This document shows positions 1-64,000 of a stretch of 64,000 nt of DNA, piece by piece. The notes beneath the pieces are model-generated. The model searched no databases and was not told the origin of the DNA. It was given only the letters and a program-made list of their open reading frames with translations. Position 1 is the stretch's first letter. Each line of letters starts with the position of its first letter. The DNA comes from Nocardioides marmoriginsengisoli (GTDB taxonomy: Bacteria; Actinomycetota; Actinomycetes; Propionibacteriales; Nocardioidaceae): NCBI RefSeq assembly GCF_003725695.1, contig NZ_RJSE01000009.1:372001-436000 (forward strand), written 5' to 3'. Position numbers and translations under genes: made by a program.

Positions 1-299
1 AGATGATGAGTCCAACCGCTCGCCGCGACGTACAACCGCAGGCGCTCCTCACAACCGTCTGCAAGTTGCTTCCTGTGTGCCGTCCATGCCACGAAATCGC
101 GGACGATGGCCGCGTGTGGGCCAGCATCACCTTTGGTGTAGTCGAGGCTGCTTCCGGGAGATGCCCAACCGTGAAGAACAACGGAGGTCACGGTTGACAT
201 CAATGCGGCACCAATTAGTGCGAGGTCGCCGTATGTGACGTCGGTCAGTTCTGAGACAGGATCGATCAGTGTTGGCAGGGGAACGTCGTCGTCTTCCAT
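1..299 (-). CDS. hypothetical protein, N-terminal part (runs off the left edge)
   Basis: An ATG at 299 opens a minus-strand frame that stays open for 99 codons to the window edge. It reads MEDDDVPLPTLIDPV at the start and continues with a mildly hydrophobic stretch (about residues 26-40) and a mixed-charge region. The C-terminus lies outside the window. I do not recognise a family. No strong ribosome binding site is visible. It belongs to the lower-G+C orphan stretch at the left end and is divergent from the gene starting at 425. The call rests only on an uninterrupted frame with plausible composition. Confidence 0.45.
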   Translation of the reverse strand, partial: MEDDDVPLPTLIDPVSELTDVTYGDLALIGAALMSTVTSVVLHGWASPGSSLDYTKGDAGPHAAIVRDFVAWTAHRKQLADGCEERLRLYVAASGWTHH

Positions 300-424
300 A
301 GCTCGACTCTGCAGCGGCGGGCCACCGGTGGCCAGGCCCGGGTCAAACCGCCACGACAGGGATCGCTGACGCATTTCCAAGCCAACTGGCGACCACTTGA
401 ACTTGGCGCAGATAACATCCGGAA

Positions 425-946
425 ATGCCCTGGATGGAATCGGACGTGGCGTTGGCATCCTTGCCGGTCATCGCTTCATTGGGAACCTTGGCCATCAGCC
501 AGCGTTACTCGCGACGTATCGCTGAGGCGGACCGAAGCAATTCATTGGAGACGGCGCGCCAGGATCGCCTGTTCCAGGCGCGGGAGGCTCGCTACGCGGA
601 TCGTCGTGCAACGGTCGCCGAGTGTCTCGCAGCAGCCAACGATGAAGTTGATGCGGTCGTTCGATTCGAGCGCGAACATCATCACGAGGGTCTGGTCCCC
701 TTTGACCTTCACGAGGACTACGAGTTCAGCGAGTTCAGCGAGTTCAGTCAGGCTTACGCGCGGCTGGCGATCCTGGTTCCGTCACCGGTAGTCGAGAAGG
801 CCGACTACTTGCGGTCTGCCGTCTACGATCGCTTCGCAGGGAAGGCTGATGGGTGGCAGTCGTACAACGAAGCCTTGCTTTCGTTGCAGTCGGCGGCACG
901 CGAGATGTTGAACGAAGACACCGCCGTCTCGCATCAATCGGCTTAG
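425..946 (+). CDS. hypothetical membrane-anchored coiled-coil protein
   Basis: This 173-residue protein has one hydrophobic segment near the N-terminus (about residues 9-24, LASLPVIASLGTLAI). A long charged helix rich in Arg, Glu and Ala (about 27-75) follows, as in small membrane-anchored coiled-coil proteins. A 9-base unit GAGTTCAGC is repeated three times at 722-748 and encodes EFSEFSEFS, probably by slippage. The start could also be the internal ATG at 434; neither has a convincing ribosome binding site. No enzymatic motif is seen and I do not recognise the family. The gene ends 13 bases before the convergent gene at 960, and one copy of the 15-bp repeat lies in that gap. Confidence 0.55.
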   Translation: MPWMESDVALASLPVIASLGTLAISQRYSRRIAEADRSNSLETARQDRLFQAREARYADRRATVAECLAAANDEVDAVVRFEREHHHEGLVPFDLHEDYEFSEFSEFSQAYARLAILVPSPVVEKADYLRSAVYDRFAGKADGWQSYNEALLSLQSAAREMLNEDTAVSHQSA

Positions 947-955
947 AGGATTCCT

Positions 956-972
956 TGCGTCATTCCGCCGCG
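956..972 (+). repeat. 15-bp boundary repeat, copy A
   Basis: TGCGTCATTCCGCCGCG. The same core GCGTCATTCCGCCGC recurs at 3068-3082 and 4250-4264, with a variant at 4704-4720. Each copy lies in or at the edge of a gap between genes of this orphan-gene stretch, and all have the same orientation. This copy contains the stop codon of the minus-strand gene at 960. Confidence 0.6.
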
Positions 973-1403
973 ACGGCAACCAGGCTTTCGTAGACATCGC
1001 GGATTCGCCCCTCGTGGTCGTGGCCCTCGAAATGCGCCAGGGATGCAAGGCAGTAACCCCCCGCTGGCAACCAACTCTGGTGCCAAGAGCTATCCCGAGT
1101 GACGATCACAGCAGCGCATGCGTCAGGAAACTGATCCGCAGTGATGTCGACAATCAGCCCATCCTGAACCATCCAGGCATGGGTCCTGCGTTCACCATCG
1201 CACTCGCGAACGCCGCTCCGGGTGTGAAAGTCGCCGAGGCCCGACTCACGCAGGTATTCACCCAGAAGCATCGACGTCGTCGTACACCATCCGAGCGGGA
1301 AGCGCCGTTGGAGGAATGGAAGTTCTGGCAGCAATCGGTCGAAGGCCAGACGAAACCTGCGCGAATGAGCCCATACGGCTACCTCAAACGTTGGCTCGGA
1401 CAT
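960..1403 (-). CDS. small protein with transglutaminase-like Cys-His-Asp motifs
   Basis: Started at the ATG at 1403 (MSEPTFEV), the product is 147 residues; a longer frame exists to 1493 but its extra N-terminus looks non-coding. Three motifs occur in the order of a papain/transglutaminase-like triad: Cys40 in GWCTTTS at a helix start, His75 in RTHAW, and Asp86 in IVDITADQF. Small actinobacterial and proteobacterial proteins with this pattern are usually annotated as hypothetical. I infer a cysteine peptidase or transglutaminase-like fold, not a known activity. It lies 156 bases downstream of the gene 1560-2879 on the same strand, and G+C is lower than in the core regions of the window. Confidence 0.55.
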   Translation of the reverse strand: MSEPTFEVAVWAHSRRFRLAFDRLLPELPFLQRRFPLGWCTTTSMLLGEYLRESGLGDFHTRSGVRECDGERRTHAWMVQDGLIVDITADQFPDACAAVIVTRDSSWHQSWLPAGGYCLASLAHFEGHDHEGRIRDVYESLVAVAAE

Positions 1404-1559
1404 GCTGCCAACGTAGTGGCACCAGAGCGTCGCGCGTTTCAGGACTGTCCCGCCCGGAAGTAGGACGATCTGCAGTCTGCGAGTGAAGACCATGCTGGCA
1501 TCATCCTGAGCCGGGACAGCGGTCTGGCGACCAGGCCGCGTCCCACAACCGATACGCAG

Positions 1560-2879
1560 TCATGCGGTTGCGGTGTCGTTCATCTTTGCGACAACAACGA
1601 GCTCGTGGTCCGAGTTTTGCCTAATCAGGTCTGCGATCTGCTCACTAGTCGCGCGTGTGCTTCCCGTGAACTGGCGGCTGACCAAGTGGATGAACGGTCC
1701 CCGATTGATGTACCTCGCATTCCCACCGTGAAGCGCGAATCCGCCATTCGGGCCGGTGAAGGCGTTCTCCTCTATCCCTATCCGCAGATACTCGGCTGGC
1801 ACATAGAGGCCCTTCAGGACCTCCCGATCGTTCGGCTTGAAGGCGTCTCCACGCACAAACTTGAACCAGAACGGACTGGTGACGAAGCGCCAGTCGGTGG
1901 AGTCTACGGGCGGCGCCACCTTGAGCTTGCTCATCTTTTCGAGCTGTTCGACTAGGTCATTGCGCCGCGTGTACCGCCAGCGCTGCGGCGCGTCGTCGGC
2001 CTCGGCCTTCGCGACCCGCATCAGCCTCTTGTACTGCAGGAGCGTGAAACTCTCGGCGGTCTGATCCCAATACAAGAGATCGACCCCCATCAGGTGCTCG
2101 ACCGGCTTGCGGTTCACGTTTGCAATCAGGACGGTGAACTCGCCATCGCTGTATCTGGAGGTAGAACCGCTGGTCGCTGTTAGCACACCGTTCGTGTCGA
2201 AGCGTCGAAGATCAGCGAACAGGAGGTCGTCTTCGTTGTCCTCAAACAGTTCGGGGTTGAGGAACGACGTGGCTGTGTTCACAGCAAACGTCGGTACCTG
2301 TACAGCGGGCTCGCTCTCCGGTAGTCGCGGGTCGGCGAGCTCCAGACCGAGCTGGACTGCGTCCCTCTCCTCACGCAGACGCTGACCTTCGTCACCGACG
2401 ACTTCGGTCTCGCTGGCATCCAAGGCCTCAAGCCAGTTGCTTAGTTCTGGCGCGCCCCGCTCGAGCGCAGCCAGTATCTCCCGCCCGGTTGCGTTGTCGA
2501 GCGGTCGAGGCCGTAGAGGCTGGGTATCCAGCGCTGTCGCCAACCGACGAGAATCCGCGGGCGTTTTTCCAAGAGCGTCGAGCGGGACCGGCTGGATGTG
2601 AAGAATCGGATTGATGCTCGCACGCATCCTCGACGTGGATATTCCGGCCGCCGAATCCAGGCGAGCAACAGCGACCACCTGCTGCTCCCCCTCGTGAACC
2701 ACCCCGATGAGGAGGTCGTTAGCACTGGGGATCTGATCGATGTTGAAGATGTCAGTCACGTAGGTTCGTGACTCCCAGCGGTCCCAACGAAAGTCTTCGA
2801 CCCGGGGCTCACCGGCCTGCGCGCGGATCAAGTCGTCAACAGACCAGGCCCATAGTTGCCTAGGCCGCTTGCTTGTCAA
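1560..2879 (-). CDS. orphan protein with a PD-(D/E)xK-like D...QxK motif
   Basis: The best start is a TTG at 2879, preceded at seven bases by the strong binding site AAAGGAG, giving 439 residues. The frame is open much further upstream, but that part overlaps a divergent gene and looks non-coding. Residues 265-284 read GVDLLYW...LLQYK: an Asp (267) followed about 15 residues later by Gln-x-Lys (284), predicted as two adjacent beta strands. This is the usual look of a variant PD-(D/E)xK nuclease core, as in Mrr-like enzymes with QxK. The N-terminal half (1-200) is not recognised. The divergent neighbour is HEPN-like, which fits a defence or conflict role, but function is inference only. Confidence 0.6.
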   Translation of the reverse strand: MTSKRPRQLWAWSVDDLIRAQAGEPRVEDFRWDRWESRTYVTDIFNIDQIPSANDLLIGVVHEGEQQVVAVARLDSAAGISTSRMRASINPILHIQPVPLDALGKTPADSRRLATALDTQPLRPRPLDNATGREILAALERGAPELSNWLEALDASETEVVGDEGQRLREERDAVQLGLELADPRLPESEPAVQVPTFAVNTATSFLNPELFEDNEDDLLFADLRRFDTNGVLTATSGSTSRYSDGEFTVLIANVNRKPVEHLMGVDLLYWDQTAESFTLLQYKRLMRVAKAEADDAPQRWRYTRRNDLVEQLEKMSKLKVAPPVDSTDWRFVTSPFWFKFVRGDAFKPNDREVLKGLYVPAEYLRIGIEENAFTGPNGGFALHGGNARYINRGPFIHLVSRQFTGSTRATSEQIADLIRQNSDHELVVVAKMNDTATA

Positions 2880-3143
2880 CCACGTACTCCTTTCGAGGCG
2901 CTCGGCGTTCACGAGTGGCCGTTGAGCAGAATGCAACCGCTCTTGGGTTCGCCGAGCGTGGCGCACGCCGAACCTATCGGCGACTGGTCTGCGACGGGAA
3001 GCGAAGGCGGATCTACTGCACGCATCTAATCGGTAGGGCCCCGAGACTCCAGACGCCTCACTGGGGCGCGTCATTCCGCCGCTGACGTCCGGCAAGCGGC
3101 GTGGAAGCTGCAGCCGCAAAGGAGACACAGAACCGGTCGAGTC
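2880..3143. promoter_or_regulatory. divergent intergenic region
   Basis: This gap of 264 bases lies between two divergent genes. It must contain the promoter for the TTG-start gene at 2879, whose Shine-Dalgarno sequence ACTCCTTT (plus-strand reading) is at 2884-2891, and probably the promoter for the gene at 3144. It also contains copy B of the boundary repeat. I see no confident -35/-10 pair. Confidence 0.35.
3068..3082 (+). repeat. 15-bp boundary repeat, copy B
   Basis: Exact GCGTCATTCCGCCGC. A potential stem GCCGCT...AGCGGC follows within 20 bases, and a CCCC...GGGG stem precedes it. It lies between two divergent orphan genes. Confidence 0.6.
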
Positions 3144-4043
3144 GTGGCTCAGCCGATGCGCGCATGGTGGCGACTGCGTCAATGGTTGGATTGGGCCATG
3201 AAGCAACCACCATTCGAATCCGAGTATGCCGACTCCGTCCTGCCGGTATTCGAGGGTGCACCGGCGACGCACGCCGCGGTGAGGGTGAGCGCGGATGCGG
3301 AGATCCCCTGGACACAGATGTCAGTTCTGTTGGGGACGACGGTGATCCAAGCTGTCCAGAGCTTCTACCTGGCAAAGCGGTCCAGGCAGTACTTCAATGA
3401 TCTGCCGGAGAACGACGATCGGGTTGGTCACGCGATCGGGAACATCAACAGCCGATTGATGCGGATGGCGGTGCTCGACATCGCCGCACTCAACGACGGC
3501 GGCCTGGCGAGCAACGACCCTGAGAACAGTCGGACCGCGTCCTTGCCCGCAGCCCATCAGCGCATGAAGCGGCATCTGATCGCCGCCAACGCGCCAGCCG
3601 TCGAGCTGGATAACCTGCACAACCTGCAAGCGGCCATCGACGTAGATCTCTTCACGCCGTTGAAGTACGTCCGCCACCTACGCAACAAGTGGGCAGGGCA
3701 CCCGTCTCTGGATCGTCGATTCGATGCCTGGGCAGGGGCCGACAAGACTCTCTCGATTGCTGCGGTGGAGGCAGCCTTGGCGCGGCTGGTGAACATTGCC
3801 CACGAAACTGCCGCCTTCGTCTCGTCAGCCTCTGCCTTGCAGAGCTTTCGCCAGCTGCCGCCGCTGTCGGATCCTGATGGATCCGTCCCCGTGGAACTTG
3901 ATCTGGGCAACGTCCTGGTCTGGGCAGAGATGATGCGGGAGTCTGCCGGTCGCGAGGTCCGAGCTCTCCGTGCGCAGATCACAGGTGAGACCCTGCTCGA
4001 GCGGTTGCGCCACACTGAGAACTACCGCGGCGAGCAGTACTAG
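3144..4043 (+). CDS. HEPN-like hypothetical protein
   Basis: The annotated start is a GTG at 3144 (299 residues); internal ATGs at 3156 and 3198 are possible and no start has an ideal binding site. The protein is mostly helical. Residues 177-188 read VRHLRNKWAGHP, which contains R180-x5-H186. This RX4-6H pattern is the catalytic or RNA-binding signature of HEPN domains, and the context LRNKWAGHP is typical of them. The C-terminal region (240-299) is also helical. HEPN proteins are common in toxin-antitoxin, Abi and other anti-phage modules, so a defence role is plausible but unproven. It is divergent from the D...QxK protein. A second, catalytically inert HEPN fold is the alternative. Confidence 0.6.
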   Translation: MAQPMRAWWRLRQWLDWAMKQPPFESEYADSVLPVFEGAPATHAAVRVSADAEIPWTQMSVLLGTTVIQAVQSFYLAKRSRQYFNDLPENDDRVGHAIGNINSRLMRMAVLDIAALNDGGLASNDPENSRTASLPAAHQRMKRHLIAANAPAVELDNLHNLQAAIDVDLFTPLKYVRHLRNKWAGHPSLDRRFDAWAGADKTLSIAAVEAALARLVNIAHETAAFVSSASALQSFRQLPPLSDPDGSVPVELDLGNVLVWAEMMRESAGREVRALRAQITGETLLERLRHTENYRGEQY

Positions 4044-4248
4044 CGGGGCTTAGCCCAGTGCCGAACCCTGCGCTGGTGCGAGCGTGGCACGCGCCAACGG
4101 CCCTGAAGTCAGCTCTCGCGACGACGCTGCCATCGTCGTTGTGCAAGCGCGCCGGCCTGACCCATGCCAACCTCTTCGAGGCCTCTGGCCTGGCAAACCC
4201 GAACGACCAAATGAACTTCAGGACCACAATCGCGTCCTCGAGGCCCTG

Positions 4249-4265
4249 TGCGTCATTCCGCCGCG
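4249..4265 (+). repeat. 15-bp boundary repeat, copy C
   Basis: TGCGTCATTCCGCCGCG, identical to copy A over 17 bases. It sits in the 265-base gap between the HEPN-like gene and the small membrane protein gene. Nothing else is recognisable in that gap (4044-4308). Confidence 0.6.
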
Positions 4266-4308
4266 TCTGGGACCTTAAGCTCCTTGCCGCTCGATCGCAC
4301 AATGAAGG

Positions 4309-4617
4309 TCAGTTCAGCAATTCGATGACGGACGCATAGGTGGCCAACACTGCCGCCACGACGAGCAAGGTCCAACTGCCGACCGCTAGGTGGAGGTCGC
4401 GGATCGTGCGGTGAATCTCTGGGTCTCGCCAGGAACGCAGTTCGCGGCGCATCCTTCGCCGCCTCAGCCGCGGCGCTTCAGCAACCAAGTCGTCTTCAGC
4501 AGTCCACCACTCGACGGCCTCCTTGCGACTTCTTCCGAAGTCGATCAAAGACAGTCGCAACTGAATCGCCGTGCCCACGGCAGCCGTGAGAGTTACGAAC
4601 ACCTGCAACAGCCTCAT
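4309..4617 (-). CDS. small membrane protein, hypothetical
   Basis: The product is 102 residues when started at the ATG at 4617 (MRLLQVF), which has GGAG about 12 bases upstream. A hydrophobic N-terminal segment (about 1-20) and a C-terminal one (about 80-98, SWTLLVVAAVLATYASV) flank a strongly basic region with consecutive arginines (RRRRMRREL), suggesting a two-helix membrane protein with a cytoplasmic basic loop. No family is recognised. It lies between boundary repeats C and D. Confidence 0.5.
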   Translation of the reverse strand: MRLLQVFVTLTAAVGTAIQLRLSLIDFGRSRKEAVEWWTAEDDLVAEAPRLRRRRMRRELRSWRDPEIHRTIRDLHLAVGSWTLLVVAAVLATYASVIELLN

Positions 4618-4703
4618 GCCATCAGGATGACTCCTACGGCCGACACCTTCTCGACATGGCAATCCGTCGCGGGGCTAAGCGGCCGGACAAATGCCGCGGC
4701 ACA

Positions 4704-4720
4704 TGCGTCATTTCGCCGCC
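4704..4720 (+). repeat. 15-bp boundary repeat, copy D (one substitution in the core)
   Basis: TGCGTCATTTCGCCGCC, the core with one C-to-T change. It is the last copy and marks the right end of the orphan-gene stretch just before the MerR-type regulator. It lies in the leader of that gene. Confidence 0.5.
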
Positions 4721-4817
4721 TTCTGGCGCCAGCTCAAACGGCGGGCGACACTCAAACCCCCGAACGACTGGGACAGGACTTGACCCTCACGCCACGTCAG
4801 GCCCGAACCTGAGTGAC

Positions 4818-5594
4818 ATGACACAGGAGACGCCGGTGGAAGAGCTGAGTGTTGGCGCCGTTGCGGAACGGTTCGGCATCACGATCAGAACGCTTCACCA
4901 CTACGACGAGATCGGGTTGCTCACGCCGAGCCGGACACGCTCGAGCTACCGCGTCTACACCGAGGCCGACCTGACCCGGCTGGCCCAGATCATCGTGTAT
5001 CGCCGGCTCGAGATGTCGCTGGACGAGATCGCGAGCCTGCTCGACGAGGGCAGCGAGGTCACTCACCTCCTCCGCCAGCGCGAACGTGTCATGTCCAGGC
5101 TCGACGAGATGCAGGACCTCGTCGACGCGATTGATCAAGCATTGGAGAAGGCGATGACGAACACCCCCATGACCGACGACGACATGCGCGAGCTCTTCGG
5201 CGAAGGCTTCGACGACTACCAGGCCGAGGCAGAGCAGAAGTGGGGCAGCAGCGACGAGTGGCAGGAGTCGCAGAAGAGGACCAAGTCCTACGGCAAGGAC
5301 GAGTGGGTCCAGATCAAGGCCGAAGGCGAGGCGGTCGAGAAGGCTCTTTCCGACGCTTTCCGAGAGGGCGTACCCGCTAGCTCCGACCGCGCGATGGATG
5401 CCGCCGAGCAGCACCGCCTCCAGGTGAATCGATGGTTCTACGACTGCCCTCCGGAGATGCACCGCCGCCTGGGCGACCTGTACGTGAGCGATCCCGCGTA
5501 CGTCGCCCGGTACGACGAGTCGTTCGGCCTGCCCGGGCTCGCCGCCTACTGCCGCGACGCGATCCACGCGAACGCGGATCGCGCCAGCACCTGA
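4818..5594 (+). CDS. MerR-family regulator, TipA type
   Basis: The product is 258 residues from the ATG at 4818. The GTG at 4836 may be the true start, because AGGAGA sits at ideal distance from it. An N-terminal winged-helix MerR domain (about residues 8-75, with ITIRTLHHYDEIGLL and YRVYTEADLTRL) is followed by the dimer coiled coil (about 85-120). The C-terminal TipAS-type ligand-binding domain runs from about 130 to 255, with the usual WGSSDEWQES and WFYDCPPEMHRRLGDLYV segments. TipA-type proteins bind thiopeptides or other hydrophobic ligands and activate promoters with long spacers. No target gene is obvious next to it: the following gene is convergent. Confidence 0.9.
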   Translation: MTQETPVEELSVGAVAERFGITIRTLHHYDEIGLLTPSRTRSSYRVYTEADLTRLAQIIVYRRLEMSLDEIASLLDEGSEVTHLLRQRERVMSRLDEMQDLVDAIDQALEKAMTNTPMTDDDMRELFGEGFDDYQAEAEQKWGSSDEWQESQKRTKSYGKDEWVQIKAEGEAVEKALSDAFREGVPASSDRAMDAAEQHRLQVNRWFYDCPPEMHRRLGDLYVSDPAYVARYDESFGLPGLAAYCRDAIHANADRAST

Positions 5595-5612
5595 GCACCC
5601 TCGCCCCTGAGA

Positions 5613-5648
5613 CGCTTGAACCTTCACCCGACGGTGGGGGTTCAAGCG
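5613..5648. terminator. bidirectional terminator hairpin
   Basis: CGCTTGAACC at 5613-5622 pairs perfectly with GGTTCAAGCG at 5639-5648, and a second inner stem CACC/GGTG caps it. It lies between the convergent tipA-like gene and the secreted MBG protein gene, so it can stop both. There is no long T tract, as is usual in actinobacteria. Confidence 0.75.
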
Positions 5649-5669
5649 CTTCGGGGGCGCTCAGACGAT

Positions 5670-7751
5670 CTACCTCAGAGCACGCGCCCCCGCGGTGTAG
5701 CGGCTGGTCGCTGCCGACGTGACTGTGTACGGCATCGGATACCGCGGACGCTTCTTGGTCCGCTGCGTGGCGGTGCACTGGGCAACGCCGTACCGGTTGG
5801 TGGTCGCGGCGCAGCGGAAGATCATCTTTCCCCTGTCGCGCGCGGTGAAGGTGACCTTGAGGCCGGCCACCGGGCGTTGGGTGAGGGCGCTGCGAGCGGT
5901 GGTCCTGAACTTGACCCTGTGCTTCCCGCGGCTGACGAAGGCCTTCCGGTCGTGCTTGCTCAGGGACACCATCGCCTTGAGGACCTTCAGCGTCGCCGGG
6001 CTGAACGTGAACGTGTAGTTCTGCGCGGCCAGGGTGCCTTGCTTGGCGGTGATCGGGTAGGTCCCCGCCGGTGAGGCCGAGGTGGCGGTGGTCGAGACTG
6101 CCGCCTTGCCCGAGACCACGGCGGCCTGGTCGCCGTTCCGGAACCCGGTGAAGGCGCCGATGCCGAGCGTCGGGTTGGGCTGCTCGACGGTACGGGTGAC
6201 CTCGATCGCCGACGCGTGCAGCACTGCCTTGGTCACGCTGACGACGCCGGGGACGTAGGTGAAGGCGTAGTTCGTCGCCTCCGCGCCGAGGCAGCTCGAA
6301 GGGTACGAACCCACGTTCGCGGCCGGCGTCGCGGTGGTCGAGCAGGTCGGTGCGGTAGTCAGGTCACCAGCGGTGTCGCCGCTGGTGAGTCCGTCGTACG
6401 TCGGCAGGATCGCCGGAACCGCGTCGCCGTACGTCATCGAGGCGGCAGCAGGCGTGACGACCACGGACTTCTTGGAGACGGTGACGTCGGCGGCGACGTA
6501 GCTGATCTCGAAGTTCGTCGAAGACGAAGGGCCGGTGCACGTCGCCTTGTCGGTGTGGATTCCGACCGCCGTGTTCTCGTCGACGTCGGCGGCACAGGTG
6601 ATCGTCCCGAGCACGCTCGGGTCGGTGCCCTCGGGCAGTCCGGTGAAGCTGGGCGTGATGGTCGGCTTGGTCGTCGACCCGTACACCTGCGTCCCGACCG
6701 ATGCGGTCACCGCCACCCCGGCCGGGGTCACGGTGATGTCACCGTCCACGTAGGTGATGTCGTAGTTGTCGTTGGAGGCACCGCTGCAGCTGGCCGCGCC
6801 CTCGTAGGTGCCGACCGGGGTCGAGGGAGCCACGTCCGCGGCGCACTCGATCGTGCCGAGGTCCCCCTCGACATCGCCAGCGACCAGGCCGCTGACGAGC
6901 GGCGAGATCGTGGGCCCGCTGTCCGCTCCGTAGACCTGGGTTCCGTCCGAAGCGGTCACCGTCAGCGGCGCCGGCGTGACCGACCACACCCCGGGGACGT
7001 AGGTGAACGTGTAGTCGTCACCGGATGCTCCGGAGCAGCTCGTCGGGTACCCGCCGACATCACTGGTCGCGAGCGCCACGGTCTCGCAGTCGGCGGGGGT
7101 GATGTCGCCGGCGTCGTCACCCGCGCGGAAGCCGGTGTACGTCGCTGCCCCCAGGGCCGGCGCCGCGCCGTAGACCGAGGAGCCCGACGGTGCCGTCACG
7201 GTCACGACCGTCGGGCCTTCCGGAGTCACGTCGCAGACGTCGCCCTTCCCGTCGTCGTCGGCATCCGCTTGATCGGGGTTGGCGTCGTCCGGGCAGTTGT
7301 CGGACGCGTCCGGGATCCCGTCCTCGTCGTCGTCCGGGACCGGAGTGCAGCTGAGGTTCCAGTCGACGCCCTGGGTCGACGACCACTGGAACTGGTAGTA
7401 GCCGTAGAACGGGACGACGTAGAACGCACTGTCCGGCATCACCACCACCATGCTGCCGGAGGCCGCACCGGACCACTGGAGCAGGATCGACTGCCGGGAC
7501 GGCGGCGAGGTGCTGGCGGCCGCCGTCACGACCTCGCCCGCATTGAACAGCGCGCCCCCCGCCAGGCCACCCGCGTAGTGGCCGTCCCGCAGGGGAGAGT
7601 TCATGACGGTGCACCCTGTGGACGGGCCCACCGGCGCGGCCTGGGACGTCTGCGGCGCTGCCACCAGGCTCACCGCGACCAGCGCCAGGAGCACGATCGC
7701 GCGAACCACGGTTCCGGCAGATCCTCGAACGACAGAACTTGAACGACTCAT
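5670..7751 (-). CDS. secreted MBG-repeat protein with a calcium-binding TSP3-like segment
   Basis: The product is 693 residues from MSRSSSVV at 7751. It has a Sec signal peptide (residues 1-39, hydrophobic core AIVLLALVAVSLVAA, then AQA-like cleavage). Residues 139-175 form a thrombospondin type 3-like calcium-binding stretch (DDDEDGIPDASDNCP then DADDDGKGDVCD). Five MBG/YDG-type immunoglobulin-like repeats follow (about 182-590), each with VYG near the start, a GD/GDL step, paired cysteines in most copies, and a YTFTYVPG-type end. A basic C-terminal domain (595-693) has four cysteines or fewer and ends without LPxTG or a membrane segment. It is probably an extracellular adhesive or matrix protein, released or held non-covalently. 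The ligand is unknown. Confidence 0.85.
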   Translation of the reverse strand: MSRSSSVVRGSAGTVVRAIVLLALVAVSLVAAPQTSQAAPVGPSTGCTVMNSPLRDGHYAGGLAGGALFNAGEVVTAAASTSPPSRQSILLQWSGAASGSMVVVMPDSAFYVVPFYGYYQFQWSSTQGVDWNLSCTPVPDDDEDGIPDASDNCPDDANPDQADADDDGKGDVCDVTPEGPTVVTVTAPSGSSVYGAAPALGAATYTGFRAGDDAGDITPADCETVALATSDVGGYPTSCSGASGDDYTFTYVPGVWSVTPAPLTVTASDGTQVYGADSGPTISPLVSGLVAGDVEGDLGTIECAADVAPSTPVGTYEGAASCSGASNDNYDITYVDGDITVTPAGVAVTASVGTQVYGSTTKPTITPSFTGLPEGTDPSVLGTITCAADVDENTAVGIHTDKATCTGPSSSTNFEISYVAADVTVSKKSVVVTPAAASMTYGDAVPAILPTYDGLTSGDTAGDLTTAPTCSTTATPAANVGSYPSSCLGAEATNYAFTYVPGVVSVTKAVLHASAIEVTRTVEQPNPTLGIGAFTGFRNGDQAAVVSGKAAVSTTATSASPAGTYPITAKQGTLAAQNYTFTFSPATLKVLKAMVSLSKHDRKAFVSRGKHRVKFRTTARSALTQRPVAGLKVTFTARDRGKMIFRCAATTNRYGVAQCTATQRTKKRPRYPMPYTVTSAATSRYTAGARALR

Positions 7752-7878
7752 CACAAAGCACCCCACGCCCCAAGACGACGAAACCTGACCATGCGCCGGC
7801 CAACCTAGAAGCGCGCGCGGCGCCGTGGGCCGTTAGTGACAGGTCGGTGGGCAATCGGTGGGGACAAAAGGTACGTAG

Positions 7879-7902
7879 GCGTCGGAATCCGCCCTCCGAC
7901 GC
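7879..7902. terminator. hairpin downstream of the oxidoreductase operon
   Basis: GCGTCGGA at 7879-7886 and TCCGACGC at 7895-7902 form a perfect 8-bp stem with an 8-base loop. It lies about 85 bases beyond the stop of the molybdopterin enzyme gene (minus strand) and could end the long catabolic operon. It could instead lie in the promoter region of the secreted protein gene. Confidence 0.5.
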
Positions 7903-7986
7903 GTGCCGGAGCAAGTCCTCGTCGGTCAGCCCACGTCCCGGTCGGGACTTGGTGGAGAGGTCATCGGCTGGGCCGGGTGACCGGAT

Positions 7987-10314
7987 CTACGCCCGTCGGT
8001 CGCGAGAAGGTTGCAGCACCTCCGGAGGCCCACGCGTCACCGACACCTCGGGGACCTCAGCACCTTCGTGCCGGCTGACCCGCACCTTCGAGAGCTGGCC
8101 GCTGCACCCCTGGGTCAGCTTCGAGGTGCCGACGTCCACGGCCAGCACGTTCGGATTGCCGTGCACGCAGACCTCGCGCCCGTCCAGCACGACCGGCTCG
8201 AACCAGGCGCCCGTCGAGAGCTGGACCACCCCGGGCCGCACGGCCTCCGACAGTACCGCCCCCGCCAGGCAGGCACCGCGGGCGTTGCTGAGCATCACCA
8301 CATCTCCGTCGCCGATCCCGCGCGCGGCGGCGTCCTGCGGGTGCAGCCGGACCGGCTCGCGGCCGGCGACCTTGGAACCTTGGCTGAACGACCCGGGATC
8401 CAGCTGGCTGTGCAGGCGGGTGGCCGGGTTGTTGGCGAGCAGCTGCAGCCAGCCGTCGGCGAGGTCCTCGTCGGTGACCCGCTCGCTGGACTCGAACCAG
8501 GCCGCGTGACCCCAGCAGTCGTCGTACTCGAAGGAGGCGATCCGCTCGGAGTACAGCTCGATCCGGCCGCTCGGCGTCGGGAGCCGGTGCGCCTCGGGGT
8601 CCCTCCGGAAGAGCTCGATCGGTGAGCCCTCTCGCGGCTCGGGCGGGATCGCCAGGCCACCGTCACTCCAGAACTCCGCCCACGTCGGCGGCTCGACGCC
8701 GACCTCGGACATCGACGCGCTCAACGTCTCGTACAACGACTCGAGCCACTGCTCGCTGGTCCGTCCCTCGGTGTACTCCTCGGCCAGCCCGAGCCGCTCG
8801 GAGATCATCGCGAAGATCTCGTAGTCGTCCTTCGCCTCGCCGTGCGGCTCCGTCACCCGGTTCATCGCGATCAGCCGCCGGTCGTGCCGGCCGGCCCCGA
8901 TGTCCCGCCGCTCCAGGGTGATCGTCGCTGGCAGCACGATGTCGGCCAGGCGCGCGGTCGACGTCCAGTACTGCTCGTGGACGACGACCGTGTCCGGACG
9001 ACTGAAGGCCTCCCGCAACCGGAACAGGTCCTGGTGGTGGTGGAACGGGTTGCCGCCGGCCCAGTAGACCATCCGGATGTCCGGGTACGTCAGCACGTCG
9101 CCGTTGTAGTCGTAGGTCTGACCGCCCCCCAGCAGGAGGTCGGAGATCCGGGCGACCGGGATGAAGTCGCGCACCGGGTTGGCGCCCTGCGGCATCGCCG
9201 GGATCGGGAACGCCATCGGCGGTGCCCCGTTGTTGCCCATCGAGCCCAGCGAGTAGGCGTAGCCGCGCCCGGGCAGCCCCACCTGGCCGAGCAGGCAGGC
9301 CAGCGTCAGGGCGGCCCACAACGGCTGCTCCCCGTGCTGCGAGCGCTGCAGCGAGTGCGTGGTGTTGATCAGCGTGCGCGACTCGGCGGCCCGGCGGGCG
9401 AGCGCGATGATCTCGTCGGCGGGGACGCCGCACAACGGAGCCGCCCACGCCGGATCCTTCGGTACGCCGTCGCCCTCCCCCAGCAAGTACCGCCGCACCT
9501 GCTCGAAGCCGACCGTGTACCGGTCCAGGAACTCCCGGTCGTGGCGCCCCTCGGTGACCAGCACCCAGCACATCGCCAGCATCAGCGGGACGTCGCCGAA
9601 CGGGCGCACCGGCACCCAAGTCGACTCCAGGTGCGGCGGGTAGTCGTCGCGCAACGGACTAAGGTTCACCACCGTCGCTCCGCGCTCGCCGAGCTGGCGC
9701 AGGTAGCCGTCGACCCGGTGCTCGGCGATGCCGCCACTGGCGACGAAGTTGTTCTTCCGCGGCAGCCCGCCGAAGGCCAGCACCAGCTCGGTGTTCTCGA
9801 CGATGTCCTCCCACTCGTGCCACAACCGGGCCACGACCTCGGCACCCGCGACGACGTGCGGGAAGAAGATCTCCGCCGCGCCGGCGCTGTAGGTGGCCCG
9901 CGATCCGACGTACCCGCCGGCCATGTTCAGGAACCGGTGGACGTGGCTCTGCGCGTGGTGGAAGCGACCGGCCGAGGACCAGCCGTAGGAGCCGCCGAAG
10001 ATCGCGGAGTTGCCGTGCTCGGCGATCACCCGCCGTACCTCGCCGGCAACCAGGTCCGCGGCCTCGTCCCAGGACACCGGCACGAACGGGCCCGAGCGGG
10101 GTCCGGGTCCGGGTCCGTCCTCCAGCCAGGACGCACGCACCATCGGCCGGTCCACCCGGGTCGCGTGATGGATGCTGCCCGGGATGTTCTCGAGCAACGG
10201 CGCCGGGTCGAGGTCCCCGGCCTGCGGCCGGATCTCCAGGCCGTCGCCGGTCAGGCGTGCCTCGTACGGCCCCCAGTGGGAGCTGTGCACCTGGAAGTCC
10301 TCGCCGTTGCTCAC
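7987..10314 (-). CDS. molybdopterin oxidoreductase, BisC/TorA family (S- or N-oxide reductase)
   Basis: The product is 775 residues, started at a GTG with GGGAGG nine bases upstream. The sequence belongs to the DMSO reductase family III: the N-terminus lacks the CxxCxxxC cluster motif, GGSYGWSSAG at residues 108-116 carries the Ser (about 114) that ligates molybdenum, and the C-terminal third has the molydopterin-dinucleotide binding domain (from about 640). There is no twin-arginine signal, so the enzyme should be cytoplasmic, as is BisC. It would reduce an S-oxide (methionine, biotin or cysteine-conjugate sulfoxide) or an N-oxide; the substrate cannot be read from the sequence. It is the last gene of the operon that starts at 17090. 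Confidence 0.88.
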   Translation of the reverse strand: MSNGEDFQVHSSHWGPYEARLTGDGLEIRPQAGDLDPAPLLENIPGSIHHATRVDRPMVRASWLEDGPGPGPRSGPFVPVSWDEAADLVAGEVRRVIAEHGNSAIFGGSYGWSSAGRFHHAQSHVHRFLNMAGGYVGSRATYSAGAAEIFFPHVVAGAEVVARLWHEWEDIVENTELVLAFGGLPRKNNFVASGGIAEHRVDGYLRQLGERGATVVNLSPLRDDYPPHLESTWVPVRPFGDVPLMLAMCWVLVTEGRHDREFLDRYTVGFEQVRRYLLGEGDGVPKDPAWAAPLCGVPADEIIALARRAAESRTLINTTHSLQRSQHGEQPLWAALTLACLLGQVGLPGRGYAYSLGSMGNNGAPPMAFPIPAMPQGANPVRDFIPVARISDLLLGGGQTYDYNGDVLTYPDIRMVYWAGGNPFHHHQDLFRLREAFSRPDTVVVHEQYWTSTARLADIVLPATITLERRDIGAGRHDRRLIAMNRVTEPHGEAKDDYEIFAMISERLGLAEEYTEGRTSEQWLESLYETLSASMSEVGVEPPTWAEFWSDGGLAIPPEPREGSPIELFRRDPEAHRLPTPSGRIELYSERIASFEYDDCWGHAAWFESSERVTDEDLADGWLQLLANNPATRLHSQLDPGSFSQGSKVAGREPVRLHPQDAAARGIGDGDVVMLSNARGACLAGAVLSEAVRPGVVQLSTGAWFEPVVLDGREVCVHGNPNVLAVDVGTSKLTQGCSGQLSKVRVSRHEGAEVPEVSVTRGPPEVLQPSRDRRA

Positions 10315-10344
10315 GCGTTCCTCCCGGACGTCGACCCGACGAGC

Positions 10345-10764
10345 CTAGGGCTCGACCCGCACGGTCACCGTCATCGGCGCCGCCTGGGAGACCGTGTAGT
10401 AGATCGGGCAGAGCGAGGTGAACTCGTCGACCAGCCGCTGGGCGTCCTCCTGGGCGATCCCGCCGAGGACGAAGTCCATCGTGATCGAGGAGTACACCGG
10501 CGGGCTCGCCTCCGGGTCGCGGTCGGACTCGACCTCGACCGTGACGAACGTCGGCCGGATCTCGAACTCCTCGCCCTTGGCGAAGACCACAGCCTGGGCA
10601 CAGGTGGCGAGCGCGCCGACGAGGAGCTCCTGGGCGACGAACGCCTCGGCGACGCCACCGGTCATCGCCGAGGCGTCGACCACCAGGTGCCGGCCCTCGG
10701 CCGACAGGATGTACCGGCCCGGCTGGCCGGTGGTGCGGGTGGTGACGGTTGCAGTTGCGGACAT
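10345..10764 (-). CDS. OsmC family protein
   Basis: The product is 139 residues with binding site GAGGAGAG. It has the OsmC/Ohr alpha-beta fold pattern with the two redox cysteines of the family: Cys55 in LATCAQAVV at the start of the central helix and Cys119 in SLCPIYYT. OsmC-like proteins reduce organic hydroperoxides with thiols or act on sulfur-containing substrates. The gene sits ten bases downstream of the VOC gene and 30 bases upstream of the molybdopterin enzyme, so it is co-transcribed. In this cluster it may deal with peroxides made by the flavin oxidases. Confidence 0.88.
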   Translation of the reverse strand: MSATATVTTRTTGQPGRYILSAEGRHLVVDASAMTGGVAEAFVAQELLVGALATCAQAVVFAKGEEFEIRPTFVTVEVESDRDPEASPPVYSSITMDFVLGGIAQEDAQRLVDEFTSLCPIYYTVSQAAPMTVTVRVEP

Positions 10765-10774
10765 GGGTCTCTCC

Positions 10775-11560
10775 TCAGAGGGTCGTGCCGGACAGGACGA
10801 TGCGGGCGGCGTGCACGGACGCGGGGTCCAGGAGCCCGGCCTCCGCGCCGGCCACCTCGATCTCGTAGACGACCGGGCCCGCCTCGGCGAGCCGACGGGC
10901 GGCGTCGGTCCCGGCCGCGGGGACGAGCAGCCGGATCTCCCGCGCCCCGAACCGGTACGACGTCACGGCACCGTCCGCGCGCTCGGAGCGCACCGGGTCG
11001 GAGCAGCCGGTCAGCATCGCCAACCCGACGTGCGCCGAGGCCGGATCCGCGGTCGCGATGGTGACCGAGCTGATCCCGGTGGCGCCGTTGGCGTGCGGCG
11101 CGGTCCCGGAGACCCGGACCGCGCGAGGAGTGACGTCCTCGAGCACGAACGGCAGCTCCGGGCCGGCCACCCCGACGCCGAGCGCGGTCATCCGGAGGAT
11201 CCACTCCTCGCCGTCCAGGCGCTTCTTGCCGCCCTCGGCGAACCCGGAGGACGGGATGCCCGCCGCCTCCGCCGCATCGACGACGCCCTGGAGGTCGGTC
11301 GTCGTGACCGAGTAGTCGCAGAAGCCCTCGCCGAGCTCGTCGTAGCGGAACCAGCGGTGCGAGCGGGCGTCCGGGTTGTCGCGGTCGAAGGCGTACAGCT
11401 CCAGGTAGGAGCCGTCCGGGAAGCACACCAGGCGGTGCTCCGCGATGTGCCCGCCCTCGTCCTCCCGGGTGGTGACCGCGAAGCCGGCGGCCCCGAACGA
11501 GCGCGCGCACTCCTCGATGTCGCGGGCCAGGACGATGACGTGGTCGAACGTGGTGATCAC
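10775..11560 (-). CDS. glyoxalase-like (VOC superfamily) protein
   Basis: The product is 261 residues from a GTG at 11560 that overlaps the TAG stop of the preceding gene by one base; GGAGG lies directly upstream within that gene's end. The N-terminal half (FDHVIVLARDIEECARSFGAAGF, then HIAEHRLVCFPDGSYLELYAF) is a Glyoxalase_3-type vicinal-oxygen-chelate domain with candidate metal ligands His6, His in AEHRL and Glu in YLEL. The C-terminal half is a more diverged VOC-like repeat. The substrate is unknown. Tight coupling to the FAD oxidoreductase suggests they act on the same compound. Confidence 0.8.
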   Translation of the reverse strand: MITTFDHVIVLARDIEECARSFGAAGFAVTTREDEGGHIAEHRLVCFPDGSYLELYAFDRDNPDARSHRWFRYDELGEGFCDYSVTTTDLQGVVDAAEAAGIPSSGFAEGGKKRLDGEEWILRMTALGVGVAGPELPFVLEDVTPRAVRVSGTAPHANGATGISSVTIATADPASAHVGLAMLTGCSDPVRSERADGAVTSYRFGAREIRLLVPAAGTDAARRLAEAGPVVYEIEVAGAEAGLLDPASVHAARIVLSGTTL

Positions 11561-12849
11561 TAGTCCTCCAAAGGGGTCGGTAGGTCGAAGCCCGAGGGGA
11601 CTCCGCTGTGCTGCTTGAACGGCCCGTCGTCGACGCCGGCGGGGGCTGCGTGCGGGCTCCGGCTCGGGACGACCTCGGTGGTCGCGCCGCCCCACGGGGC
11701 AGGCGGGTGGTTGAACGGGCTGCCGGTGACCGCGAACCGGTCCGGTGCGAACGGCTCCAGGACCGGCGGGCGCTCCCCGGTTCGGATCCAGCCGGCGACC
11801 AGGTCGCCGATCACCGGACCCAGGGCGAACCCGTGCCCGCTGAAGCCGGTGCAGGTGAACAACCCGCCGACCTCCCGCGGCCGGCCGATCACCGGGAGCA
11901 TGTCCGGGGTGAACTCACGGACGCCGGTCCACCGCCGGGCCAGGGTCGCGGCGGCGATCATCGGCGCCACCTCGGCCGCCTTGGCGCGGGCGTCCTCCAC
12001 GAACGCCGGCCCCGGCTCGTGGCTGAAGGTCCACTGCGTCGGGTCCGGCCGGGTCGCGCCGCCGAAGAGGATCGACCCGTCCTCCCACTGGCAGGCGTTC
12101 AGGTCCATCGACGCCCGGGCGACCCAGACGTGCGCGAAGGTGCGGTCGAGCGGAACCGTGCGGAACATGTGCAGCCGGCTCGGCGCCACCGGCAGGTAGA
12201 CCCCGGCCGACGCGGCCACCACCGAGGACCAGGGGCCGGCGGCGTTGACCACCGTGCCGGCCGACAAGCTCGTCCCGTCGGCGAGCTCGACCCCGGTCAC
12301 CGTGCCGCGGTCGACCCGCAGGCGGGTGACCTCGGCGTACGGACGGACCTCGACGCCGGCGCGCACGGCCGCCGCGTGCATCGTCTGCATCACCACGGCC
12401 GGCAGCGCCATCCCGTCGGTCTCGCAGAGCTTGCCGCCGACGTGCCCGGGAGCGAGCCCGGGTGCCATCGCCGCGACGTCGGCACCGTCGACGATCGTGG
12501 TCTTCAGCCCGTGCTCGGCCTCGGCGGCGCTGCGCTCCTCAAGCGCGGCCAACTCGCCGGCGTCGGCAGCCACCACCAGGTGACCGGTACGGCGGTAGCC
12601 GGTCGGCCCGCCGAGCCGCTCCGCCCACGTCGGCCAGGCCTCGATCGCCTGCTGCGCGAGGGCGAGCTCGGGGAAGGCCCGTCCCTGCTGCCGGACGCCG
12701 CCGCCGTTGCGCGACGACGCGGCCTTGCCGGGGACGCCCTTGTCGAGCACGGTCACCGCCACGCCGGCCTCCGCCAGCGAGAGCGCGATCGAGAGCCCGA
12801 CGATCCCGCCGCCGACGATGGCGACGTCCGTGGTCCGGGCCTCAGCCAC
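11560..12849 (-). CDS. FAD-dependent amino-acid/amine oxidase (DAO family)
   Basis: The product is 429 residues from a GTG at 12849 that overlaps the aminotransferase stop by eight bases; GGGGAG is the binding site. The Rossmann FAD motif GGGIVGLSIALSLAEAG is at about residues 13-29, SSRNGGGVRQQG at about 45-56 is the usual DAO flavin-contact loop, and WTGVREFTPDMLPVIG followed by GFSGHGFALGP forms the C-terminal FAD site. It resembles glycine/sarcosine oxidases and the beta subunit of sarcosine oxidase. It probably oxidises a secondary or primary amino acid made by the importer/OYE steps, releasing hydrogen peroxide. The substrate is not determined by sequence. Confidence 0.88.
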   Translation of the reverse strand: MAEARTTDVAIVGGGIVGLSIALSLAEAGVAVTVLDKGVPGKAASSRNGGGVRQQGRAFPELALAQQAIEAWPTWAERLGGPTGYRRTGHLVVAADAGELAALEERSAAEAEHGLKTTIVDGADVAAMAPGLAPGHVGGKLCETDGMALPAVVMQTMHAAAVRAGVEVRPYAEVTRLRVDRGTVTGVELADGTSLSAGTVVNAAGPWSSVVAASAGVYLPVAPSRLHMFRTVPLDRTFAHVWVARASMDLNACQWEDGSILFGGATRPDPTQWTFSHEPGPAFVEDARAKAAEVAPMIAAATLARRWTGVREFTPDMLPVIGRPREVGGLFTCTGFSGHGFALGPVIGDLVAGWIRTGERPPVLEPFAPDRFAVTGSPFNHPPAPWGGATTEVVPSRSPHAAPAGVDDGPFKQHSGVPSGFDLPTPLED

Positions 12850-14029
12850 GACCGGCTCCCCGGTTGTCGAGGGCCTTCCCGGCCTGGGCCAGGATCTGGT
12901 CGAAGATCTCCGGAGAGGTGGCGAGGTTGACCCGGACGTACTGGGCGTAGTCGGCACCGAACTCCGCGCCCGAGGTGAAGACGACCTGCGCCTCGCGCTT
13001 GAAGAAGTCCGAGGGGCTCTCCTCGAGCCCGAGCCGGCTGCAGTCCACCCAGTACAGGTAGGTGGACGTCGGGTACGCCGCCTCCAGCTGCTCGGCGTGC
13101 TCGGCGAGGAACGCCTCCATGCTGGCCCGGTTGGACCGGACCGCGTCCAGCACCTGCTCGAACCACGCGTTGCCGGACTCCCAGGCGACGGTGGTCGCCT
13201 CGACACCCATGATGTTCGCGCCGCCGAGCATCCGCGGCGGGAAGGTGGCGTGGAACCGTTCCTGGAGGGCGGCCGAACCGAAGTGCAGCACGGCGCAGCG
13301 CAGGCCGGCCAGACCGAACGACTTGCCGGCCGAGTACATCGTCACCGTCCGCTCGGCGATCTCCGGGCTGATCGAGGCGAACGGCACGTGCTGCTCGGCG
13401 TCGAGCATGAAGTCCGCCCAGATCTCATCGCTCGCGATCACCGCGTCCTGCTCGATCGCGATCTGGCCGATGGCCTCGAGCTCGGCCCGGGTGAAGGCGC
13501 GCCCGGTCGGGTTGTGCGGGTGGCAGAAGAGCAGCAGCGGCGACTCCGCGAGCGCGGCCCGGAGGGCGTCGAGGTCGATCGACCAGGTCCGGTCGTCGTA
13601 CCGCATGTGGTCGACGACCATCACCCGGCCGCTGTCCTCGATCCCCTCCCGGAACGGGTCGTACGTCGGGCCCTGGACGACCACCTTGTCGCCGGGCGCG
13701 CTGAACGCCTGCACGGTGTCGAACACGCCCTGGACCAGGTCGGTGCAGGCGAGCACCCGCTCGGGGTCGACCTCCCAGCCGAACCGGTCCTGCATCCGGG
13801 CGGCGAAGGCACGGCCCATCGCCGGGCCGAGCAGGGTGCCGCCACGGATCGCGTAACCGAAGTCCGACTCGGCGACCAACCGGGTCAGCGCCTCGGTGAC
13901 GGCCGCGGGAGCACGGAAGTCCATGTCCGCGACCCACGACGGCAGGTAGTCGGCACCGTGGTACGCCCACTTGGCACCGCGGCGCACCTCGAGCTCGGCG
14001 CGCGTCATGATCGGGTTGTCCATGGTCAT
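12842..14029 (-). CDS. PLP-dependent aminotransferase/C-S beta-lyase, MalY/PatB type
   Basis: The product is 395 residues of fold type I. Typical MalY/PatB features are WVADMDF at 32-38, CHPHNPTGR at 169-177, SDEIW at 200-204 and the PLP lysine K236 in SAGKSFGLAG with the following Arg. Members of this clade cleave C-S bonds in cystathionine, cysteine and S-substituted cysteines. That fits the nearby CoA-disulfide reductase-rhodanese and the S-oxide-reductase-like enzyme. A plain aminotransferase is the alternative. It overlaps the LLM gene by four bases (ATGA) and the FAD oxidase by eight. Confidence 0.88.
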   Translation of the reverse strand: MTMDNPIMTRAELEVRRGAKWAYHGADYLPSWVADMDFRAPAAVTEALTRLVAESDFGYAIRGGTLLGPAMGRAFAARMQDRFGWEVDPERVLACTDLVQGVFDTVQAFSAPGDKVVVQGPTYDPFREGIEDSGRVMVVDHMRYDDRTWSIDLDALRAALAESPLLLFCHPHNPTGRAFTRAELEAIGQIAIEQDAVIASDEIWADFMLDAEQHVPFASISPEIAERTVTMYSAGKSFGLAGLRCAVLHFGSAALQERFHATFPPRMLGGANIMGVEATTVAWESGNAWFEQVLDAVRSNRASMEAFLAEHAEQLEAAYPTSTYLYWVDCSRLGLEESPSDFFKREAQVVFTSGAEFGADYAQYVRVNLATSPEIFDQILAQAGKALDNRGAGRG

Positions 14030-15075
14030 GCTTCCTCCCGGGGGTTGGTGTCGTTGAGCCGCGCACGGGCGTGGTCGAGCGCGCGGGCGAGCAGGTTGAC
14101 GTCGGTGTCGGTGGCCACGGAGAGACTGAGCTCGTCAGCGAGCCCGCCGTACGCCGCGAGCTGATCGCCCACCTCGTCGGGCGTGCCGGCGATGCCGAGC
14201 CGGGCGACGAAAGCCGGCGACAGCCGGGGCGCTAGCGAGCCGAGATCCGTGCCCTCGGAGCGGCCGCGCTCGAGGATCTCCAGGTCGGCGCCGAACCCGA
14301 GGCGTTGGAGCTGACCGTGGAAGCCGCGGTCGCGGGCCAGGCCGGGGATCGGCAGCACTAGCGCGGCTGCCTGCTCCACCAGCCGGCCGCGAGCGACCTT
14401 CCCGTCCTCGGCGACGACGAGCGGCTGGGCGACGCAGACCTGCACGGGCTCGGTGAGCGCGGAGCCGCGACGGGCCTCCGCCAGCGCCTCCCGTACGGCG
14501 GGCAGATCGGCCGGCGCGAGCGCGGCGCCGTACACCCCGTCGGCGACCTCGCCCGCCAGCGCGAGCATCGCCGGACCGGCGGCCCCGAGGAAGAGCGGGA
14601 CCGCTGGCGGCGTGACGCCGATGCCGACCTCGACGAGCGTCTCCAGTGCTCCCGGGGTGCTCGTCGGGCGTCCGGCCAACAGCTCGCGCAGGGCAAGGGT
14701 CGCCTCCCGGAGCGCCGCGACCGGGCGGGCGCTCGCCGGGATGCCGTGGGCGCGGCGCCAGGCCAGGCTGTCCAGCCGGCCCGCCCCGAGCCCGAGCCGG
14801 AAGCCGCCGCCCTGGAGCTCGGAGACGGTCGCCGCGGCACTGGCCAGCGAGCCCAGCCGCCACTCCCCGATCGGCACCACGCCGATGCCGGTGAGCACGG
14901 GTCGACCCAGCGCCTGCCGGCGTGACCAGGCCTGGCTGGCGACCACGAACGGGTCGTGGCCGGGCGTGGCCACCGACCAGAGCGCCTCGACCGGCAGGTC
15001 CGCGGTGCGCTCGACGAAGCCGAGCGCGTCGTGCAGGTCGGTGCTGCGTGCCCGGACCCCGAGGCCGATCCTCAT
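14026..15075 (-). CDS. LLM-class flavin-dependent oxidoreductase (luciferase-like)
   Basis: The product is 349 residues and starts MRIGLGVRARSTDL. The bacterial luciferase-like TIM barrel is clear from the GIGVVPIGEWRLGSLASAAATVSEL segment and the GGGFRLGLGAGRLDS turn that precedes the flavin phosphate site. The enzyme uses FMNH2 as a monooxygenase or F420 as a dehydrogenase; sequence alone does not decide. Luciferase-like monooxygenases occur in S-alkyl-cysteine salvage operons next to polar amino-acid importers and C-S lyases (known from Bacillus ytm/snd-type loci), which is a close parallel. The start overlaps the OYE stop by four bases. Confidence 0.88.
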   Translation of the reverse strand: MRIGLGVRARSTDLHDALGFVERTADLPVEALWSVATPGHDPFVVASQAWSRRQALGRPVLTGIGVVPIGEWRLGSLASAAATVSELQGGGFRLGLGAGRLDSLAWRRAHGIPASARPVAALREATLALRELLAGRPTSTPGALETLVEVGIGVTPPAVPLFLGAAGPAMLALAGEVADGVYGAALAPADLPAVREALAEARRGSALTEPVQVCVAQPLVVAEDGKVARGRLVEQAAALVLPIPGLARDRGFHGQLQRLGFGADLEILERGRSEGTDLGSLAPRLSPAFVARLGIAGTPDEVGDQLAAYGGLADELSLSVATDTDVNLLARALDHARARLNDTNPREEA

Positions 15076-17090
15076 AGTCCGCGCGCCGCCCGGGCGCCCT
15101 CGAAGATCGCCTGCTCGAGCTGCCGGGGCGCCCAGCAGTCGCCGACGGCGTGCAGCTCGAACGGGTCCTCGCGCAGCTCCCGCCAGACGTCGCGGTCGGC
15201 ACGGCCCTTGCTGACCAGGACGACGCTGTCGGCCGCGATCGTGTCCAGGTGGCCGTCGAGGCGTTGCGCGACCGCGCCGGCGTCGGTGATCTCGACGATC
15301 TCCTCGAGGGCGCGCATCACGACTCCCGCGGCGAGGAGCCGTTCGTAGAAGAGCCGCCAGGTCATCAGGTCTCCGTCGACGCCGGGGAAGGGCGCCGGCG
15401 TCACCAGGGTGACCGCGTGGCCGGCGCCGACCAGCGACTCGGCGACGCTGAGCCCGGCCCAGCGCCCGTCCCAGTCGCCGACCACGACGCGGCCCGGCGG
15501 CACCTCGCCGCGGAGGGCAGCGCGCCCGGAGTAGACGTTCGGCCGGTCGTTCCCGTCGACCTCCTGAAGCGCGTCGACCGCACCGGTCGCGACGATGACC
15601 GCGTCAGGCCGCAGCTCCCGGATGGCGGCCGCGGTCGCCTCCTGGCCGAGCCGGACCTCGACGTCGTGCTGCTTGAGCTGCCGCTCGTACCAGTCGAGGA
15701 TCTTGCCGTACTCGCTGCGGTGCGGGCTCGACTCGATGTAGCGGAGCTGACCGCCGAGCCGGTCGTCGCGCTCGAGCAGGGTGACCCGGTGACCCTGCTT
15801 CGCCGCCGCGCGGGCGGCCTCCAGGCCGCCGGGGCCGCCGCCGACCACGACCACGCGCCGGGACCGGTCGGCAGCGACCGCGCTGAGCGGGATCCAGACG
15901 TTTTCGCGCCCGACCCGCGGGTTGTAGACGCAGGTGATCGGGCCGACGCGCTGCTGGCGGGAGAAGCAGCCCTCGTTGCAGTAGATGCAGGCCCGGACCT
16001 CGGCGCCCCGGCCCTCGCGGATCTTGTTGACCAGCTCGGGCTCGGCGATGTGCGCCCGGGTCATCGCGACCATGTCGGCGCCGCCGGTCGCGACGATCTG
16101 GTCGGCGACGTCGAGGTCGTGGATCTTGCCGACGGTGAAGACCGGGATGTCGACGGCCGCCTTGACCATCCGGGCGAGCGGCACGAGCGCGCCCTGCGGC
16201 ACCGTGATCGTCGGGTAGTGGACCGACCGGCTGAGCATGCTGGAGTTGGACCCGGCAGAGATGTCGACGAAGTCGAGCTTTCCCCACTCGATCATCTGGT
16301 GGAGCCAGCGCAGCCCGTCCTCGACGCGGTAGCCGTTGGTAACGACCTCGTCGACGCTGAACCGGATCCCGAAGGTGAAGTCGTCACCGATCGCGGCGCG
16401 CGTCGCCTCCAGGACCTCCCGGGCCATCCGGAGCCGGTTCTTCTCGCTGCCGCCGTACTCGTCGGTGCGGCGGTTGGACCACGGCGAGAGAAACTCCTGC
16501 ACCAGGTTGCCGTGGGCGAAGGAGAGCTCGACGCCGTCCAGGCCGCCCTGCTTGCAGCGCAGCGCGCCGGCGGCGAAGGCCTTCACGATCGCGGCGATCT
16601 CGTCGTGCTCCAGCTCGTGCGGGATGTCCCGGGTCCGGTCCATCGGCATCGCCGAGGGGCCGAGCGGCGGCTCGCCGTCGACGCCCATCACGACGTTGCG
16701 ACCCGAGTGCGAGAGGAGCGCCATGATCGCGGCGCCCTCGGCGTGCACGGCGTCGGCGATCCGGCGGTAGTCCGGGATGATCGAGTCGTCGACGTTCTGC
16801 ATCCCGCGCGCGGTGGCGGAGACACCGACCGCGGCGAGCGGGTCGATCGAGGTCGCCTCCAGCACGATCAGGCCGACGCCGCCGCGGGCCCGCTCCAGGT
16901 GGTAGGCGAGGAGCTGGTCTGTGACGCCGCCGTTGCTGAAGCCGGTCCCGTGGGCGCTGCTGAACACCCGGTTGCGGAGAGTCACCCTCCCCACCTGCAA
17001 CGGCGAGAGGACGTGCGCGAGGGCCGGGTCCGAGGAGGGCTCCGGCTCGATGCCGGACGGGTCGTAGGCAAGGCGGTCGATGGTCGTCAC
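15072..17090 (-). CDS. OYE-family NADH:flavin oxidoreductase with 4Fe-4S cluster (FadH/TMADH-like)
   Basis: The product is 672 residues, the usual length for the three-domain enzymes 2,4-dienoyl-CoA reductase, trimethylamine/dimethylamine dehydrogenase and relatives. An FMN TIM barrel covers 1-370. The cluster motif CIYCNEGC followed by a fourth Cys 11 residues later (C-x2-C-x3-C-x11-C) is at about 375-395. A nucleotide-binding domain with VVVVGGGPGGLEAARAAAKQG starts at about 420. It could demethylate an N-methyl compound or reduce an unsaturated acid. It is the first gene of a seven-gene operon, and two palindromic operator-like sites lie 19-60 bases upstream of its ATG. Confidence 0.9.
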   Translation of the reverse strand: MTTIDRLAYDPSGIEPEPSSDPALAHVLSPLQVGRVTLRNRVFSSAHGTGFSNGGVTDQLLAYHLERARGGVGLIVLEATSIDPLAAVGVSATARGMQNVDDSIIPDYRRIADAVHAEGAAIMALLSHSGRNVVMGVDGEPPLGPSAMPMDRTRDIPHELEHDEIAAIVKAFAAGALRCKQGGLDGVELSFAHGNLVQEFLSPWSNRRTDEYGGSEKNRLRMAREVLEATRAAIGDDFTFGIRFSVDEVVTNGYRVEDGLRWLHQMIEWGKLDFVDISAGSNSSMLSRSVHYPTITVPQGALVPLARMVKAAVDIPVFTVGKIHDLDVADQIVATGGADMVAMTRAHIAEPELVNKIREGRGAEVRACIYCNEGCFSRQQRVGPITCVYNPRVGRENVWIPLSAVAADRSRRVVVVGGGPGGLEAARAAAKQGHRVTLLERDDRLGGQLRYIESSPHRSEYGKILDWYERQLKQHDVEVRLGQEATAAAIRELRPDAVIVATGAVDALQEVDGNDRPNVYSGRAALRGEVPPGRVVVGDWDGRWAGLSVAESLVGAGHAVTLVTPAPFPGVDGDLMTWRLFYERLLAAGVVMRALEEIVEITDAGAVAQRLDGHLDTIAADSVVLVSKGRADRDVWRELREDPFELHAVGDCWAPRQLEQAIFEGARAARGL

Positions 17091-17108
17091 GACCCTAGGT
17101 GTATCACC

Positions 17109-17125
17109 GTGGAACTAGTTTCCAC
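17109..17125. promoter_or_regulatory. operator-like palindrome, site 1
   Basis: GTGGAACTAGTTTCCAC has arms GTGGAA and TTCCAC around five bases. The centre is 25 bases from that of site 2. It lies 19 bases upstream of the OYE start codon, between it and the IclR gene. Confidence 0.75.
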
Positions 17126-17133
17126 AAGCATAT

Positions 17134-17150
17134 GTGGAAACCATTTCCAC
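17134..17150. promoter_or_regulatory. operator-like palindrome, site 2
   Basis: GTGGAAACCATTTCCAC has arms GTGGAAA and TTTCCAC around three bases. It is the second of a tandem pair upstream of the OYE operon and downstream of the iclR-type gene. Similar sites at 21268-21284 and 24991-25007 precede the other two operons of the cluster. Confidence 0.8.
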
Positions 17151-17233
17151 ATTCGTCACCTAGGGCGAAGGGCATGCTGGCGCCGACTCCCGACGAACCC
17201 GTACGCCGGAGCCGCTGAGCCGTCCGAGGCGCC

Positions 17234-18013
17234 TCAGATCTGCAGGAAGGAAGCCGCCTGGCCGATCCGCGGTGCGGCCTCGCGCATGCATGCGACCACG
17301 TCGTCCAGCCGGTCGTCGGTGATCCGCTGGACCGGGCCCTCGACGCAGAGCGCCGCGACCGTCGTACCGCCGGCGTCCTCGATCGGCACCGCCAGCGAGC
17401 GCACGCTCTCGTTCATCTCCTCGCTGTTCACCGAGTAGCCCTGCTCGGCGATCTTCGCCAGCTCCTTGATCAGATTGCGCGGGTCGGTGATCGTCGTCGG
17501 CGTGTACCGCATCAGCGGCCCGAGTCGTTCCACCGCGGCCTTGCGGTCCGGCTCGAGGCTGAGGAAGAGCTTGCCGACCGCGGTCGCGTGCATCGCGATC
17601 ACCGGTCCGGCACCGAGGTGCACCCGCAGCGCCTGCTGCGACTCGACCCAGCTGACCATCGAGGCCCGCGAGCCGCGGACGACCGCGATCGCTGCGGTCT
17701 CGCCGGTCCGCTCGACGACCTCGGCGAGGATCTCGTTGGCGGCCAGCAGGCCGATCCGCCGACCGGCGAGCTGCCCGAGGGTCAGCAGCGCCGGGCCGAG
17801 GTAGTACTTCTCGGTCTCCGAGTCCTGGACCAGGAAGCGGCCGCGGACCAGCGCCTGGGCGATCCGGTGCGCGGTGCTGAGCGGCAGGTCCAGCCGCTCG
17901 CAGAGCTCGCTGACCGAGACGTCGGCATCGAAGTCGTGGAAGGCGTTCAGCAGGTCGACGGCACGGTCGATGGCACGGCTTCCGGTCCGGGGCTCAGGTG
18001 CGCTCTGGGTCAT
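17234..18013 (-). CDS. IclR-family transcriptional regulator
   Basis: The product is 259 residues. The N-terminal winged helix-turn-helix (about 10-75) contains SVSELCERLDLPLSTAHRIAQALV. The C-terminal IclR effector-binding domain (about 80-255) contains the typical HATAVGKLFLSL and GYSVNSEEMNESVRSLAVPI segments, and residues MREAAPRIG near the end. IclR proteins bind short palindromes upstream of catabolic operons and respond to pathway intermediates. The four TGGAAA-type palindromes in front of the three flanking operons are the obvious candidate targets. The gene follows the NIPSNAP gene by 64 bases and may be expressed with the importer operon. Confidence 0.92.
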   Translation of the reverse strand: MTQSAPEPRTGSRAIDRAVDLLNAFHDFDADVSVSELCERLDLPLSTAHRIAQALVRGRFLVQDSETEKYYLGPALLTLGQLAGRRIGLLAANEILAEVVERTGETAAIAVVRGSRASMVSWVESQQALRVHLGAGPVIAMHATAVGKLFLSLEPDRKAAVERLGPLMRYTPTTITDPRNLIKELAKIAEQGYSVNSEEMNESVRSLAVPIEDAGGTTVAALCVEGPVQRITDDRLDDVVACMREAAPRIGQAASFLQI

Positions 18014-18077
18014 GATGGCTCACATACTGACAGCAGCCGCCGCGTTGCGCACGGGAGTGGGACCGGGCCACCCGCGG

Positions 18078-18380
18078 TCAACGAGCGGTGAAGACGTCGT
18101 CGACGGCGCGGATGTCCACCGCTTCGACGTACTCCGCCGCGTCCCACGGCACCTGGGCCCGCAACGGGCTGTCGTAGTACGCCTGCTCGGCCGCGTCGTA
18201 GTCGCCCTCACCCGGCCAGCCGACGATCCACACGAACTCGCGGGTCGCGGCCGAGAACCAGGACCCCAGCACCTCGAAGCCGACCTCGCGACGGAGCGGG
18301 ACCAGGGTCTCGTTCCACCGCTCGACGAACTCGGCCTCCCGACCTTCGCGGAGGGTGTAGGTGCGCAGACGCAGTTGCAT
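18078..18380 (-). CDS. NIPSNAP family protein
   Basis: The 100-residue product has the dimeric alpha-beta barrel pattern of NIPSNAP proteins: an N-terminal MQLRLRTYTLREGREAEFVERW strand-helix, FEVLGSWFSA in the middle and FVWIVGWP. Such small proteins accompany catabolic operons; their biochemical role is mostly unknown. It lies 28 bases downstream of the ABC ATPase gene and is presumably co-transcribed with the importer. Confidence 0.8.
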   Translation of the reverse strand: MQLRLRTYTLREGREAEFVERWNETLVPLRREVGFEVLGSWFSAATREFVWIVGWPGEGDYDAAEQAYYDSPLRAQVPWDAAEYVEAVDIRAVDDVFTAR

Positions 18381-18408
18381 GACAGTCCTTTCGAGCGGGT
18401 GAGGGGGA

Positions 18409-19227
18409 TCAGACGAGCCGGCTCAGGAAGGCCTGAGCACGGGGGTGGGTCGGATTGTCGAGGACCTGCTCCGGCGGGCCGACCTCGACGATCTGGCCGC
18501 CGTCGACGAACGCGACCCGGCCGGCGACCTCGCGGGCGAAGGTCATCTCGTGGGTGACCACGACCATGGTCATGCCGGTCTCGGCGAGCTGCTTCATCGC
18601 GTGGAGGACCTCCTTGACCAGCTCGGGGTCCAAGGCGCTGGTCGGCTCGTCGAAGAGCATCAGCCGTGGCTTCATCGCCAGCGCCCGGGCGATCGCCACC
18701 CGCTGCTGCTGACCGCCGGAGAGGTGCCGGGGATAGGACTTGGCCTTCTCGGCCAGCCCGACCATCGCGAGCAGCTGCTCGGCAGTCGCGACGGCCTCAC
18801 GCCTCGGGACGCCGGCGACGTTGACCGGCGCCTCCACCAGGTTCTCCATCACGGTCAGGTGCGGGAACAGGTTGAAGTGCTGGAAGACCATCCCGATCTC
18901 GGCGCGCTGCTTGCGGACCTCGCGCGCCTTCAGCTCCTTGAGCACCGGGACGCCACCCCGTTCACTCGACCGGTAGCCGATCAGGTCGCCGTTGACCGCG
19001 ATCGAGCCGGCGTCCCAGGTCTCCAGCCGGTTGATGCAGCGCAGCAGGGTGCTCTTGCCGGAGCCGGAGGCGCCGATCAGGCAGACCACCTCGCCCTCGG
19101 CGACGTCGAGCGAGAGACCTTGCAGGACGTGCAGGTCGCCGTAGCTCTTGTGGAGCTCGCGGATCTCGACCATCGACCGGCCGTCGGCCCGGGCCGTGCC
19201 GGCCGCGGGAATCGTCGTGGTGCTCAT
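18409..19227 (-). CDS. polar amino-acid ABC importer, ATP-binding protein
   Basis: The product is 272 residues; Met19 could be the real start of the conserved part. Walker [10 protein letters not shown] is at 52-60, the Q-loop is in [14 protein letters not shown], the signature is [15 protein letters not shown], Walker B is [14 protein letters not shown] and the switch His is in VVVTHEM. The sequence is of the GlnQ/HisP type, whose partners import polar amino acids. It overlaps the permease gene by four bases. Together with the permease and the binding protein it forms a complete importer. Confidence 0.93.
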
Positions 19228-20159
19228 GCCTTTCCTCCCGTCGGAGTGGTGAAGACGCCGCGGGCGCGGAGGAAGACCGCCTTCGCCTGCGCCCAGGGGC
19301 TCGCGGTGGTCGAGCGGGTCGCGCCGCGGCCGTAGTACCGCTCGACGAAGTACTGGAGCACCGAGAGCACCGCAGTCATGAACATGTACCAGAGCGTCGC
19401 GACGACCAGCAGCGGCACGACCTCGAACGTCCGGTTGTAGATGAACTGGGCCGCGTAGAGAAGCTCGTCGACCGCGATCACCGAGACGATCGCTGTTCCC
19501 TTCAAGGTGCCGATCAGCAGGTTGCCCGCCGCCGGCACGATGCTGCGCATCGCCTGCGGCAGCACGATCCGGCGCAGGATCCGGGCCCGGGACATCCCGA
19601 GGGCGTCACCCGCCTCGGTCTGACCGGGGTCGACGCTGAGGATGCCGCCGCGGACGATCTCGGCGGCGTACGCGGCCTCGTGCAGGGTGAGCCCGAGGAA
19701 CGCCGCCGTGGTCGCCGAGATCAGCTTGTTGGCGTCACCCTCGATGAGCGGCGGCAGGAACGGCAGCCCGATCTCGATCTTCGGGTAGAGGTAGGCGATG
19801 TTGAACCAGAGGAGCAGCTGCACCAGCAGCGGCACCGAGCGGAACACCCAGACGTAGAACCAGGCGAGCCAGGCGAGCACCGGGTTCTTCGACATCCGTG
19901 CGGTCGCGATCAAGGTGCCCAGGAGCATCCCGACCGCGGTGACCGCGAAGGTCAGGATGATCGTCAGCCGCAGGCCCTTCATGATGCCCTCGTCGAAGAG
20001 GTACTCCCCGACGACGTCCCACTGGAGCCGGCTGTTGCCGAGGATCGACTCCAGGACCACGAACGCGAGCAGGATCGCCGCCGCGCCGGCGACCCAGCGG
20101 CCGGGGTGGCGGAGCGCCTCCAACGGCGGCGGGTTTGCCTCGGTGGTGCTGACTGACAT
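19224..20159 (-). CDS. polar amino-acid ABC importer, permease
   Basis: The product is 311 residues of the HisM/GlnP type with an N-terminal transmembrane extension. Hydrophobic segments lie at about 28-48, 70-95, 105-125, 195-215 and 245-270. The EAA loop is visible as [30 protein letters not shown], and the [25 protein letters not shown] run is diagnostic of the family. A single permease gene suggests a homodimeric pore. It is translationally coupled to the downstream ATPase (ATGA). Confidence 0.93.
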
Positions 20160-20239
20160 GGCTGCTCTCCTCGATGGTGGATACGTCTGTGCCGCCGGTC
20201 GTGGCGACGCCCGGGGGCGCCGCCACGACGGCCTGCCTG

Positions 20240-21211
20240 TCAGCCGAACATCGCCGACTGTGCTCCTGCGTTGATGCCCGGGGTCATCTGGCCGTCGCCG
20301 AGGTTCCAGCGCTCCAGGGCGTCCTTGTAGTAGCCGTCCGCGACGAGCTTGTCGAGAGCGGCGAGGACGGCCTTGGCGACCTCGTCGCCATCCTTCGCCA
20401 CGGTGAAGCCGTAGTACGTGTCGGTCGGGGTCGGCGGGGCGACCTTGTCGATCTTGTCACCGCTGGCCGAGCCCCAGACGACGTAGCTGGCCGGCGTGAA
20501 GAACGTGTCGATCCGGCCGGACTTCGCAGCCAGCAGTAGCGCCGGCACGTCCTCGAAGTAGGACACCTTCGGAGCGTCCTTGCCTGCGTCGGCGCAGGAC
20601 TTGGTCATGTCCTCGATGATGTCGATCGAACCCTTCACCGAGCCGTAGGTCCCGCCGCAGAAGTCCTCCCACGACTTGATCTTGCCGACGTTCGTCCCCT
20701 GGACCGCGAGCACGTAGTTCGACTTGAAGTAGTCGACGAACTGGTACGTCGCCTGCCGCTCACGGGTGTCGGAGTTGGTCGAGAACGCGATGTCGACGCG
20801 CTTGGAGTCGATCGCCAGCAGCTGCGAGGCCGTGGTCGGGTAGACCGAGCCCTCGATCTTGACGCCCAGGATCTGAGCGATCGCGGCCTGCAGGTCCGGG
20901 ACCATGCCGGCGACCGTGCCGGTGTCCTTGCCCGGGATCGTCAGCGGCGGGTTGCCGGCGCTGAGCGCGGCCTTGAGGACGCCGGAGTCCTGGATCGACT
21001 GGGGCAGCATCGCGCGGATGGTGTCGTCGACCTTGTAGTCGGGCTTGAGCTGCGCCTGGCTGGTCAGGTCGCCGGACGAGTCGCCGCCGTCCTTGCCGTC
21101 GTCGTCCGAGGACGACCCGCACGCGGCGAGGGACAGGGCGAGGGTCGCCGCGACGGCGACCGCCGGGAGAACGGAGGCACCTCGGCGCCGACCCGTGAAT
21201 CGAAGGTTCAT
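20240..21211 (-). CDS. amino-acid ABC importer, substrate-binding lipoprotein
   Basis: The product is 323 residues from MNLRFTGRRR at 21211. It has a lipoprotein signal with lipobox LSLAACG (Cys at about 30), an acidic linker SSSDDDGKDGGDSSGD, and then a type II periplasmic-binding fold with GTVAGMVPDLQAAIAQILGVKI and the family segment FSTNSDTRERQATYQFVDYF. The ligand is a polar amino acid or derivative; the exact compound is not evident. A palindromic operator-like site lies 57-73 bases upstream of the ATG. Confidence 0.92.
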   Translation of the reverse strand: MNLRFTGRRRGASVLPAVAVAATLALSLAACGSSSDDDGKDGGDSSGDLTSQAQLKPDYKVDDTIRAMLPQSIQDSGVLKAALSAGNPPLTIPGKDTGTVAGMVPDLQAAIAQILGVKIEGSVYPTTASQLLAIDSKRVDIAFSTNSDTRERQATYQFVDYFKSNYVLAVQGTNVGKIKSWEDFCGGTYGSVKGSIDIIEDMTKSCADAGKDAPKVSYFEDVPALLLAAKSGRIDTFFTPASYVVWGSASGDKIDKVAPPTPTDTYYGFTVAKDGDEVAKAVLAALDKLVADGYYKDALERWNLGDGQMTPGINAGAQSAMFG

Positions 21212-21267
21212 GCTGCTCCAATCGGATGGCTGCGGGGTTGCACCCGAGCGATGCATCCACGACAGAA

Positions 21268-21284
21268 ATGGAAAGTGTTTCCAC
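21268..21284. promoter_or_regulatory. operator-like palindrome, site 3
   Basis: ATGGAAAGTGTTTCCAC contains the arms TGGAAA and TTTCCA around GTG. It lies between acetoacetyl-CoA synthetase and the binding-protein gene, in front of the importer operon. Confidence 0.8.
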
Positions 21285-21344
21285 AACCTAAGGTCGATCC
21301 CTCGACTTGGCAAGGAATTCCGTGGTCTTCGTTACACACAGTTT

Positions 21345-23282
21345 TCATTCGGCCGTCCGGAACCGGACGAAGTCGAGCAGCGCAGCGGGGTCGTCGGTGG
21401 CGTCGAGAGCGCCGATCGCCGCCGGGTCCGCGCCCTGCACGATCCGCTTGACCGGCACCTCCATCTTCTTCCCGGTCCGGGTCCGCGGAACCGCCCGGAC
21501 CAGCTCGACGCAGTCGGGGACGTGGTGCTTGGACGCGCGCGCCGCCACCACCTCGCGCACCCGCGCCTCCGAGCCCTCGTCCCAGGTAGCCGAGGGCACG
21601 ACGAACAGTGGCATCCAGTACTCCCCGTCCGCGCGCTCGACCCCGATCACCAGCGAGTCCACGACGTCGTCCAGGGACTCGACCGCGGCATAGATCTCCG
21701 CGCTGCCGAGCCGGATCCCGCGCCGGTTCAGCGTGGCGTCCGACCGGCCGTGCATCAGCACCGTCCCGCGCGAGGTCACCGTGATCCAGTCGCCCTGCCG
21801 CCACACCCCCGGGTACGTCGAAAAGTAGGCGTCGCGGTAGCGCGAGCCGTCCGGGTCGTCCCAGAACATCACCGGCATCGACGGGATCGGATGGGTCACG
21901 ACCAGCTCGCCGACCTGGTCGGTGACCGCGTTGCCGGCGTCGTCCCAGGCTTCCAGCGCGACACCGAGCGCACGGGCGCTGATCTCGCCGTCGTACACCG
22001 GGGTCGTCGGTGCCGCGCCGACGAAGGAGCCGACGACGTCGGTGCCCCCGCTGACCGAGGCGAGCTGCACCTGGTCCCCGAGGACCTCGCGGACCCAGCG
22101 GTTCGCACTCGCCGGCAGGGTCGATCCGGTGGAGGCGATCGTGCGCAACGAGGCCCCGGGTCGCGGCACCACTCCGGCCGCCTCGGAGGCGCCCAGGTAG
22201 CCCGGACTGGTCCCGAAGACGGCGACGTCGTGCTTGGCGACCAGGTCCCAGAGCCGCTCGGGGCCCGGATGGAGCGGGTCGCCGGCGTACAGGACGGCGG
22301 TGGCACCGAAGAGCAGGCCGCACACCTGCACGTTCCACATCATCCAGTTCGGGGTGGTGTACCAGAAGAACGTGTCCTCGGGCCGGAGGTCGGTGTGCAG
22401 CCCGAGCGACTTCAGCTGCTCCAGCAGGACGCCGCCGTGGCCGTGCACGATCGCCTTGGGCTTGCCCGTCGTACCGCTGGTGAAGAGGGCCCACAGCGGG
22501 TGCGCGAACGGTACGGCGACCGGCGGGATCGGCTCGCCACTGGTCGCGAGCGCGTCGGCCCAGCGGGTGACCGCGACCGCCGCCCGGACCGGCTCGCCGG
22601 TGGTGACGACCGCCGTCAGGGTCGGGAGCAGTCCGCAGAGCTCGGACGCCGCGTCAGCACGGTCGTGGCGACGGCCGCGGAAGGCGTAGCCCGTCCCGGT
22701 GACCAGCACGGCCGGCTCCAGCTGCGCCAGCCGGTCGGCTGCGGCACCCGGACTGTAGTCCATCCCGACCTGAGCCCAGAGCGCGCCGAGGGTGGCGGTG
22801 GCGAGGAAGGCGACGACGCCCTCGTAGCCGTTCGGCAGGTACCCGACGACCCGGTCCCCCGGCCCGATGCCGGCGTCGCGCAGGAACCGGGCCATCGCGG
22901 CGGTGTCGGCCCGGAGCCGTCCGTAGGTCCAGGTGTCGGTGGCGCCGTCCTCGTGCTCGACGACGACAGCCGTGCGAGCCGGGTCGACGCCCCGGCCGAC
23001 GTGGTCGACCAGGTTGAGTTCACTCCCCGGGAACCAGTCGGCGCCAGGCATCGTCGGGTCGCGGAGAACCTGCTCGGGCGGAACGGCGAACCGGACCTCG
23101 AAGTAGTCGGCGAGCGCTCCCCAGAACGCTTCGGGGTGCTCGATGCTCCACCGTCGGAGCGCCTCGTAGTCGTGGTCGGCCGCGGCCGGTGCGGCCCGGT
23201 GCTGCCTGACCCAGCGACCGAAGTCGACGATCCGCGAGGCCGCGGCGGCCTCGGAGCGGGGGGTCCATGCGGGCTGGTGCAT
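21345..23282 (-). CDS. acetoacetyl-CoA synthetase
   Basis: The product is 645 residues of the ANL adenylate-forming superfamily. The P-loop ALFTSGTTGKPKAIVHGHGG and the segment FFWYTTPNWMMWNVQVCGL are characteristic of acetoacetate-CoA ligases. The hinge and catalytic region is GVWRQGDWITVTSRGTVLMHGRSDATLNRRGIRLGSAEIY (read as two parts), and the C-terminal lysine is in RTRTGKKMEVPVKRI. It would activate acetoacetate or another short 3-oxo acid with ATP and CoA. It lies 45 bases downstream of the CoA-disulfide reductase gene, in the third operon of the palindrome regulon, so it may process a carboxylic acid released by the pathway. Confidence 0.9.
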   Translation of the reverse strand: MHQPAWTPRSEAAAASRIVDFGRWVRQHRAAPAAADHDYEALRRWSIEHPEAFWGALADYFEVRFAVPPEQVLRDPTMPGADWFPGSELNLVDHVGRGVDPARTAVVVEHEDGATDTWTYGRLRADTAAMARFLRDAGIGPGDRVVGYLPNGYEGVVAFLATATLGALWAQVGMDYSPGAAADRLAQLEPAVLVTGTGYAFRGRRHDRADAASELCGLLPTLTAVVTTGEPVRAAVAVTRWADALATSGEPIPPVAVPFAHPLWALFTSGTTGKPKAIVHGHGGVLLEQLKSLGLHTDLRPEDTFFWYTTPNWMMWNVQVCGLLFGATAVLYAGDPLHPGPERLWDLVAKHDVAVFGTSPGYLGASEAAGVVPRPGASLRTIASTGSTLPASANRWVREVLGDQVQLASVSGGTDVVGSFVGAAPTTPVYDGEISARALGVALEAWDDAGNAVTDQVGELVVTHPIPSMPVMFWDDPDGSRYRDAYFSTYPGVWRQGDWITVTSRGTVLMHGRSDATLNRRGIRLGSAEIYAAVESLDDVVDSLVIGVERADGEYWMPLFVVPSATWDEGSEARVREVVAARASKHHVPDCVELVRAVPRTRTGKKMEVPVKRIVQGADPAAIGALDATDDPAALLDFVRFRTAE

Positions 23283-23327
23283 CGCTTCTCCTTGCTCGGC
23301 CGGCCGAGCCAGCCGCGAGTGGGTGGT

Positions 23328-24971
23328 TCAGGAACGCCAGGAAGGCAGCCGCCCGGAGGCGGCGAGCCGGGTGCGGATGCCGCCGTCCAGGTTGCTGACC
23401 TCGATGCCGTGCTGCGCGAGGATGCGCGCGGCCACGTGTCCGCGCTGGCCGACCGCGCAGTAGACAACGACGCGCGGCCCGACCTCCGCGAGTCGGTCGC
23501 GGAGCTCGTCGAGCGGCAGGTTGACCGCTCCCGGGAGCGCCCCTCTGGCGAACTCGGCGACGGTCCGGACGTCCACGAGCTGCGCGCCCGCGGCGACCTC
23601 GTCGTCGAGCCCGTGCCACTGGACGGTTCGGCTGCGGCCGTCGCGGAGGTTCTCGGCCATGTAGCCGAGCATGTTGACCGGGTCCTTGGCCGAGCCGAAC
23701 TGGGGCGCGTAGGCGAGCTCGAGCCCGGCGAGGTCGCTGGCCCGGATCCCGGCGGCCATCGCCGTGGAGATCACGTCGATCCGCTTGTCGACCCCGGCGC
23801 CGCCGACCGCCTGGGCTCCGAGGATGGCGTCACTGGCGGCGTCGACGACCAGCTTCAGCGCCATCTGCTCGGCACCCGGGTAGTAGCCGGCGTGGTCGAA
23901 CGGGTGCGAGTGCAGTACCCGGATCTCGTCACCGCGGAGCCGGCAGACCCGCTCGCTGTCCCCGGTCATCGCGACCACGGTCCCGAGCACCTCGACGATG
24001 GCGGTGCCCCGGGTCATCCGCCCCTGCGGTTCGTGCCCGCTCAGCACGTCGGCGACCCGCCTGCCCTGGAGGTTCGCGGTGTTGGCCAGCGGCACCTCGC
24101 GCAGCCCGTACGGCGATCGCTTCGCGACGGCATCCCCCACGGCATAGATGTTCGCGACGTTGGTGCGCTGGCCGTCGTCGACGTAGATCGCGCCGGTCGC
24201 GGAGACCTCCACCCCGGCCGAGACGGCCAGCGAGCTCTCCGGGCGGACGCCCGCACTGAGCAGGACCAGGTCGGCAGCGACGCGGGTGCCGTCGGCGAGC
24301 ACGACGGCGTCGTCGCTGACCGACACCACTCGGACCCCGGTCAGGACCGTGACCCCGGCGGCACGGAGCCGCTCCTCGACGGGCGCCGCCATCTCGACGT
24401 CGACCGGCCCGAGCACCTGCGGAGCCGCTTCGAGGAGGGTGACCGCGAGGCCGCGGCGGACGAGGTTCTCGGTGACCTCGAGCCCGATGAACCCGGCCCC
24501 GATGACGGCGGCCGTCCTCGCCCCGGAGTCGATCGACGCGATGATCCGGGCGACGTCGTCGAGGTCGCGGCAGGTGAGCGCCCGATCGATCCCCGGCAGG
24601 TCGGGTCGGACCGGCGCGGCACCGGTGCTCAGCACCAGGTTGTCGTAGGCCAGGTCGAAATCCGTCCGGGTGGCGAGGTCGCGAACGGTGACGGTGCGCT
24701 GCCCGGCGTCGACACCGACGACCTCGTGCTCGACCCGGACGTCGAGTCCGAAGCGCGCGGCGAGCGAGCCCGGCGTCTGCAGGAGGACGTCGCCCTCGTC
24801 CTCGATCACGCCGCCCACCAGGTAGGGCAGGCCGCAATTGGCGAAGGAGACGTGCGGCCCGCGCTCGAGCACGACGATCTCGTCGCCCTCGTTGAGTCGG
24901 CGCAACCTGGTCGCCGCCGACATCCCTCCTGCCACTCCGCCCACGATCACGGTCCGTCGAGGTTGCGTCAT
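23328..24971 (-). CDS. CoA-disulfide reductase fused to a rhodanese domain
   Basis: The product is 547 residues from MTQPRRTV at 24971. An FAD/NAD(P)-binding disulfide-reductase domain occupies about 1-440, with GGVAGGMSAATRLRRL at the N-terminus and the single active Cys46 in SFANCGLPY. The second nucleotide site is VIGAGFIGLEVTENL. The C-terminal rhodanese domain (about 455-547) has Cys505 in VVYCAVGQRGHVAARIL. Such CDR-Rhd fusions reduce CoA disulfide, CoA persulfide or polysulfide with NAD(P)H, so the protein points to persulfide handling. Operator-like site 4 ends 20 bases upstream of the ATG. Confidence 0.9.
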   Translation of the reverse strand: MTQPRRTVIVGGVAGGMSAATRLRRLNEGDEIVVLERGPHVSFANCGLPYLVGGVIEDEGDVLLQTPGSLAARFGLDVRVEHEVVGVDAGQRTVTVRDLATRTDFDLAYDNLVLSTGAAPVRPDLPGIDRALTCRDLDDVARIIASIDSGARTAAVIGAGFIGLEVTENLVRRGLAVTLLEAAPQVLGPVDVEMAAPVEERLRAAGVTVLTGVRVVSVSDDAVVLADGTRVAADLVLLSAGVRPESSLAVSAGVEVSATGAIYVDDGQRTNVANIYAVGDAVAKRSPYGLREVPLANTANLQGRRVADVLSGHEPQGRMTRGTAIVEVLGTVVAMTGDSERVCRLRGDEIRVLHSHPFDHAGYYPGAEQMALKLVVDAASDAILGAQAVGGAGVDKRIDVISTAMAAGIRASDLAGLELAYAPQFGSAKDPVNMLGYMAENLRDGRSRTVQWHGLDDEVAAGAQLVDVRTVAEFARGALPGAVNLPLDELRDRLAEVGPRVVVYCAVGQRGHVAARILAQHGIEVSNLDGGIRTRLAASGRLPSWRS

Positions 24972-24990
24972 CCCGTCATCGTAGACCGAT

Positions 24991-25007
24991 ATGGAAACGG
25001 TTTCCAC
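24991..25007. promoter_or_regulatory. operator-like palindrome, site 4
   Basis: ATGGAAACGGTTTCCAC contains the arms TGGAAA and TTTCCA around CGG. It lies immediately upstream of the CoA-disulfide reductase/acetoacetyl-CoA synthetase operon. Confidence 0.8.
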
Positions 25008-25040
25008 AGATGCTTTGAGTTCGCCTGACTCGACGACGCG

Positions 25041-25442
25041 TCAGCCAACCCGGGCGAGGCTCCTCGCCAGGCTCGGGATCATCACCGCCGCGGCCAGGAG
25101 GTGCAGCCCGACCAGGGACATCGCGGTGGCCGCACCTGCCCCGACCAGAAACGGCGGCACCAGCGAGACCGCGGTCAGCGATACCGCCGACACGGTGAAT
25201 CGCCGAGCGGGGCGGGAGCTCCACCGTCGGAACGCGGCGGCGAGGAGCAGGCCGATGACCGAGAAGACGCCGGTCACCACCGCGATCCCGGAGACCGGGA
25301 TCGTCTCGTCGCCGTCGGCGATCGCGAAGTCGACGCCGACGGCACGCGCCAGTGCAGCCGCGACCGTGGTCGCGGCTACCGCAGCGAGCACAGCACCGAC
25401 GCCGGTCCCGACAAGACGTCGGGTCTCGTGACGCTCGGGCAT
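25041..25442 (-). CDS. DUF6069-like membrane protein
   Basis: The product is 133 residues from the ATG at 25442. Four predicted membrane helices are visible (about 8-28, 45-66, 78-98, 104-126), with FAIADGDETIPVSGIAVVTGVFSVIGLLLA in the middle typical of DUF6069 proteins. The function is unknown. It starts 52 bases downstream of the sigma-factor stop on the same strand and may be a sigma-linked gene. Confidence 0.7.
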   Translation of the reverse strand: MPERHETRRLVGTGVGAVLAAVAATTVAAALARAVGVDFAIADGDETIPVSGIAVVTGVFSVIGLLLAAAFRRWSSRPARRFTVSAVSLTAVSLVPPFLVGAGAATAMSLVGLHLLAAAVMIPSLARSLARVG

Positions 25443-25494
25443 GGCGGGACCGATCCGCCCACGGAGTCCGCGGGCACCGTTGCTCCGCACCGGA

Positions 25495-26481
25495 CTACTC
25501 GCCGCCCGCCGGCAGCCGCTCCGGCAGCCCGAGGCTCGAGAACCGGTCGGCGTGGAAGGTGGTGATCTCGGCGATCGCCCCGCCCGCGATCCGCAGGACG
25601 TCGATCGTCAGCGGCAGGTACGCAGCCTCCTGGTCCGACCACTGGTAGAAGCCGATCGCGGGCTGCCGGTTCACCGACGTACCGACGGTGCGGAGTCCGG
25701 TCATCCCCTCGAAACCGCTCTCGACCCAGTAGTCGACGACCACCTCGCGGCCGACGTACAGGCCGGGTGTGGGCGGCATCGAGGTGCGGACGTCGTCGCG
25801 CACCATCGCCGCCAGCTCACCGATATCGGTGGCCACGCTGGCGTCGGTGTAGCGGCGTACGAGCTCACGGGTCTCGACGTCCTGGTCACCGTCGGTCCAG
25901 TCCTGACGCTCGGCGGGCAGGTGCTCGCGCATCCCGGCGCGGGCTCGCTGCAGCGCGCTGTTCACCGAGTTCACCGAATCACCGAGCAGCTCGGCGACGT
26001 CCTTCGCCGGCCAGCCGACGACGTCCCGCAGGATCAGGGCGGCGCGCGGACGCGGGGCGAGGTGCTGGACGGCCACCAGGTACGCCAGCTCGATCGTCTC
26101 CTGCGCGACCGCGAGCGCCTCGGGCTCGTCGGCGTCACCGGCCGGCAGCTCGTCGAGCAACCGGTCCGGGTAGGGCTGCAACCACAGCACCTCGCCTCCG
26201 GTCGCGGCCTTCGGGCGGCGCTGGTCGAGCAGGTCCAGGCAGGCATTGGTGGCGATCCGGTAGAGCCAGGCCCGGAACGTCGACCGACCCTCGAAGGTCT
26301 CCCGCCGCCGCCACGCCCGGAGGTACGTCTCCTGCACGGTGTCCTCGGCGTCCTCGAACGATCCGAGCATCCGGTAGCAGTGCACGTGCAGCTCCCGCCG
26401 GTGCCGCTCCGCCATCGCCGAGAACTCCGCCTCGTCCACCTCGCTCATGCCCAGCTCCTCCACCCGCGTCTGCACGCTCAT
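25495..26481 (-). CDS. ECF sigma factor with C-terminal SnoaL-like domain (SigG/SigJ type)
   Basis: The product is 328 residues from MSVQTRVEE at 26481, which has GGAAGG at a workable distance; an ATG at 26490 directly abuts that site. Sigma region 2 (about 22-90) includes CYRMLGSFEDAEDTVQETYLRAWRR and region 4 (about 130-190) includes LILRDVVGWPAKDVAELLGDSVNSVNSALQRAR. The C-terminal 130 residues form a SnoaL/NTF2-like domain (RRYTDASVATDIGELAAMVRDDV). Extended ECF groups of this type lack a classical anti-sigma factor and are controlled by that domain. The target genes are unknown. Confidence 0.88.
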   Translation of the reverse strand: MSVQTRVEELGMSEVDEAEFSAMAERHRRELHVHCYRMLGSFEDAEDTVQETYLRAWRRRETFEGRSTFRAWLYRIATNACLDLLDQRRPKAATGGEVLWLQPYPDRLLDELPAGDADEPEALAVAQETIELAYLVAVQHLAPRPRAALILRDVVGWPAKDVAELLGDSVNSVNSALQRARAGMREHLPAERQDWTDGDQDVETRELVRRYTDASVATDIGELAAMVRDDVRTSMPPTPGLYVGREVVVDYWVESGFEGMTGLRTVGTSVNRQPAIGFYQWSDQEAAYLPLTIDVLRIAGGAIAEITTFHADRFSSLGLPERLPAGGE

Positions 26482-26567
26482 CACCGTCATCCTTCCGTCT
26501 CATCGTGTCCTGTCACACGTATGACGGCTGCGGGCGCGAGAACTCATCACCGGAGCCCGTACGACGC

Positions 26568-26936
26568 TCAGGCGACGAGCAGGAGCACCCCGCCCGCAAT
26601 CGCCTCGACGCCGAAGTAGAACCAGATCGGGTAGAACCGCACCGACGTGTCGACGAGCCGGGACACCAGCCGACCGGCCGCCATCCCGAGCAGCGCCACC
26701 CCGACCGTGGTGACGATGCCGGCCCGGAGGTCGTCGCCGAGGTCGAGTGCTGCCGCGCCGAGCACCGCGCTGATCGCCACCCCGAACCCGCCGTAGACGG
26801 CGCGGACCTCCGACCGGCTCTCGGGTGTCTGGACCGAGAGGTGGAACGGCGCCGCGAGCGCTGCCGGCGCGGCCAGGGCATAGAGGCCCATGCCGAGGAA
26901 GAAGACAGCGGCGACGACGATGACGGTGGTGTCCAT
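26568..26936 (-). CDS. DUF4345-like small membrane protein
   Basis: The product is 122 residues from MDTTVIVVAAVFFLG. Four hydrophobic helices are predicted. The pattern SEVRAVYGGFGVAISAVLGAAAL and the ending FYFGVEAIAGGVLLLV match DUF4345 proteins, and also the gene at 63578. The function is unknown. It is divergent from an AraC-family regulator that starts 64 bases away, which is probably its regulator. Confidence 0.75.
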   Translation of the reverse strand: MDTTVIVVAAVFFLGMGLYALAAPAALAAPFHLSVQTPESRSEVRAVYGGFGVAISAVLGAAALDLGDDLRAGIVTTVGVALLGMAAGRLVSRLVDTSVRFYPIWFYFGVEAIAGGVLLLVA

Positions 26937-27000
26937 GGGGCTCCCTGAGTTCGGATCGGAGGGCTCGACCGAGCCTTGTCTCCGTGCGATCATCGCCCGC

Positions 27001-27783
27001 ATGGTCACGGTGCCGCTTCCGGAATCGTGCTGCGACGCCGACCAGGCGACCGTGTGGCTCTGGTCGGGGCACGCGGCGTACGAGGGCCCGTCCTTGCAGC
27101 TCGACGTGCACTCCGGCTCGGTGCACTGCTTCGCGCTCGGCCTGGACGCGCCGTTCCTGCTCCGCTCCGAGGGGACCGCGGAACGGCAGGTACGGAGCGC
27201 CCTGATCCCCGCCCGTACGCCGCACCAGCTGGTCGCGGACACCGGCCGGATGGTGTTCTTCTACGTCGACCCGAGCGCTCCCGGTGCGGCCGGTCTGGAC
27301 GAGCAGCTGACCGACCGGTCGACCACGATCACCGTCCACCACCGCGACGAGGCAGCCCTGATCTCGGCCTGGCGGTCGAACCCGTCGGCGGGACCGGAGC
27401 TTCTGCGACGCCGCCTCCTCGGACCGGTCGACGCCGCACCGGTCGACGTACGGGTCCGGTCCGCGATGCGCCTCCTCCGCTCCCAGCCCGCCGACAACGC
27501 CAGTGCGGCCGAGATCGCCGCCGCGGTCGGACTCTCCACGTCCCGCTTCCTGCACCTGTTCTCGGCCTCCGCGGGGACGAGCTTCCGCCGCTACCGGATG
27601 TGGGCCCGGATGTGCCACGCGGCCGGCGCCCTGGGTGACGGTGCCGACCTGACCACGGCCGCGATCGCTGCCGGCTTCTCCTCGCCGAGTCATTTCAGCG
27701 ACACCTTCCGGGCGATGTTCGGGCTTTCGGCGAGCGCGCTGCTCGCCGGACCGACGCGTCTCCTCATCGCGACCGACGAGTGA
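27001..27783 (+). CDS. AraC-family transcriptional regulator
   Basis: The product is 260 residues from the ATG at 27001. An N-terminal cupin-like sensing region (about 1-120) contains LQLDVHSGSVHCFALGL and LIPARTPHQLVADTGRMVFFY. The C-terminal AraC double helix-turn-helix (about 150-245) contains SAAEIAAAVGLSTSRFLHLFSASAGTSFRRYRMWARM and AAIAAGFSSPSHFSDTFRAMFGLS. It faces the DUF4345-like gene, so it probably controls that gene and itself. Confidence 0.88.
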   Translation: MVTVPLPESCCDADQATVWLWSGHAAYEGPSLQLDVHSGSVHCFALGLDAPFLLRSEGTAERQVRSALIPARTPHQLVADTGRMVFFYVDPSAPGAAGLDEQLTDRSTTITVHHRDEAALISAWRSNPSAGPELLRRRLLGPVDAAPVDVRVRSAMRLLRSQPADNASAAEIAAAVGLSTSRFLHLFSASAGTSFRRYRMWARMCHAAGALGDGADLTTAAIAAGFSSPSHFSDTFRAMFGLSASALLAGPTRLLIATDE

Positions 27784-27801
27784 ATTTGAACATGTTCAAA
27801 T
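27784..27801. promoter_or_regulatory. TetR-type operator in front of the epimerase gene
   Basis: ATTTGAACATGTTCAAAT is a perfect 18-bp palindrome 19 bases upstream of the ATG at 27820. The same palindrome with one central change (ATTTGAACGTGTTCAAAT) lies at 63524-63541 in front of a tetR-type gene. The epimerase is therefore a likely remote target of that regulator. Confidence 0.8.
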
Positions 27802-27819
27802 AGTGCGTACAGTGGCGGT

Positions 27820-28785
27820 ATGCGCATCGTCATCCTCGGAGGAACAGGCCAGGTCGGCGGCATCCTCCGACGCTGGTACGCCGCCGCCGGCCACGACGTC
27901 GTCGTGCTCAGCCGCCGCCCCGAGACCCTGGAGCCAGGAGTTCGGCACCGGGCCTGGGACGGACGCACCGTCGGCGACTGGGCCGAGGAGCTCGACGGTG
28001 CCGACGTCGTCGTCAACCTGGCCGGGCGCACGGTCAGCTGCCGCTACACCGAGAAGAACCTGCGCCAGATGATGGACTCCCGGGTCGACTCGACGCTCGC
28101 GCTGGGCCGCGCCCTCGAGCTGACCGCGCGCCCGCCGGCGCTCTGGCTGCAGATGAGCACCGCGACGATCTACGCCGACCGGCGGGACGCCGCGAACGAC
28201 GAGGCGACCGGGATCATCGGCGGCCACGAACCAGGCGTGCCGTCGTACTGGGAGTTCAGCGTGCGGATCGCCCGCAACTGGGAGGCGGCCCAGCAGGAGG
28301 CGACCCTGCCGCGGACCCGCCGGGTCGCGCTCCGCTCGGCGATGGTGATGAGCCCCGACCGCGGCGGCGTCTTCGACTACCTGCTCTGGATGGCCAGGCT
28401 CGGCCTCGGCGGCCCGGTCGCCGGCGGCGGGCAGTACGTCTCCTGGATCCACGCCGACGACTTCTGCCGCGCGATCGACTTGCTGATCGACCGGGAGGAC
28501 CTCGACGGGCCGGTCAACCTCGCCGCCCCGGGCCCGCTCCCCCAGCGCGAGCTGATGCGCGACCTGCGCCGAGCGTGGGGTCACCGCCCCGGACTCCCCG
28601 CCACCCGGGCGATGGCCGCAGTCGGTGCCTGGGCGCTGCGCACCGACACCGAGCTGCTGCTCAAGAGCCGGCGAGTAGTGCCCGGCCGGCTGCTGGACGC
28701 CGGGTTCGAGTTCCGGCACCCGACCTGGCCCGACGCTGCCGCCGACCTGGTGGCGGCGGTGCGGGACCGGCGTGGGCGCGGCTGA
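27820..28785 (+). CDS. TIGR01777-family NAD(P)-binding epimerase (SDR39U1-like)
   Basis: The product is 321 residues of the atypical short-chain dehydrogenase group. The Rossmann motif GGTGQVGGILRRWYAAAGHDV is at about 7-27, VVVLSRRPE follows, and DVVVNLAGRTVSCRYTEKN is the typical family segment. SYWEF...W carries the YxxxK-region counterpart, and WIHADDF is the conserved binding segment. The C-terminal DUF1731-like part ends the protein. Physiological substrates of these proteins are mostly unknown. The perfect palindrome upstream suggests TetR control. Confidence 0.85.
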   Translation: MRIVILGGTGQVGGILRRWYAAAGHDVVVLSRRPETLEPGVRHRAWDGRTVGDWAEELDGADVVVNLAGRTVSCRYTEKNLRQMMDSRVDSTLALGRALELTARPPALWLQMSTATIYADRRDAANDEATGIIGGHEPGVPSYWEFSVRIARNWEAAQQEATLPRTRRVALRSAMVMSPDRGGVFDYLLWMARLGLGGPVAGGGQYVSWIHADDFCRAIDLLIDREDLDGPVNLAAPGPLPQRELMRDLRRAWGHRPGLPATRAMAAVGAWALRTDTELLLKSRRVVPGRLLDAGFEFRHPTWPDAAADLVAAVRDRRGRG

Positions 28786-28815
28786 CCTCACGGCAGCAAC
28801 TGCCAGGATGAACCC

Positions 28816-30159
28816 GTGCGTCGTGCCGTGGCTCCCCTGCTCGCCATCACCGTGGCGCTGGTGCTCGCCGACTCCGCGGTCGTCACCCTCGCCCTCCCGG
28901 ACATCCTCCAGCACCTGAACACCGACGTCGACCAGGTCGCCTGGGTGCTGATCGCGTTCAACATCGTGCTCGGCGTCGCGGCGGTCCCGGCGGCCCTGCT
29001 CTTCGGGCGCACCCAGCCGCGGATCTTCACCGCCGTCGGGATCGCGGTGTTCGCCCTGGCCTCGGCGTGGTGCGCGCTCGCCGGCTCCATCGACGTGCTG
29101 ATCGCGGCCCGGTGCATCCAGGCGCTCGGCGGTGCCCTGGCCCTGGTCGGCTGCCTGGAGCTGCTGGTCGCCGCGCAGGGCGATCGGCGCGGGCTGGCGG
29201 TCTGGGTCTCAGCCGGAGTGATCGGTACGGCGACCGGTCCGGTGATGGGCGGGCTGCTCACCGAGGCGATCTCCTGGCAGGCCATCTTCGTGGTGCAGGT
29301 GCCGTTCGCGGCGCTCGCGGTGCCGGCCGCGCTCGCCGTACGGGCTGATCCGGAGCCGGCCGCGGACCGGCACCGGCCGGCCGTCCGCCCCAACCTGACC
29401 CTGGCGCTGTTGTCGGCCGCGCTCACCGCGGCGCTGTTCCTGCTGGTCCTGCTCGTCGTCGAGGGGTGGCGGCACTCGCCGGCGACCGCGGCGGTGACGG
29501 TCTCGGTGGTCGCGGTCGCCGCGCTGGCCGCCCGCCCGCTGGCTCGGGTGCTGCGTTCGCTGCCGGGGGCCGAGGTCGCGGCCGGGTGCCTGCTGATCGC
29601 CGGCGGGCTCGCCGGACTCGGGCTGCTGCCGTCGGCGAACCTGGCCTGGACGATCGCCCCGCAGGCGCTGGTCGGTCTCGGGCTCGGCCTGACCGTCGAC
29701 CACCTCACCGCCCAGGCCATGGAGATGCGACTGCCGCGGGCCAAGCACGCGGGCTGGACGATCGCCGCCCGGCACGTCGGCGTGGTGCTCGGGCTCGCCG
29801 TCCTGACCCCGGTCTTCACCGCCGACCTGAGGGACGCCCAGGAGCCCGCCCAGGAGGCGATCACGTCGCTGGTGCTGGATGCTCCGCTCAAGGCGGCCGA
29901 CAAGATCGCCCTGGCCCAGTCGCTCGGCGACGCCCTGGTCGGTCAGGAAGGCCGGGTCCCCGACCTGCACCAGGCCTTCGTCGAGGCGAACTTCGCCCCC
30001 GAGGACCGTACGGCGGCGGCCAGGCTCGAGCGCGACCTCGACCTCCAGCTCGAACGCGCCGCCACCCAGGCGTTCCAGGCCTCGTTCCTGATCGGCGCCG
30101 GGTTCGCCCTGGCCGCACTCCTGACCGTGGTCGTCCCGCGCCGCCGGAGGGCACCGTGA
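28816..30159 (+). CDS. MFS transporter
   Basis: The product is 447 residues from a GTG at 28816, 30 bases after the epimerase stop. About 12-14 hydrophobic segments are visible, and the N-terminal half has the drug:proton antiporter look (TLALPDILQHLNTDVDQVAWVLIAFNIVLG, then ARCIQALGGALALVG and GTATGPVMGGLLTE). A soluble segment rich in acidic residues precedes the final helix (about 340-420: DLRDAQEPAQEAITSLV and DLQLERAATQAF). It is probably a DHA2-type efflux pump. The stop codon overlaps the GTG of the next gene, so the two are translationally coupled. Confidence 0.85.
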   Translation: MRRAVAPLLAITVALVLADSAVVTLALPDILQHLNTDVDQVAWVLIAFNIVLGVAAVPAALLFGRTQPRIFTAVGIAVFALASAWCALAGSIDVLIAARCIQALGGALALVGCLELLVAAQGDRRGLAVWVSAGVIGTATGPVMGGLLTEAISWQAIFVVQVPFAALAVPAALAVRADPEPAADRHRPAVRPNLTLALLSAALTAALFLLVLLVVEGWRHSPATAAVTVSVVAVAALAARPLARVLRSLPGAEVAAGCLLIAGGLAGLGLLPSANLAWTIAPQALVGLGLGLTVDHLTAQAMEMRLPRAKHAGWTIAARHVGVVLGLAVLTPVFTADLRDAQEPAQEAITSLVLDAPLKAADKIALAQSLGDALVGQEGRVPDLHQAFVEANFAPEDRTAAARLERDLDLQLERAATQAFQASFLIGAGFALAALLTVVVPRRRRAP

Positions 30160-30761
30160 ACCTCCGTCTCCTCGGCCTGCCCGCGGTCGCGCTCGCCCTG
30201 GTGGCCGGCGTGCTCGGGATCCAGCTCGCCCACGGCGGCGGCTCGTTCGAGCCGACCCGGACCGCCGACCCGTGCGCCGCCCGCCAGGTCGACTCGGTCT
30301 CCGCGGGCATCGACGGACTCACCGAACGCCTGGTGCTGCTCGGCATCGACGGCGCCGCCTGCCGGCTGCACCTCAGCCGGGAAGCGCTGACCCTCGAGCT
30401 CGCCGAGCCCGAGCCGCCGACCGACGCCGAGCTCGCTGCGCTGCGCCAGGGCCTGCTGGACGCCGTCCGCCGGATGAAGGCCGACGGAACGCTGCCGCCG
30501 GCCTCGGCGCTGGTCCGGGAGGCGCTGGACGCGATCGAGCTCAACGGTCTGCTCAAGGCGGCGATCCTGGCGCTCCCGGACGCGGTGGTCGACGCCGCCC
30601 TGAAGACCGACGACGTCCTGACCCGGACGATCGACGACCTCGACCTGCGCGACCTGCTGACGAACCTCGAGGACCCCGACGATCTCGCCCGGCAGATCGA
30701 GCCGGTACTCACCCGGGCCGTCCAGGACTCGCTGACCGAGCGGCTGCGGAGCCTGCTCTGA
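30156..30761 (+). CDS. membrane-anchored hypothetical protein coupled to the MFS gene
   Basis: The product is 201 residues from a GTG at 30156 (GTGA overlap with the MFS stop). One N-terminal hydrophobic segment (about 3-22, LGLPAVALALVAGVLGIQLA) makes it a signal-anchor or secreted protein. Two cysteines follow (about 41 and 66: PCAARQ, AACRLH). The rest is amphipathic helix rich in Leu, Asp and Arg (TRTIDDLDLRDLLTNLEDPDDLARQ). I do not recognise a family. The coupling suggests that it assists or regulates the transporter on the outer face. Confidence 0.7.
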   Translation: MNLRLLGLPAVALALVAGVLGIQLAHGGGSFEPTRTADPCAARQVDSVSAGIDGLTERLVLLGIDGAACRLHLSREALTLELAEPEPPTDAELAALRQGLLDAVRRMKADGTLPPASALVREALDAIELNGLLKAAILALPDAVVDAALKTDDVLTRTIDDLDLRDLLTNLEDPDDLARQIEPVLTRAVQDSLTERLRSLL

Positions 30762-30812
30762 CCGGTCCTGCCGCTTCCTGCACCCCGGCAAGAAATGCCG
30801 ATCACGTCGGCT

Positions 30813-30842
30813 TTGACTTCAAGTACTTGAAGTTCCTACGGT
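30813..30842 (+). promoter_or_regulatory. MerR-type promoter with 18-bp palindrome
   Basis: TTGACT (30813-30818) and TACGGT (30837-30842) flank an 18-base spacer that contains most of the perfect palindrome ACTTCAAGTACTTGAAGT (30816-30833). This is the layout of a MerR-activated promoter. The ATG at 30850 lies about 7 bases after the -10 box, so the transcript may be leaderless. Confidence 0.7.
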
Positions 30843-30849
30843 CGTAGGC

Positions 30850-31308
30850 ATGAGCACCGGCACCACTCAGCACACCTACACGATCAAGGAAGCCTCCGCG
30901 CTGACCGGACTCCCGGCCAGCACGCTGCGCTACTACGAATCCATCGGCGTGATCGCGCCGATCCCGCGCGGTGCCAGCAGCAAGCACCGGATGTACGACG
31001 AGGACGACCTCGACCAGCTGCTGTGGATCGCCTGCCTGGCGGCCACCGGGATGGCCGTCAGCGACATGCGCAAGTACGTCGCGAACGGGCAGCGCGGACC
31101 GTCGGCAGCGTCGGAGCAGATCGAGCTGCTCACCGTGCAGCAGCAGCGGCTGGCGATCGAGGCCGAGCAGGTCGCCCTGCGGCAGCGGTACGTGCGGATC
31201 AAGCTCGACTTCTGGCACGCGACCGAAGCCGGCGACACCGAACGCGCCGAGCTGCTCTCCGGCGAGGCCCGCGTCCTCGCCGACGAGCTCAAGCAGATCA
31301 AGAAGTAG
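30850..31308 (+). CDS. MerR-family regulator (AdhR-like)
   Basis: The product is 152 residues. The winged-helix DNA-binding part (about 10-80) has YTIKEASALTGLPASTLRYYESIGVI and HRMYDEDDLDQLLWIACLAATGM. The dimerisation coiled coil follows (about 90-150), with no cysteine-rich metal site, so it belongs to the AdhR/NmlR-like group that senses aldehydes or similar electrophiles. It is followed after 39 bases by a zinc alcohol dehydrogenase gene, the usual partner. It probably activates its own promoter through the palindrome at 30816-30833. Confidence 0.88.
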   Translation: MSTGTTQHTYTIKEASALTGLPASTLRYYESIGVIAPIPRGASSKHRMYDEDDLDQLLWIACLAATGMAVSDMRKYVANGQRGPSAASEQIELLTVQQQRLAIEAEQVALRQRYVRIKLDFWHATEAGDTERAELLSGEARVLADELKQIKK

Positions 31309-31347
31309 CCCCCACCCACCCAGCTTCGACATCGAGGAGACACCACC

Positions 31348-32388
31348 ATGCGCGTGAACGCCTACGCCGCACCCGCCGCCGGCGAGCCGCTGGCCCCCAC
31401 CACCATCGAACGCCGTGCCGTCGGACCGAACGACGTGCTCATCAAGATCCAGTACGCCGGCATCTGCCACTCCGACATCCACACCGTCCGCGGTGACTGG
31501 GGCGCGCAGCCGTTCCCCGTCGTCCCGGGACACGAGATCGTCGGCACCGTCCTCGAGGTCGGCGACCAGGTGACCAAGCACCAGGTCGGGACCCGGGTCG
31601 GCGTCGGCTGCCTGGTCAACTCCTGCGGCAAGTGCAGCAGCTGCGTCCGCGGTGACGAGCAGTACTGCCTGGACGGCGCGGTCGGCACCTATGCCGCCGA
31701 GGACCGCGACGGGACCTTCACCCACGGCGGCTACTCGACGCACGTGGTCGTCGACGCCGACTTCGTGGTCACCGTCCCCGACGGCCTCGACCCGGCCGCC
31801 GCTGCCCCGCTGCTCTGCGCCGGCATCACCACGTACTCGCCGCTGCGGCACTGGGACGCCGGCCCGGGCACCAAGGTCGCCGTGGTCGGTCTCGGCGGGC
31901 TCGGCCACATGGCCGTGAAGCTCGCGCACGCGCTCGGTGCCGAGGTCACCGTGCTCTCGCAGTCGCTGAAGAAGCAGGAGGACGGCCTGAAGCTCGGCGC
32001 GGACCACTACTTCGCGACCTCCGACCCGGCCACCTTCACCGAGCTCGCCAGCAGCTTCGACCTGATCATCAACACGGTCAGTGCGAGCGTCGACGTCAAT
32101 GCCTACCTCGGCCTGCTCGCGCTCGACGGCACGCTGGTCAACGTCGGCGCCCCGCCGAAGCCGATGCGGGTCAACGCGATGTCGCTGATCGGTGCCCGCC
32201 GCTCGTTCGCCGGCTCGATGATCGGTGGCATCGCCCAGACCCAGGAGATGCTGGACTTCTGCGCCGAGCACGGCATCGTCTCGGAGATCGAGGTGATCGC
32301 GGCCGACCAGATCAACGAGGCCTACGAGCGGGTGCTCGCCTCGGACGTCCGGTACCGGTTCGTCATCGACGTCTCCACGCTCGACTGA
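31348..32388 (+). CDS. zinc-dependent NAD(P) alcohol dehydrogenase (YahK/AdhA-like)
   Basis: The product is 346 residues with binding site GAGGAG. The catalytic zinc ligands are Cys40 in AGICHSD, His62-Glu63 in PGHEIVG and a Cys near 157 ([15 protein letters not shown]). The structural zinc cysteines are C93, C96, C99 and C107. The NAD(P) fold shows [21 protein letters not shown]. This group is the cinnamyl-alcohol-dehydrogenase-like aldehyde reductases, often NADPH-dependent. Together with the MerR regulator upstream it forms an electrophile/aldehyde detoxification operon. It ends two bases before the convergent PBP gene. Confidence 0.92.
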
Positions 32389-32389
32389 C

Positions 32390-34297
32390 TCACCGGGCGG
32401 CGCGCAGGAACGCGTCCAGTACCGGACCGGCCGTCCGCGACCCGGACTGCCCGGTGTCGACGAACACCGCGACGGCCAGGTCGCCCTGCGCGCCGACCAT
32501 CCAGGCGTGCGTCAGCAGCGGCGTCTTGGTGCCGTACTCCGCGGTGCCGGTCTTGGCGATCACCGGCGGACCGGCCAGCGACCCCAGGAACGAGCCCGAG
32601 CCGCTGGTGACCACGGCGCGCATCAGCTCGCGGAGGCTGGCCGCCTCGGCCTTCGTCAGGGGCTTCGCCGGGTCGGCGGCGGGACGTTCCAGGCCCCCCA
32701 CCAGCGCCGGTACGACGGTCGCCCCCTTCACCACGCTGGCCACCACCGCGGCCATCGCCATCGGGGAGGCGAGGATCTTGCCCTGGCCGATCAGGTCGGC
32801 CGCCGCCTCGGTCTCCCCCTGCGGCGCCGGCACCTGGCCGAAGTACGCGGGGAAGCCGAGGTCGTGGTCCACGCCGAAGCCGAGCGCCGCCGCGGCATCG
32901 GCCAGCGCGGTGCCCTTGATCCTGGACCGCGAGGAGATGAAGGCGGTGTTGCAGGAATTGGCGACGGCGTCGCGCAACGTGATCCGGCCGAGCTTGCCGG
33001 ACGGGTAGTCGGAGTAGTTCTTGAACTGCTTGCCGTTGACGCTGATCGTCGCCGGGCACTGGACCGGCGAGCTCGGCTTCAGCCCGGAGCGCAGCAGCGC
33101 CAGTGAGCTGACCACCTTGAAGGTCGAGCCGGGGGCGTACTGGCCGAAGGTCGCGGTGTTGTAGCCCTTCGACCCGGGTCCGCTCGCCGCCGCCAGGATC
33201 TCGCCGGTCGACGGCTTGATCGCGACCAGCGCGCTCGCCGGGCCGTAGCGCTCGAGGAGGTCCTGGGCCTTGCCCTGCAGCCGCAGGTCGAGGGTCAGGT
33301 CGAGGTCGGTCCCCTTGGTGGGCTCCGCCGAGAAGAGCACCCGGGGAGTGGCATCCTCGTTCAGGTCGGACGCTTCCTCGACGACGTGCTTCGCGCTGAC
33401 CTTCACTCCGGGAACGCCGCCGAGCTGCTCGTCGTACCGGGCCTGGAGACCGGACAGCCCGGCGTCGTCGCCGGCCCGCAACCGGCCCTTGCTGTCCTTG
33501 ATGATCTCGGCGGTGGCCGGCCCGACCGTGCCGAGGAGTGCCGCCGCGAAGTCCTTGGTCGGCGCCAGCGGCAGGTGGTCGGAGATCGAGCGCCCGCCCT
33601 TGACCGCCTCGACCCGGCCGATCAGCGAGCTGGACACGTCGGCTCGCCGGAGCACGATCGCCTCTACGAACGCCTTCGGTCCGGCGGCCTTGACCTCCTT
33701 GACGAAGTCGGCGGCGGAGACGTCGAGCACGGCGGCGAGACTGGCGGCCGAAGCGGCGGCCGCCGCACCGGGGACCAACGTCTTGTCGATGCCGAAGCGG
33801 ACCACCGGCCTCGGTTCCACGAGCGCCTTGCCGTCGCGGCCGATGATGTTGCCGCGCTCGGGCTTGATGCCGGTGACGACCAGCTCCTCGGCATCGACCA
33901 GCGAGGACTCGACGATCGAGGGCTTCCAGACCGTCTTCCAGGTCTCGCCGCTCTTCACCAGGTCGGCCTCGGTCTCGCGGTCCCAGACGGCACCGTCCCG
34001 ATCGCTCTTCCACGCCAGGGTCGCGGTGGCCTTGTCGCCGTCCTGCTCGACCCCCGTGACGGTGACCTCGGAGGCGAAGCTCTTCAGCGGCTTGGTGAGG
34101 GTGGTGAACCGGGCCGCGGCGTTGTCCTCGGTGAACGGGATCTTCGCGACGTCGCCGCCGGCGAGGGCTTCGGCCAACTCCTCGGCGGCCTTCTTCGCGC
34201 CGTCGTCGTCACCCCCGAACGGGCCGCAGGCGGAGGCGAACAGCGCCACCACGATCAGGAGCGGGAGGAGCAGCCGGAACCGGCGCCGAGATGTCAT
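32390..34297 (-). CDS. penicillin-binding protein (class B transpeptidase) with MecA_N-like domain, lipoprotein
   Basis: The product is 635 residues from the ATG at 34297. A lipoprotein-like signal has Cys24 in LFASACG. An NTF2-like MecA_N domain (about 30-140) is followed by the PBP dimerisation region and then the transpeptidase domain (about 345-630). Catalytic motifs are STFK at 391-394 (Ser391), SCN at 448-450 and KTGTAEYG at 582-589. The architecture matches the PBP2a/PbpA-like low-affinity PBP group common in actinobacteria. It should cross-link peptidoglycan outside the membrane. Its divergent neighbour is an MFS exporter. Confidence 0.9.
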   Translation of the reverse strand: MTSRRRFRLLLPLLIVVALFASACGPFGGDDDGAKKAAEELAEALAGGDVAKIPFTEDNAAARFTTLTKPLKSFASEVTVTGVEQDGDKATATLAWKSDRDGAVWDRETEADLVKSGETWKTVWKPSIVESSLVDAEELVVTGIKPERGNIIGRDGKALVEPRPVVRFGIDKTLVPGAAAAASAASLAAVLDVSAADFVKEVKAAGPKAFVEAIVLRRADVSSSLIGRVEAVKGGRSISDHLPLAPTKDFAAALLGTVGPATAEIIKDSKGRLRAGDDAGLSGLQARYDEQLGGVPGVKVSAKHVVEEASDLNEDATPRVLFSAEPTKGTDLDLTLDLRLQGKAQDLLERYGPASALVAIKPSTGEILAAASGPGSKGYNTATFGQYAPGSTFKVVSSLALLRSGLKPSSPVQCPATISVNGKQFKNYSDYPSGKLGRITLRDAVANSCNTAFISSRSRIKGTALADAAAALGFGVDHDLGFPAYFGQVPAPQGETEAAADLIGQGKILASPMAMAAVVASVVKGATVVPALVGGLERPAADPAKPLTKAEAASLRELMRAVVTSGSGSFLGSLAGPPVIAKTGTAEYGTKTPLLTHAWMVGAQGDLAVAVFVDTGQSGSRTAGPVLDAFLRAAR

Positions 34298-34363
34298 GCG
34301 TCGATACGACCAGACCACACGGCCCCGTTCAAGGTGAACCCCCGCCAGGCGTAATCTCCCTGG

Positions 34364-35644
34364 GTGCAGATCAGGGGGCTCTTCGCGGACACGACGCCGC
34401 TGCGCAACGCCCACTTCCGCAGGCTCTGGACCGCGAACATGGTCACCGTCGTCGGGGCCCAGCTCACCGTGGTCGCCGTGCCGGCGCAGATCTACGCCGA
34501 GACTGGCTCCTCGGCGTACGTCGGCCTGACCGGTCTCTTCGGGCTGGTCCCGCTGGTGGTGTTCGGCCTCTGGGGCGGCGCGCTGGCCGACGTGATGGAC
34601 CGCCGGACGCTGCTGATCATCACCACGGTCGGGCTGATCGGCACCAGTGCCGGGTTCTGGGTGCAGGCTGCCCTGGGTGCCGGGAACGTCTGGCTGCTGC
34701 TCGGGTTGTTCGCGGTGCAGCAGGCGTTCTTCGCGGTCAACCAGCCGACCCGCAGCGCGATCCTGCCGAAGCTGCTCAACGACTCCGAGCTGCCCGCGGC
34801 GAACTCGCTGAACATGACCGTGCTCCAGGCAGGCGCCATCGCGGGCCCGCTGGTCGGTGGCGCGCTGATCCCGGTGGTCGGGTTCTCCTGGCTCTACCTG
34901 GTCGACACGATCACCCTGTTCGCCACCCTCGGCGCCGTCGTACGGCTCCCGAAGCTGCCGGTCGAAGGCGCCTCCGGCACGCCGGGACTGCGCGCCGTGA
35001 TCGACGGGCTCAGCTACCTGCGCGGGCACCCGGTGCTGATGATGAGCTTCGTGGTCGACCTGATCGCGATGGTCTTCGGGATGCCGCGGGCACTCTTCCC
35101 GGAGATCGCGCACCTCGACTTCGGCGGCCCCTCCGAGGGCGGCCTCGCGTTCGCGCTGCTCTTCGCCGCGATCCCGCTCGGGGCGGTCCTCGGCGGAGTC
35201 TTCTCCGGCTGGGTCTCCCGGGTCGAGCGCCAGGGTCTCGCCGTCATCTACTCGATCGTGGTCTGGGGCCTGGCGATCGTCGGCTTCGGCCTGGCGGTCT
35301 CCTTCGCCGACACCACCGCCCGGACGGCGATGCTCGCACTCGCCGTCCTGATGCTGGTGATCGCCGGCGCCGCGGACATGGCGTCGGCGGCGTTCCGGAT
35401 GAGCATGCTCCAGGCGTCCGCCTCGGACGCCGTCCGCGGCCGGTTGCAAGGCGTCTTCATCGTGGTGGTCGCGGGCGGACCGCGGATCGCCGACGTCGCC
35501 CACGGCGGTGCGGCGGCCGTGGTCGGGACCGCGGCCGCGGCCGCCGGTGGTGGCGTGCTGGTAGTGGTGCTGGTGATCGTCGCGGCCTTCGCGGTGCCGG
35601 GCTTCATCCGCTACCGGCTGCGCCCGGCACCCGCCGGCGATTGA
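34364..35644 (+). CDS. MFS transporter (EntS-like)
   Basis: The product is 426 residues from a GTG at 34364. Twelve transmembrane segments are predicted. The N-terminal FRRLWTANMVTVVGAQLTVVAVPAQIY and the segment PTRSAILPKLLNDSELPAANSLNM are typical of the EntS/MFS_3 group, which exports siderophores or drugs. The end (ADVAHGGAAAVVGTAAAAAGGG) is very rich in Ala and Gly. The substrate is unknown. It is divergent from the PBP gene, with 66 bases between the start codons. Confidence 0.88.
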   Translation: MQIRGLFADTTPLRNAHFRRLWTANMVTVVGAQLTVVAVPAQIYAETGSSAYVGLTGLFGLVPLVVFGLWGGALADVMDRRTLLIITTVGLIGTSAGFWVQAALGAGNVWLLLGLFAVQQAFFAVNQPTRSAILPKLLNDSELPAANSLNMTVLQAGAIAGPLVGGALIPVVGFSWLYLVDTITLFATLGAVVRLPKLPVEGASGTPGLRAVIDGLSYLRGHPVLMMSFVVDLIAMVFGMPRALFPEIAHLDFGGPSEGGLAFALLFAAIPLGAVLGGVFSGWVSRVERQGLAVIYSIVVWGLAIVGFGLAVSFADTTARTAMLALAVLMLVIAGAADMASAAFRMSMLQASASDAVRGRLQGVFIVVVAGGPRIADVAHGGAAAVVGTAAAAAGGGVLVVVLVIVAAFAVPGFIRYRLRPAPAGD

Positions 35645-35699
35645 GCACCGCTTGTCACGCACGTCGAGCTAGCCTCGGACGTCGAGCTTGTCTCGGACG
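35645..35699. repeat. short GTCGAGCTTGTC-type repeats
   Basis: GACGTCGAGCTTGTCTCGGA and a related unit ending GTCGAGCTAGCCTCGGA stand side by side between convergent genes. A palindromic GGTCGAGCTTGTCGAGACC occurs at 61009-61027. Together they look like members of a short interspersed palindromic family that occurs in actinobacterial intergenic DNA, here in a degenerate form. They may also act as terminators. Confidence 0.4.
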
Positions 35700-38135
35700 T
35701 CAGTTCCCGCTGATCCTGATCGCGCTGATCTTCTGCGCCTTGATCTGCGCCGTCGTCCAGGGGAACGAGACCCACTTCTTCTGGCTGAAGAGCAGGGTCT
35801 GGTCCTTCGACCACGGCGACCGCGGGTTGTCGGACTGGCCGTAGGTCAGGATCGTCTTCGCGTCGACGAGCCCGTTCGCCAGGAACGAGATCGCCTGGAT
35901 GTGCGAGGACCCGTAGGTGATCGGCTTCAGGAATCCGCCGTTGGCGGACGGCCCGCGGCCGGCCAGTGCGTTGGCGTTGCCGGCGTCGTCACCGGAGCCG
36001 CCGCCGAGCGGGATCGGCGGAGCGCCGCGGTCACCGGCCACCTGCACCGAACCCCAAGTGGCGTTCATCGGGATGTTCTTCGACCGCAGGTAGGCGATCG
36101 CCTCCTTCATCGCCTTGATCACCTTGCCGTTGGTGACGTCCAGGTCGCGCGGAGTGTTCATCGGGTCGGCCGAGCTGAACGGGACCTTCCAGTAGGTCTC
36201 GCCGCCGAGCAGCCCGCCGCCGGGGAGCCGCTTCACGAACTCCTCGAAGATGTGGTTGCCCCGGCTGGTGATGTTGGAGTGCTTGTCCCAGGCGGCCAGC
36301 ACCGGGCAGGCGTCGCCGCCGTTCGCGGCCTGGCAGACCTTGACCAGCGCGGCGGTGCCCATCACCTCGGCGCCCATCACCCGGTTCTGGTGCTCGAAGC
36401 CGCGCAGCACCGCCGGGGTCACCTTGCCGACCTTGACCCGGTCCATCACGTACCGGCTGACCACCTTGGTGCGCAGCGTGCGCTGGCAGTTCTCGCAGCC
36501 GATGATCTTGGCGTAGCCGGTCAGCCGCTGGGCAGGGTTCGGCAGCCAGTAGGAGTCGTTGGCGTTCATCACCCAGTCGCTGCGGTACGCCGCCGGCAGG
36601 TTCTTGGTGCCGAAGATGCCGGGTCGCTGCGCGTCGGCGTCGGTCTTCCACTTGCAGATCCCGTCGGCGAAGGTGCCGTCGAGGCCGGGCAGGCCGGCCA
36701 GCTGCTGGGTAACCCGGCCGATCGGCGTCATGCAGACGTTCGCCATCGAGTTGGGGACGTTCGGGACGACCGAGTGGTCGGCGTACACGACGTCGCCGTT
36801 GCGGTCGGCCGCGGTGGTGTTCACCCACGGCATCCCGCCGCCGGCGTCCTGGCGCTTGATCAGGTCGCGGACCGAGGTCGCCTTGCCCATGTTGAGGAAG
36901 GTGTCGATCGTGCGGAGCTGCTCGCCGTTGGCGTCGCGGATCGCGAAGAAGCTCAGCGGCGTCCAGCCCATCAGCGTCGCCGGATCGTCGATCACGTAGC
37001 CCTGCGGGGTCCGGTACATGTCCTCGGTGACCGTGCTCAGCGACCCGTTCGGGTTCTTCACGACGACCTTCACGACCCGCTTCTCCAGCTGCTTGATCAG
37101 GCCGTTGGCGGAGAGGTACATGAACGGCGAGAGCACGGTGCGGTACTCGTACGGCGTGAACCGGTACGCCGTCGAGACGGTGTGGCTCCAGGCCACGTTC
37201 CGGTTCCAGCCGATGTTGACCACCGGGGAGCCGATCAGGCTGGCGCCGGCGACGTTGTACTTGCCCGGGATGGTCAGCTGCTGCTGGCTGAACCGGTAGC
37301 GGCCGTTCCACGGGAAGTGCGGGTTGCCGAGCAGCATGCCCTTGCCGGTGGAGGTGTCCGCCCGGCCGACGGCGGTGGCGTTCGAGCCGAACGGCGACTT
37401 CGGGTCCTTGCCGAGCGCCTTCTTCAGCTCGGCCGAGGTCGGCAGCTCCGGCGGGACGATGCCGAAGGTCGCCAGGCTCGGCAGTCCGGGGTCGGACAAC
37501 GAGGGCGGGGTGGCGCCGACGATCTGCTTCAGGAAGTTGCCCGTCGAGGCCAGGATGTTGGCCATGTAGACGCCGTACCAGACGTCCATCGCGGTGATGT
37601 TCGGCCGGATGTAGGGAGCACCCTTGCAGGCCGGGTCGGTGATCTTCTTCGAGCCGCCGCTCGCCCGGATGTACTTGTTGATGCCAGCCGCGTAGCCGGT
37701 CACCATCTGGCGCGCCTCGGAACCGGGGCCGGCCTTCGGGTCGGCGAGCAGCTTCTCGACGACCTTGCGGTTGTGCAGGTCGGTGACCAGCGCGTCGGCC
37801 TGCAGGTTGGTGCCGTTCATCGCGACGCCGTCGTCGTAGTGACCCTTCGGCCCGAGGTAGCGGGAGCGCTGGGCGCGGCCGGTCAGCAGCACGTCGGCCA
37901 GGATGCAGGTGCTCGTCTGGGCGGCCGCGTACCCGGCGCCGAAGCCGAGCGAGCCGAAGTTCTTCGCGGTGATGTGCGGGATCCCGTGCGCGGTCCGGGT
38001 GATCGTCGCCGAGTACTTCGGCGCGGCCGCCTTCGCCGTCGGGGCCGACGTGGCCGGGGCGTTCGTGGCGAGGATCGAGAGAGCGAGAGCACCTGCGGCT
38101 GCGCATGCCAGTAGCCGGGTGTGTGAGGTCACCAT
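35700..38135 (-). CDS. penicillin acylase family protein, secreted
   Basis: The product is 811 residues. The signal peptide covers about 1-28 (LLACAAAGALALSILATNAPA). The N-terminal alpha-chain part carries TRTAHGIPHITAKNFGSLGFGAGYAAAQ, typical of the Ntn-hydrolase family. Ser251 in SPFGSNATAVG is the expected autoproteolysis site and nucleophile, with GIPH...NPHFPWNGRYRF and GWNRNVAWSHTVSTAYRF following at the usual distance. The C-terminal beta chain spans about 251-811. Family members act on penicillins, acyl-homoserine lactones or other N-acyl compounds. The substrate here is unknown, and quorum-signal acylase or cell-wall acyl amide hydrolysis are options. Confidence 0.9.
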   Translation of the reverse strand: MVTSHTRLLACAAAGALALSILATNAPATSAPTAKAAAPKYSATITRTAHGIPHITAKNFGSLGFGAGYAAAQTSTCILADVLLTGRAQRSRYLGPKGHYDDGVAMNGTNLQADALVTDLHNRKVVEKLLADPKAGPGSEARQMVTGYAAGINKYIRASGGSKKITDPACKGAPYIRPNITAMDVWYGVYMANILASTGNFLKQIVGATPPSLSDPGLPSLATFGIVPPELPTSAELKKALGKDPKSPFGSNATAVGRADTSTGKGMLLGNPHFPWNGRYRFSQQQLTIPGKYNVAGASLIGSPVVNIGWNRNVAWSHTVSTAYRFTPYEYRTVLSPFMYLSANGLIKQLEKRVVKVVVKNPNGSLSTVTEDMYRTPQGYVIDDPATLMGWTPLSFFAIRDANGEQLRTIDTFLNMGKATSVRDLIKRQDAGGGMPWVNTTAADRNGDVVYADHSVVPNVPNSMANVCMTPIGRVTQQLAGLPGLDGTFADGICKWKTDADAQRPGIFGTKNLPAAYRSDWVMNANDSYWLPNPAQRLTGYAKIIGCENCQRTLRTKVVSRYVMDRVKVGKVTPAVLRGFEHQNRVMGAEVMGTAALVKVCQAANGGDACPVLAAWDKHSNITSRGNHIFEEFVKRLPGGGLLGGETYWKVPFSSADPMNTPRDLDVTNGKVIKAMKEAIAYLRSKNIPMNATWGSVQVAGDRGAPPIPLGGGSGDDAGNANALAGRGPSANGGFLKPITYGSSHIQAISFLANGLVDAKTILTYGQSDNPRSPWSKDQTLLFSQKKWVSFPWTTAQIKAQKISAIRISGN

Positions 38136-38186
38136 GTGGTGATAAACGGCTCGAAGGAGTTCCGGTTACGGGTCGGTAACCAGCGA

Positions 38187-38969
38187 TCAGCGGCCCTTCC
38201 AGACCGGTGCCCGCTTCTCGGCGAAGGCGATCGGACCCTCCATCGCGTCCTCGCTGGTGAAGACCCGCATCATCGCGGCATCACTGGCCGCCCAGGCGTC
38301 CGCCTCGCTCGGGATGGTGCCGTCCACGAGACCGAGCGCGACCTGCTTGCTGGCCTGCACCGAGACCGGCGCGTTGGCGGCGATCACCTGGGCCAGGGCC
38401 ACCGCGGCGTCCCGGACCTGGTCGGCCGGCACCACCTCGTTGACCAGGCCCCAGCGCAGCGCCGTGGCGGCGTCGATCGGCTCGCCGGTCAGGATCATCC
38501 GCATGGCGACCTTCCGGGGCAGCTGCTCGGGAAGGCGGAGCACCCCGCCGGCCGCGGCGATCAGCCCCCGTCGTACCTCGGGGAGACCGAAGGTCGCGGT
38601 GTCGGCGGCCACCGCCAGGTCGCTGGCGAGCACCAGCTCGGTGCCGCCGCCGAGGGCGGTGCCGTTGACCGCCGCGATCACCGGCTTGGCGATCGGGTGC
38701 TGCACCATTCCGGCGAACCCCCAGGTCTCGGTCCCGGGCGGGTTCAGGCTCTCCCCGCGCGAAATCGCCTTGAGGTCGGCGCCGGCGCAGAAGGTCTGGT
38801 CACCGGAGCCGGTCAGGACGACGGCCCGGATGTCGATGTCCTGGTCGGCCTGCTCGAGCGCGGTGCCGAGACCGAGCGTGAGGTCGGCGTTGACGGCGTT
38901 GCGGGCCTCAGGGCGGTTGAGCGTGACGATCAGGACGTGCCCGTCCCGCTCGGTGAGGACGGCGGTCAC
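38187..38969 (-). CDS. enoyl-CoA hydratase/isomerase (crotonase) family
   Basis: The product is 260 residues with the crotonase fold. The oxyanion-hole segments are CAGADLKAI and [31 protein letters not shown], with a Glu in GGGTE and another in LPEVRRG as candidate catalytic residues. The C-terminal trimerisation helix is present. It hydrates or isomerises a 2-enoyl-CoA. It overlaps the DUF1905 gene by four bases. Confidence 0.9.
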
Positions 38970-39241
38970 TTCTCGATCCTCTCGGTCACCACGACGTGCA
39001 CGCTGTCGCCGGCCTCCTTGCCGATCTTCACCCGGATCGCGGACTTCACCGGCAGCTTGTGGTTGCCGTCGCCGAGCGCCATGAACGAGGACTCGAACGG
39101 CTCCCCGTCGACGGTGCCGCGGACCTTGACCAGCCCCTTGGTCCCGAAGAACGCGGCGGACTCCGGCCAGATCACGTACGACCAGCCCCCGGGCTTGTCG
39201 GACCTGACCACTTCAGCGTCGAACGCGACCAACGGCTCCAT
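38966..39241 (-). CDS. DUF1905 domain protein
   Basis: The product is 91 residues from [11 protein letters not shown] at 39241; an ATG at 39253 is four codons longer and cannot be excluded. The sequence reads as the DUF1905 beta barrel ([35 protein letters not shown], read in two parts, then [15 protein letters not shown]). Its function is unknown. It is translationally coupled to the downstream crotonase gene. Confidence 0.8.
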
Positions 39242-39424
39242 GCCGCCCATCATGCCCGCGCCCGGCAGGAGATGACAGCGCCTTCCCTGCCCGCCGCCCG
39301 CCGCCCGTACGCCGACATGCAAATGTCGCGGGTGGGGCTGCTGAGCGCCCCAGCGTGCACACGCGCGACATTCGCAGGTCGCTGTACGAGCACACGGCGC
39401 GGGATCGCACCGCCGGCCGAACGC

Positions 39425-40333
39425 TCAGCCGCGAGCAGTACGCCGGGCCGCCTGGACCTCGTCGACGAAAGCGCCGGCGACGGCGACGAACTCGGCGGGC
39501 CGCTCGACCTGCGGCATGTGGCCGGTGTCGGCGAAGACGTGGAACCTCGCCGCCGGCAGGGCGGCCTTCGCCGCGTCCACCTGGTGCGGCGGCAGGATCT
39601 TGTCGGCGTCGCCCCAGATCACCAGGATCGGGATCCCCGACGCCGCGACCCGGCCGAGCAGCTCCCGGCGCCAGCCTGCCTTCACGCCGACCACCGGAGC
39701 GCCCAGGGTCGCCGCGGTGCCGAGGAAGGTCGCCCGGAAGTCCTTCTGCTTGGCCAGCTTGCCGGCGTGCCGGAACTGGTCCGTGGTCGCCAGCGACCGG
39801 TCGAAGAACAGGTCGCGGATCGTGTTCGCCCCGGCCTCGCGGGCCCGCGGACCGAAGGTGCCGGCCAGCCCGGGCAGCTGGGCGAGCACGCCGTACGTCA
39901 TCGGCAGCGCGGAGATGTTCACCTCGCTGCCGAAGCCGACGCTGTTGACCAGGGTGACGCTCGCGACCCGGTCCGGGTGGTCGACGGCCAGCGTCATCGA
40001 GACGCCGCCACCGAGCGAGTTGCCCATCACGTGCACCGGCTCGGTGACGCCGAGGGCGTCCAGCAACCCCGCCATCGCGCGCCCGAACGCCGGCAGTCCC
40101 GGACGTTCCCGGCCCTTGCGGCTGTAGCCGAACCCGGGCAGGTCGGTGCTGATCACCCGGTGGCCGGCGGCCGCGAGCAGGTCCTGGGACTCGTTCCAGT
40201 CCTCCAGGCTGCGCGCGATCCCGTGGATCAGCAGGATCGGCGTACCGTCGCCGGGACCGGAGACCCGCACCCGGAGCGGGACGCCGCCGACCTCGACCGT
40301 GCTGGTGCCGGTCGCGGGGAACGGACCGCTCAC
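39425..40333 (-). CDS. alpha/beta hydrolase
   Basis: The product is 302 residues. Typical alpha/beta hydrolase features are LLIHGIARSLEDW (oxyanion region), the nucleophile elbow GNSLGG (Ser106), an Asp in IWGDADKILPP and the catalytic His in FADTGHMPQVERP. It lies 73 bases downstream of the BVMO-like gene, so the two could form an oxidise-then-hydrolyse pair (ketone to ester to acid and alcohol). The substrate is unknown; lipase, epoxide hydrolase or C-C hydrolase are alternatives. Confidence 0.88.
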   Translation of the reverse strand: MSGPFPATGTSTVEVGGVPLRVRVSGPGDGTPILLIHGIARSLEDWNESQDLLAAAGHRVISTDLPGFGYSRKGRERPGLPAFGRAMAGLLDALGVTEPVHVMGNSLGGGVSMTLAVDHPDRVASVTLVNSVGFGSEVNISALPMTYGVLAQLPGLAGTFGPRAREAGANTIRDLFFDRSLATTDQFRHAGKLAKQKDFRATFLGTAATLGAPVVGVKAGWRRELLGRVAASGIPILVIWGDADKILPPHQVDAAKAALPAARFHVFADTGHMPQVERPAEFVAVAGAFVDEVQAARRTARG

Positions 40334-40406
40334 AGCGCGAGCCTCCGAGCGCCCGAGCTTGCTCGAGGCCGAGGAGGGGAAGCGCTGTTGACGAACGCAG
40401 TGAGGA

Positions 40407-41912
40407 TCATGCCGACGCCTTCACCCCTGCCGCGGCTGTCCTGGGCGGGCTGAACTTCAAGGTCTTGTGCAGGTCGCGGCGCATCGTCGTGGCCGAGTCG
40501 AGCAGGTAGTTCTGCCGCACCCGCCACGCACCGCGGTGGCCCTGCTGGGGGAGGTCGCCGAGCGCGCGCTGGACGTAGCCGGACGCGATGTCGAGCAGCG
40601 GCCGCCCCTCCAGCGGACCGTCCGGAACCGGGATGACCGACGCGGCTCCGACCTTGTCCATCTCGTTGATCACCTTGCAGACCAGCCGCGAGGTCAGGTC
40701 GCCACGCAGCGTCCAGGACGCGTTCGTGTAGCCGACGCAGAGCGCGAAGTTCGGCAGCCCGGTGAGCATGCAGCCCTGCCACACGAAGTTCTCGTGCAGG
40801 TCGACCGCGGCGCCGTCGACGGTCGGCACGATGCCGCCGAAGAGCTGGATCTTGAGCCCGGTCGCCGGGACCACGATGTCGGCTTCAAGCACCTTCCCGC
40901 TCTTCAGCCGGATGCCCTCGGGCACGAAGGTGTCGATGTGGTCGGTGACCACGTCGACCTTGCCGCGCCGGATCGCCTTGAACAGGTCCGCGCTCGGCAC
41001 GGCGCAGAGCCGCTGGTCCCACGGGTTGTACGACGGCGTGAAGTGCTCGGCCACCATCTCGGGATCCTTGAGGATCTTGGTGGTCATCCCGAGCAGCACC
41101 TTGCTCGCCAGCTTCGGCTGCCGCTGGCAGAACTGGTACACGCCCATCTGGTAGGCGATGTTCTTGGTGCGGACGACCTTGTGCGCCACCCCGGCGGGCA
41201 GCCCGGCCCGGAGCACGTCGGCGACCTTGTCCTTCTTCGGGACCACGCCGATCCAGGTGGGGCTGCGCTGCAGCATCGTCACGTGGGCGGCGTCCTCGGA
41301 CATCGACGGCACCAGGGTCACCGCGGTCGCGCCGCTGCCGATGATGACGACCTTCTTGCCGGCGTAGTCGAGGTTCTCCGGCCAGAACTGCGGCTTCACG
41401 ACCAGGCCGGCGAAGTCGTCGATGCCGGGGAAGACCGGCTCGTGACCCTGCTCGTAGTCGTAGTAGCCGGAGCAGGCGTAGAGGAACGAGCAGGTGATCG
41501 TGCGCTTGCTCGCCTTGGTCCCGCGGCGGTCCTCCACGTTGACCGTCCAGGTCGAGGTCTCCGAGGACCAGTTCGCCGAGGTCACCTTGGTGCGGAACTG
41601 GATCTTCTCGTCGATCCCGAACTCGGCCGCGGTGTCCTTGATGTAGCTGAGGATCGCGGGACCGTCGGCGATCGAGTCCTCGTTGCTCCACGGCTTGAAC
41701 GGGAAGCTCAGCGTGAACATGTCGGAGTCCGACCGGATGCCCGGGTAGCGGAACAGGTCCCAGGTGCCGCCGATCGAGTCCCGGGCCTCCAGGATCGCGT
41801 AGGTCTTCTCCGGGCACTCGGTCTGCAGCCGGTAGCCGGCACCGATGCCGGAGAGGCCGGCGCCGACGACCAGGACGTCGAAGTCCGGGGCGGGATTGAG
41901 CCGTGACGTCAT
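40407..41912 (-). CDS. FAD-dependent monooxygenase, EthA/BVMO-like with an altered fingerprint
   Basis: The product is 501 residues. The FAD site is VVGAGLSGIGAGYRL (15-29), followed by GGTWDLFRYPGIRSDSDMFTLSF, and the second nucleotide site is IIGSGATAVTL (about 190-200). Length and layout match EthA-type Baeyer-Villiger monooxygenases. The fingerprint FxGxxxHxxxWP reads FAGLVVKPQFWP at 167-178: the conserved His is Lys173. That residue is normally needed for Baeyer-Villiger chemistry, so activity may be reduced, or the protein may act as a different class B oxygenase or as an oxidase. A hydrolase gene follows. Confidence 0.85.
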   Translation of the reverse strand: MTSRLNPAPDFDVLVVGAGLSGIGAGYRLQTECPEKTYAILEARDSIGGTWDLFRYPGIRSDSDMFTLSFPFKPWSNEDSIADGPAILSYIKDTAAEFGIDEKIQFRTKVTSANWSSETSTWTVNVEDRRGTKASKRTITCSFLYACSGYYDYEQGHEPVFPGIDDFAGLVVKPQFWPENLDYAGKKVVIIGSGATAVTLVPSMSEDAAHVTMLQRSPTWIGVVPKKDKVADVLRAGLPAGVAHKVVRTKNIAYQMGVYQFCQRQPKLASKVLLGMTTKILKDPEMVAEHFTPSYNPWDQRLCAVPSADLFKAIRRGKVDVVTDHIDTFVPEGIRLKSGKVLEADIVVPATGLKIQLFGGIVPTVDGAAVDLHENFVWQGCMLTGLPNFALCVGYTNASWTLRGDLTSRLVCKVINEMDKVGAASVIPVPDGPLEGRPLLDIASGYVQRALGDLPQQGHRGAWRVRQNYLLDSATTMRRDLHKTLKFSPPRTAAAGVKASA

Positions 41913-42083
41913 CAGGTCCTCCTCGATCGACGCACCGGCGTTCGGCCCGTCGGATCGAGAGTAGCCCGGTTCCGACCGAGTAGTAACTGTGAGTTACACC
42001 CTATTGACGAAAGTTCAGTAGGCCGTTTCGGTGCTCGAGAGCGCCCTGAGCGGCCCTGACGGACGGATGGGAGAATAGGAGGC

Positions 42084-42131
42084 GTGAGCATCCCCATCGC
42101 GCGTCCCGATCGAGCACGACACCATGACTGA
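42084..42131 (+). CDS. possible 15-residue leader peptide
   Basis: A GTG at 42084 has a strong binding site (AGGAGG) immediately upstream and opens a frame VSIPIARPDRARHHD that ends at 42131, eight bases inside the next gene. The next gene has no such site of its own. This could be an upstream reading frame coupling translation into the membrane protein gene. It could also be chance. Confidence 0.3.
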   Translation: MSIPIARPDRARHHD

Positions 42132-42471
42132 ACCCACCAAGCGCGTCGCGAAGCACCTGATCGACCCGGCCAACCCGCCCCGGCGGGCGGTTCAGCGCGA
42201 CGACGAGCGGCTGACCCGGGTCAAGCAGTGGGTGATGTCGGTACTCGCGGTCACCACGATCCTGCACCTGTGCGTCGGCCTGATCCTGGCGGCGGTCTTC
42301 ACCGACACCGACCGGGTCGATGCCCGGATCGGGCTGAACGTGATCGCCGGGATCCTCGGCGTCTCCGCGGTCGCGGCCGGGCTCGCGATCCACAAGAAGA
42401 ACCCGGTCAGCCCGTGGATCGCGCTCGGCGTGATCCCGGCCATCGCCGGGATGCTGATCACGTTCCGCTGA
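42124..42471 (+). CDS. small membrane protein, hypothetical
   Basis: The product is 115 residues. After a basic cytoplasmic N-terminus (about 1-35) come three or four hydrophobic helices (about 37-60, 70-88, 95-112). The loop HKKNPVSPW lies before the last helix. I do not recognise a family. The gene is convergent with, and overlaps by 14 bases, the end of the dienelactone hydrolase-like gene. A candidate leader frame with the only good ribosome binding site precedes it. Confidence 0.65.
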   Translation: MTEPTKRVAKHLIDPANPPRRAVQRDDERLTRVKQWVMSVLAVTTILHLCVGLILAAVFTDTDRVDARIGLNVIAGILGVSAVAAGLAIHKKNPVSPWIALGVIPAIAGMLITFR

Positions 42472-43291
42472 GCCGCTCCGCGAAGAACGCGAGGATCGCG
42501 TCCCGGGCCGCGACCGTCGGCTGACCCTCCTCGTCGATCAGGTGCGCGGTGACGACGCTGTGCGGCGTGCCGACGATCTCGGCGAAGAACGGTGGCGGAT
42601 CCGGAGCGGCGGCCTCGTCGGGGAGCACCTCCGCGACGAACCGGCTCCCCAGTGCCTGCTGGTACGCCGCGAACCGCTCGGCCCGGCAGTGCCGGTCGCC
42701 CGCGAAGCGGTACGCCAGCACGGTGAGGTCGTCGCGCTCCAGGCGCGCCGCCACCTCGTCGAGCTCCGACGGCGCCATGTTGATCCCGGCCGGGTCGTCC
42801 AGCGGCAGCGACGGCTGGCACAGCACCGGCGCGAGGACGGCCGGCTCGAGCGTCATCGTCAGGGCGAAGTTGCCGGTGAAGCACATCCCGATCGCGCCCA
42901 CCCCCGGTCCGCGGCACTCCACGTGCGCGCGCCGGGCGAGCGCCCGCAACCACTGGGTCACCGGGCTGGACTCGTCGGAGGCGAAGGCCCGGAACTCGGC
43001 GCTCACGCAGGCCCGCTGCAGCACCTCCAGGCCGGCGGCCGCCTCCGGGTAGGCACCGTCGCGTCCGAAGAGCGAGGGCAGGTAGACGGTGAAGCCGGCG
43101 TCGCGGACCCAGCGGCTGAACCGGGCCACGTGCGGGCTGATCCCCGGCATCTCCGCCAGCACGATCACCCCTGGTCCCTCGCCGGAGACGTGCACCACCT
43201 TGGTGACCCCGTCCAGGGTGAGCTCGCGACGGGTGAAGTCGGCGAGCGGGTCGGCCAGGTGGTCGTCCGGGTCGTCGTACGGGTCGCGCAT
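42458..43291 (-). CDS. dienelactone hydrolase family protein
   Basis: The product is 277 residues from the ATG at 43291. The alpha/beta hydrolase fold is recognisable from VIVLAEMPGISPHVARFSRWV and the DLH nucleophile Cys137 in GAIGMCFTGNF. An Asp in FAGDRHC and a His in GTPHSVVTAHLID complete the likely triad. The family hydrolyses dienelactones or related cyclic esters. It is divergent from a GlxA-type regulator (88 bases apart), which is probably its controller. Confidence 0.85.
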   Translation of the reverse strand: MRDPYDDPDDHLADPLADFTRRELTLDGVTKVVHVSGEGPGVIVLAEMPGISPHVARFSRWVRDAGFTVYLPSLFGRDGAYPEAAAGLEVLQRACVSAEFRAFASDESSPVTQWLRALARRAHVECRGPGVGAIGMCFTGNFALTMTLEPAVLAPVLCQPSLPLDDPAGINMAPSELDEVAARLERDDLTVLAYRFAGDRHCRAERFAAYQQALGSRFVAEVLPDEAAAPDPPPFFAEIVGTPHSVVTAHLIDEEGQPTVAARDAILAFFAERLSGT

Positions 43292-43379
43292 CGGTGCTCC
43301 TGGGTCGGGGATTGCATTCCATCCGGATCGGAGTGACGATACGAGTGTCTGATTCGACAGTTTTGGGGCTGATTCCGCC

Positions 43380-44342
43380 ATGACCGACTTCACCGTGCTC
43401 GTCCTCGACGGCGCCTTCGCGTCCGGCGTCGCCGCCACCGTCGACTCGCTCCGCTCCGCTGCCGCGCTGGCACCGCGCGCCGGCGCGGGCGCTCCGACCT
43501 GGCGGGTGGTCTCGGTGGCTGGCGGCCCGGTGCCACTGACCGGCGGACTCACCGTCGACACCACCCGGATCCCGGCCCGGGCCGAGGCTTCGACCTGGGT
43601 GGTCCCCGGGATCGCCACCGACACCGCACCCGCGGTCGTCGAGCGGCTGGGCCGGGACGACGCGATCGCGGCCACCCGCGCCCTCGCCCGACACGCCCGC
43701 CAGGGCGGCCGGGTGGCGGCCTCGTGCTCGGCGGTCTTCCTGCTCGCCGAGGCCGGCCTGCTCACCGGTCGCCGCGCGACCACGACCTGGTGGTTGGCGC
43801 CGCTGCTCGCGGCCCGGGCCCCGGACTGCACGGTCGACGCGGACCGGATGATCTGCGCCGACGGCCCGGTGGTCACCGCCGGAGCCGCGTTCGCCCAGAC
43901 CGATCTGATGCTGCACCTGCTCCGCGAGTACGGCGGCGCCACGCTGGCCGACACGGTCGCCCGCACCCTGGTGATCGACGCCCGCCAGGCGCAGTCCGAG
44001 TACGTCGTCCCGGAGGTGCTCGCCCGCGGCGACGCCCTGGTGGTCGATCTGGTGGAGAGGATCGAGTCCGCCCTGCCGCACCCCCCGTCGGTCGCCCACC
44101 TCGCGAAGGCGCTGACGATCTCTGAGCGGACGCTGGCGCGGCAGGTCCACCGCGCCACCGGCCGGAGCACCTTCGCGCTGATCCAGAGCGTCAAGATCCG
44201 CCGGGCGCGGTCGCTCCTCGAGGAGGGCCGGCTCTCGGTCGCGCAGGTCGCGGAGGCCGTCGGCTACCAGGACCCGACCGCCCTGCGCCGCGCGATGCGG
44301 AAGGTCTCCGGCGCGACCCCGAGCCGCTACCGCCCCCGCTGA
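43380..44342 (+). CDS. GlxA-family AraC regulator (DJ-1/PfpI plus AraC helix-turn-helix)
   Basis: The product is 320 residues. The N-terminal DJ-1/PfpI-like domain (about 1-195) contains VLVLDGAFASGVAATVDSL and the elbow AASCSAVFLLAEAGLLTGRRATTTWW with the usual Cys position. The C-terminal AraC double helix-turn-helix (about 225-320) contains VAHLAKALTISERTLARQVHRATGRSTFALIQSVKI and VAQVAEAVGYQDPTALRRAMRKVSGATPSRYR. It is divergent from the dienelactone hydrolase gene and probably regulates it. Confidence 0.9.
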   Translation: MTDFTVLVLDGAFASGVAATVDSLRSAAALAPRAGAGAPTWRVVSVAGGPVPLTGGLTVDTTRIPARAEASTWVVPGIATDTAPAVVERLGRDDAIAATRALARHARQGGRVAASCSAVFLLAEAGLLTGRRATTTWWLAPLLAARAPDCTVDADRMICADGPVVTAGAAFAQTDLMLHLLREYGGATLADTVARTLVIDARQAQSEYVVPEVLARGDALVVDLVERIESALPHPPSVAHLAKALTISERTLARQVHRATGRSTFALIQSVKIRRARSLLEEGRLSVAQVAEAVGYQDPTALRRAMRKVSGATPSRYRPR

Positions 44343-44426
44343 GTAGGCCCTTTCTGTCGGTTGAGTCGGCCCTTGTCGTCGGACGGCGTACGGCGCACCT
44401 AGACCCGGTGCGGATCGCGCTCGACC

Positions 44427-44867
44427 TCAGGGTGCCGTCAGCCGAACCCGCTCCAGCTCCCAGTACGCCCGCATCGAGGTGATCAGCCCGGCGACGTCGA
44501 CCCGGTAGACCACCATCAGGTCGATCTCGGCTCGGGTGCCGTCGGGGAACGCCGTACGGAACGTCGCCTCCTGCGCGGAGGAGTCTCCGCACGCGTGCGA
44601 CGTACGGACCTCGACGTCGAAGCGCGCCACCGGGGCGATCGCGACGTCCCAGAAGTGCTCGATGCCGGCGCGCCCGTGATGCCCCTCGCCGCTGGCGTCG
44701 AAGATCGACGGGCCGACCGGGTCGTGGATCTCGCAGTCCTCGGCCCAGAGCGCCAACCAACCCTGCTTGTCCCCGGCGATCGCGCACGCCAGCGCCGCCT
44801 GCTGCGCCCGTCGGGCCGGGTGCGGATCGTCGGCGGCGAGCCAGCGCACGGTTCCCTGCTCGGTCAT
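44427..44867 (-). CDS. SnoaL/NTF2-like protein
   Basis: The product is 146 residues. The NTF2-like fold is suggested by ACAIAGDKQGWLALWAEDCEIHDPVGPS and VVYRVDVAGLITSMRAYWELERV. Such domains bind steroids, polyketide-like molecules or act as isomerases; no catalytic pair is decisive here. The preceding gene on the same strand is the PCD-VOC fusion, 21 bases upstream. Confidence 0.75.
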   Translation of the reverse strand: MTEQGTVRWLAADDPHPARRAQQAALACAIAGDKQGWLALWAEDCEIHDPVGPSIFDASGEGHHGRAGIEHFWDVAIAPVARFDVEVRTSHACGDSSAQEATFRTAFPDGTRAEIDLMVVYRVDVAGLITSMRAYWELERVRLTAP

Positions 44868-44888
44868 GCCCGGGAGCCTAGTGGTCGG

Positions 44889-45545
44889 TCAGCTCCGTCC
44901 CTGCCAGGTACAGAGGCAGACCTTGTTGCCCTCGGCGTCGGCGAGCACCCAGAACCGCGGCGCGCGCTCGTCGCTGACCAGGGTCCCACCGGCGGCGATC
45001 GCGGCGTCGATCAGCGGCTGCACCCGGTCCGGGTCGACCCAGAGGTCCGGGTGCCAGCGCTGGCGCGGCTCGTCCGACCCGGACGGCTGGGTCCAGATCA
45101 GCGGCAGCACGTCGTACGGGTCGGCGATGTCGTTCCAGTCCTCGCCGCCCTCGTGCTTCATCCCCAGGACGGCGGCCCAGAACGGAGCGATCGCGGCACC
45201 GTCCGGGGAGTCCAGGCCGAGCTCCACCCGGGACACCGTCGCGCACTCGACCTCGGCGCCGACCGAGGCGGCGATGGAGCTGATCTCGCGGGCCAGCACC
45301 AGGTCGCGCTCGGTGACGCCGCCGACGTCGTGACTGCTCAGCCGGACGTCGACGCGCGGGTAGCGGAGGTCGAGGTCGGGGTGGTGGTTCAGGGCCTCGG
45401 CCGCGGCGCCGATCGCGTTGACCACCTGGAGACCGGTCGCGAAGTCCCGGGTGTGGATCCGGGTCTGCAGGCCGCCGAGGAGGTAGGTCCAGCCGGTCAG
45501 GCCCGCGTCGGAGATCTGCTGGCCGGTCAGCTTCTCGGTGCTCAT
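44889..45545 (-). CDS. fusion of pterin-4a-carbinolamine dehydratase (PCD/DCoH) and VOC domain
   Basis: The product is 218 residues. Residues 1-95 are PCD-like with the motif NHHPDLDLRYPRV (His54-His55-Pro56) and VDVRLSSHDVGGVTERD (His72), which are the catalytic histidines of the dehydratase. Residues 105-218 are a VOC/glyoxalase-like domain with VSRVELGLDSPDGAAIAPFW and PRFWVLADAEGNKVCLCTW. PCD recycles tetrahydropterin cofactors. A direct fusion to a VOC domain suggests a secondary binding or oxygenation role. The substrate of the VOC part is unknown. Confidence 0.88.
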   Translation of the reverse strand: MSTEKLTGQQISDAGLTGWTYLLGGLQTRIHTRDFATGLQVVNAIGAAAEALNHHPDLDLRYPRVDVRLSSHDVGGVTERDLVLAREISSIAASVGAEVECATVSRVELGLDSPDGAAIAPFWAAVLGMKHEGGEDWNDIADPYDVLPLIWTQPSGSDEPRQRWHPDLWVDPDRVQPLIDAAIAAGGTLVSDERAPRFWVLADAEGNKVCLCTWQGRS

Positions 45546-45561
45546 GCACCCATGCTTACCC

Positions 45562-45593
45562 AGTTGCCCGGGGTTCGATACCCCTGGGCGACG
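45562..45593. other. hairpin resembling a tRNA T-arm
   Basis: TTGCCCGGGG pairs with CCCCTGGGCGA around the loop TTCGATA. It has the shape of the T-arm of a tRNA, but no acceptor, D- or anticodon arms are found, so it is not a tRNA gene. It lies between the PCD-VOC gene start and the end of the small DUF gene and may be a terminator for the latter. Confidence 0.35.
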
Positions 45594-45625
45594 CCTAGGA
45601 GTCGCGCCGCCACCCCCGGCACCGA

Positions 45626-45997
45626 CTAGCGACGCTTACGTGTCGCGCCCCACACCCCGACGCCGATCCCGACCATCGCGCCGCCCAGTCCGACGAACCG
45701 CTGGGACTTGCTCATCTGGTGGTGGGTGCTCCAGCCGCCGAGCAGGTCGGCGGCATCCGCACCGCCAGAGGCGAGGAACCACCCGCGGGTGTCCCGGCCG
45801 CGCAGCGCCGCCTGCACCAGCAACCCGCCGATCAGCGCGTCCCGGTAGCCCATCGAGCGCAGCAGCAGCCGCGCCGTCGGGACCGGGGGTTCCTTGTCCC
45901 CCCAGAGCCTGTTGGCCTGCTCCGGGGAGATCAGGAAGTGGACGCCGGACGCCATCCTGATGCTGCCGGCCGTCAGCGCCGCCTTGTCGATACCCAT
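45626..45997 (-). CDS. DUF4267-like small protein
   Basis: The product is 123 residues from MGIDKAALTAG (ATG at 45997); an ATG at 46018 extends it by seven residues. The sequence has a glycine- and alanine-rich hydrophobic end (VGLGGAMVGIGVGVWGATRKRR) and a mid-segment RDALIGGLLVQAALRGRDTRGW, as in small membrane-associated proteins with the DUF4267 label. The function is unknown. Confidence 0.65.
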   Translation of the reverse strand: MGIDKAALTAGSIRMASGVHFLISPEQANRLWGDKEPPVPTARLLLRSMGYRDALIGGLLVQAALRGRDTRGWFLASGGADAADLLGGWSTHHQMSKSQRFVGLGGAMVGIGVGVWGATRKRR

Positions 45998-46054
45998 GCC
46001 GGGGATGCTAGACGGCACCGACGCCGATCGACGCGGGTTTGACCGCGCCGGAGG

Positions 46055-47497
46055 TCAGGACGGCAGGTTGTGGATGATCTCCTCGACCTTGTCCTTGGCG
46101 TCGCCGAACAGCATCTGCGAGTTCTCCTTGAAGAACAGCGGGTTCTGCACGCCGGCGTACCCCGCGGCCATCGAGCGCTTGAAGACGATCACGTCCTTGG
46201 CGTTCCAGACCTCGAGCACCGGCATGCCGGCGATCGGGCTGTTCGGCTCGTCGAGCGCGGCCGGGTTGACGGTGTCGTTGGCGCCGATCACCAGCACGAC
46301 GTCGGTGGCCCCGAAGTCCTCGTTGATCTCGTCCATCTCCAGGACGATGTCGTAGGGCACCTTCGCCTCGGCGAGCAGCACGTTCATGTGGCCGGGCAGA
46401 CGACCCGCCACCGGGTGGATCCCGAACCGTACGTCGACCCCGCGAGCGCGCAGCTTGGCGGTGAGCTCGGCGACCGGGTACTGCGCCTGGGCGACGGCCA
46501 TGCCGTACCCGGGGGTGATCACCACGGAGGATGCATTCGCCAGCATGTCGGCGGCCGCCTCGGCCTGGATCTCACGGTGCTCGCCGTAGTCCTTGGCGTC
46601 GCCGTCCGGGGGCGCGATGCCGAAGCCGCCCGCGATGACCGAGATGAACGAGCGGTTCATCGCCTTGCACATGATGTACGACAGGTACGCACCGGAGGAA
46701 CCGACCAGCGCACCGGTGACGATCAGCAGGTCGTTGTTGAGCAGGAACCCGGACGCGGCCGCGGCCCAGCCGGAGTACGAGTTGAGCATCGAGACGACGA
46801 CCGGCATGTCACCGCCGCCGATCGACGCGACCAGGTGCCAGCCGAGCGCGAGCGCGAGCACCGTCAGCACGACGAGGATGACGTCCTGCCCGGAGCTGCC
46901 CTCGTCGAGGCCGACGTAGACCGCGGTGAGCACCGCGAAGACCACCAGCGACCCGACGTTGATCAGGTTCTTGCCCGGCAGCATCAGCGGGTCGGACTTC
47001 ATCTTCCCGGACAGCTTCAGGTTCGCCACGATCGAGCCGGTGAAGGTCACCGCACCGATGAAGATGCCGATCGCGACCTCGGCCTCGTGGATGTTGAGCA
47101 GCGTCGGGATGTCGCTGAGCTTGGTGACGTGGCTGAGGTGGGCGCCGCCGATGTGGCCGTTGACGCCGATGAGCACGGCGGCCAGACCCACGAACGAGTG
47201 CAGCGCCGCGATGAGCTCGGGCATGCCGGTCATCTCGACGATCTTCGCCCGCCACAGACCGATCACGGCCCCGATGGCGATCGCGGCGATCATCAGCACG
47301 ATCGCGATCTCGTTGTCGCGGTCGGTGCTGTCGTCGATCACGAGCACGACGGTCGCGATCAGCGCGACCGCCATCCCGACGATGCCGTAGGTCAGGCCGT
47401 TCTTGGCGGACTCGTGCCTCGAGAGTCCGGCGAGCGACAGGATGAAGAGCAGTGACGCGACGACGTACGCCGCAGTGGCGATCGAACTGGTGTCCAT
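46055..47497 (-). CDS. pntB: proton-translocating NAD(P) transhydrogenase, beta subunit
   Basis: The product is 480 residues. The N-terminal half has nine or more membrane helices with the family segments [16 protein letters not shown] and [33 protein letters not shown] (read as parts). The C-terminal NADP-binding domain (about 295-480) contains [21 protein letters not shown] and [10 protein letters not shown]. With PntA it couples hydride transfer between NADH and NADP+ to proton flux. The start lies three bases beyond the PntA stop. Confidence 0.95.
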
Positions 47498-47500
47498 GGC

Positions 47501-49033
47501 TCAGGCCCCCTTGCTGAACATGCCGAGCATGCGACGGGTGACCGCGAAGCCACCGAAGATGTTGATGGACGCGAGCAGGATCGCGATCGTCGACAGCGCC
47601 CGGACCGCGGCGTCGTCGCTGGAGATCTGGAGCAGCGCCCCGACCACCACCACGCCGGAGATGGCGTTGGTGACCGACATCAGCGGCGTGTGCAGCGCGT
47701 GCGCAACCTTGCCGATGACGTAGTAGCCGATCACGATCGAGAGCATCAGCGTCGTGAAGTGCTTCGGGATCGGGTCCGGCGCGGTCGCGTTGACCAGCCA
47801 GAAGGCGGCGATCGCGCCCAGCACCAGGCCGACCTTGGCACCGGCGGAGAGCTGCGCCTTCGGTGCCTCGGGCTCGGCGGCCGCGGCAGCCGGGGCAGCG
47901 GGCGCGGCCGAGACCTGGACCGGCGGCGGCGGCCACATCGAGGCGCCCTGGTCGGCGACCGTGATGCCGCGGACGATGACGTCCTCGAGGTCGAGGGTCA
48001 TCACCCCGTCCTTCTCCGGCGTCATCAGCTTGAGCAGGTTGACGATGTTGGTGCCGTAGAGCTGCGAGGTCTGGGCGGCCAGGCGGCCGGCCAGGTCGGT
48101 GTACCCGATGATCGTGACGCCGTTCTCGGTGACGACCACGTCGTCGGTCACGGTCAGCTCGGTGTTGCCGCCGTTGGCCGCGGCCATGTCGACGATCACC
48201 GAGCCGGTGCGCATCCCGGCGATCGACTCGGCGGTGATCAGCTTCGGTGCCGGGCGTCCCGGGATCAGCGCGGTGGTGATCACGATGTCGGCGGCCCGCG
48301 ACTCCTCGTCGTACATCACCGCGGTGGCGGCGACCTGCGCCTCGGTCATCTCCTTGGCGTAGCCGTCGGTCGAGACCTCGGACTCCATGTCGACGGTGAC
48401 GAACTCGGCGCCCATCGACTCGACCTGTTCGGCCACCTCGGGGCGCACGTCGAAGGAGCGGACGATCGCGCCCATGCTGCCGGCGGCACCCACCGCGGCG
48501 AGGCCAGCGACACCGGCTCCGACCACGAAGACCCGGGCCGGCGGGACCTTGCCGGCGGCGGTGACCTGGCCGGTGAACTGGCGGCCGAAGGCGTGCGCGC
48601 CCTCGATCACGGCGCGGTAGCCGGCGACGTTGGCCATCGAGGAGAGCACGTCCATCGACTGCGCACGGCTGATCCGCGGGACGGCGTCCATCGCGAGGGC
48701 GGTGACGCCCTGGGCGGCGAGCGCGTCGACGAGCTCGGGGCTGCGGCCGGGGGCCATGATCGAGACGATCACGGCGCCGCTGCGGAGCCGGGAGATCTCC
48801 TCGGTCGTCGGCGCGTTGACCTTGATCACGATGTCGGAGGACCAGACGTCCTCGGCGGTGCCGACGGTGACCTCGGCGTCGGTGAAGGCGCTGTCGGGCT
48901 GGCTGGAGTGCACGCCGGCGCCGGCCTCCACGACCACGTCGTAGCCGAGCTTCTGCAACTGTCCGGCCGTCGTGCTGGTGGCGGCGACAAGCGTCTCGCC
49001 GGCCTTCGACTCGCGGGGAATACCGATACGCAC
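47501..49033 (-). CDS. pntA: proton-translocating NAD(P) transhydrogenase, alpha subunit
   Basis: The product is 510 residues. The NAD-binding dIdomain (about 1-370) starts [20 protein letters not shown] and contains [35 protein letters not shown] (read as parts). The linker is rich in Ala and Pro ([19 protein letters not shown], about 385-405). The C-terminal membrane part (about 408-510) has four helices, i.e. the alpha1 and alpha2 subunits are fused, as in the E. coli type. The operon partner is pntB downstream. The gap upstream (49034-49192) has no recognised feature. Confidence 0.95.
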
Positions 49034-49192
49034 GATGACTCCTTCCTGGTACGGGCTGCCCGGCAGCCTGTCAGACGTGTCCTACATGCGAGACGGGTGC
49101 CCGAGGGGTGGAACGTCCGCGTTCGGAGGGTAGCCCAGGGCCCGGGGCGTACTGCGCAAATGTGACGACCGCGACTCGGCCTGACCCGTCGG

Positions 49193-50455
49193 TCAGCTGG
49201 CCGAGCGGAACAGCAGGTACTGCAGCGCGTCCTCGCGGGACAACGGGACGGTCGCTCCCGCGCTCCGCTGGGCGGGAGCCTGGTCCGACCAGGTCGTCGT
49301 CCGGGTGTCCAGGTCGTAGGTCGCCATCGGGGTCCCGTACGACGTCCCCGTGCGCGGCGCGTTCTGGGCACCGCGGGCGTTGGTCTTCCTGGCCGGCTCG
49401 GTGCACCCGGCGTCCTCGTCCATCGGCTTGTTGGAGCCGTCGGTCGGCGAGCGTCGTTCCTTCGGGTCGTAGCCCTGGTGGCAGACGGCCGGGAACTGGT
49501 TGAGGATGAAGCCGAAGCGGGCGTTGTACCCCTCGGCGTTCTTCGCGACGACGGTGAAGCCGCCGGCCACGATGTAGGGGTAGAGCACCAGCACCTGACG
49601 GATGCCCGGCAGGTGCTTGACGATGATGTCGCCGGTGGTGACCAGGTTGTTGATCAGGCTGCCGAGATCGACCTGGTTCTGCTCCAGGAAGGTGCGCAGC
49701 TCGATGGCGGTCGCGGACCCGTTGTCGATCAGCCGACGCAACGACTCGTCGTTGTCGGCCAGGACGGTGCTGAACAGCGACAGGTCGCGCGCGAAGCTGC
49801 GGATCGCCGAGCCCTTGTCCACCTGCGTCTTCAGCACCTTGCTGCCGTCGCGGATCAGGGCCGAGGTGACGTCGAAGTTGTCGTTGGCGGTTTGGATGAA
49901 CGAGTTCGAGGTGTCGATGATCCGGGCCAGGTCGGCACCGGTCCCCTGGAAGGCGTCGCCGAGCTCGGAGACGACGGTGCGGAGCTGGTCCTGCGGCACC
50001 GAGGTGATCAGCCGGTCCAGGTTGGTCAGGATCTCGGTCGTCGAGACCGGCACCTCGGTATCGGCGGGCTCGATCACCGAGCCGTCCTTGAGGTACGGGC
50101 CGTTGTCGACCTGCGGCTGGAGCTCGACGTACTGCTCGCCGACCGCGGACTTGTTCCCGACCAGTGCCAAGGTGTCTGCGGGGATCTTGCTGGTGCCCTT
50201 CTCGATCGAGAGCACCACGTTGACGCCGTTCTCGATCAGCTGCATGTCGGTGACCCGGCCGACACCGACCCCGCGGTAGGTGACCTCGGCTCCGGTGAAG
50301 ATCCCGCCGGACTGCTCGAAGTGGGCGTTCACCTGGTACGACGTGTCGTAGACCAGCCGGTCCAGCTTGGCGTAGCGGGCGCCGACGTACGAGACGCCGA
50401 TCAACGTGATGAACACGAACACCAGCAGCTGCCGCTTGGTCCGTTGCGTCAGCAC
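49193..50455 (-). CDS. orphan MCE-family protein (MlaD domain)
   Basis: The product is 420 residues from a GTG at 50455. One N-terminal membrane helix (about 9-25, LLVFVFITLIGVSYVGARY) is followed by the MCE/MlaD domain (about 35-115, VNAHFEQSGGIFTGAEVTYRGVGVGRVTDMQL). The MCE-associated helical region follows (about 125-300) and then a Pro/Gly/Thr-rich tail. It looks like the last protein of an mce operon (MceF-like), a secreted lipid-binding component. However, no yrbE or other mce genes lie upstream: the 59-bp repeat begins 53 bases before the start. It may be the remnant of an operon cut by rearrangement. Confidence 0.85.
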   Translation of the reverse strand: MLTQRTKRQLLVFVFITLIGVSYVGARYAKLDRLVYDTSYQVNAHFEQSGGIFTGAEVTYRGVGVGRVTDMQLIENGVNVVLSIEKGTSKIPADTLALVGNKSAVGEQYVELQPQVDNGPYLKDGSVIEPADTEVPVSTTEILTNLDRLITSVPQDQLRTVVSELGDAFQGTGADLARIIDTSNSFIQTANDNFDVTSALIRDGSKVLKTQVDKGSAIRSFARDLSLFSTVLADNDESLRRLIDNGSATAIELRTFLEQNQVDLGSLINNLVTTGDIIVKHLPGIRQVLVLYPYIVAGGFTVVAKNAEGYNARFGFILNQFPAVCHQGYDPKERRSPTDGSNKPMDEDAGCTEPARKTNARGAQNAPRTGTSYGTPMATYDLDTRTTTWSDQAPAQRSAGATVPLSREDALQYLLFRSAS

Positions 50456-50507
50456 GGCCCCACGCCCTCTCGTCCCGCCGACCAGACGGCCGGTCTCCCC
50501 GGGTCAG

Positions 50508-50566
50508 GATGGCACAACCAAACAGGGCGAATGCCCGCGATCCCCGCAATGCGGGACGGATCACAC
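50508..50566. repeat. 59-bp direct repeat, left copy
   Basis: The segment begins GATGGCACAACCAAACAGGG and ends GGGACGGATCACAC. It matches 54530-54588 at 57 of 59 positions (A/T and G/C differences). The two copies enclose the five-gene export module and the dnaB relic. This copy lies just upstream of the orphan MCE gene. Confidence 0.85.
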
Positions 50567-50644
50567 GATCCGTTGCGCCTCCTCGACGGAATCCTGCCGG
50601 TGCACGGATTCGAGGGACGGGCTGTCCTCGCAGCCATGGACGTT

Positions 50645-51832
50645 CTAAGAACGCATGGCTGTCATGGGCGGCGTCGAGGCGGCGAGATAGGCGGGGATGA
50701 TGCCGCCGACCAGGCTGGCTGTGAGGCCTGAGCCGATGGCGGCGAAGGGGAGCCACGGCGCGAGGATCAGCTCCCAGTGCTGGACGTGGCTCCAGATCAC
50801 GGCGACACCGAGGCCGAGACCTACGCCGAGGGTGCTGGCGACGATCCCGGCGGTCGCGGATTCGGTGAGGACGAGGACTCCGATCCTGCGGCGTTTCCAA
50901 CCCATCGCGGAGCGAAGTCCAAGCTCGCGGCGCCGCTGGTAGACGGCCATCATGAGGGTGTTGGCGACGGTGATCATCCCGATCAAGCCCATGAAGCCAC
51001 CGAGTGCCGCCCCGATGCGGCGCAGGTCGGATCCGACATTGCTGAGCAGGACCTTTCCGTCGGGAGGAGTCACGTCCTCCAGCATCAGCTCGCGATAGGG
51101 ATCGAGTCCGGCGACCATGTTGTCGCCGACGGCGCTGGCGGATCCTGGACGCACGTGGGCGATGACTCGAACGTTCTCTCCGACGCCGCCCAGGGTGGCC
51201 ACAGCAGTCTTGCGCGAGATCAGGACGCCGGAGGACGCGTAGCCGAACCCTTCGTCGTTGGCGATGATGCCCACGACCTCGAACGGAAGGTCGCCGACCA
51301 GCACCTGGGCGTTGTCGAGGTCGTCACCCGGCGCAAGTCCGAGATCTCTCGCGAGTCTCTCGCCGATCCACGCGACCGGCCCCCGCGCCGTCGAAAGACT
51401 GTCGCCTGATCTGCCCCTGACGACCCGGGTATCGGTGGCCAGCAGTCCGGAGCCATCGGCGACCAGCACCGGGCGACTGCTTCGCGCCGTGCCGTCGGTC
51501 CGGGAGACGGTCCGTGCGCGGGACCAGACGGAGAACTCGCCCACGTCGAGGACAGGCTCCAGCTGCTCAGCGGCGGCCACCCGGGTGGCATCGAACCCGG
51601 CCTTGGTCGGCGTCCAGGCTCGCACCACGACCCGGTCGGAGCGCTGGAGATCGAACTGCCGATCGACCTGGATCTGCTGCGTGTCGGCGATCACGACGAT
51701 GCCCACGACGCCCGCGACGCCCAGTGCGATCCCCGCGACCATCCCGATCGTGTGCCCGGGGCGCAGGAGCAGCGACGCTGCAGCATCCGCAGCCAACCGA
51801 CGCACCGACTCGACCCTGAGCCGCCAGGTCAT
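50645..51832 (-). CDS. MacB/FtsX-like ABC permease
   Basis: The product is 395 residues. One N-terminal helix (about 27-50, LLLRPGHTIGMVAGIALGVAGVVGIVVIAD in part) is followed by a large extracytoplasmic domain (about 52-270). Three C-terminal helices follow (about 275-300, 325-350, 365-390), the layout of one MacB/LolC-type subunit. It would work with the adjoining ATPase in peptide or lipoprotein extrusion, not bulk import. It overlaps the ATPase gene by four bases (ATGA). Its stop is close to the left 59-bp repeat. Confidence 0.85.
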   Translation of the reverse strand: MTWRLRVESVRRLAADAAASLLLRPGHTIGMVAGIALGVAGVVGIVVIADTQQIQVDRQFDLQRSDRVVVRAWTPTKAGFDATRVAAAEQLEPVLDVGEFSVWSRARTVSRTDGTARSSRPVLVADGSGLLATDTRVVRGRSGDSLSTARGPVAWIGERLARDLGLAPGDDLDNAQVLVGDLPFEVVGIIANDEGFGYASSGVLISRKTAVATLGGVGENVRVIAHVRPGSASAVGDNMVAGLDPYRELMLEDVTPPDGKVLLSNVGSDLRRIGAALGGFMGLIGMITVANTLMMAVYQRRRELGLRSAMGWKRRRIGVLVLTESATAGIVASTLGVGLGLGVAVIWSHVQHWELILAPWLPFAAIGSGLTASLVGGIIPAYLAASTPPMTAMRS

Positions 51833-52548
51833 GAGTGCCCACCGCCGGTGAGGCGCCCGTCAACAATCCGGTGCACCGCATCGACGTACTCGACGGCACG
51901 AGGATCGTGCGTCACCAGGATGACCGTGGCGCCCCGCGCGGTCGCGTTCGCCAGCAACTCGAGGATCTCCCGACCGGTCTCCTGGTCCAGCGCAGCCGTC
52001 GGCTCGTCCGCGAGGATCAAGCGCGGCGACTTGACCAGAGCCCGTGCGATCGCCACCCGGTGACGCTCCCCTCCTGAGAGGAACGCGCTACGTCGCGCGC
52101 CAAGGGTGGCCAGCCCCACCCACTCCAGGGCCGCTGCGCACAGCTCGGCGCGTTCGACGCGGTGCAGCTCCGAGCCGACCAGTCCGAGGTCCACGTTGGC
52201 GACGACGCTGCGTTCGTCGATCAGGTGAGAGTGCTGGAAGACGAATCCCACATCCCGAGCACGGAACTCGGCGAGGCGCGCTCCGGACATGCCGGCGACT
52301 TCCTGGCCATCGAACCGATAGCTTCCCTCCGTCGGCTGTTGCAGGGCACCGATCAGTGAGGCCAAGGTCGTCTTCCCCGCCCCCGAGGGTCCGACGACCG
52401 CCACAGCCGTCGCCGACTCGATGTCGAGGTCCACGGGGTGCAGGATCCTGGTCGGGACGGGTTCGGCGACCTCCAGTCCCACGCCTCGCAGCATCACCAA
52501 CGGCCTGCTCACCGCGTCTGTCATCTCGGTCGTCACCGGTCGATTCAC
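51829..52548 (-). CDS. ABC transporter ATP-binding protein (LolD/MacB type)
   Basis: The product is 239 residues from a GTG that overlaps the preceding gene's stop (GTGA); MTDAV at 52524 is a possible start. Walker A is VGPSGAGKTTLASLIG, the Q-loop is in FVFQHSHLIDER, the signature is [16 protein letters not shown], Walker B is LILADEPTAALDQ and the switch His is in VTHDPRAV. This is the class of ATPase that drives mechanotransmission through FtsX-like permeases. Confidence 0.92.
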   Translation of the reverse strand: MNRPVTTEMTDAVSRPLVMLRGVGLEVAEPVPTRILHPVDLDIESATAVAVVGPSGAGKTTLASLIGALQQPTEGSYRFDGQEVAGMSGARLAEFRARDVGFVFQHSHLIDERSVVANVDLGLVGSELHRVERAELCAAALEWVGLATLGARRSAFLSGGERHRVAIARALVKSPRLILADEPTAALDQETGREILELLANATARGATVILVTHDPRAVEYVDAVHRIVDGRLTGGGHS

Positions 52549-52970
52549 CGGCCACCGGGTCGTGCGCCTGCGCGTGGACGAGCCTCAGCGTCATTCGGAG
52601 CAACCAGCTCGACGACGTCACCTGCCTGCAAGCCGGCGCTCGTCACTTCGATCAACTTCGACAGGCTCGAGGGCAGCTGGTGCACCTCCGCTCTGCGTGA
52701 GCCCCGAGCGGTCCACACACGCACCCAGGTGCGACCCTCCTCGTCGGTCACGATGGCGCCTTCCGGAACCGCCAGCACACCCTGGCGTGAGCCTTCCGCG
52801 ACCGCCGTCGTCGGCGGCGGCAGAACCGGAACCGCGCGCTGAGCCCGCGCCTGCCCCGGCGTCGTGGTCGTCGCCAGCAACGCTGCCACCAGTATCGACG
52901 ACACCACGACCCCACCGAGCACCACCGCCGCGAACCGGCGCCCCTCCCACGCGCCCTCCCGGCTGGTCAC
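52545..52970 (-). CDS. membrane-anchored adaptor-like protein of the export module
   Basis: The product is 141 residues from a GTG at 52970, overlapping the lipoprotein stop. One N-terminal membrane helix (about 12-33, FAAVVLGGVVVSSILVAALL) is followed by a linker rich in Pro and Thr and a small C-terminal beta domain (about 60-141, GVLAVPEGAIVTDEEGRTWVRVW, then GLQAGDVVELV). This looks like the C-terminal beta part of a HlyD/MacA-type periplasmic adaptor without the helical hairpin or lipoyl domain. The context supports an extracytoplasmic adaptor role, but this is inference. Confidence 0.7.
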   Translation of the reverse strand: MTSREGAWEGRRFAAVVLGGVVVSSILVAALLATTTTPGQARAQRAVPVLPPPTTAVAEGSRQGVLAVPEGAIVTDEEGRTWVRVWTARGSRRAEVHQLPSSLSKLIEVTSAGLQAGDVVELVAPNDAEARPRAGARPGGR

Positions 52971-53803
52971 GGCACGTACCCCATCGCCACCAGCTCGCGG
53001 GCGGCCTGCTCCAGCAACTCGCGGTGTCGCTCGATCATCGCCGGCCTCTTGGCTTCCAAGAGCTCCTGGGTACGCCCGAAGTAGGCCGACCCGCACCGCG
53101 CGTAGAGCTTCGGGATCCGATGCTCCCGTTCACGAGCAGTGATCGTGCCCACGACGTAGGCCTTGTCCGTCTGCGTGACGAAGGTTCGAGCTGGGTCGTC
53201 ACTCGAAATGACGACCCCGGTACCTTTCGTGCCGTCGCGCAGGCACTGCGCGAAGGGCTCCTTCAGCGCGACGACGCTCGGCTCCTGCTCCACCGTGGCG
53301 AGCACGTCCTCCCAGGGCTCGACGAGGCCGAGCCAAGCACGGTGGGAGGGCATCGTCTCGAACAGGTTGCCCTTGGACCTCGCATCACAGCCCCGTCTGA
53401 AGCCCGGCGGAGGCCCTTCTCGATCCGCAGCAGGATCCTTCTCGACGAATCCCTTGGTGCGGATCAGATCCAGATCAGGGAACTCGTCTTGCGAATAGCG
53501 TTCCATAGTCCGATCAATGGACCGATGCTCCGTCGAACCGCACGCGACAGAGACGAAGTCCACCGTGAAGTTGTTGACCCTCATCATCCGTCGCATGCTC
53601 GGGCCCGGAACGGGGAAGGCGGCCGCCACCGCATCGGCCAACACCTGCGGGTCGACCGCGCCACCACGATTAGTGGTGGGGCCGGCCTGAGGCGACTCGT
53701 CGCGGTCGCCGCTGGCGCTGCATCCCGACAAGATCAGCAACCCGGCCAGCAAACCCGACAGGAACAGCGTCGACACCTTGTTCGCCCGCGTGAAAACCAC
53801 CAT
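52967..53803 (-). CDS. lipoprotein of the export module
   Basis: The product is 278 residues. The lipobox is LLILSGC with Cys28. The mature part has four more cysteines (ACGSTEH, RRGCDARSK, AQCLRDG, ARCGSAYF), probably two disulfides, and a helical C-terminus (TQELLEAKRPAMIERHRELLEQAA). It is encoded between the small secreted protein and the adaptor-like protein. The position suggests a resistance, immunity or substrate-capture protein. I do not recognise a family. Confidence 0.75.
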   Translation of the reverse strand: MVVFTRANKVSTLFLSGLLAGLLILSGCSASGDRDESPQAGPTTNRGGAVDPQVLADAVAAAFPVPGPSMRRMMRVNNFTVDFVSVACGSTEHRSIDRTMERYSQDEFPDLDLIRTKGFVEKDPAADREGPPPGFRRGCDARSKGNLFETMPSHRAWLGLVEPWEDVLATVEQEPSVVALKEPFAQCLRDGTKGTGVVISSDDPARTFVTQTDKAYVVGTITAREREHRIPKLYARCGSAYFGRTQELLEAKRPAMIERHRELLEQAARELVAMGYVP

Positions 53804-53839
53804 GACTAACGTCCTCTTGCCCCGCCTCCTGTCGCCGGC

Positions 53840-54229
53840 CTAGTACCAGAGGAACACGCTCTGGCGCGGTCCATATTGGACCCAGGCGCGGAGCGGCTCC
53901 CCATCGACGAGGTCGAGGACGATCTTCTGCTCGTTGGCGGTCGGAGTGGTCCACTTCCACCCGGCCTGGCTGTTCGTCCAGACGCCGTTCTTCTTGAACT
54001 GCCCCCTGACGTAGTCGTCGTACGCCGCTGTCTTCACTGTCCACATGTTCGCGCAGGTGTTGGTCGCCGCGACCTGCGTCGTGGAGGTGTGCTGCCACCA
54101 ACCGACACTGACCCAGTTGTGGGTACACACCGCCGCGTCGGCGGTCATCAGGCCGGTCGCCGCCGGCACCACGACCGCCGATGCTGCCAGAGCGACAGCA
54201 CACCCGATCTTCGCCATCAACTTCTTCAT
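53840..54229 (-). CDS. small secreted protein, bacteriocin-like candidate
   Basis: The product is 129 residues from MKKLMAKIG at 54229, with GAGGAG at nine bases. A signal peptide is clear (about 1-32, AVALAASAVVVPAATGL, with cleavage near TADA). The mature protein is about 97 residues with two cysteines (35 and 59) that could form one disulfide. It is very rich in Trp and Thr (NWVSVGWWQHTST, NGVWTNSQAGWKWTT) and ends SVFLWY. Position as first gene of an export module and aromatic-rich C-terminus recall lactococcin-972-type bacteriocins, but I see no firm homology. Confidence 0.7.
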   Translation of the reverse strand: MKKLMAKIGCAVALAASAVVVPAATGLMTADAAVCTHNWVSVGWWQHTSTTQVAATNTCANMWTVKTAAYDDYVRGQFKKNGVWTNSQAGWKWTTPTANEQKIVLDLVDGEPLRAWVQYGPRQSVFLWY

Positions 54230-54582
54230 TGCACACGCTCCTCGCCTCGAGATCGTCAGCCGCCCGATCGGGCTGACACCCCTACTGATCACCTGGCGAA
54301 CGGAATCTGACGCGGCGCAGTGAGAATTCTTGGTCCTCGGACCTGAGGCTTCTCGTCTGCTGCGTCAGTGGGTGATGTCCACGAACCGCGAGTAGTGGCC
54401 CTGGAAGAGGCAGACGACGTCGCGGATCGTGCTTGCCGACGATGATGTCGGCCTCGCCGGCCCGGGCCGACTCCTTCTCGTACATGTCCTGGGATCCGGG
54501 CCTCGGCGGAGAGCAGCCGCATGGTGATCGATGGCACAACCAATCAGGGCGAATGCCCGCGATCCCCGCAATGCGCGACGGA
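54230..54582. other. gap with dnaB relic and repeat (no intact gene)
   Basis: This 353-base stretch between the small secreted protein gene and the MerR gene contains the leader of the former (54230 to about 54300), an unassigned segment to 54364, three blocks of the dnaB 3' end (54365-54528) and most of the right 59-bp repeat. No intact frame is credible. Confidence 0.8.
54365..54528 (-). pseudogene. dnaB 3'-end relic with two internal deletions
   Basis: The DNA equals the 3' part of dnaB in three blocks: 54365-54429 = 57210-57274, 54430-54490 = 57286-57346 and 54491-54528 = 57763-57800. The comparison is exact in every base I checked. It starts at the stop codon of dnaB, and lacks 11 and 416 bases internally. 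The right end is the codon for Met in the motif TMRLLSAEA. It is in the same orientation as dnaB. The perfect identity means a recent duplication, a gene-conversion event or an assembly artefact. Confidence 0.9.
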
Positions 54583-54588
54583 TCACAC
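54530..54588. repeat. 59-bp direct repeat, right copy
   Basis: It matches the left copy (50508-50566) except for two bases and is in the same orientation. Its left end starts one base after the dnaB relic ends, and its right end supplies the last codon and stop of the MerR gene (54583-54588). Confidence 0.85.
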
Positions 54589-55371
54589 CGGCGGGCGCGT
54601 CCGATCACGCGAATCCATCCGCTCGAACTTCGTCCAGCCCCGCCACCCGCGCTCCTCGAGCAGCTCCAGCAGCCGCGCCGCGATCGGCACCATCTCCAGG
54701 AAGACCGCGTCGAGGAGTGCGGCGAGCTCGTCGGTCACCCCGCCGTCCTGCATCTCCACGTTCGCGTCGTAGTCGGCCTCGAGAAGCGTCACGAGCCGGT
54801 CGCTCAGGGCGATCAGCCGCGGGTCGTCCGCCTCCCAGGTGACCATCTCGACCAGGTCGCGGTAGAAGGCGACGGTCGCCGGGTCGTCGAGCTGCTGCTG
54901 CTTGATCTCCATGTAGAGCGGCATCTGCTCGGGGAGCTGGGCGGCGACCAGGATCCAGGAGTCCCGCTCGCCGCCGATCAGCTGCTCGGGCAGCCCGAGC
55001 TCGCGCAGCCGGTCGAGGTAGGCGACCGCTTCCGGAGGCAGCGCCAGGCTGTCTCCGGCCACCAGCTGGGCGATCCGCTCGCGGTGCCGCTGGAGCTCCT
55101 TGATCTCGACCCGCAACCGCCGGTCGATGTCGCGAACCGCCTCCGCGAACTCGGCCTCGTCCGCGGCGAGCAGATCACGCACCCGGGCCAACGGCACCCC
55201 GGCATCGGCGAGCGTGCGGATCTTGATGAGCTCGACGACGGCGTGCGCGTCGTAGCGCCGGTAGCCGGAGTGGTCGCGCTCCGGCTCCGGCAGCAGACCC
55301 TTCGCGTGGTAGTGCCGGACCGCCCGCACGGTGGCTCCGGCGTACGACGCCAGCTGGCTGATCGTGAGCAT
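54583..55371 (-). CDS. MerR-family regulator
   Basis: The product is 262 residues. The MerR DNA-binding domain (about 1-70) contains ISQLASYAGATVRAVRHYHAKGLLPEPERDHSGYRRYDAHAVVELIKI (read in parts). A dimer helix (about 75-115) and a long C-terminal helical domain (about 120-262) follow. It is the last gene of a drug-exporter cassette. The final codons and stop lie inside the right 59-bp repeat, so the original C-terminus may have been replaced. It probably controls the ABC-2 genes upstream. Confidence 0.9.
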   Translation of the reverse strand: MLTISQLASYAGATVRAVRHYHAKGLLPEPERDHSGYRRYDAHAVVELIKIRTLADAGVPLARVRDLLAADEAEFAEAVRDIDRRLRVEIKELQRHRERIAQLVAGDSLALPPEAVAYLDRLRELGLPEQLIGGERDSWILVAAQLPEQMPLYMEIKQQQLDDPATVAFYRDLVEMVTWEADDPRLIALSDRLVTLLEADYDANVEMQDGGVTDELAALLDAVFLEMVPIAARLLELLEERGWRGWTKFERMDSRDRTRPPV

Positions 55372-55383
55372 CGGGCCAGTCTC

Positions 55384-56190
55384 CTACTTCGCGGGCACCC
55401 GGAGGAACAGCCTCCGCGACCAGAGGTACCCGAGCACGGAGATGAGCACGCACCAGCCGATCGCCAGCCACAGGTCCGAGTCCGTCGGAGCGCCGGTGAC
55501 GAGGTCGCGCAGGGTGTTGATCATCGGCGTGAACGGCTGGTGCTCCGCGAACTGGCGCAGCCCCGCCGGCATCGCGTCGGTCGGCACGAAACCGCTGCTG
55601 ATGAACGGCAGCAGCACCAGGAACATCGGGGTGTTGCTGGCGGTCTCGACGCTGTCCGCGGCCAGGCCCATCCCGACGGTCAGCCAGGTGAGCGCGAACG
55701 CGATCAGGACCAGCAGGCCGATCGCGCCCAGCCACTCCAGCGGACCGGCGTCGGAGCGGAAGCCGAGCAGGAACGAGAACGCGGTCACGATCACCACCGC
55801 GAACCCGGTCTTGATGACGGCACCCAGGACGTGCCCGGTGAGCACCGAGACCCGGGCGATGTCCATCGTCCGGAACCGGGCGATGATCCCGGTGGTCATG
55901 TCGGTGGCGGTGGCGATCGCGGTGCCGAGTGCGACGCTGGCGACCGTCATGATCAGGATGCCGGGCACGATGAAGACCAGGTAGTCGCCGCGGTCCCCGA
56001 TGGTCTCCTGACCGGGCAGCCCGGCGCCCATGGTGCCGCCGAAGACGTAGACGAAGAGCAGCAGGAACAGGATCGGCTGGGCGACCAGCATGATCGAGAG
56101 CGACGGGTAGCGGCGGATGTGCAGCAGGTTGCGCCGCAGCATCGTGGCCGAGTCGCGGATCGCGTAGCCGGTGGACTGGGTGGTGCTCAT
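55384..56190 (-). CDS. ABC-2 type drug exporter, permease
   Basis: The product is 268 residues with six hydrophobic segments (about 38-60, 72-95, 112-135, 148-172, 185-205, 235-255). The N-terminal RRNLLHIRRYPSLSIMLVAQPILFLLLFVYVFGGTMG is typical of DrrB-like exporters of daunorubicin type. It overlaps the ATPase gene by four bases. Its stop lies 12 bases from the MerR start. Confidence 0.9.
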   Translation of the reverse strand: MSTTQSTGYAIRDSATMLRRNLLHIRRYPSLSIMLVAQPILFLLLFVYVFGGTMGAGLPGQETIGDRGDYLVFIVPGILIMTVASVALGTAIATATDMTTGIIARFRTMDIARVSVLTGHVLGAVIKTGFAVVIVTAFSFLLGFRSDAGPLEWLGAIGLLVLIAFALTWLTVGMGLAADSVETASNTPMFLVLLPFISSGFVPTDAMPAGLRQFAEHQPFTPMINTLRDLVTGAPTDSDLWLAIGWCVLISVLGYLWSRRLFLRVPAK

Positions 56191-57152
56191 GCCGGAACCT
56201 CCAGGTCGGTACGGGCGGACTGCTCCGCGGCCGGGTGGCCGGTGAGCGCGAGGAACACGTCGTCGAGGTCGGCGGTCTCGACGGTCAGGCCGTCGACCCG
56301 GTCGTCGTCGAGACCGTCGAGCACCCGGCGCAGGTCGGCGACGCTGCCGTCGCTGGGCAGCTGCAGGGTCAGGGCGTCGAGGTCGGCGCTCGCGTCCGGG
56401 TGCGCAGCCGCTGCCGCCGCCAGCCCGTCGGCGTCGGTGAACTGCACCGAGACGTGCCCGCCGGGAACTCGCCGCTTCAGCTCGGCGGCCGTGCCCTCGG
56501 CGACCAGGCGGCCGCCGTCGAGGACGCCGATCCGGTCGGCGAGGTGGTCGGCCTCGTCGAGGTACTGGGTGGTCAGCAGCACGGTCACCCCGTCGGCGAC
56601 CTGTTCGCGCACGATCGCCCAGAGCTCCCGGCGGCTGCGCGGGTCGAGGCCGGTGGTCGGCTCGTCCAGGAAGATCAGCCGCGGCCGGGTGATCAGCGTC
56701 ATCGCCAGGTCGAGGCGGCGCTTCATGCCGCCCGAGTAGGTCTGCGCCCCCCGGTCGGCGGCGTCGGCGAGGTCGAACCGCTCGAGCATCCCGGTGACCG
56801 CGGCGGTGGCCGTCGCCCGGTCCAGGTGCGCCAGGTCGGCCATCAGCCGGAGGTTCTCCCGGCCGGTGAGCAGCTCGTCGATCGCCGAGAACTGCCCGGT
56901 CACGCCGATCGCGGCGCGCACCCCGCCGGGCTCCCGCCGTACGTCGAACCCGGCGACGCGGAGCTCGCCCTCGTCCGCGGTCAGCAGGGTGGAGAGGATG
57001 TTGACGATGGTGGTCTTCCCGGCGCCGTTGGGGCCGAGCAAGGCGTAGACGGTGCCCTCCGGCACGGTCAGGTCGACGCCGTCCAGCACGGAGTGGTCGC
57101 CGTAGGACTTGGTCAGTCCGACGACCTCGATCGCAGCGTTGTCATGAGTCAT
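56187..57152 (-). CDS. ABC-2 type drug exporter, ATP-binding protein (DrrA type)
   Basis: The product is 321 residues. Walker A is LGPNGAGKTTIVNILSTLL, the signature is YSGGMKRRLDLAMTLI, Walker B is RLIFLDEPTTGLDPRSRRELW and the switch His position carries Gln (LLTTQYLDEAD), as in DrrA. The C-terminal extension (about 235-321) is the DUF4162-like domain of this family. With the permease it forms a drug efflux pump under MerR control. It lies 57 bases downstream of dnaB. Confidence 0.93.
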   Translation of the reverse strand: MTHDNAAIEVVGLTKSYGDHSVLDGVDLTVPEGTVYALLGPNGAGKTTIVNILSTLLTADEGELRVAGFDVRREPGGVRAAIGVTGQFSAIDELLTGRENLRLMADLAHLDRATATAAVTGMLERFDLADAADRGAQTYSGGMKRRLDLAMTLITRPRLIFLDEPTTGLDPRSRRELWAIVREQVADGVTVLLTTQYLDEADHLADRIGVLDGGRLVAEGTAAELKRRVPGGHVSVQFTDADGLAAAAAAHPDASADLDALTLQLPSDGSVADLRRVLDGLDDDRVDGLTVETADLDDVFLALTGHPAAEQSARTDLEVPA

Positions 57153-57209
57153 GCGGACATCGTCGAACCCTGACGCAGGGTCAAGGTCAAGCCGCTTTGC
57201 GGGACCCGC

Positions 57210-58643
57210 TCAGTGGGTGATGTCCACGAACCGCGAGTAGTGGCCCTGGAAGAGGCAGACGACGTCGCGGATCGGGCCGTTACGGTGCTTGCCGACGATG
57301 ATGTCGGCCTCGCCGGCCCGGGCCGACTCCTTCTCGTACATGTCCTCGCGGTGCACCAGCATGACGATGTCGGCGTCCTGCTCCAGCGAGCCAGACTCAC
57401 GGAGGTCGGAGACCATCGGCTTCTTGTCGGCGCGCTGCTCGGAACCACGGTTGAGCTGGGCGAGGGCCACGATCGGGACCTCGAGCTCCTTGGCGAGCAG
57501 CTTGATCTGCCGGGAGAACTCGGAGACCTCGACCTGCCGGGACTCGACCTTCTTGCCGGAGGTCATCAGCTGGATGTAGTCGATCACGATCAGCTTGAGG
57601 TCGTGGCGCTGCTTGAGCCGCCGCGCCTTGGCCCGGATCTCCATCATCGTCATGTTCGGGCTGTCGTCGATGAACATCGGCGCACTGGAGACGTCGCCCA
57701 TCTTGCGGGCGAGCTTGGCCCAGTCCTCGTCGTTCATGCCGCCGTTGCGGATGTGACCCAGCGGGATCCGGGCCTCGGCGGAGAGCAGCCGCATGGTGAT
57801 TTCGGCCTTGCCCATCTCCAGGCTGAAGATCACGCTGGTGAGCCCGTTGTGGATCGAGGCGGCGCGGCAGAAGTCCAGACCGAGGGTCGACTTCCCGCTA
57901 CCGGGTCGGCCGGCGACGATGATCATCTGGCCGGGCTGGAGGCCGTTGGTGAGCTCGTCGAGGTCGGCGAGCCCGGTCGGTACGCCGCGCAGCGAGCCGT
58001 CGTGGTTGGAGATCGCCTCGATCTCGTCGAGGGTCGCCTCCATGATCGCGTTCAGCGGGAGGTAGTCCTCGGAGGCCCGGTTCTCGGTGATCGCGTAGAT
58101 CTCCGCCTGGGCGCGGTCCACGGTGTCGTCGACCTGGCCCTCGCCGGCGTACCCCAGCTGGGCGATCTTGGTGCCTGCGTCGACGAGCCGGCGCAGGATC
58201 GCCTTCTCCCGGACGATCTCGGCGTAGTAGCCGGCGTTGGCGGCGATCGGCACGCTCGCCGAGAGCGTGTGCAGGTACGGCGCGCCGCCGATCTTGACCA
58301 GCTCGCCGCGGCGGTTCAGCTCGGCCGAGACGGTCACCGGGTCGGCGGGCTCGCCGCGGGCGTAGAGGTCGGTGATCGCGTCGAAGATGGTCTCGTGGGC
58401 AGGACGGTAGAAGTCGTGCGCCTTGGCGACCTCGAGGACGTCGGCGATCACGTCCTTCGAGATCAGCATCGAGCCGAGCACGCTCTGCTCGGCGTCGACG
58501 TCCTGCGGGGGCATCCGGCCGGCCCAGTGCTCTTGGTTGCCGGACGACTCGCCGAAGCCGCTGAAGACCTGAGTCGGGCCGGAGGCGTCGTCGGGGTAGC
58601 CCGCGCTGAAACCCTGCTCGCCCACGCCCGGGGATTCCGTCAT
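57210..58643 (-). CDS. dnaB: replicative DNA helicase
   Basis: The product is 477 residues from the ATG at 58643; a GTG six bases upstream is possible. The N-terminal DnaB domain covers about 45-150. The RecA-like helicase core has Walker A GRPGSGKST at 245-253, LEMGKAEITMRLLSAEARI, LIVIDYIQLMTSG (Walker B) and the motifs LAQLNRGSEQRADKKPMVSDLRESGSLEQDADI (read in parts). No intein is present. The 3' end is duplicated as a relic at 54365-54528. The upstream gap has DnaA boxes. The helicase unwinds DNA at the fork. Confidence 0.97.
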   Translation of the reverse strand: MTESPGVGEQGFSAGYPDDASGPTQVFSGFGESSGNQEHWAGRMPPQDVDAEQSVLGSMLISKDVIADVLEVAKAHDFYRPAHETIFDAITDLYARGEPADPVTVSAELNRRGELVKIGGAPYLHTLSASVPIAANAGYYAEIVREKAILRRLVDAGTKIAQLGYAGEGQVDDTVDRAQAEIYAITENRASEDYLPLNAIMEATLDEIEAISNHDGSLRGVPTGLADLDELTNGLQPGQMIIVAGRPGSGKSTLGLDFCRAASIHNGLTSVIFSLEMGKAEITMRLLSAEARIPLGHIRNGGMNDEDWAKLARKMGDVSSAPMFIDDSPNMTMMEIRAKARRLKQRHDLKLIVIDYIQLMTSGKKVESRQVEVSEFSRQIKLLAKELEVPIVALAQLNRGSEQRADKKPMVSDLRESGSLEQDADIVMLVHREDMYEKESARAGEADIIVGKHRNGPIRDVVCLFQGHYSRFVDITH

Positions 58644-58791
58644 GCTCACCGCGCCACCACCCCTCTCCGCACTTCTCCGCCGATGCTGCGCCGGACCCCC
58701 GACAGATGCCGGCGGGCGGTCCAGAAGCGCGACCCTAGGTCTCCCGAGCCCGTCAGTTCCACCTTGGTTCTCCACAGGGCGTCGCGGCGAC

Positions 58792-58800
58792 TGTGGATAA
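58792..58800 (-). promoter_or_regulatory. DnaA box (exact consensus)
   Basis: TGTGGATAA, the reverse complement of TTATCCACA. Confidence 0.75.
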
Positions 58801-58921
58801 CCCGCGCCCGGTGTGGAGTACTCCATTCCAAATTGCGCACAGCTGTGGCCGCTGCTGTGGATTGCCGCTGCCCTGGCTGTCCAGAAGGTGCTCTGACCTG
58901 CGGTTTTGTGAATCGACAGCC

Positions 58922-58930
58922 TGTGGATAA
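58922..58930 (-). promoter_or_regulatory. DnaA box (exact consensus)
   Basis: TGTGGATAA; a second exact box 130 bases from the first, in the same orientation. TGTGGATCG follows 14 bases later. Confidence 0.75.
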
Positions 58931-59081
58931 GAAATTGTGGATCGAAAGGTGTTCACCGTTTCGTCATCTGGGACGGGCCGGTCTTCATGTCGACTTATGA
59001 CCGCGAAACCCCGATACCCACAGATTTCACGAGGGGCTGTGGGTTCGGAATCGCGCGCGGAGGACACCTACGCTGACGCCC

Positions 59082-60380
59082 ATGCATGCCGAGGACCGCG
59101 AGATCCTGCGTCTCGCCGTACCCGCGTTCCTCGCACTGGTCGCCGAGCCGCTGTTCCTGCTCGCGGACTCCGTCATCGTCGGCCACCTGGGCACCACCGA
59201 GCTGGCCGGCCTCGGTATCGCCGGAGCGGTCCTCAGCACTCTGGTCAGCCTCTGCGTCTTCCTGGCCTACGGCACCACCGCGGCGGTCTCCCGCCGGATC
59301 GGCGCCGGCGATCTCCGCGAGGCACTGACGCTGGGCATCGACGGGATCTGGCTCGCTGTCGGGATCGGGGTGCTGACCACGGCGGCCGGCCTGGCGTCCG
59401 CCACCACCCTGGTGGACGTCTTCGATCCCAGCGGGCCAGTGGCGACCCAGGCCCTGGAGTACCTCCGGATCGCCCTGCTCGGCGTCATCCCGCTGCTGGT
59501 GATGCTGGCCGCGACCGGCATCCTGCGCGGGCTCCAGGACACTCGGACCCCGTTGCTCGTCGCGGTCGTCGGAAATGTCGCCAACGTGGGACTCAACGTC
59601 TGGTTCGTCTACGGCCTCGACCTGGGGATCGCCGGCTCGGCATGGGGCACCCTGATCGCCCAGGTCGGCTCGGCGGTGGCGCTGGTCGCGGTCGTCCTCC
59701 GGGCCGCCCGTCGGCACCGGACGCCGTTGCTCCCGCGGCTGGGCGGGATCCGCGGAGCCGGCCGCGACGGCGTACCGCTACTGCTCCGGACCATCACCCT
59801 GCGCGCCAGCCTGCTCGTGATGACCTACGGGGCGACCTCCTTCGGCGACGCCGACCTGGCCGCGATGCAGATCGCGATGACGCTGTGGACGTTCCTCGCC
59901 TTCGGGCTGGACGCGATCGCGATCGCCGCGCAGGCACTGACCGGACGTTTCCTCGGGGCCGGCGACCTCGACCGGGTTAGGTCGGTCACCCGCCGGATGC
60001 TCCGCTGGGGCGTCTGGTCCGGCGTCCTCACCGGGGTCGGGCTCGCCGTCCTGGCTCCGTTCGTGGGAGCGCTCTTCACGCCCGACCGCGCCGTCCAGGA
60101 CCTGCTCTGGCCGGTGCTGCTGATCGCCGCCCTGGGGCAACCGGTAGCCGGGGTCGTCTTCGTCCTGGACGGCGTCCTGATCGGGGCCGGCGACGGACGC
60201 TACCTGGCGAAGGCCGGACTGCTGGTGCTGGTCGGGTTCGCGCCGCTCGCCTGGCTGGCGATCACCGCCGGGGGCACCCTGGTCTGGCTCTGGGCCGCGT
60301 TCGTGGTCGCGTTCATGGGCGGGCGCTGCGTCGTCCTGATGGCGCGGGAGCGGACCGACGCCTGGATGACCGTAGGGTGA
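59082..60380 (+). CDS. MATE family efflux transporter (DinF-like)
   Basis: The product is 432 residues with 12 predicted helices. The start MHAEDREILRLAVPAFLALVAEPLFLLADSVIVGHLGTTELAGLGIAGAV (read in parts) is the standard MATE N-terminus. MATE proteins export cationic drugs using Na+ or H+. It is divergent from dnaB across the DnaA-box gap. The name DinF-like refers only to the family; no LexA box is seen upstream of it. Confidence 0.93.
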   Translation: MHAEDREILRLAVPAFLALVAEPLFLLADSVIVGHLGTTELAGLGIAGAVLSTLVSLCVFLAYGTTAAVSRRIGAGDLREALTLGIDGIWLAVGIGVLTTAAGLASATTLVDVFDPSGPVATQALEYLRIALLGVIPLLVMLAATGILRGLQDTRTPLLVAVVGNVANVGLNVWFVYGLDLGIAGSAWGTLIAQVGSAVALVAVVLRAARRHRTPLLPRLGGIRGAGRDGVPLLLRTITLRASLLVMTYGATSFGDADLAAMQIAMTLWTFLAFGLDAIAIAAQALTGRFLGAGDLDRVRSVTRRMLRWGVWSGVLTGVGLAVLAPFVGALFTPDRAVQDLLWPVLLIAALGQPVAGVVFVLDGVLIGAGDGRYLAKAGLLVLVGFAPLAWLAITAGGTLVWLWAAFVVAFMGGRCVVLMARERTDAWMTVG

Positions 60381-60385
60381 CGGCC

Positions 60386-60985
60386 ATGTCGCCGTTGCAG
60401 AAGATCGCCATGGGGCTGGCGCTGCTGGCCGCCCCCAGCGGCTTCCAGATCGGCGACTACGTCTGGGACGCCCTGCCCGACCCGCTCGGCTGGCTGCTCA
60501 TCCTCGCCGGGGTACGCGGCCTGCGCGGCCACCTGGACGTCAGCACCCTGGTCCCGCTGACCTGGACGGCATTCGCGGTGAGCGTCGTGCAGTGGATCCC
60601 GCCGGTCTTCGAGCGGCTGCTGCCCGCCGACCAGGTCGCCGAGGCGTCGATCAAGTGGGCGTTCTTCCTGCCGCAGGCGTTGTTCTGCCTGGTCCTGGTC
60701 CGGCTGATCGGGACGGCCGGGCTGGAGCAGGAGCCGCCGGACCGGTACGTCGCCGGCAGGTTCGGCGTACTCCTCTGGGCGGCCGGTGCGCTGATCCTGT
60801 TGCCGGCCATCGCCTTCGGCACCCAGAACGACGACCTCGTCGACCCGACCCTGATCACGATCGGGCTGGTGCCCTGGGTGTTCATCTACTACCTGTTCCG
60901 GGTGCACCGCCGTACCTGGCTCGGCGGACCCGGGCCCTTCGAGGTCCACCCGCCCCGGAACGACGAAAGCCGCCCTCCCCGGTAG
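60386..60985 (+). CDS. hypothetical membrane protein next to the MATE gene
   Basis: The product is 199 residues from MSPLQKIAMG at 60386; a GTG at 60377 overlaps the MATE stop and cannot be excluded. Four or five hydrophobic helices are visible (about 8-30, 33-50, 62-85, 96-115, 140-180). The soluble tail ends within the terminator hairpin. I do not recognise the family; the sequence GFQIGDYVWDALPDPLGWLLILAGVRGLRG suggests a conserved actinobacterial membrane protein. Confidence 0.75.
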   Translation: MSPLQKIAMGLALLAAPSGFQIGDYVWDALPDPLGWLLILAGVRGLRGHLDVSTLVPLTWTAFAVSVVQWIPPVFERLLPADQVAEASIKWAFFLPQALFCLVLVRLIGTAGLEQEPPDRYVAGRFGVLLWAAGALILLPAIAFGTQNDDLVDPTLITIGLVPWVFIYYLFRVHRRTWLGGPGPFEVHPPRNDESRPPR

Positions 60986-60997
60986 GGAGGACGGCTT
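60967..60997. terminator. bidirectional terminator after rplI and the membrane protein gene
   Basis: AAGCCGCCCTCCC and GGGAGGACGGCTT form a long stem with one mismatch and a short loop (CGGTA). It overlaps the 3' end of the gene 60386-60985 and lies 33 bases beyond the rplI stop. It can terminate the ribosomal-protein operon coming from the right. Confidence 0.8.
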
Positions 60998-61008
60998 GCC
61001 GACCCGGA

Positions 61009-61027
61009 GGTCGAGCTTGTCGAGACC
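61009..61027. repeat. short palindromic repeat GGTCGAGCTTGTCGAGACC
   Basis: The unit is near-palindromic (GTCGAG...GAGACC-type) and related to the units at 35645-35699. It lies between the terminator hairpin and the rplI stop. Confidence 0.45.
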
Positions 61028-61029
61028 GG

Positions 61030-61473
61030 TCAGGCGGAGACGACGTTGAGGCTGACCTTCGCCTCGACCTCGTCGTGCACCTTCACGGTCACGGTGTGCG
61101 AGCCGAGCGACTTGATCGGGTTCGCGACCACGATCGTGCGCTTGTCGACCTCGGCACCCGCGGCGACGATCGCCGAGGCGATGTCAGCGGTGGTGACGGC
61201 GCCGAACAGGCGACCGCCCTCACCGGCGCGGACCTTGACCTGGAACGTCGAGCCCTCGAGCTTGGCCTTGACCTCGGCAGCGTGGTCCGCGTCGCGAACC
61301 GCGCGCGAGTCGCGGGCCTTCTTGATGGATTCGATCGTCTTCTCTCCACCCTTGGTCCAGCGGATGCCGAGACCACGGGGGATCAGGTAGTTGCGGCCGT
61401 AGCCGTCCTTGACCTCGACCACGTCGCCAGGGGCGCCGAGTCCGGTGACTTCCTGCGTCAGGATGAGCTTCAT
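61030..61473 (-). CDS. rplI: 50S ribosomal protein bL9
   Basis: The product is 147 residues. The N-terminal RNA-binding domain ([36 protein letters not shown], read in parts) is fully conserved. A long connecting helix and a C-terminal domain (about 80-147, [23 protein letters not shown]) follow. It binds 23S rRNA and is the last gene of the rpsF-ssb-rpsR-rplI operon. Confidence 0.97.
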
Positions 61474-61491
61474 CTCGTCAACTCCCCTTTC

Positions 61492-61728
61492 TCAGCGAGC
61501 CGTAGACGTGTACGGGAGCAGTGCGACCTCACGGGCGTTCTTGACGGCCGTGGCGACGTCGCGCTGGTGCTGCACGCAGTTGCCGGTCACCCGACGAGCG
61601 CGGATCTTGCCGCGGTCGGAGATGAACTTGCGCAGCAGGTTGGTGTCCTTGTAGTCGATCGCGGACGCCTTGTCCTTGCAGAACTGGCAAACCTTCTTCT
61701 TCGGCTTGCGAATAACTGCCTTTGCCAT
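61492..61728 (-). CDS. rpsR: 30S ribosomal protein bS18, zinc-binding (C+) form
   Basis: The product is 78 residues. It carries Cys14-x2-Cys17 (VCQFC) and [10 protein letters not shown] with a third Cys and His, i.e. the zinc-binding C+ form of S18. Many actinobacteria also have a zinc-free paralogue elsewhere, used in zinc starvation; none is in this window. It partners with S6 on 16S rRNA. Confidence 0.96.
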
Positions 61729-61799
61729 TGTGGTGCTCCCTTTCGTAGAGCCCGGCTCAGTGCCGGAATGGTTGGCTTACGGATGAGTTGTGCTGGTGA

Positions 61800-62381
61800 T
61801 CAGAACGGCGGCTCGTCGGACCCGCCGGGCACGGCCCACGGGTCCTGCGACGGCGGCTGGCCGCCACCGTTGCCACCTTGCGGAGCGCCGCCGCCCTGCT
61901 GACCGCCCCACGAGTTGCCGCCCTGCTGGGGGGCCGCCTGCGGAGCGGACTGGGAGGCCCAGGGGTCGTTGCCGCCCCCGCCGCCACCGGAGAAACCGCC
62001 ACCGTCGCCACCGCTGCGGGTGGCGCGGGTGACCTTGGCAGTCGCGTACTTCATGCTCGGCCCGACCTCTTCGACGTCGAGCTCCATGACCGTGCGCTTC
62101 TCGCCCTCACGGGTCTCGTAGCTGCGGGCCTTGAGCCGGCCCTGAGCGACGACGCGCATGCCGCGGGTCAGCGACTCGGCGACGTTCTCAGCGGCCTGAC
62201 GCCAGATCGAGCAGTTGAGGAACAGCGTGTCGCCGTCCTTCCACTCGTTCGTCTGCTTGTCGAAGTTGCGCGGGGTCGACGCGATCGTGAAGTTCGCGAC
62301 GGCCGCACCCGAGGGGGTGAAGCGCAATTCCGGGTCGCCCGTCAGGTTGCCGACGACGGTGATGAGGGTCTCGCCTGCCAT
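61800..62381 (-). CDS. ssb: single-stranded DNA-binding protein
   Basis: The product is 193 residues. The OB fold covers about 1-112 ([21 protein letters not shown], then [19 protein letters not shown]). A long Gly/Gln-rich tail follows (about 115-180). It ends GGSDEPPF: the usual acidic tip DDxPF is present as SDEPPF, which recruits repair and replication partners. It sits between rpsF and rpsR, the normal order. Confidence 0.97.
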
Positions 62382-62424
62382 GGTTTCTCCCTAGGTCTCG
62401 TGCGCTGGATCTTCGGTCCGAGGC

Positions 62425-62715
62425 TCAGTGAGCGTCGGGTCGAAGGACCTTAGTACGAAGCACCGACTCGTTCAGCGTGAGCTGACGGTCGAGCTCCTTG
62501 ACGGTGGCCGGCTCGGCCTGAAGCGTCACGACGGCGTAGATGCCTTCGGCGTTCTTGTTGATCTCGTAGGCAAGGCGGCGACGTCCCCAGACGTCGACGT
62601 TGTCCACGGTGCCTCCGTCGTTGCGAACGACGTTGAGGTAGGTGTCGAGCGACGGGGCAACCGTCCGCTCTTCGAGCTCCGGGTCGAGAATGACCATGAG
62701 TTCATAGCTACGCAT
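62425..62715 (-). CDS. rpsF: 30S ribosomal protein bS6
   Basis: The product is 96 residues from [12 protein letters not shown] at 62715, with AAGGAGG 11 bases upstream; a GTG at 62727 overlaps that site. The ferredoxin-like fold is complete ([27 protein letters not shown]). It binds bS18 on 16S rRNA and leads the operon. Confidence 0.96.
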
Positions 62716-62744
62716 AGCGTTCTCCACCTCCTTCGGACTTGGCG

Positions 62745-62763
62745 GCCACGGCGTTTCCGTGGC
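62745..62763 (-). promoter_or_regulatory. rpsF leader hairpin
   Basis: GCCACGG and CCGTGGC form a 7-bp stem with a 5-base loop just upstream of the rpsF ribosome binding site. In many bacteria S6:S18 bind a CCG-containing hairpin in this leader, and this hairpin is placed accordingly. I cannot verify the binding consensus. Confidence 0.4.
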
Positions 62764-62782
62764 AGGAGGGCTAGCGTTGCCG

Positions 62783-62803
62783 CGCTCTCATCGGGAGAGA
62801 GCG
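62783..62803. terminator. hairpin between the TetR gene and rpsF
   Basis: CGCTCTC and GAGAGCG form a 7-bp stem around ATCGGGA. It lies 47 bases beyond the TetR stop (minus strand), so it may terminate that gene. Confidence 0.5.
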
Positions 62804-62849
62804 ACGGGCAAGGGTAACCGGCGCAGGGGGGATCAGGCCAATCCCCGGC

Positions 62850-63512
62850 TCACCGCGGCTCCATCGCGACCGCCAGCGCCGTCCGGACCTGCTCCACCAC
62901 CGCTCCACCCCAGGGCAGCCGGGCGACCCGGAGCATCGGGCCGATCAGCGGGACGGTGGCGTCGACCAGCCGGCGGGTGCGCTCCTGGCCGGGGCTGCGG
63001 TCGGTCACCCAGAACAGCGTCACGCCGAGGTGGCAGAGCCAGAGCAGCTCGGGGAGCAGGTCGCGGACCTTTTCCGGCACCCGCGGTGCCGCGCCGGCAA
63101 CGACCTCGCGGTAGATCGCCAGCGACTGCTCGCGGGCCGGCGCCGAGGTCTCGCTGAGCGGGCTGCTGGGACTGTCCGGGGCGATCGCGATCGAGACGAA
63201 CGCCGACCCGAAGCCGTGGTACGCGCCGATCACGTCGAGGAAGGCGTGCTCCACCGCGCGCAGCCGGTCCGTCAGCGGCAACCCGCCGGCGAGAATCACC
63301 GCCACCCGCTCGGCGTGGTCGGTCTGGATCCGGACGTAGAACGCCTGCACCAGCTCGTCCTTGTTGGCGAACCAGTAGTAGGCGTTGCTCGGCGAGAGAC
63401 CCGCCTCGGCCGCGATCGCACGCATCGTGGTCGCGGCGTACCCGCGCTCCTCGAAGAGGCGCAGCGCGGTGTCCAGGATCAGCTGACGGGTCTCGGCTGG
63501 GCGAGGGCTCAT
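62850..63512 (-). CDS. TetR-family transcriptional regulator
   Basis: The product is 220 residues. The N-terminal helix-turn-helix (about 5-55) reads RQLILDTALRLFEERGYAATTMRAIAAEAGLSPSNAYYWFANKDELVQAFY (read in parts). The C-terminal ligand domain is helical (about 60-220). A perfect 18-bp palindrome 11 bases upstream of the start is the likely autoregulatory operator, and the same palindrome stands in front of the epimerase at 27820. The divergent gene at 63578 is another probable target. Confidence 0.92.
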   Translation of the reverse strand: MSPRPAETRQLILDTALRLFEERGYAATTMRAIAAEAGLSPSNAYYWFANKDELVQAFYVRIQTDHAERVAVILAGGLPLTDRLRAVEHAFLDVIGAYHGFGSAFVSIAIAPDSPSSPLSETSAPAREQSLAIYREVVAGAAPRVPEKVRDLLPELLWLCHLGVTLFWVTDRSPGQERTRRLVDATVPLIGPMLRVARLPWGGAVVEQVRTALAVAMEPR

Positions 63513-63523
63513 GAGGGAAGACT

Positions 63524-63541
63524 ATTTGAACGTGTTCAAAT
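63524..63541. promoter_or_regulatory. TetR operator
   Basis: ATTTGAACGTGTTCAAAT lies in the 65-base gap between the TetR gene and the divergent small membrane protein gene. It differs from the site at 27784-27801 in one central base. Confidence 0.85.
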
Positions 63542-63577
63542 CCGCAAGGCTCGCGCTCGGCGTCCTAGGTTGGGCCC

Positions 63578-63931
63578 ATGGACGCAGGACACCTGAGCAG
63601 CCTGGCACTGATGCTCTCCGGTGCGGCCGGAATCGCGATACCCGGACGAGTCTCCGACGCTCTCGACCTGACCGCGGGTACGGCGCGCGGCGTCGCCGAG
63701 ACCCGTGCTGGTCTCGGCGGGACGTACGCCGCGCTCGGAGCGTTCGCCCTCCTCAGCGAATCGGCCGGCGCGCAACGGGCCGTGGGCGCCACCTGGCTCG
63801 GTGCCGGCGTCGTCCGGATCGCGTCCCTCAGGATCGACCGGCCCCGGACCGACGGGGCGTACTGGGCGTACCTGGTCGCCGAGCTCGGACTGGGTACGGC
63901 GGCCCTGGTGGCGGCCCGAAAGCGCCTCTGA
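63578..63931 (+). CDS. DUF4345-like small membrane protein
   Basis: The product is 117 residues with four hydrophobic segments. The pattern GVAETRAGLGGTYAALGAFALLS and the ending AYLVAELGLGTAALVAARKRL parallel the protein encoded at 26568, so the two look like paralogues of a small membrane family. It is divergent from the TetR gene and preceded by its operator, so it is probably repressed by that regulator. Confidence 0.7.
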   Translation: MDAGHLSSLALMLSGAAGIAIPGRVSDALDLTAGTARGVAETRAGLGGTYAALGAFALLSESAGAQRAVGATWLGAGVVRIASLRIDRPRTDGAYWAYLVAELGLGTAALVAARKRL

Positions 63932-63955
63932 CTAGCCTGTGGATTCTCGTTTGAC

Positions 63956-63971
63956 TCGAACAGATGTTCGA
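63956..63971. promoter_or_regulatory. SOS (LexA) box
   Basis: TCGAACAGATGTTCGA is an exact TCGAAC-N4-GTTCGA box of the actinobacterial/Bacillus LexA type. A TTGACT upstream element overlaps its left edge. It precedes the gene that starts at 63986 by 14 bases, so that gene is likely SOS-induced. Confidence 0.8.
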
Positions 63972-63985
63972 AGGACGATCAATCC

Positions 63986-64000
63986 ATGACCTTGCTGGCA
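63986..64000 (+). CDS. start of a gene that leaves the window (LexA-controlled candidate)
   Basis: ATG at 63986 opens MTLLA with GAAGGACG upstream, and the frame runs off the right edge. The product is not identifiable from five codons. The perfect SOS box upstream suggests a DNA-repair or mutagenesis gene. Confidence 0.5.

Follow-up and report, generated by a model that had tools for sequence, protein, structure and literature searches.

A single IclR-type protein, encoded at 17234-18013 on the reverse strand, probably represses three promoters through four candidate operators in a catabolic gene cluster of Nocardioides marmoriginsengisoli. This is the best reading of the sequence, and on it the whole cluster is likely to be under joint control. 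Positions are those of the window, the whole stretch of 64,000 nucleotides analysed here. The preliminary description of this DNA had outlined a unit of about 17 kb with three promoters and an iclR gene within it; gene order, promoters and the place of the regulator gene all proved to be as described, the unit running from 7,987 to 24,971 and containing a single gene recognisable as a regulator.

The four 17-bp palindromes lie exactly at the coordinates first given for them. Operator 1 (17109-17125, GTGGAACTAGTTTCCAC) is centred 27 bp before the start codon of the OYE gene and operator 2 (17134-17150, GTGGAAACCATTTCCAC) 52 bp before the same codon; operator 3 (21268-21284, ATGGAAAGTGTTTCCAC) is centred 65 bp upstream of the probable ATG of the gene for the binding protein, and operator 4 (24991-25007, ATGGAAACGGTTTCCAC) 28 bp upstream of that of the gene for the persulfide/CoA-disulfide reductase, all distances being measured to predicted start codons. 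The centres vary (CCA, GTG, CGG), as had been stated, and three of the four sites fit TGGAAA-N3-TTTCCA; operator 1 (TGGAACTAGTTTCCA) is a single base off in one arm. According to PMC8222616, the E. coli IclR box is TGGAAATNATTTCCA (its Table 1), which the four cluster sites match, and the consensus of group-2 operators is TGRAACAN1-2TGTTYCA. All four sites, at 15 bp, take the group-2 (E. coli IclR-type) form of an inward TGRAA...TTYCA palindrome of 15-16 bp. That paper places most IclR-family site centres between -20 and -80 relative to the start of the gene, and the four centres fall within this usual zone. It also gives tandem sites spaced 18-22 bp centre to centre as a common trait of the family, not a requirement; operators 1 and 2, at 25 bp centre to centre, lie outside this range.

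Such sites are scarce. The window contains four matches to TGGAAN5TTCCA, where 100 shuffles gave an expectation of 0.01 and none of them reached four. With two mismatches allowed there were 14 matches against 7.6 expected (at least 14 in two of 100 shuffles), and the remaining ten all carry two mismatches. Genome-wide (4.46 Mb), the pattern has five places and its reversed control one; the fifth copy lies within a coding frame, and simple arithmetic puts the chance of four of five sites falling within 17 kb of 4,458 kb at about 1e-9. The 17-bp form with one mismatch added only three places (control, five), all inside long open frames. Searched genome-wide with these two patterns, the palindrome had no unlinked target, and its occurrence before many unrelated genes, the objection that the preliminary description had anticipated, was not observed. 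In 23 other genomes of the genus, TGGAAN5TTCCA was found at 10 places in total, 0-2 in each, compared with 15 for the control. A 19-column matrix scored the four sites at 27.5-33.4 bits and the next best place in the window at 10.0; as it was trained on the same four sites, only the gap in score is informative.

The regulator scores 52.7 bits against PF09339 (cut-off 22) and 112.9 bits against PF01614 (cut-off 24) and is 259 aa long, which places it in the IclR family as defined by HTH_IclR plus IclR_C domains and about 250 aa. Its recognition helix, LPLSTAHRI, shares the S-T-x-H-R residues with LPNSTTHRL of E. coli IclR, the repressor of the glyoxylate bypass. The IclR-type identity first claimed for the operators is thereby supported by sequence, since both the TGGAAA-N3-TTTCCA box type and the S, T, H and R helix residues fit an E. 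coli IclR-like regulator. E. coli AllR has the helix LPLSTTFRL, its locus contains two TGGAA/TTCCA palindromes, and its box is likewise TTGGAA/TTCCAA. At the E. coli iclR gene itself, a site 24 bp before the gene fits with one mismatch, and none was matched upstream of aceB at up to two mismatches; the two matches in that stretch, against 0.92 expected, are not above chance. The regulated genes differ, with no aceBAK in the cluster, and the regulator scores no more than 108.6 bits with NF008601, the IclR equivalog model (cut-off 380). Its best NCBIfam match is BhcR (NF045644), the beta-hydroxyaspartate cycle regulator; at 159.9 bits this falls well short of the cut-off, 350, and no enzyme of that cycle is named among the cluster genes.

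A search at 1e-40 of 196 other genomes of the family and a further 395 from a phylum sample, some of them in both, with up to 13 or 6 first-look candidates scored per genome, detected no close relative of the regulator. The inward palindrome was present at one of 49 relative iclR loci, about 6 kb from that iclR gene, and a TGGAA/TTCCA palindrome in either order was absent within 1.5 kb at five relatives with ST.HR (L048, L076-L079). For IclR proteins with the helix LPLST[AT]HRL, mostly from Arthrobacter and Sinomonas, TTCCACTNAGTGGAA lay within 150 bp after iclR at 20 of 35 loci with up to two mismatches; this represents the same half-sites in outward order, pattern and range having been chosen after inspection of the helix and locus data, and the outward palindrome is lacking at the other 15. 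The missing palindromes at both sets of loci mean that the helix alone is not predictive of the site. These proteins, 30-43% identical to the cluster regulator over the matched parts, share its recognition helix and, at those 20 loci, its half-sites, but theirs face outward, the group 1 arrangement, and those of the cluster inward. For comparison, Table 1 of PMC8222616 gives the GenR box of C. glutamicum as ATTCC-N7(5)-GGAAT. At L006, the only locus of this type viewed, a P450 gene and a PEP-synthase-like gene come next.

Searches by way of the regulator, binding protein, DAO and VOC protein, with strict thresholds and limited candidates scored per genome, found no second copy of the cluster. 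Relatives of the VOC protein occur in nine other genomes at 36-40% identity; the seven of these nine loci that were read, over flanks of 5-17 kb, contained no palindrome of either order and no other cluster gene save one generic ATPase match (28%). The 17-kb cluster is apparently rare. Recent insertion was considered as a reading: the G+C content of the cluster, 0.68-0.75, is similar to that of the right flank, and the right-hand sigma-factor gene has relatives of 43-49% in six of 23 other genomes of the genus. A promoter scan of 7500-25500 returned no consensus sigma-70 promoter.

We propose that a dimer of the IclR-type protein would read each TGGAA/TTCCA pair and, once bound, block the promoters of three adjacent operons on the same strand: OYE through the molybdopterin oxide reductase; the importer with iclR itself; and the persulfide reductase with the acetoacetate-CoA ligase. 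The block may be lifted by a small molecule that binds the C-terminal domain, so that uptake and breakdown would switch on together; this ligand is probably the compound taken up or something formed early in its breakdown. The sites, their positions and scarcity in the genome and the gene families are observed; binding, repression, operon continuity, ligand and substrate are what we infer in this explanation, and the single substrate predicted for importer and enzymes would follow from shared control, itself an interpretation.

Repression is likely the mode of action. PcaU and PobR recruit RNA polymerase when ligand-bound, and the same regulator, acting at the same operators, might likewise be an activator or a dual regulator; we consider this unlikely. 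Operators 2 and 3, at -52 and -65, lie where an activator could act, but operators 1 and 4, centred 27-28 bp before the predicted starts, would, given short leaders, lie across the core promoter. Section 4 of PMC8222616 does include activators and dual regulators in the family. It is very improbable that the local iclR is a bystander and the sites are read by another factor, be it an IclR paralogue, a LacI-type protein or DnaA, even though the genome has 17 HTH_IclR matches, the cluster one included. LacI operators can carry TGGAAA arms, and the TTTCCACA half-sites presumably resemble the DnaA box. Yet the searched patterns place no further site between genes anywhere in the genome, which is unexpected for a global factor, and ST.HR is found in none of the seven paralogues aligned out of the 16 in the genome. 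Moreover, the centre of the four sites is odd and variable, unlike LacI operators with their usually even spacing and central CG, and a second recognisable regulator was not found among the 14 genes of the cluster.

The OYE promoter has an additional layer of symmetry. Outer inverted arms, CCCTAGGTG (17093-17101) and CACCTAGGG (17157-17165), surround operators 1 and 2, such that all of 17093-17165 forms one nested palindrome. When the flanks were shuffled, symmetric 9-bp arms arose 28 times in 20000 trials and 9-bp arms at any place in the flanks 13 times in 3000; across the window, 186 of 63878 positions have symmetric arms. The outer-arm 9-mer has six genome copies, two of them here, against 54 for its reversed form, so its letters are rare in this genome, and we keep the arms as unexplained. 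The hairpin between iclR and OYE is strong (z -4.4); a classical terminator was rejected because the scan for terminator-like sites detected none with a T run there. The unpaired probability of the OYE start was 0.23 in read-through RNA versus 0.42-0.45 in transcripts starting nearer, a modest shielding that is partly a consequence of the palindromes themselves; for a leaderless OYE transcript the value was 0.18, taken over just the three bases of the start codon. It is tempting to speculate, improbable as we consider it, that the promoter is a composite switch, in which an inverted operator pair at a non-standard 25 bp sits inside a second, non-operator inverted repeat ending by the start codon. 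The whole 73 bp could then either hold a differently spaced IclR tetramer and a second factor or, in read-through RNA, act as a 28-pair hairpin shielding the OYE gene start from the upstream importer-iclR transcript, and the regulon would be a rare one serving a new organosulfur pathway.

All cluster genes lie on the reverse strand, and several of the enzymes score under their NCBIfam cut-offs. Proposed operon 1 begins with an old-yellow-enzyme (OYE)/FadH-like flavoenzyme with a C-terminal pyridine nucleotide domain (15072-17090), followed by a luciferase-like (LLM, F420- or FMN-type) oxidoreductase (14026-15075), a PatB-family C-S lyase (12842-14029; TIGR04350, 315.5 bits, just under the subfamily cut-off of 340), a DAO-family amine/amino-acid oxidase (11560-12831) and a Glyoxalase_3 (VOC) protein (10775-11566), both with uncertain start codons, an OsmC-like protein (10345-10764) and a BisC/TorA/DMSO-reductase-type molybdopterin S/N-oxide reductase (7987-10314; bisC_fam TIGR00509, 866.5 bits over nearly full length, subfamily cut-off 1017.55). 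Operon 2 begins with a family-3 solute-binding protein (20240-21211), followed by a permease (19224-20159) and an ATPase (18409-19227) of the polar amino-acid ABC type. Between importer and iclR lies a small ORF (18089-18382) that is NIPSNAP-like by eye only and matched nothing in Pfam or NCBIfam. Operon 3 consists of a CoA-disulfide/CoA-persulfide reductase with a rhodanese domain (23328-24971; TIGR03385, 391.7 bits, equivalog cut-off 578.8) and an acetoacetate-CoA ligase (21345-23282), which exceeds the cut-offs of both NF002937 (787 bits, cut-off 639) and TIGR01217 (673.9 bits, equivalog cut-off 520.9).

With its combination of C-S lyase, CoA-persulfide reductase, BisC-type reductase and amino-acid importer, the cluster most likely serves an amino acid that is S-substituted and perhaps S-oxidised, an assignment from gene content that we offer tentatively. 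Such a compound would be imported and its S-oxide reduced, after which the PatB-type lyase may cleave the C-S bond and the CoA-persulfide reductase handle the released thiol or persulfide. The last two enzymes match solved structures strongly and over most of their length, namely PatB (6qp3, 6.8e-66) and CoA-persulfide reductase (8a56, 5.1e-146). A sulfur amino acid would suit the importer and several of the enzymes, though such agreement is not proof. OYE, LLM, VOC, DAO, OsmC and acetoacetate-CoA ligase are without an assigned step in this proposal. A methylated amine, betaine or N-oxide is an unlikely substrate, although a BisC/TorA-type N-oxide reductase (TorA, 627 bits, under the cut-off of 909), a TMA-dehydrogenase-like OYE and a sarcosine-oxidase-like DAO (best solved match 1y56_B, named sarcosine oxidase) would all suit it. 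Trimethylamine and histamine dehydrogenases are indeed among the PDB matches of the OYE, but dienoyl-CoA reductase is the better one; the best NCBIfam model for the DAO is the glycine oxidase ThiO, below cut-off; and neither the C-S lyase nor the CoA-persulfide reductase would have an evident role in such a pathway. Our literature search gave no record of a single IclR-type regulator controlling a PatB lyase and a CoA-persulfide reductase together with a reductase of BisC type.

Taken together, the four palindromes and the IclR-type regulator are a further example of a well-known type of switch, and with one regulator, four candidate operators and three operons they make a self-contained, testable regulon. 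The inward half-sites here and the outward ones of the Arthrobacter type form a pair for testing how IclR proteins that share a recognition helix read one half-site in two arrangements. The inducer of the cluster would point to the nutrient and, if the sulfur proposal is true, the cluster would add an actinobacterial route for using an S-substituted amino acid.

The four 17-bp palindromes of the preliminary description (operators 1-4, at 17109-17125, 17134-17150, 21268-21284 and 24991-25007) lie at exactly those coordinates, and the observation is correct and unusually clean. The inward pattern TGGAAN5TTCCA matches the window four times, a number never reached in shuffled sequence (mean 0.01); with up to two mismatches, 14 places are found against 7.6 expected, each of the extra 10 carrying two mismatches. 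Throughout the genome (4,457,833 bases, 16 contigs) the pattern occurs at five places, four of which are operators 1-4. The fifth falls inside the frame encoding a small CGKRFHYPRH-containing protein, whose gene stands between co-directional neighbors. A search of 23 further genomes of the genus gave 10 occurrences of the pattern in total (15 for the reversed control), which is chance level. The 17-bp form, with one mismatch permitted, yields three further places in the genome (control, five), all within long open frames. The genome scan for further copies that had been called for thus shows, with both patterns, that the palindrome is real and restricted to the cluster.

The cluster spans 7,987-24,971, and all 14 of its genes are encoded on the minus strand. 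Operator 4 is upstream of genes for a CoA-disulfide/CoA-persulfide reductase with a rhodanese domain and an acetoacetate-CoA ligase, and operator 3 is upstream of those for a family-3 binding protein, a permease, an ATPase, a small ORF and the IclR-type regulator (17234-18013, minus strand). Operators 1 and 2 are in a gap of 143 bp that separates iclR from a run of seven genes; these encode an old-yellow-enzyme-like flavoenzyme (OYE), a luciferase-like oxidoreductase, a PatB-type C-S lyase, a DAO-type oxidase, a VOC (Glyoxalase_3) protein, OsmC and a molybdopterin S/N-oxide reductase. Because neighbors within each group overlap or lie no more than about 80 bp apart (two start codons being uncertain), the predicted division into three operons is likely. 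The window scan at up to two mismatches found no operator directly upstream of iclR, which would accordingly be controlled through operator 3. No Pfam or NCBIfam model matches the product of the small ORF (18089-18382) that separates the importer genes from iclR. Directly next to the cluster (25041-26490) are genes for a DUF6069 protein and for a sigma factor of SigX5 type (TIGR02960). At window positions 1-6000 the G+C content is 0.60-0.65, against 0.67-0.75 onward to 45000, and this part, with frames of no clear function, is perhaps an acquired stretch next to the cluster.

For E. coli IclR, a family survey (PMC8222616) lists the box TGGAAATNATTTCCA, and the group-2 consensus that it gives is likewise inward in shape; the window sites share this box type. 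In E. coli K-12, TGGAAATCATTTTCA lies 24 bp upstream of iclR, no match at up to two mismatches is found upstream of aceB, and two such matches in a 14-kb stretch, with 0.92 expected, are not above chance. The recognition helix reads LPLSTAHRI in the window protein versus LPNSTTHRL in E. coli IclR, with S, T, H and R common to both; aligned by eye, these four residues line up with Ser48, Thr49, Gln51 and Arg52, the TtgV contact positions named in that survey (PMC8222616). ST.HR is absent from the seven near-full-domain HTH_IclR paralogues (of 16 other matches in the genome), one of which has PTAHR.

Among 49 loci of IclR relatives in other genomes, a closer look was taken at 39 (omitting L005, L021, L033, L035, L036, L042, L044, L045, L048 and L049), and the LPLST[AT]HRL helix is present in 35 of them. 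Within 150 bp downstream of iclR, TTCCACTNAGTGGAA occurs at up to two mismatches in 20 of these 35 and in two of the remaining four (22/39 overall), a pattern and range picked after first inspection and counted in mostly close-kin genomes, so that the cases are not independent; random stretches of the 39 loci show about six mismatches to it. Such palindromes just past IclR-type genes are seen in Arthrobacter and relatives, and at the one locus inspected for this (L006, 10829-10843) the palindrome is directly upstream of a cytochrome P450 gene. Counted against the local IclR protein as reader are five ST.HR relatives (L048 and plasmid loci L076-L079) for which a search within 1.5 kb found the palindrome in neither order, and the fact that the inward form is present at a single locus among the 49, where about 6 kb separate it from iclR. 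Taking all of the evidence together, we infer that the local IclR protein is very probably what reads the operators, and the single IclR regulon proposed in the preliminary description is well supported by the sequence.

The spacing of operators 1 and 2, 25 bp, falls outside the range of 18-22 bp that tandem sites of the family usually show (PMC8222616). The two operators also form an inverted pair with 18-bp arms (89% complementary) and are surrounded by perfect inverted 9-bp arms, CCCTAGGTG (17093-17101) and CACCTAGGG (17157-17165). The outer-arm 9-mer has only six genome occurrences, two being these arms. Symmetrically placed arms of 9 bp were produced by 28 of 20000 shuffles of the flanks, and 186 of 63878 positions in the window have them. 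As RNA, the stretch forms one long hairpin (z -4.4; 0/200 shuffles as stable). The tandem operator is modestly unusual.

Measured from the predicted start codons, the site centers are 27 and 52 bp upstream for OYE, 65 bp for the binding protein and 28 bp for the reductase, all inside the zone that the survey (PMC8222616) describes as usual for the family. A promoter scan of the cluster region found no consensus sigma-70 promoter. Short leaders are common in actinobacteria and, if leaders here are short, a dimer bound at the near-start operator would cover the core promoter at two of the three promoters. Activation by the IclR protein is the main rival; since the operators are close to the start at two of the three promoters, repression relieved by ligand is favored.

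Relatives of the regulator at 1e-40 were found in none of 196 other family genomes or 395 others of the phylum sample (sets that share some genomes), relatives of the DAO-type oxidase at 1e-90 in none of 295 others of the class sample, and of the binding protein in one family genome of the 196 (33%); with these thresholds, and with limited numbers of scored candidates per genome, weak relatives would be missed. Of the regulators seen, the nearest, at about 40% identity, are on Rhodococcus and Streptomyces plasmids, and a further relative (L050) shows 43% identity over part of its length.

The PatB-type lyase has PatB 6qp3 as its best solved match (6.8e-66), the CoA-persulfide reductase matches 8a56 (5.1e-146), the molybdopterin enzyme is of BisC/DMSO-reductase type, and the permease of the polar amino-acid-type importer has a cystine permease as its best model (142.6 bits, below the cut-off of 300). 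Because these four functions occur together, an S-substituted, perhaps S-oxidised, amino acid can be put forward tentatively as the substrate, several scores falling below curated cut-offs. This proposal gives no step to the OYE, luciferase-like, VOC, DAO, OsmC or acetoacetate-CoA ligase proteins; the substrate might instead be an N-oxide or methylated amine, which we regard as rather unlikely. The cluster looks rare, and the substrate that it serves is possibly sulfur-related.
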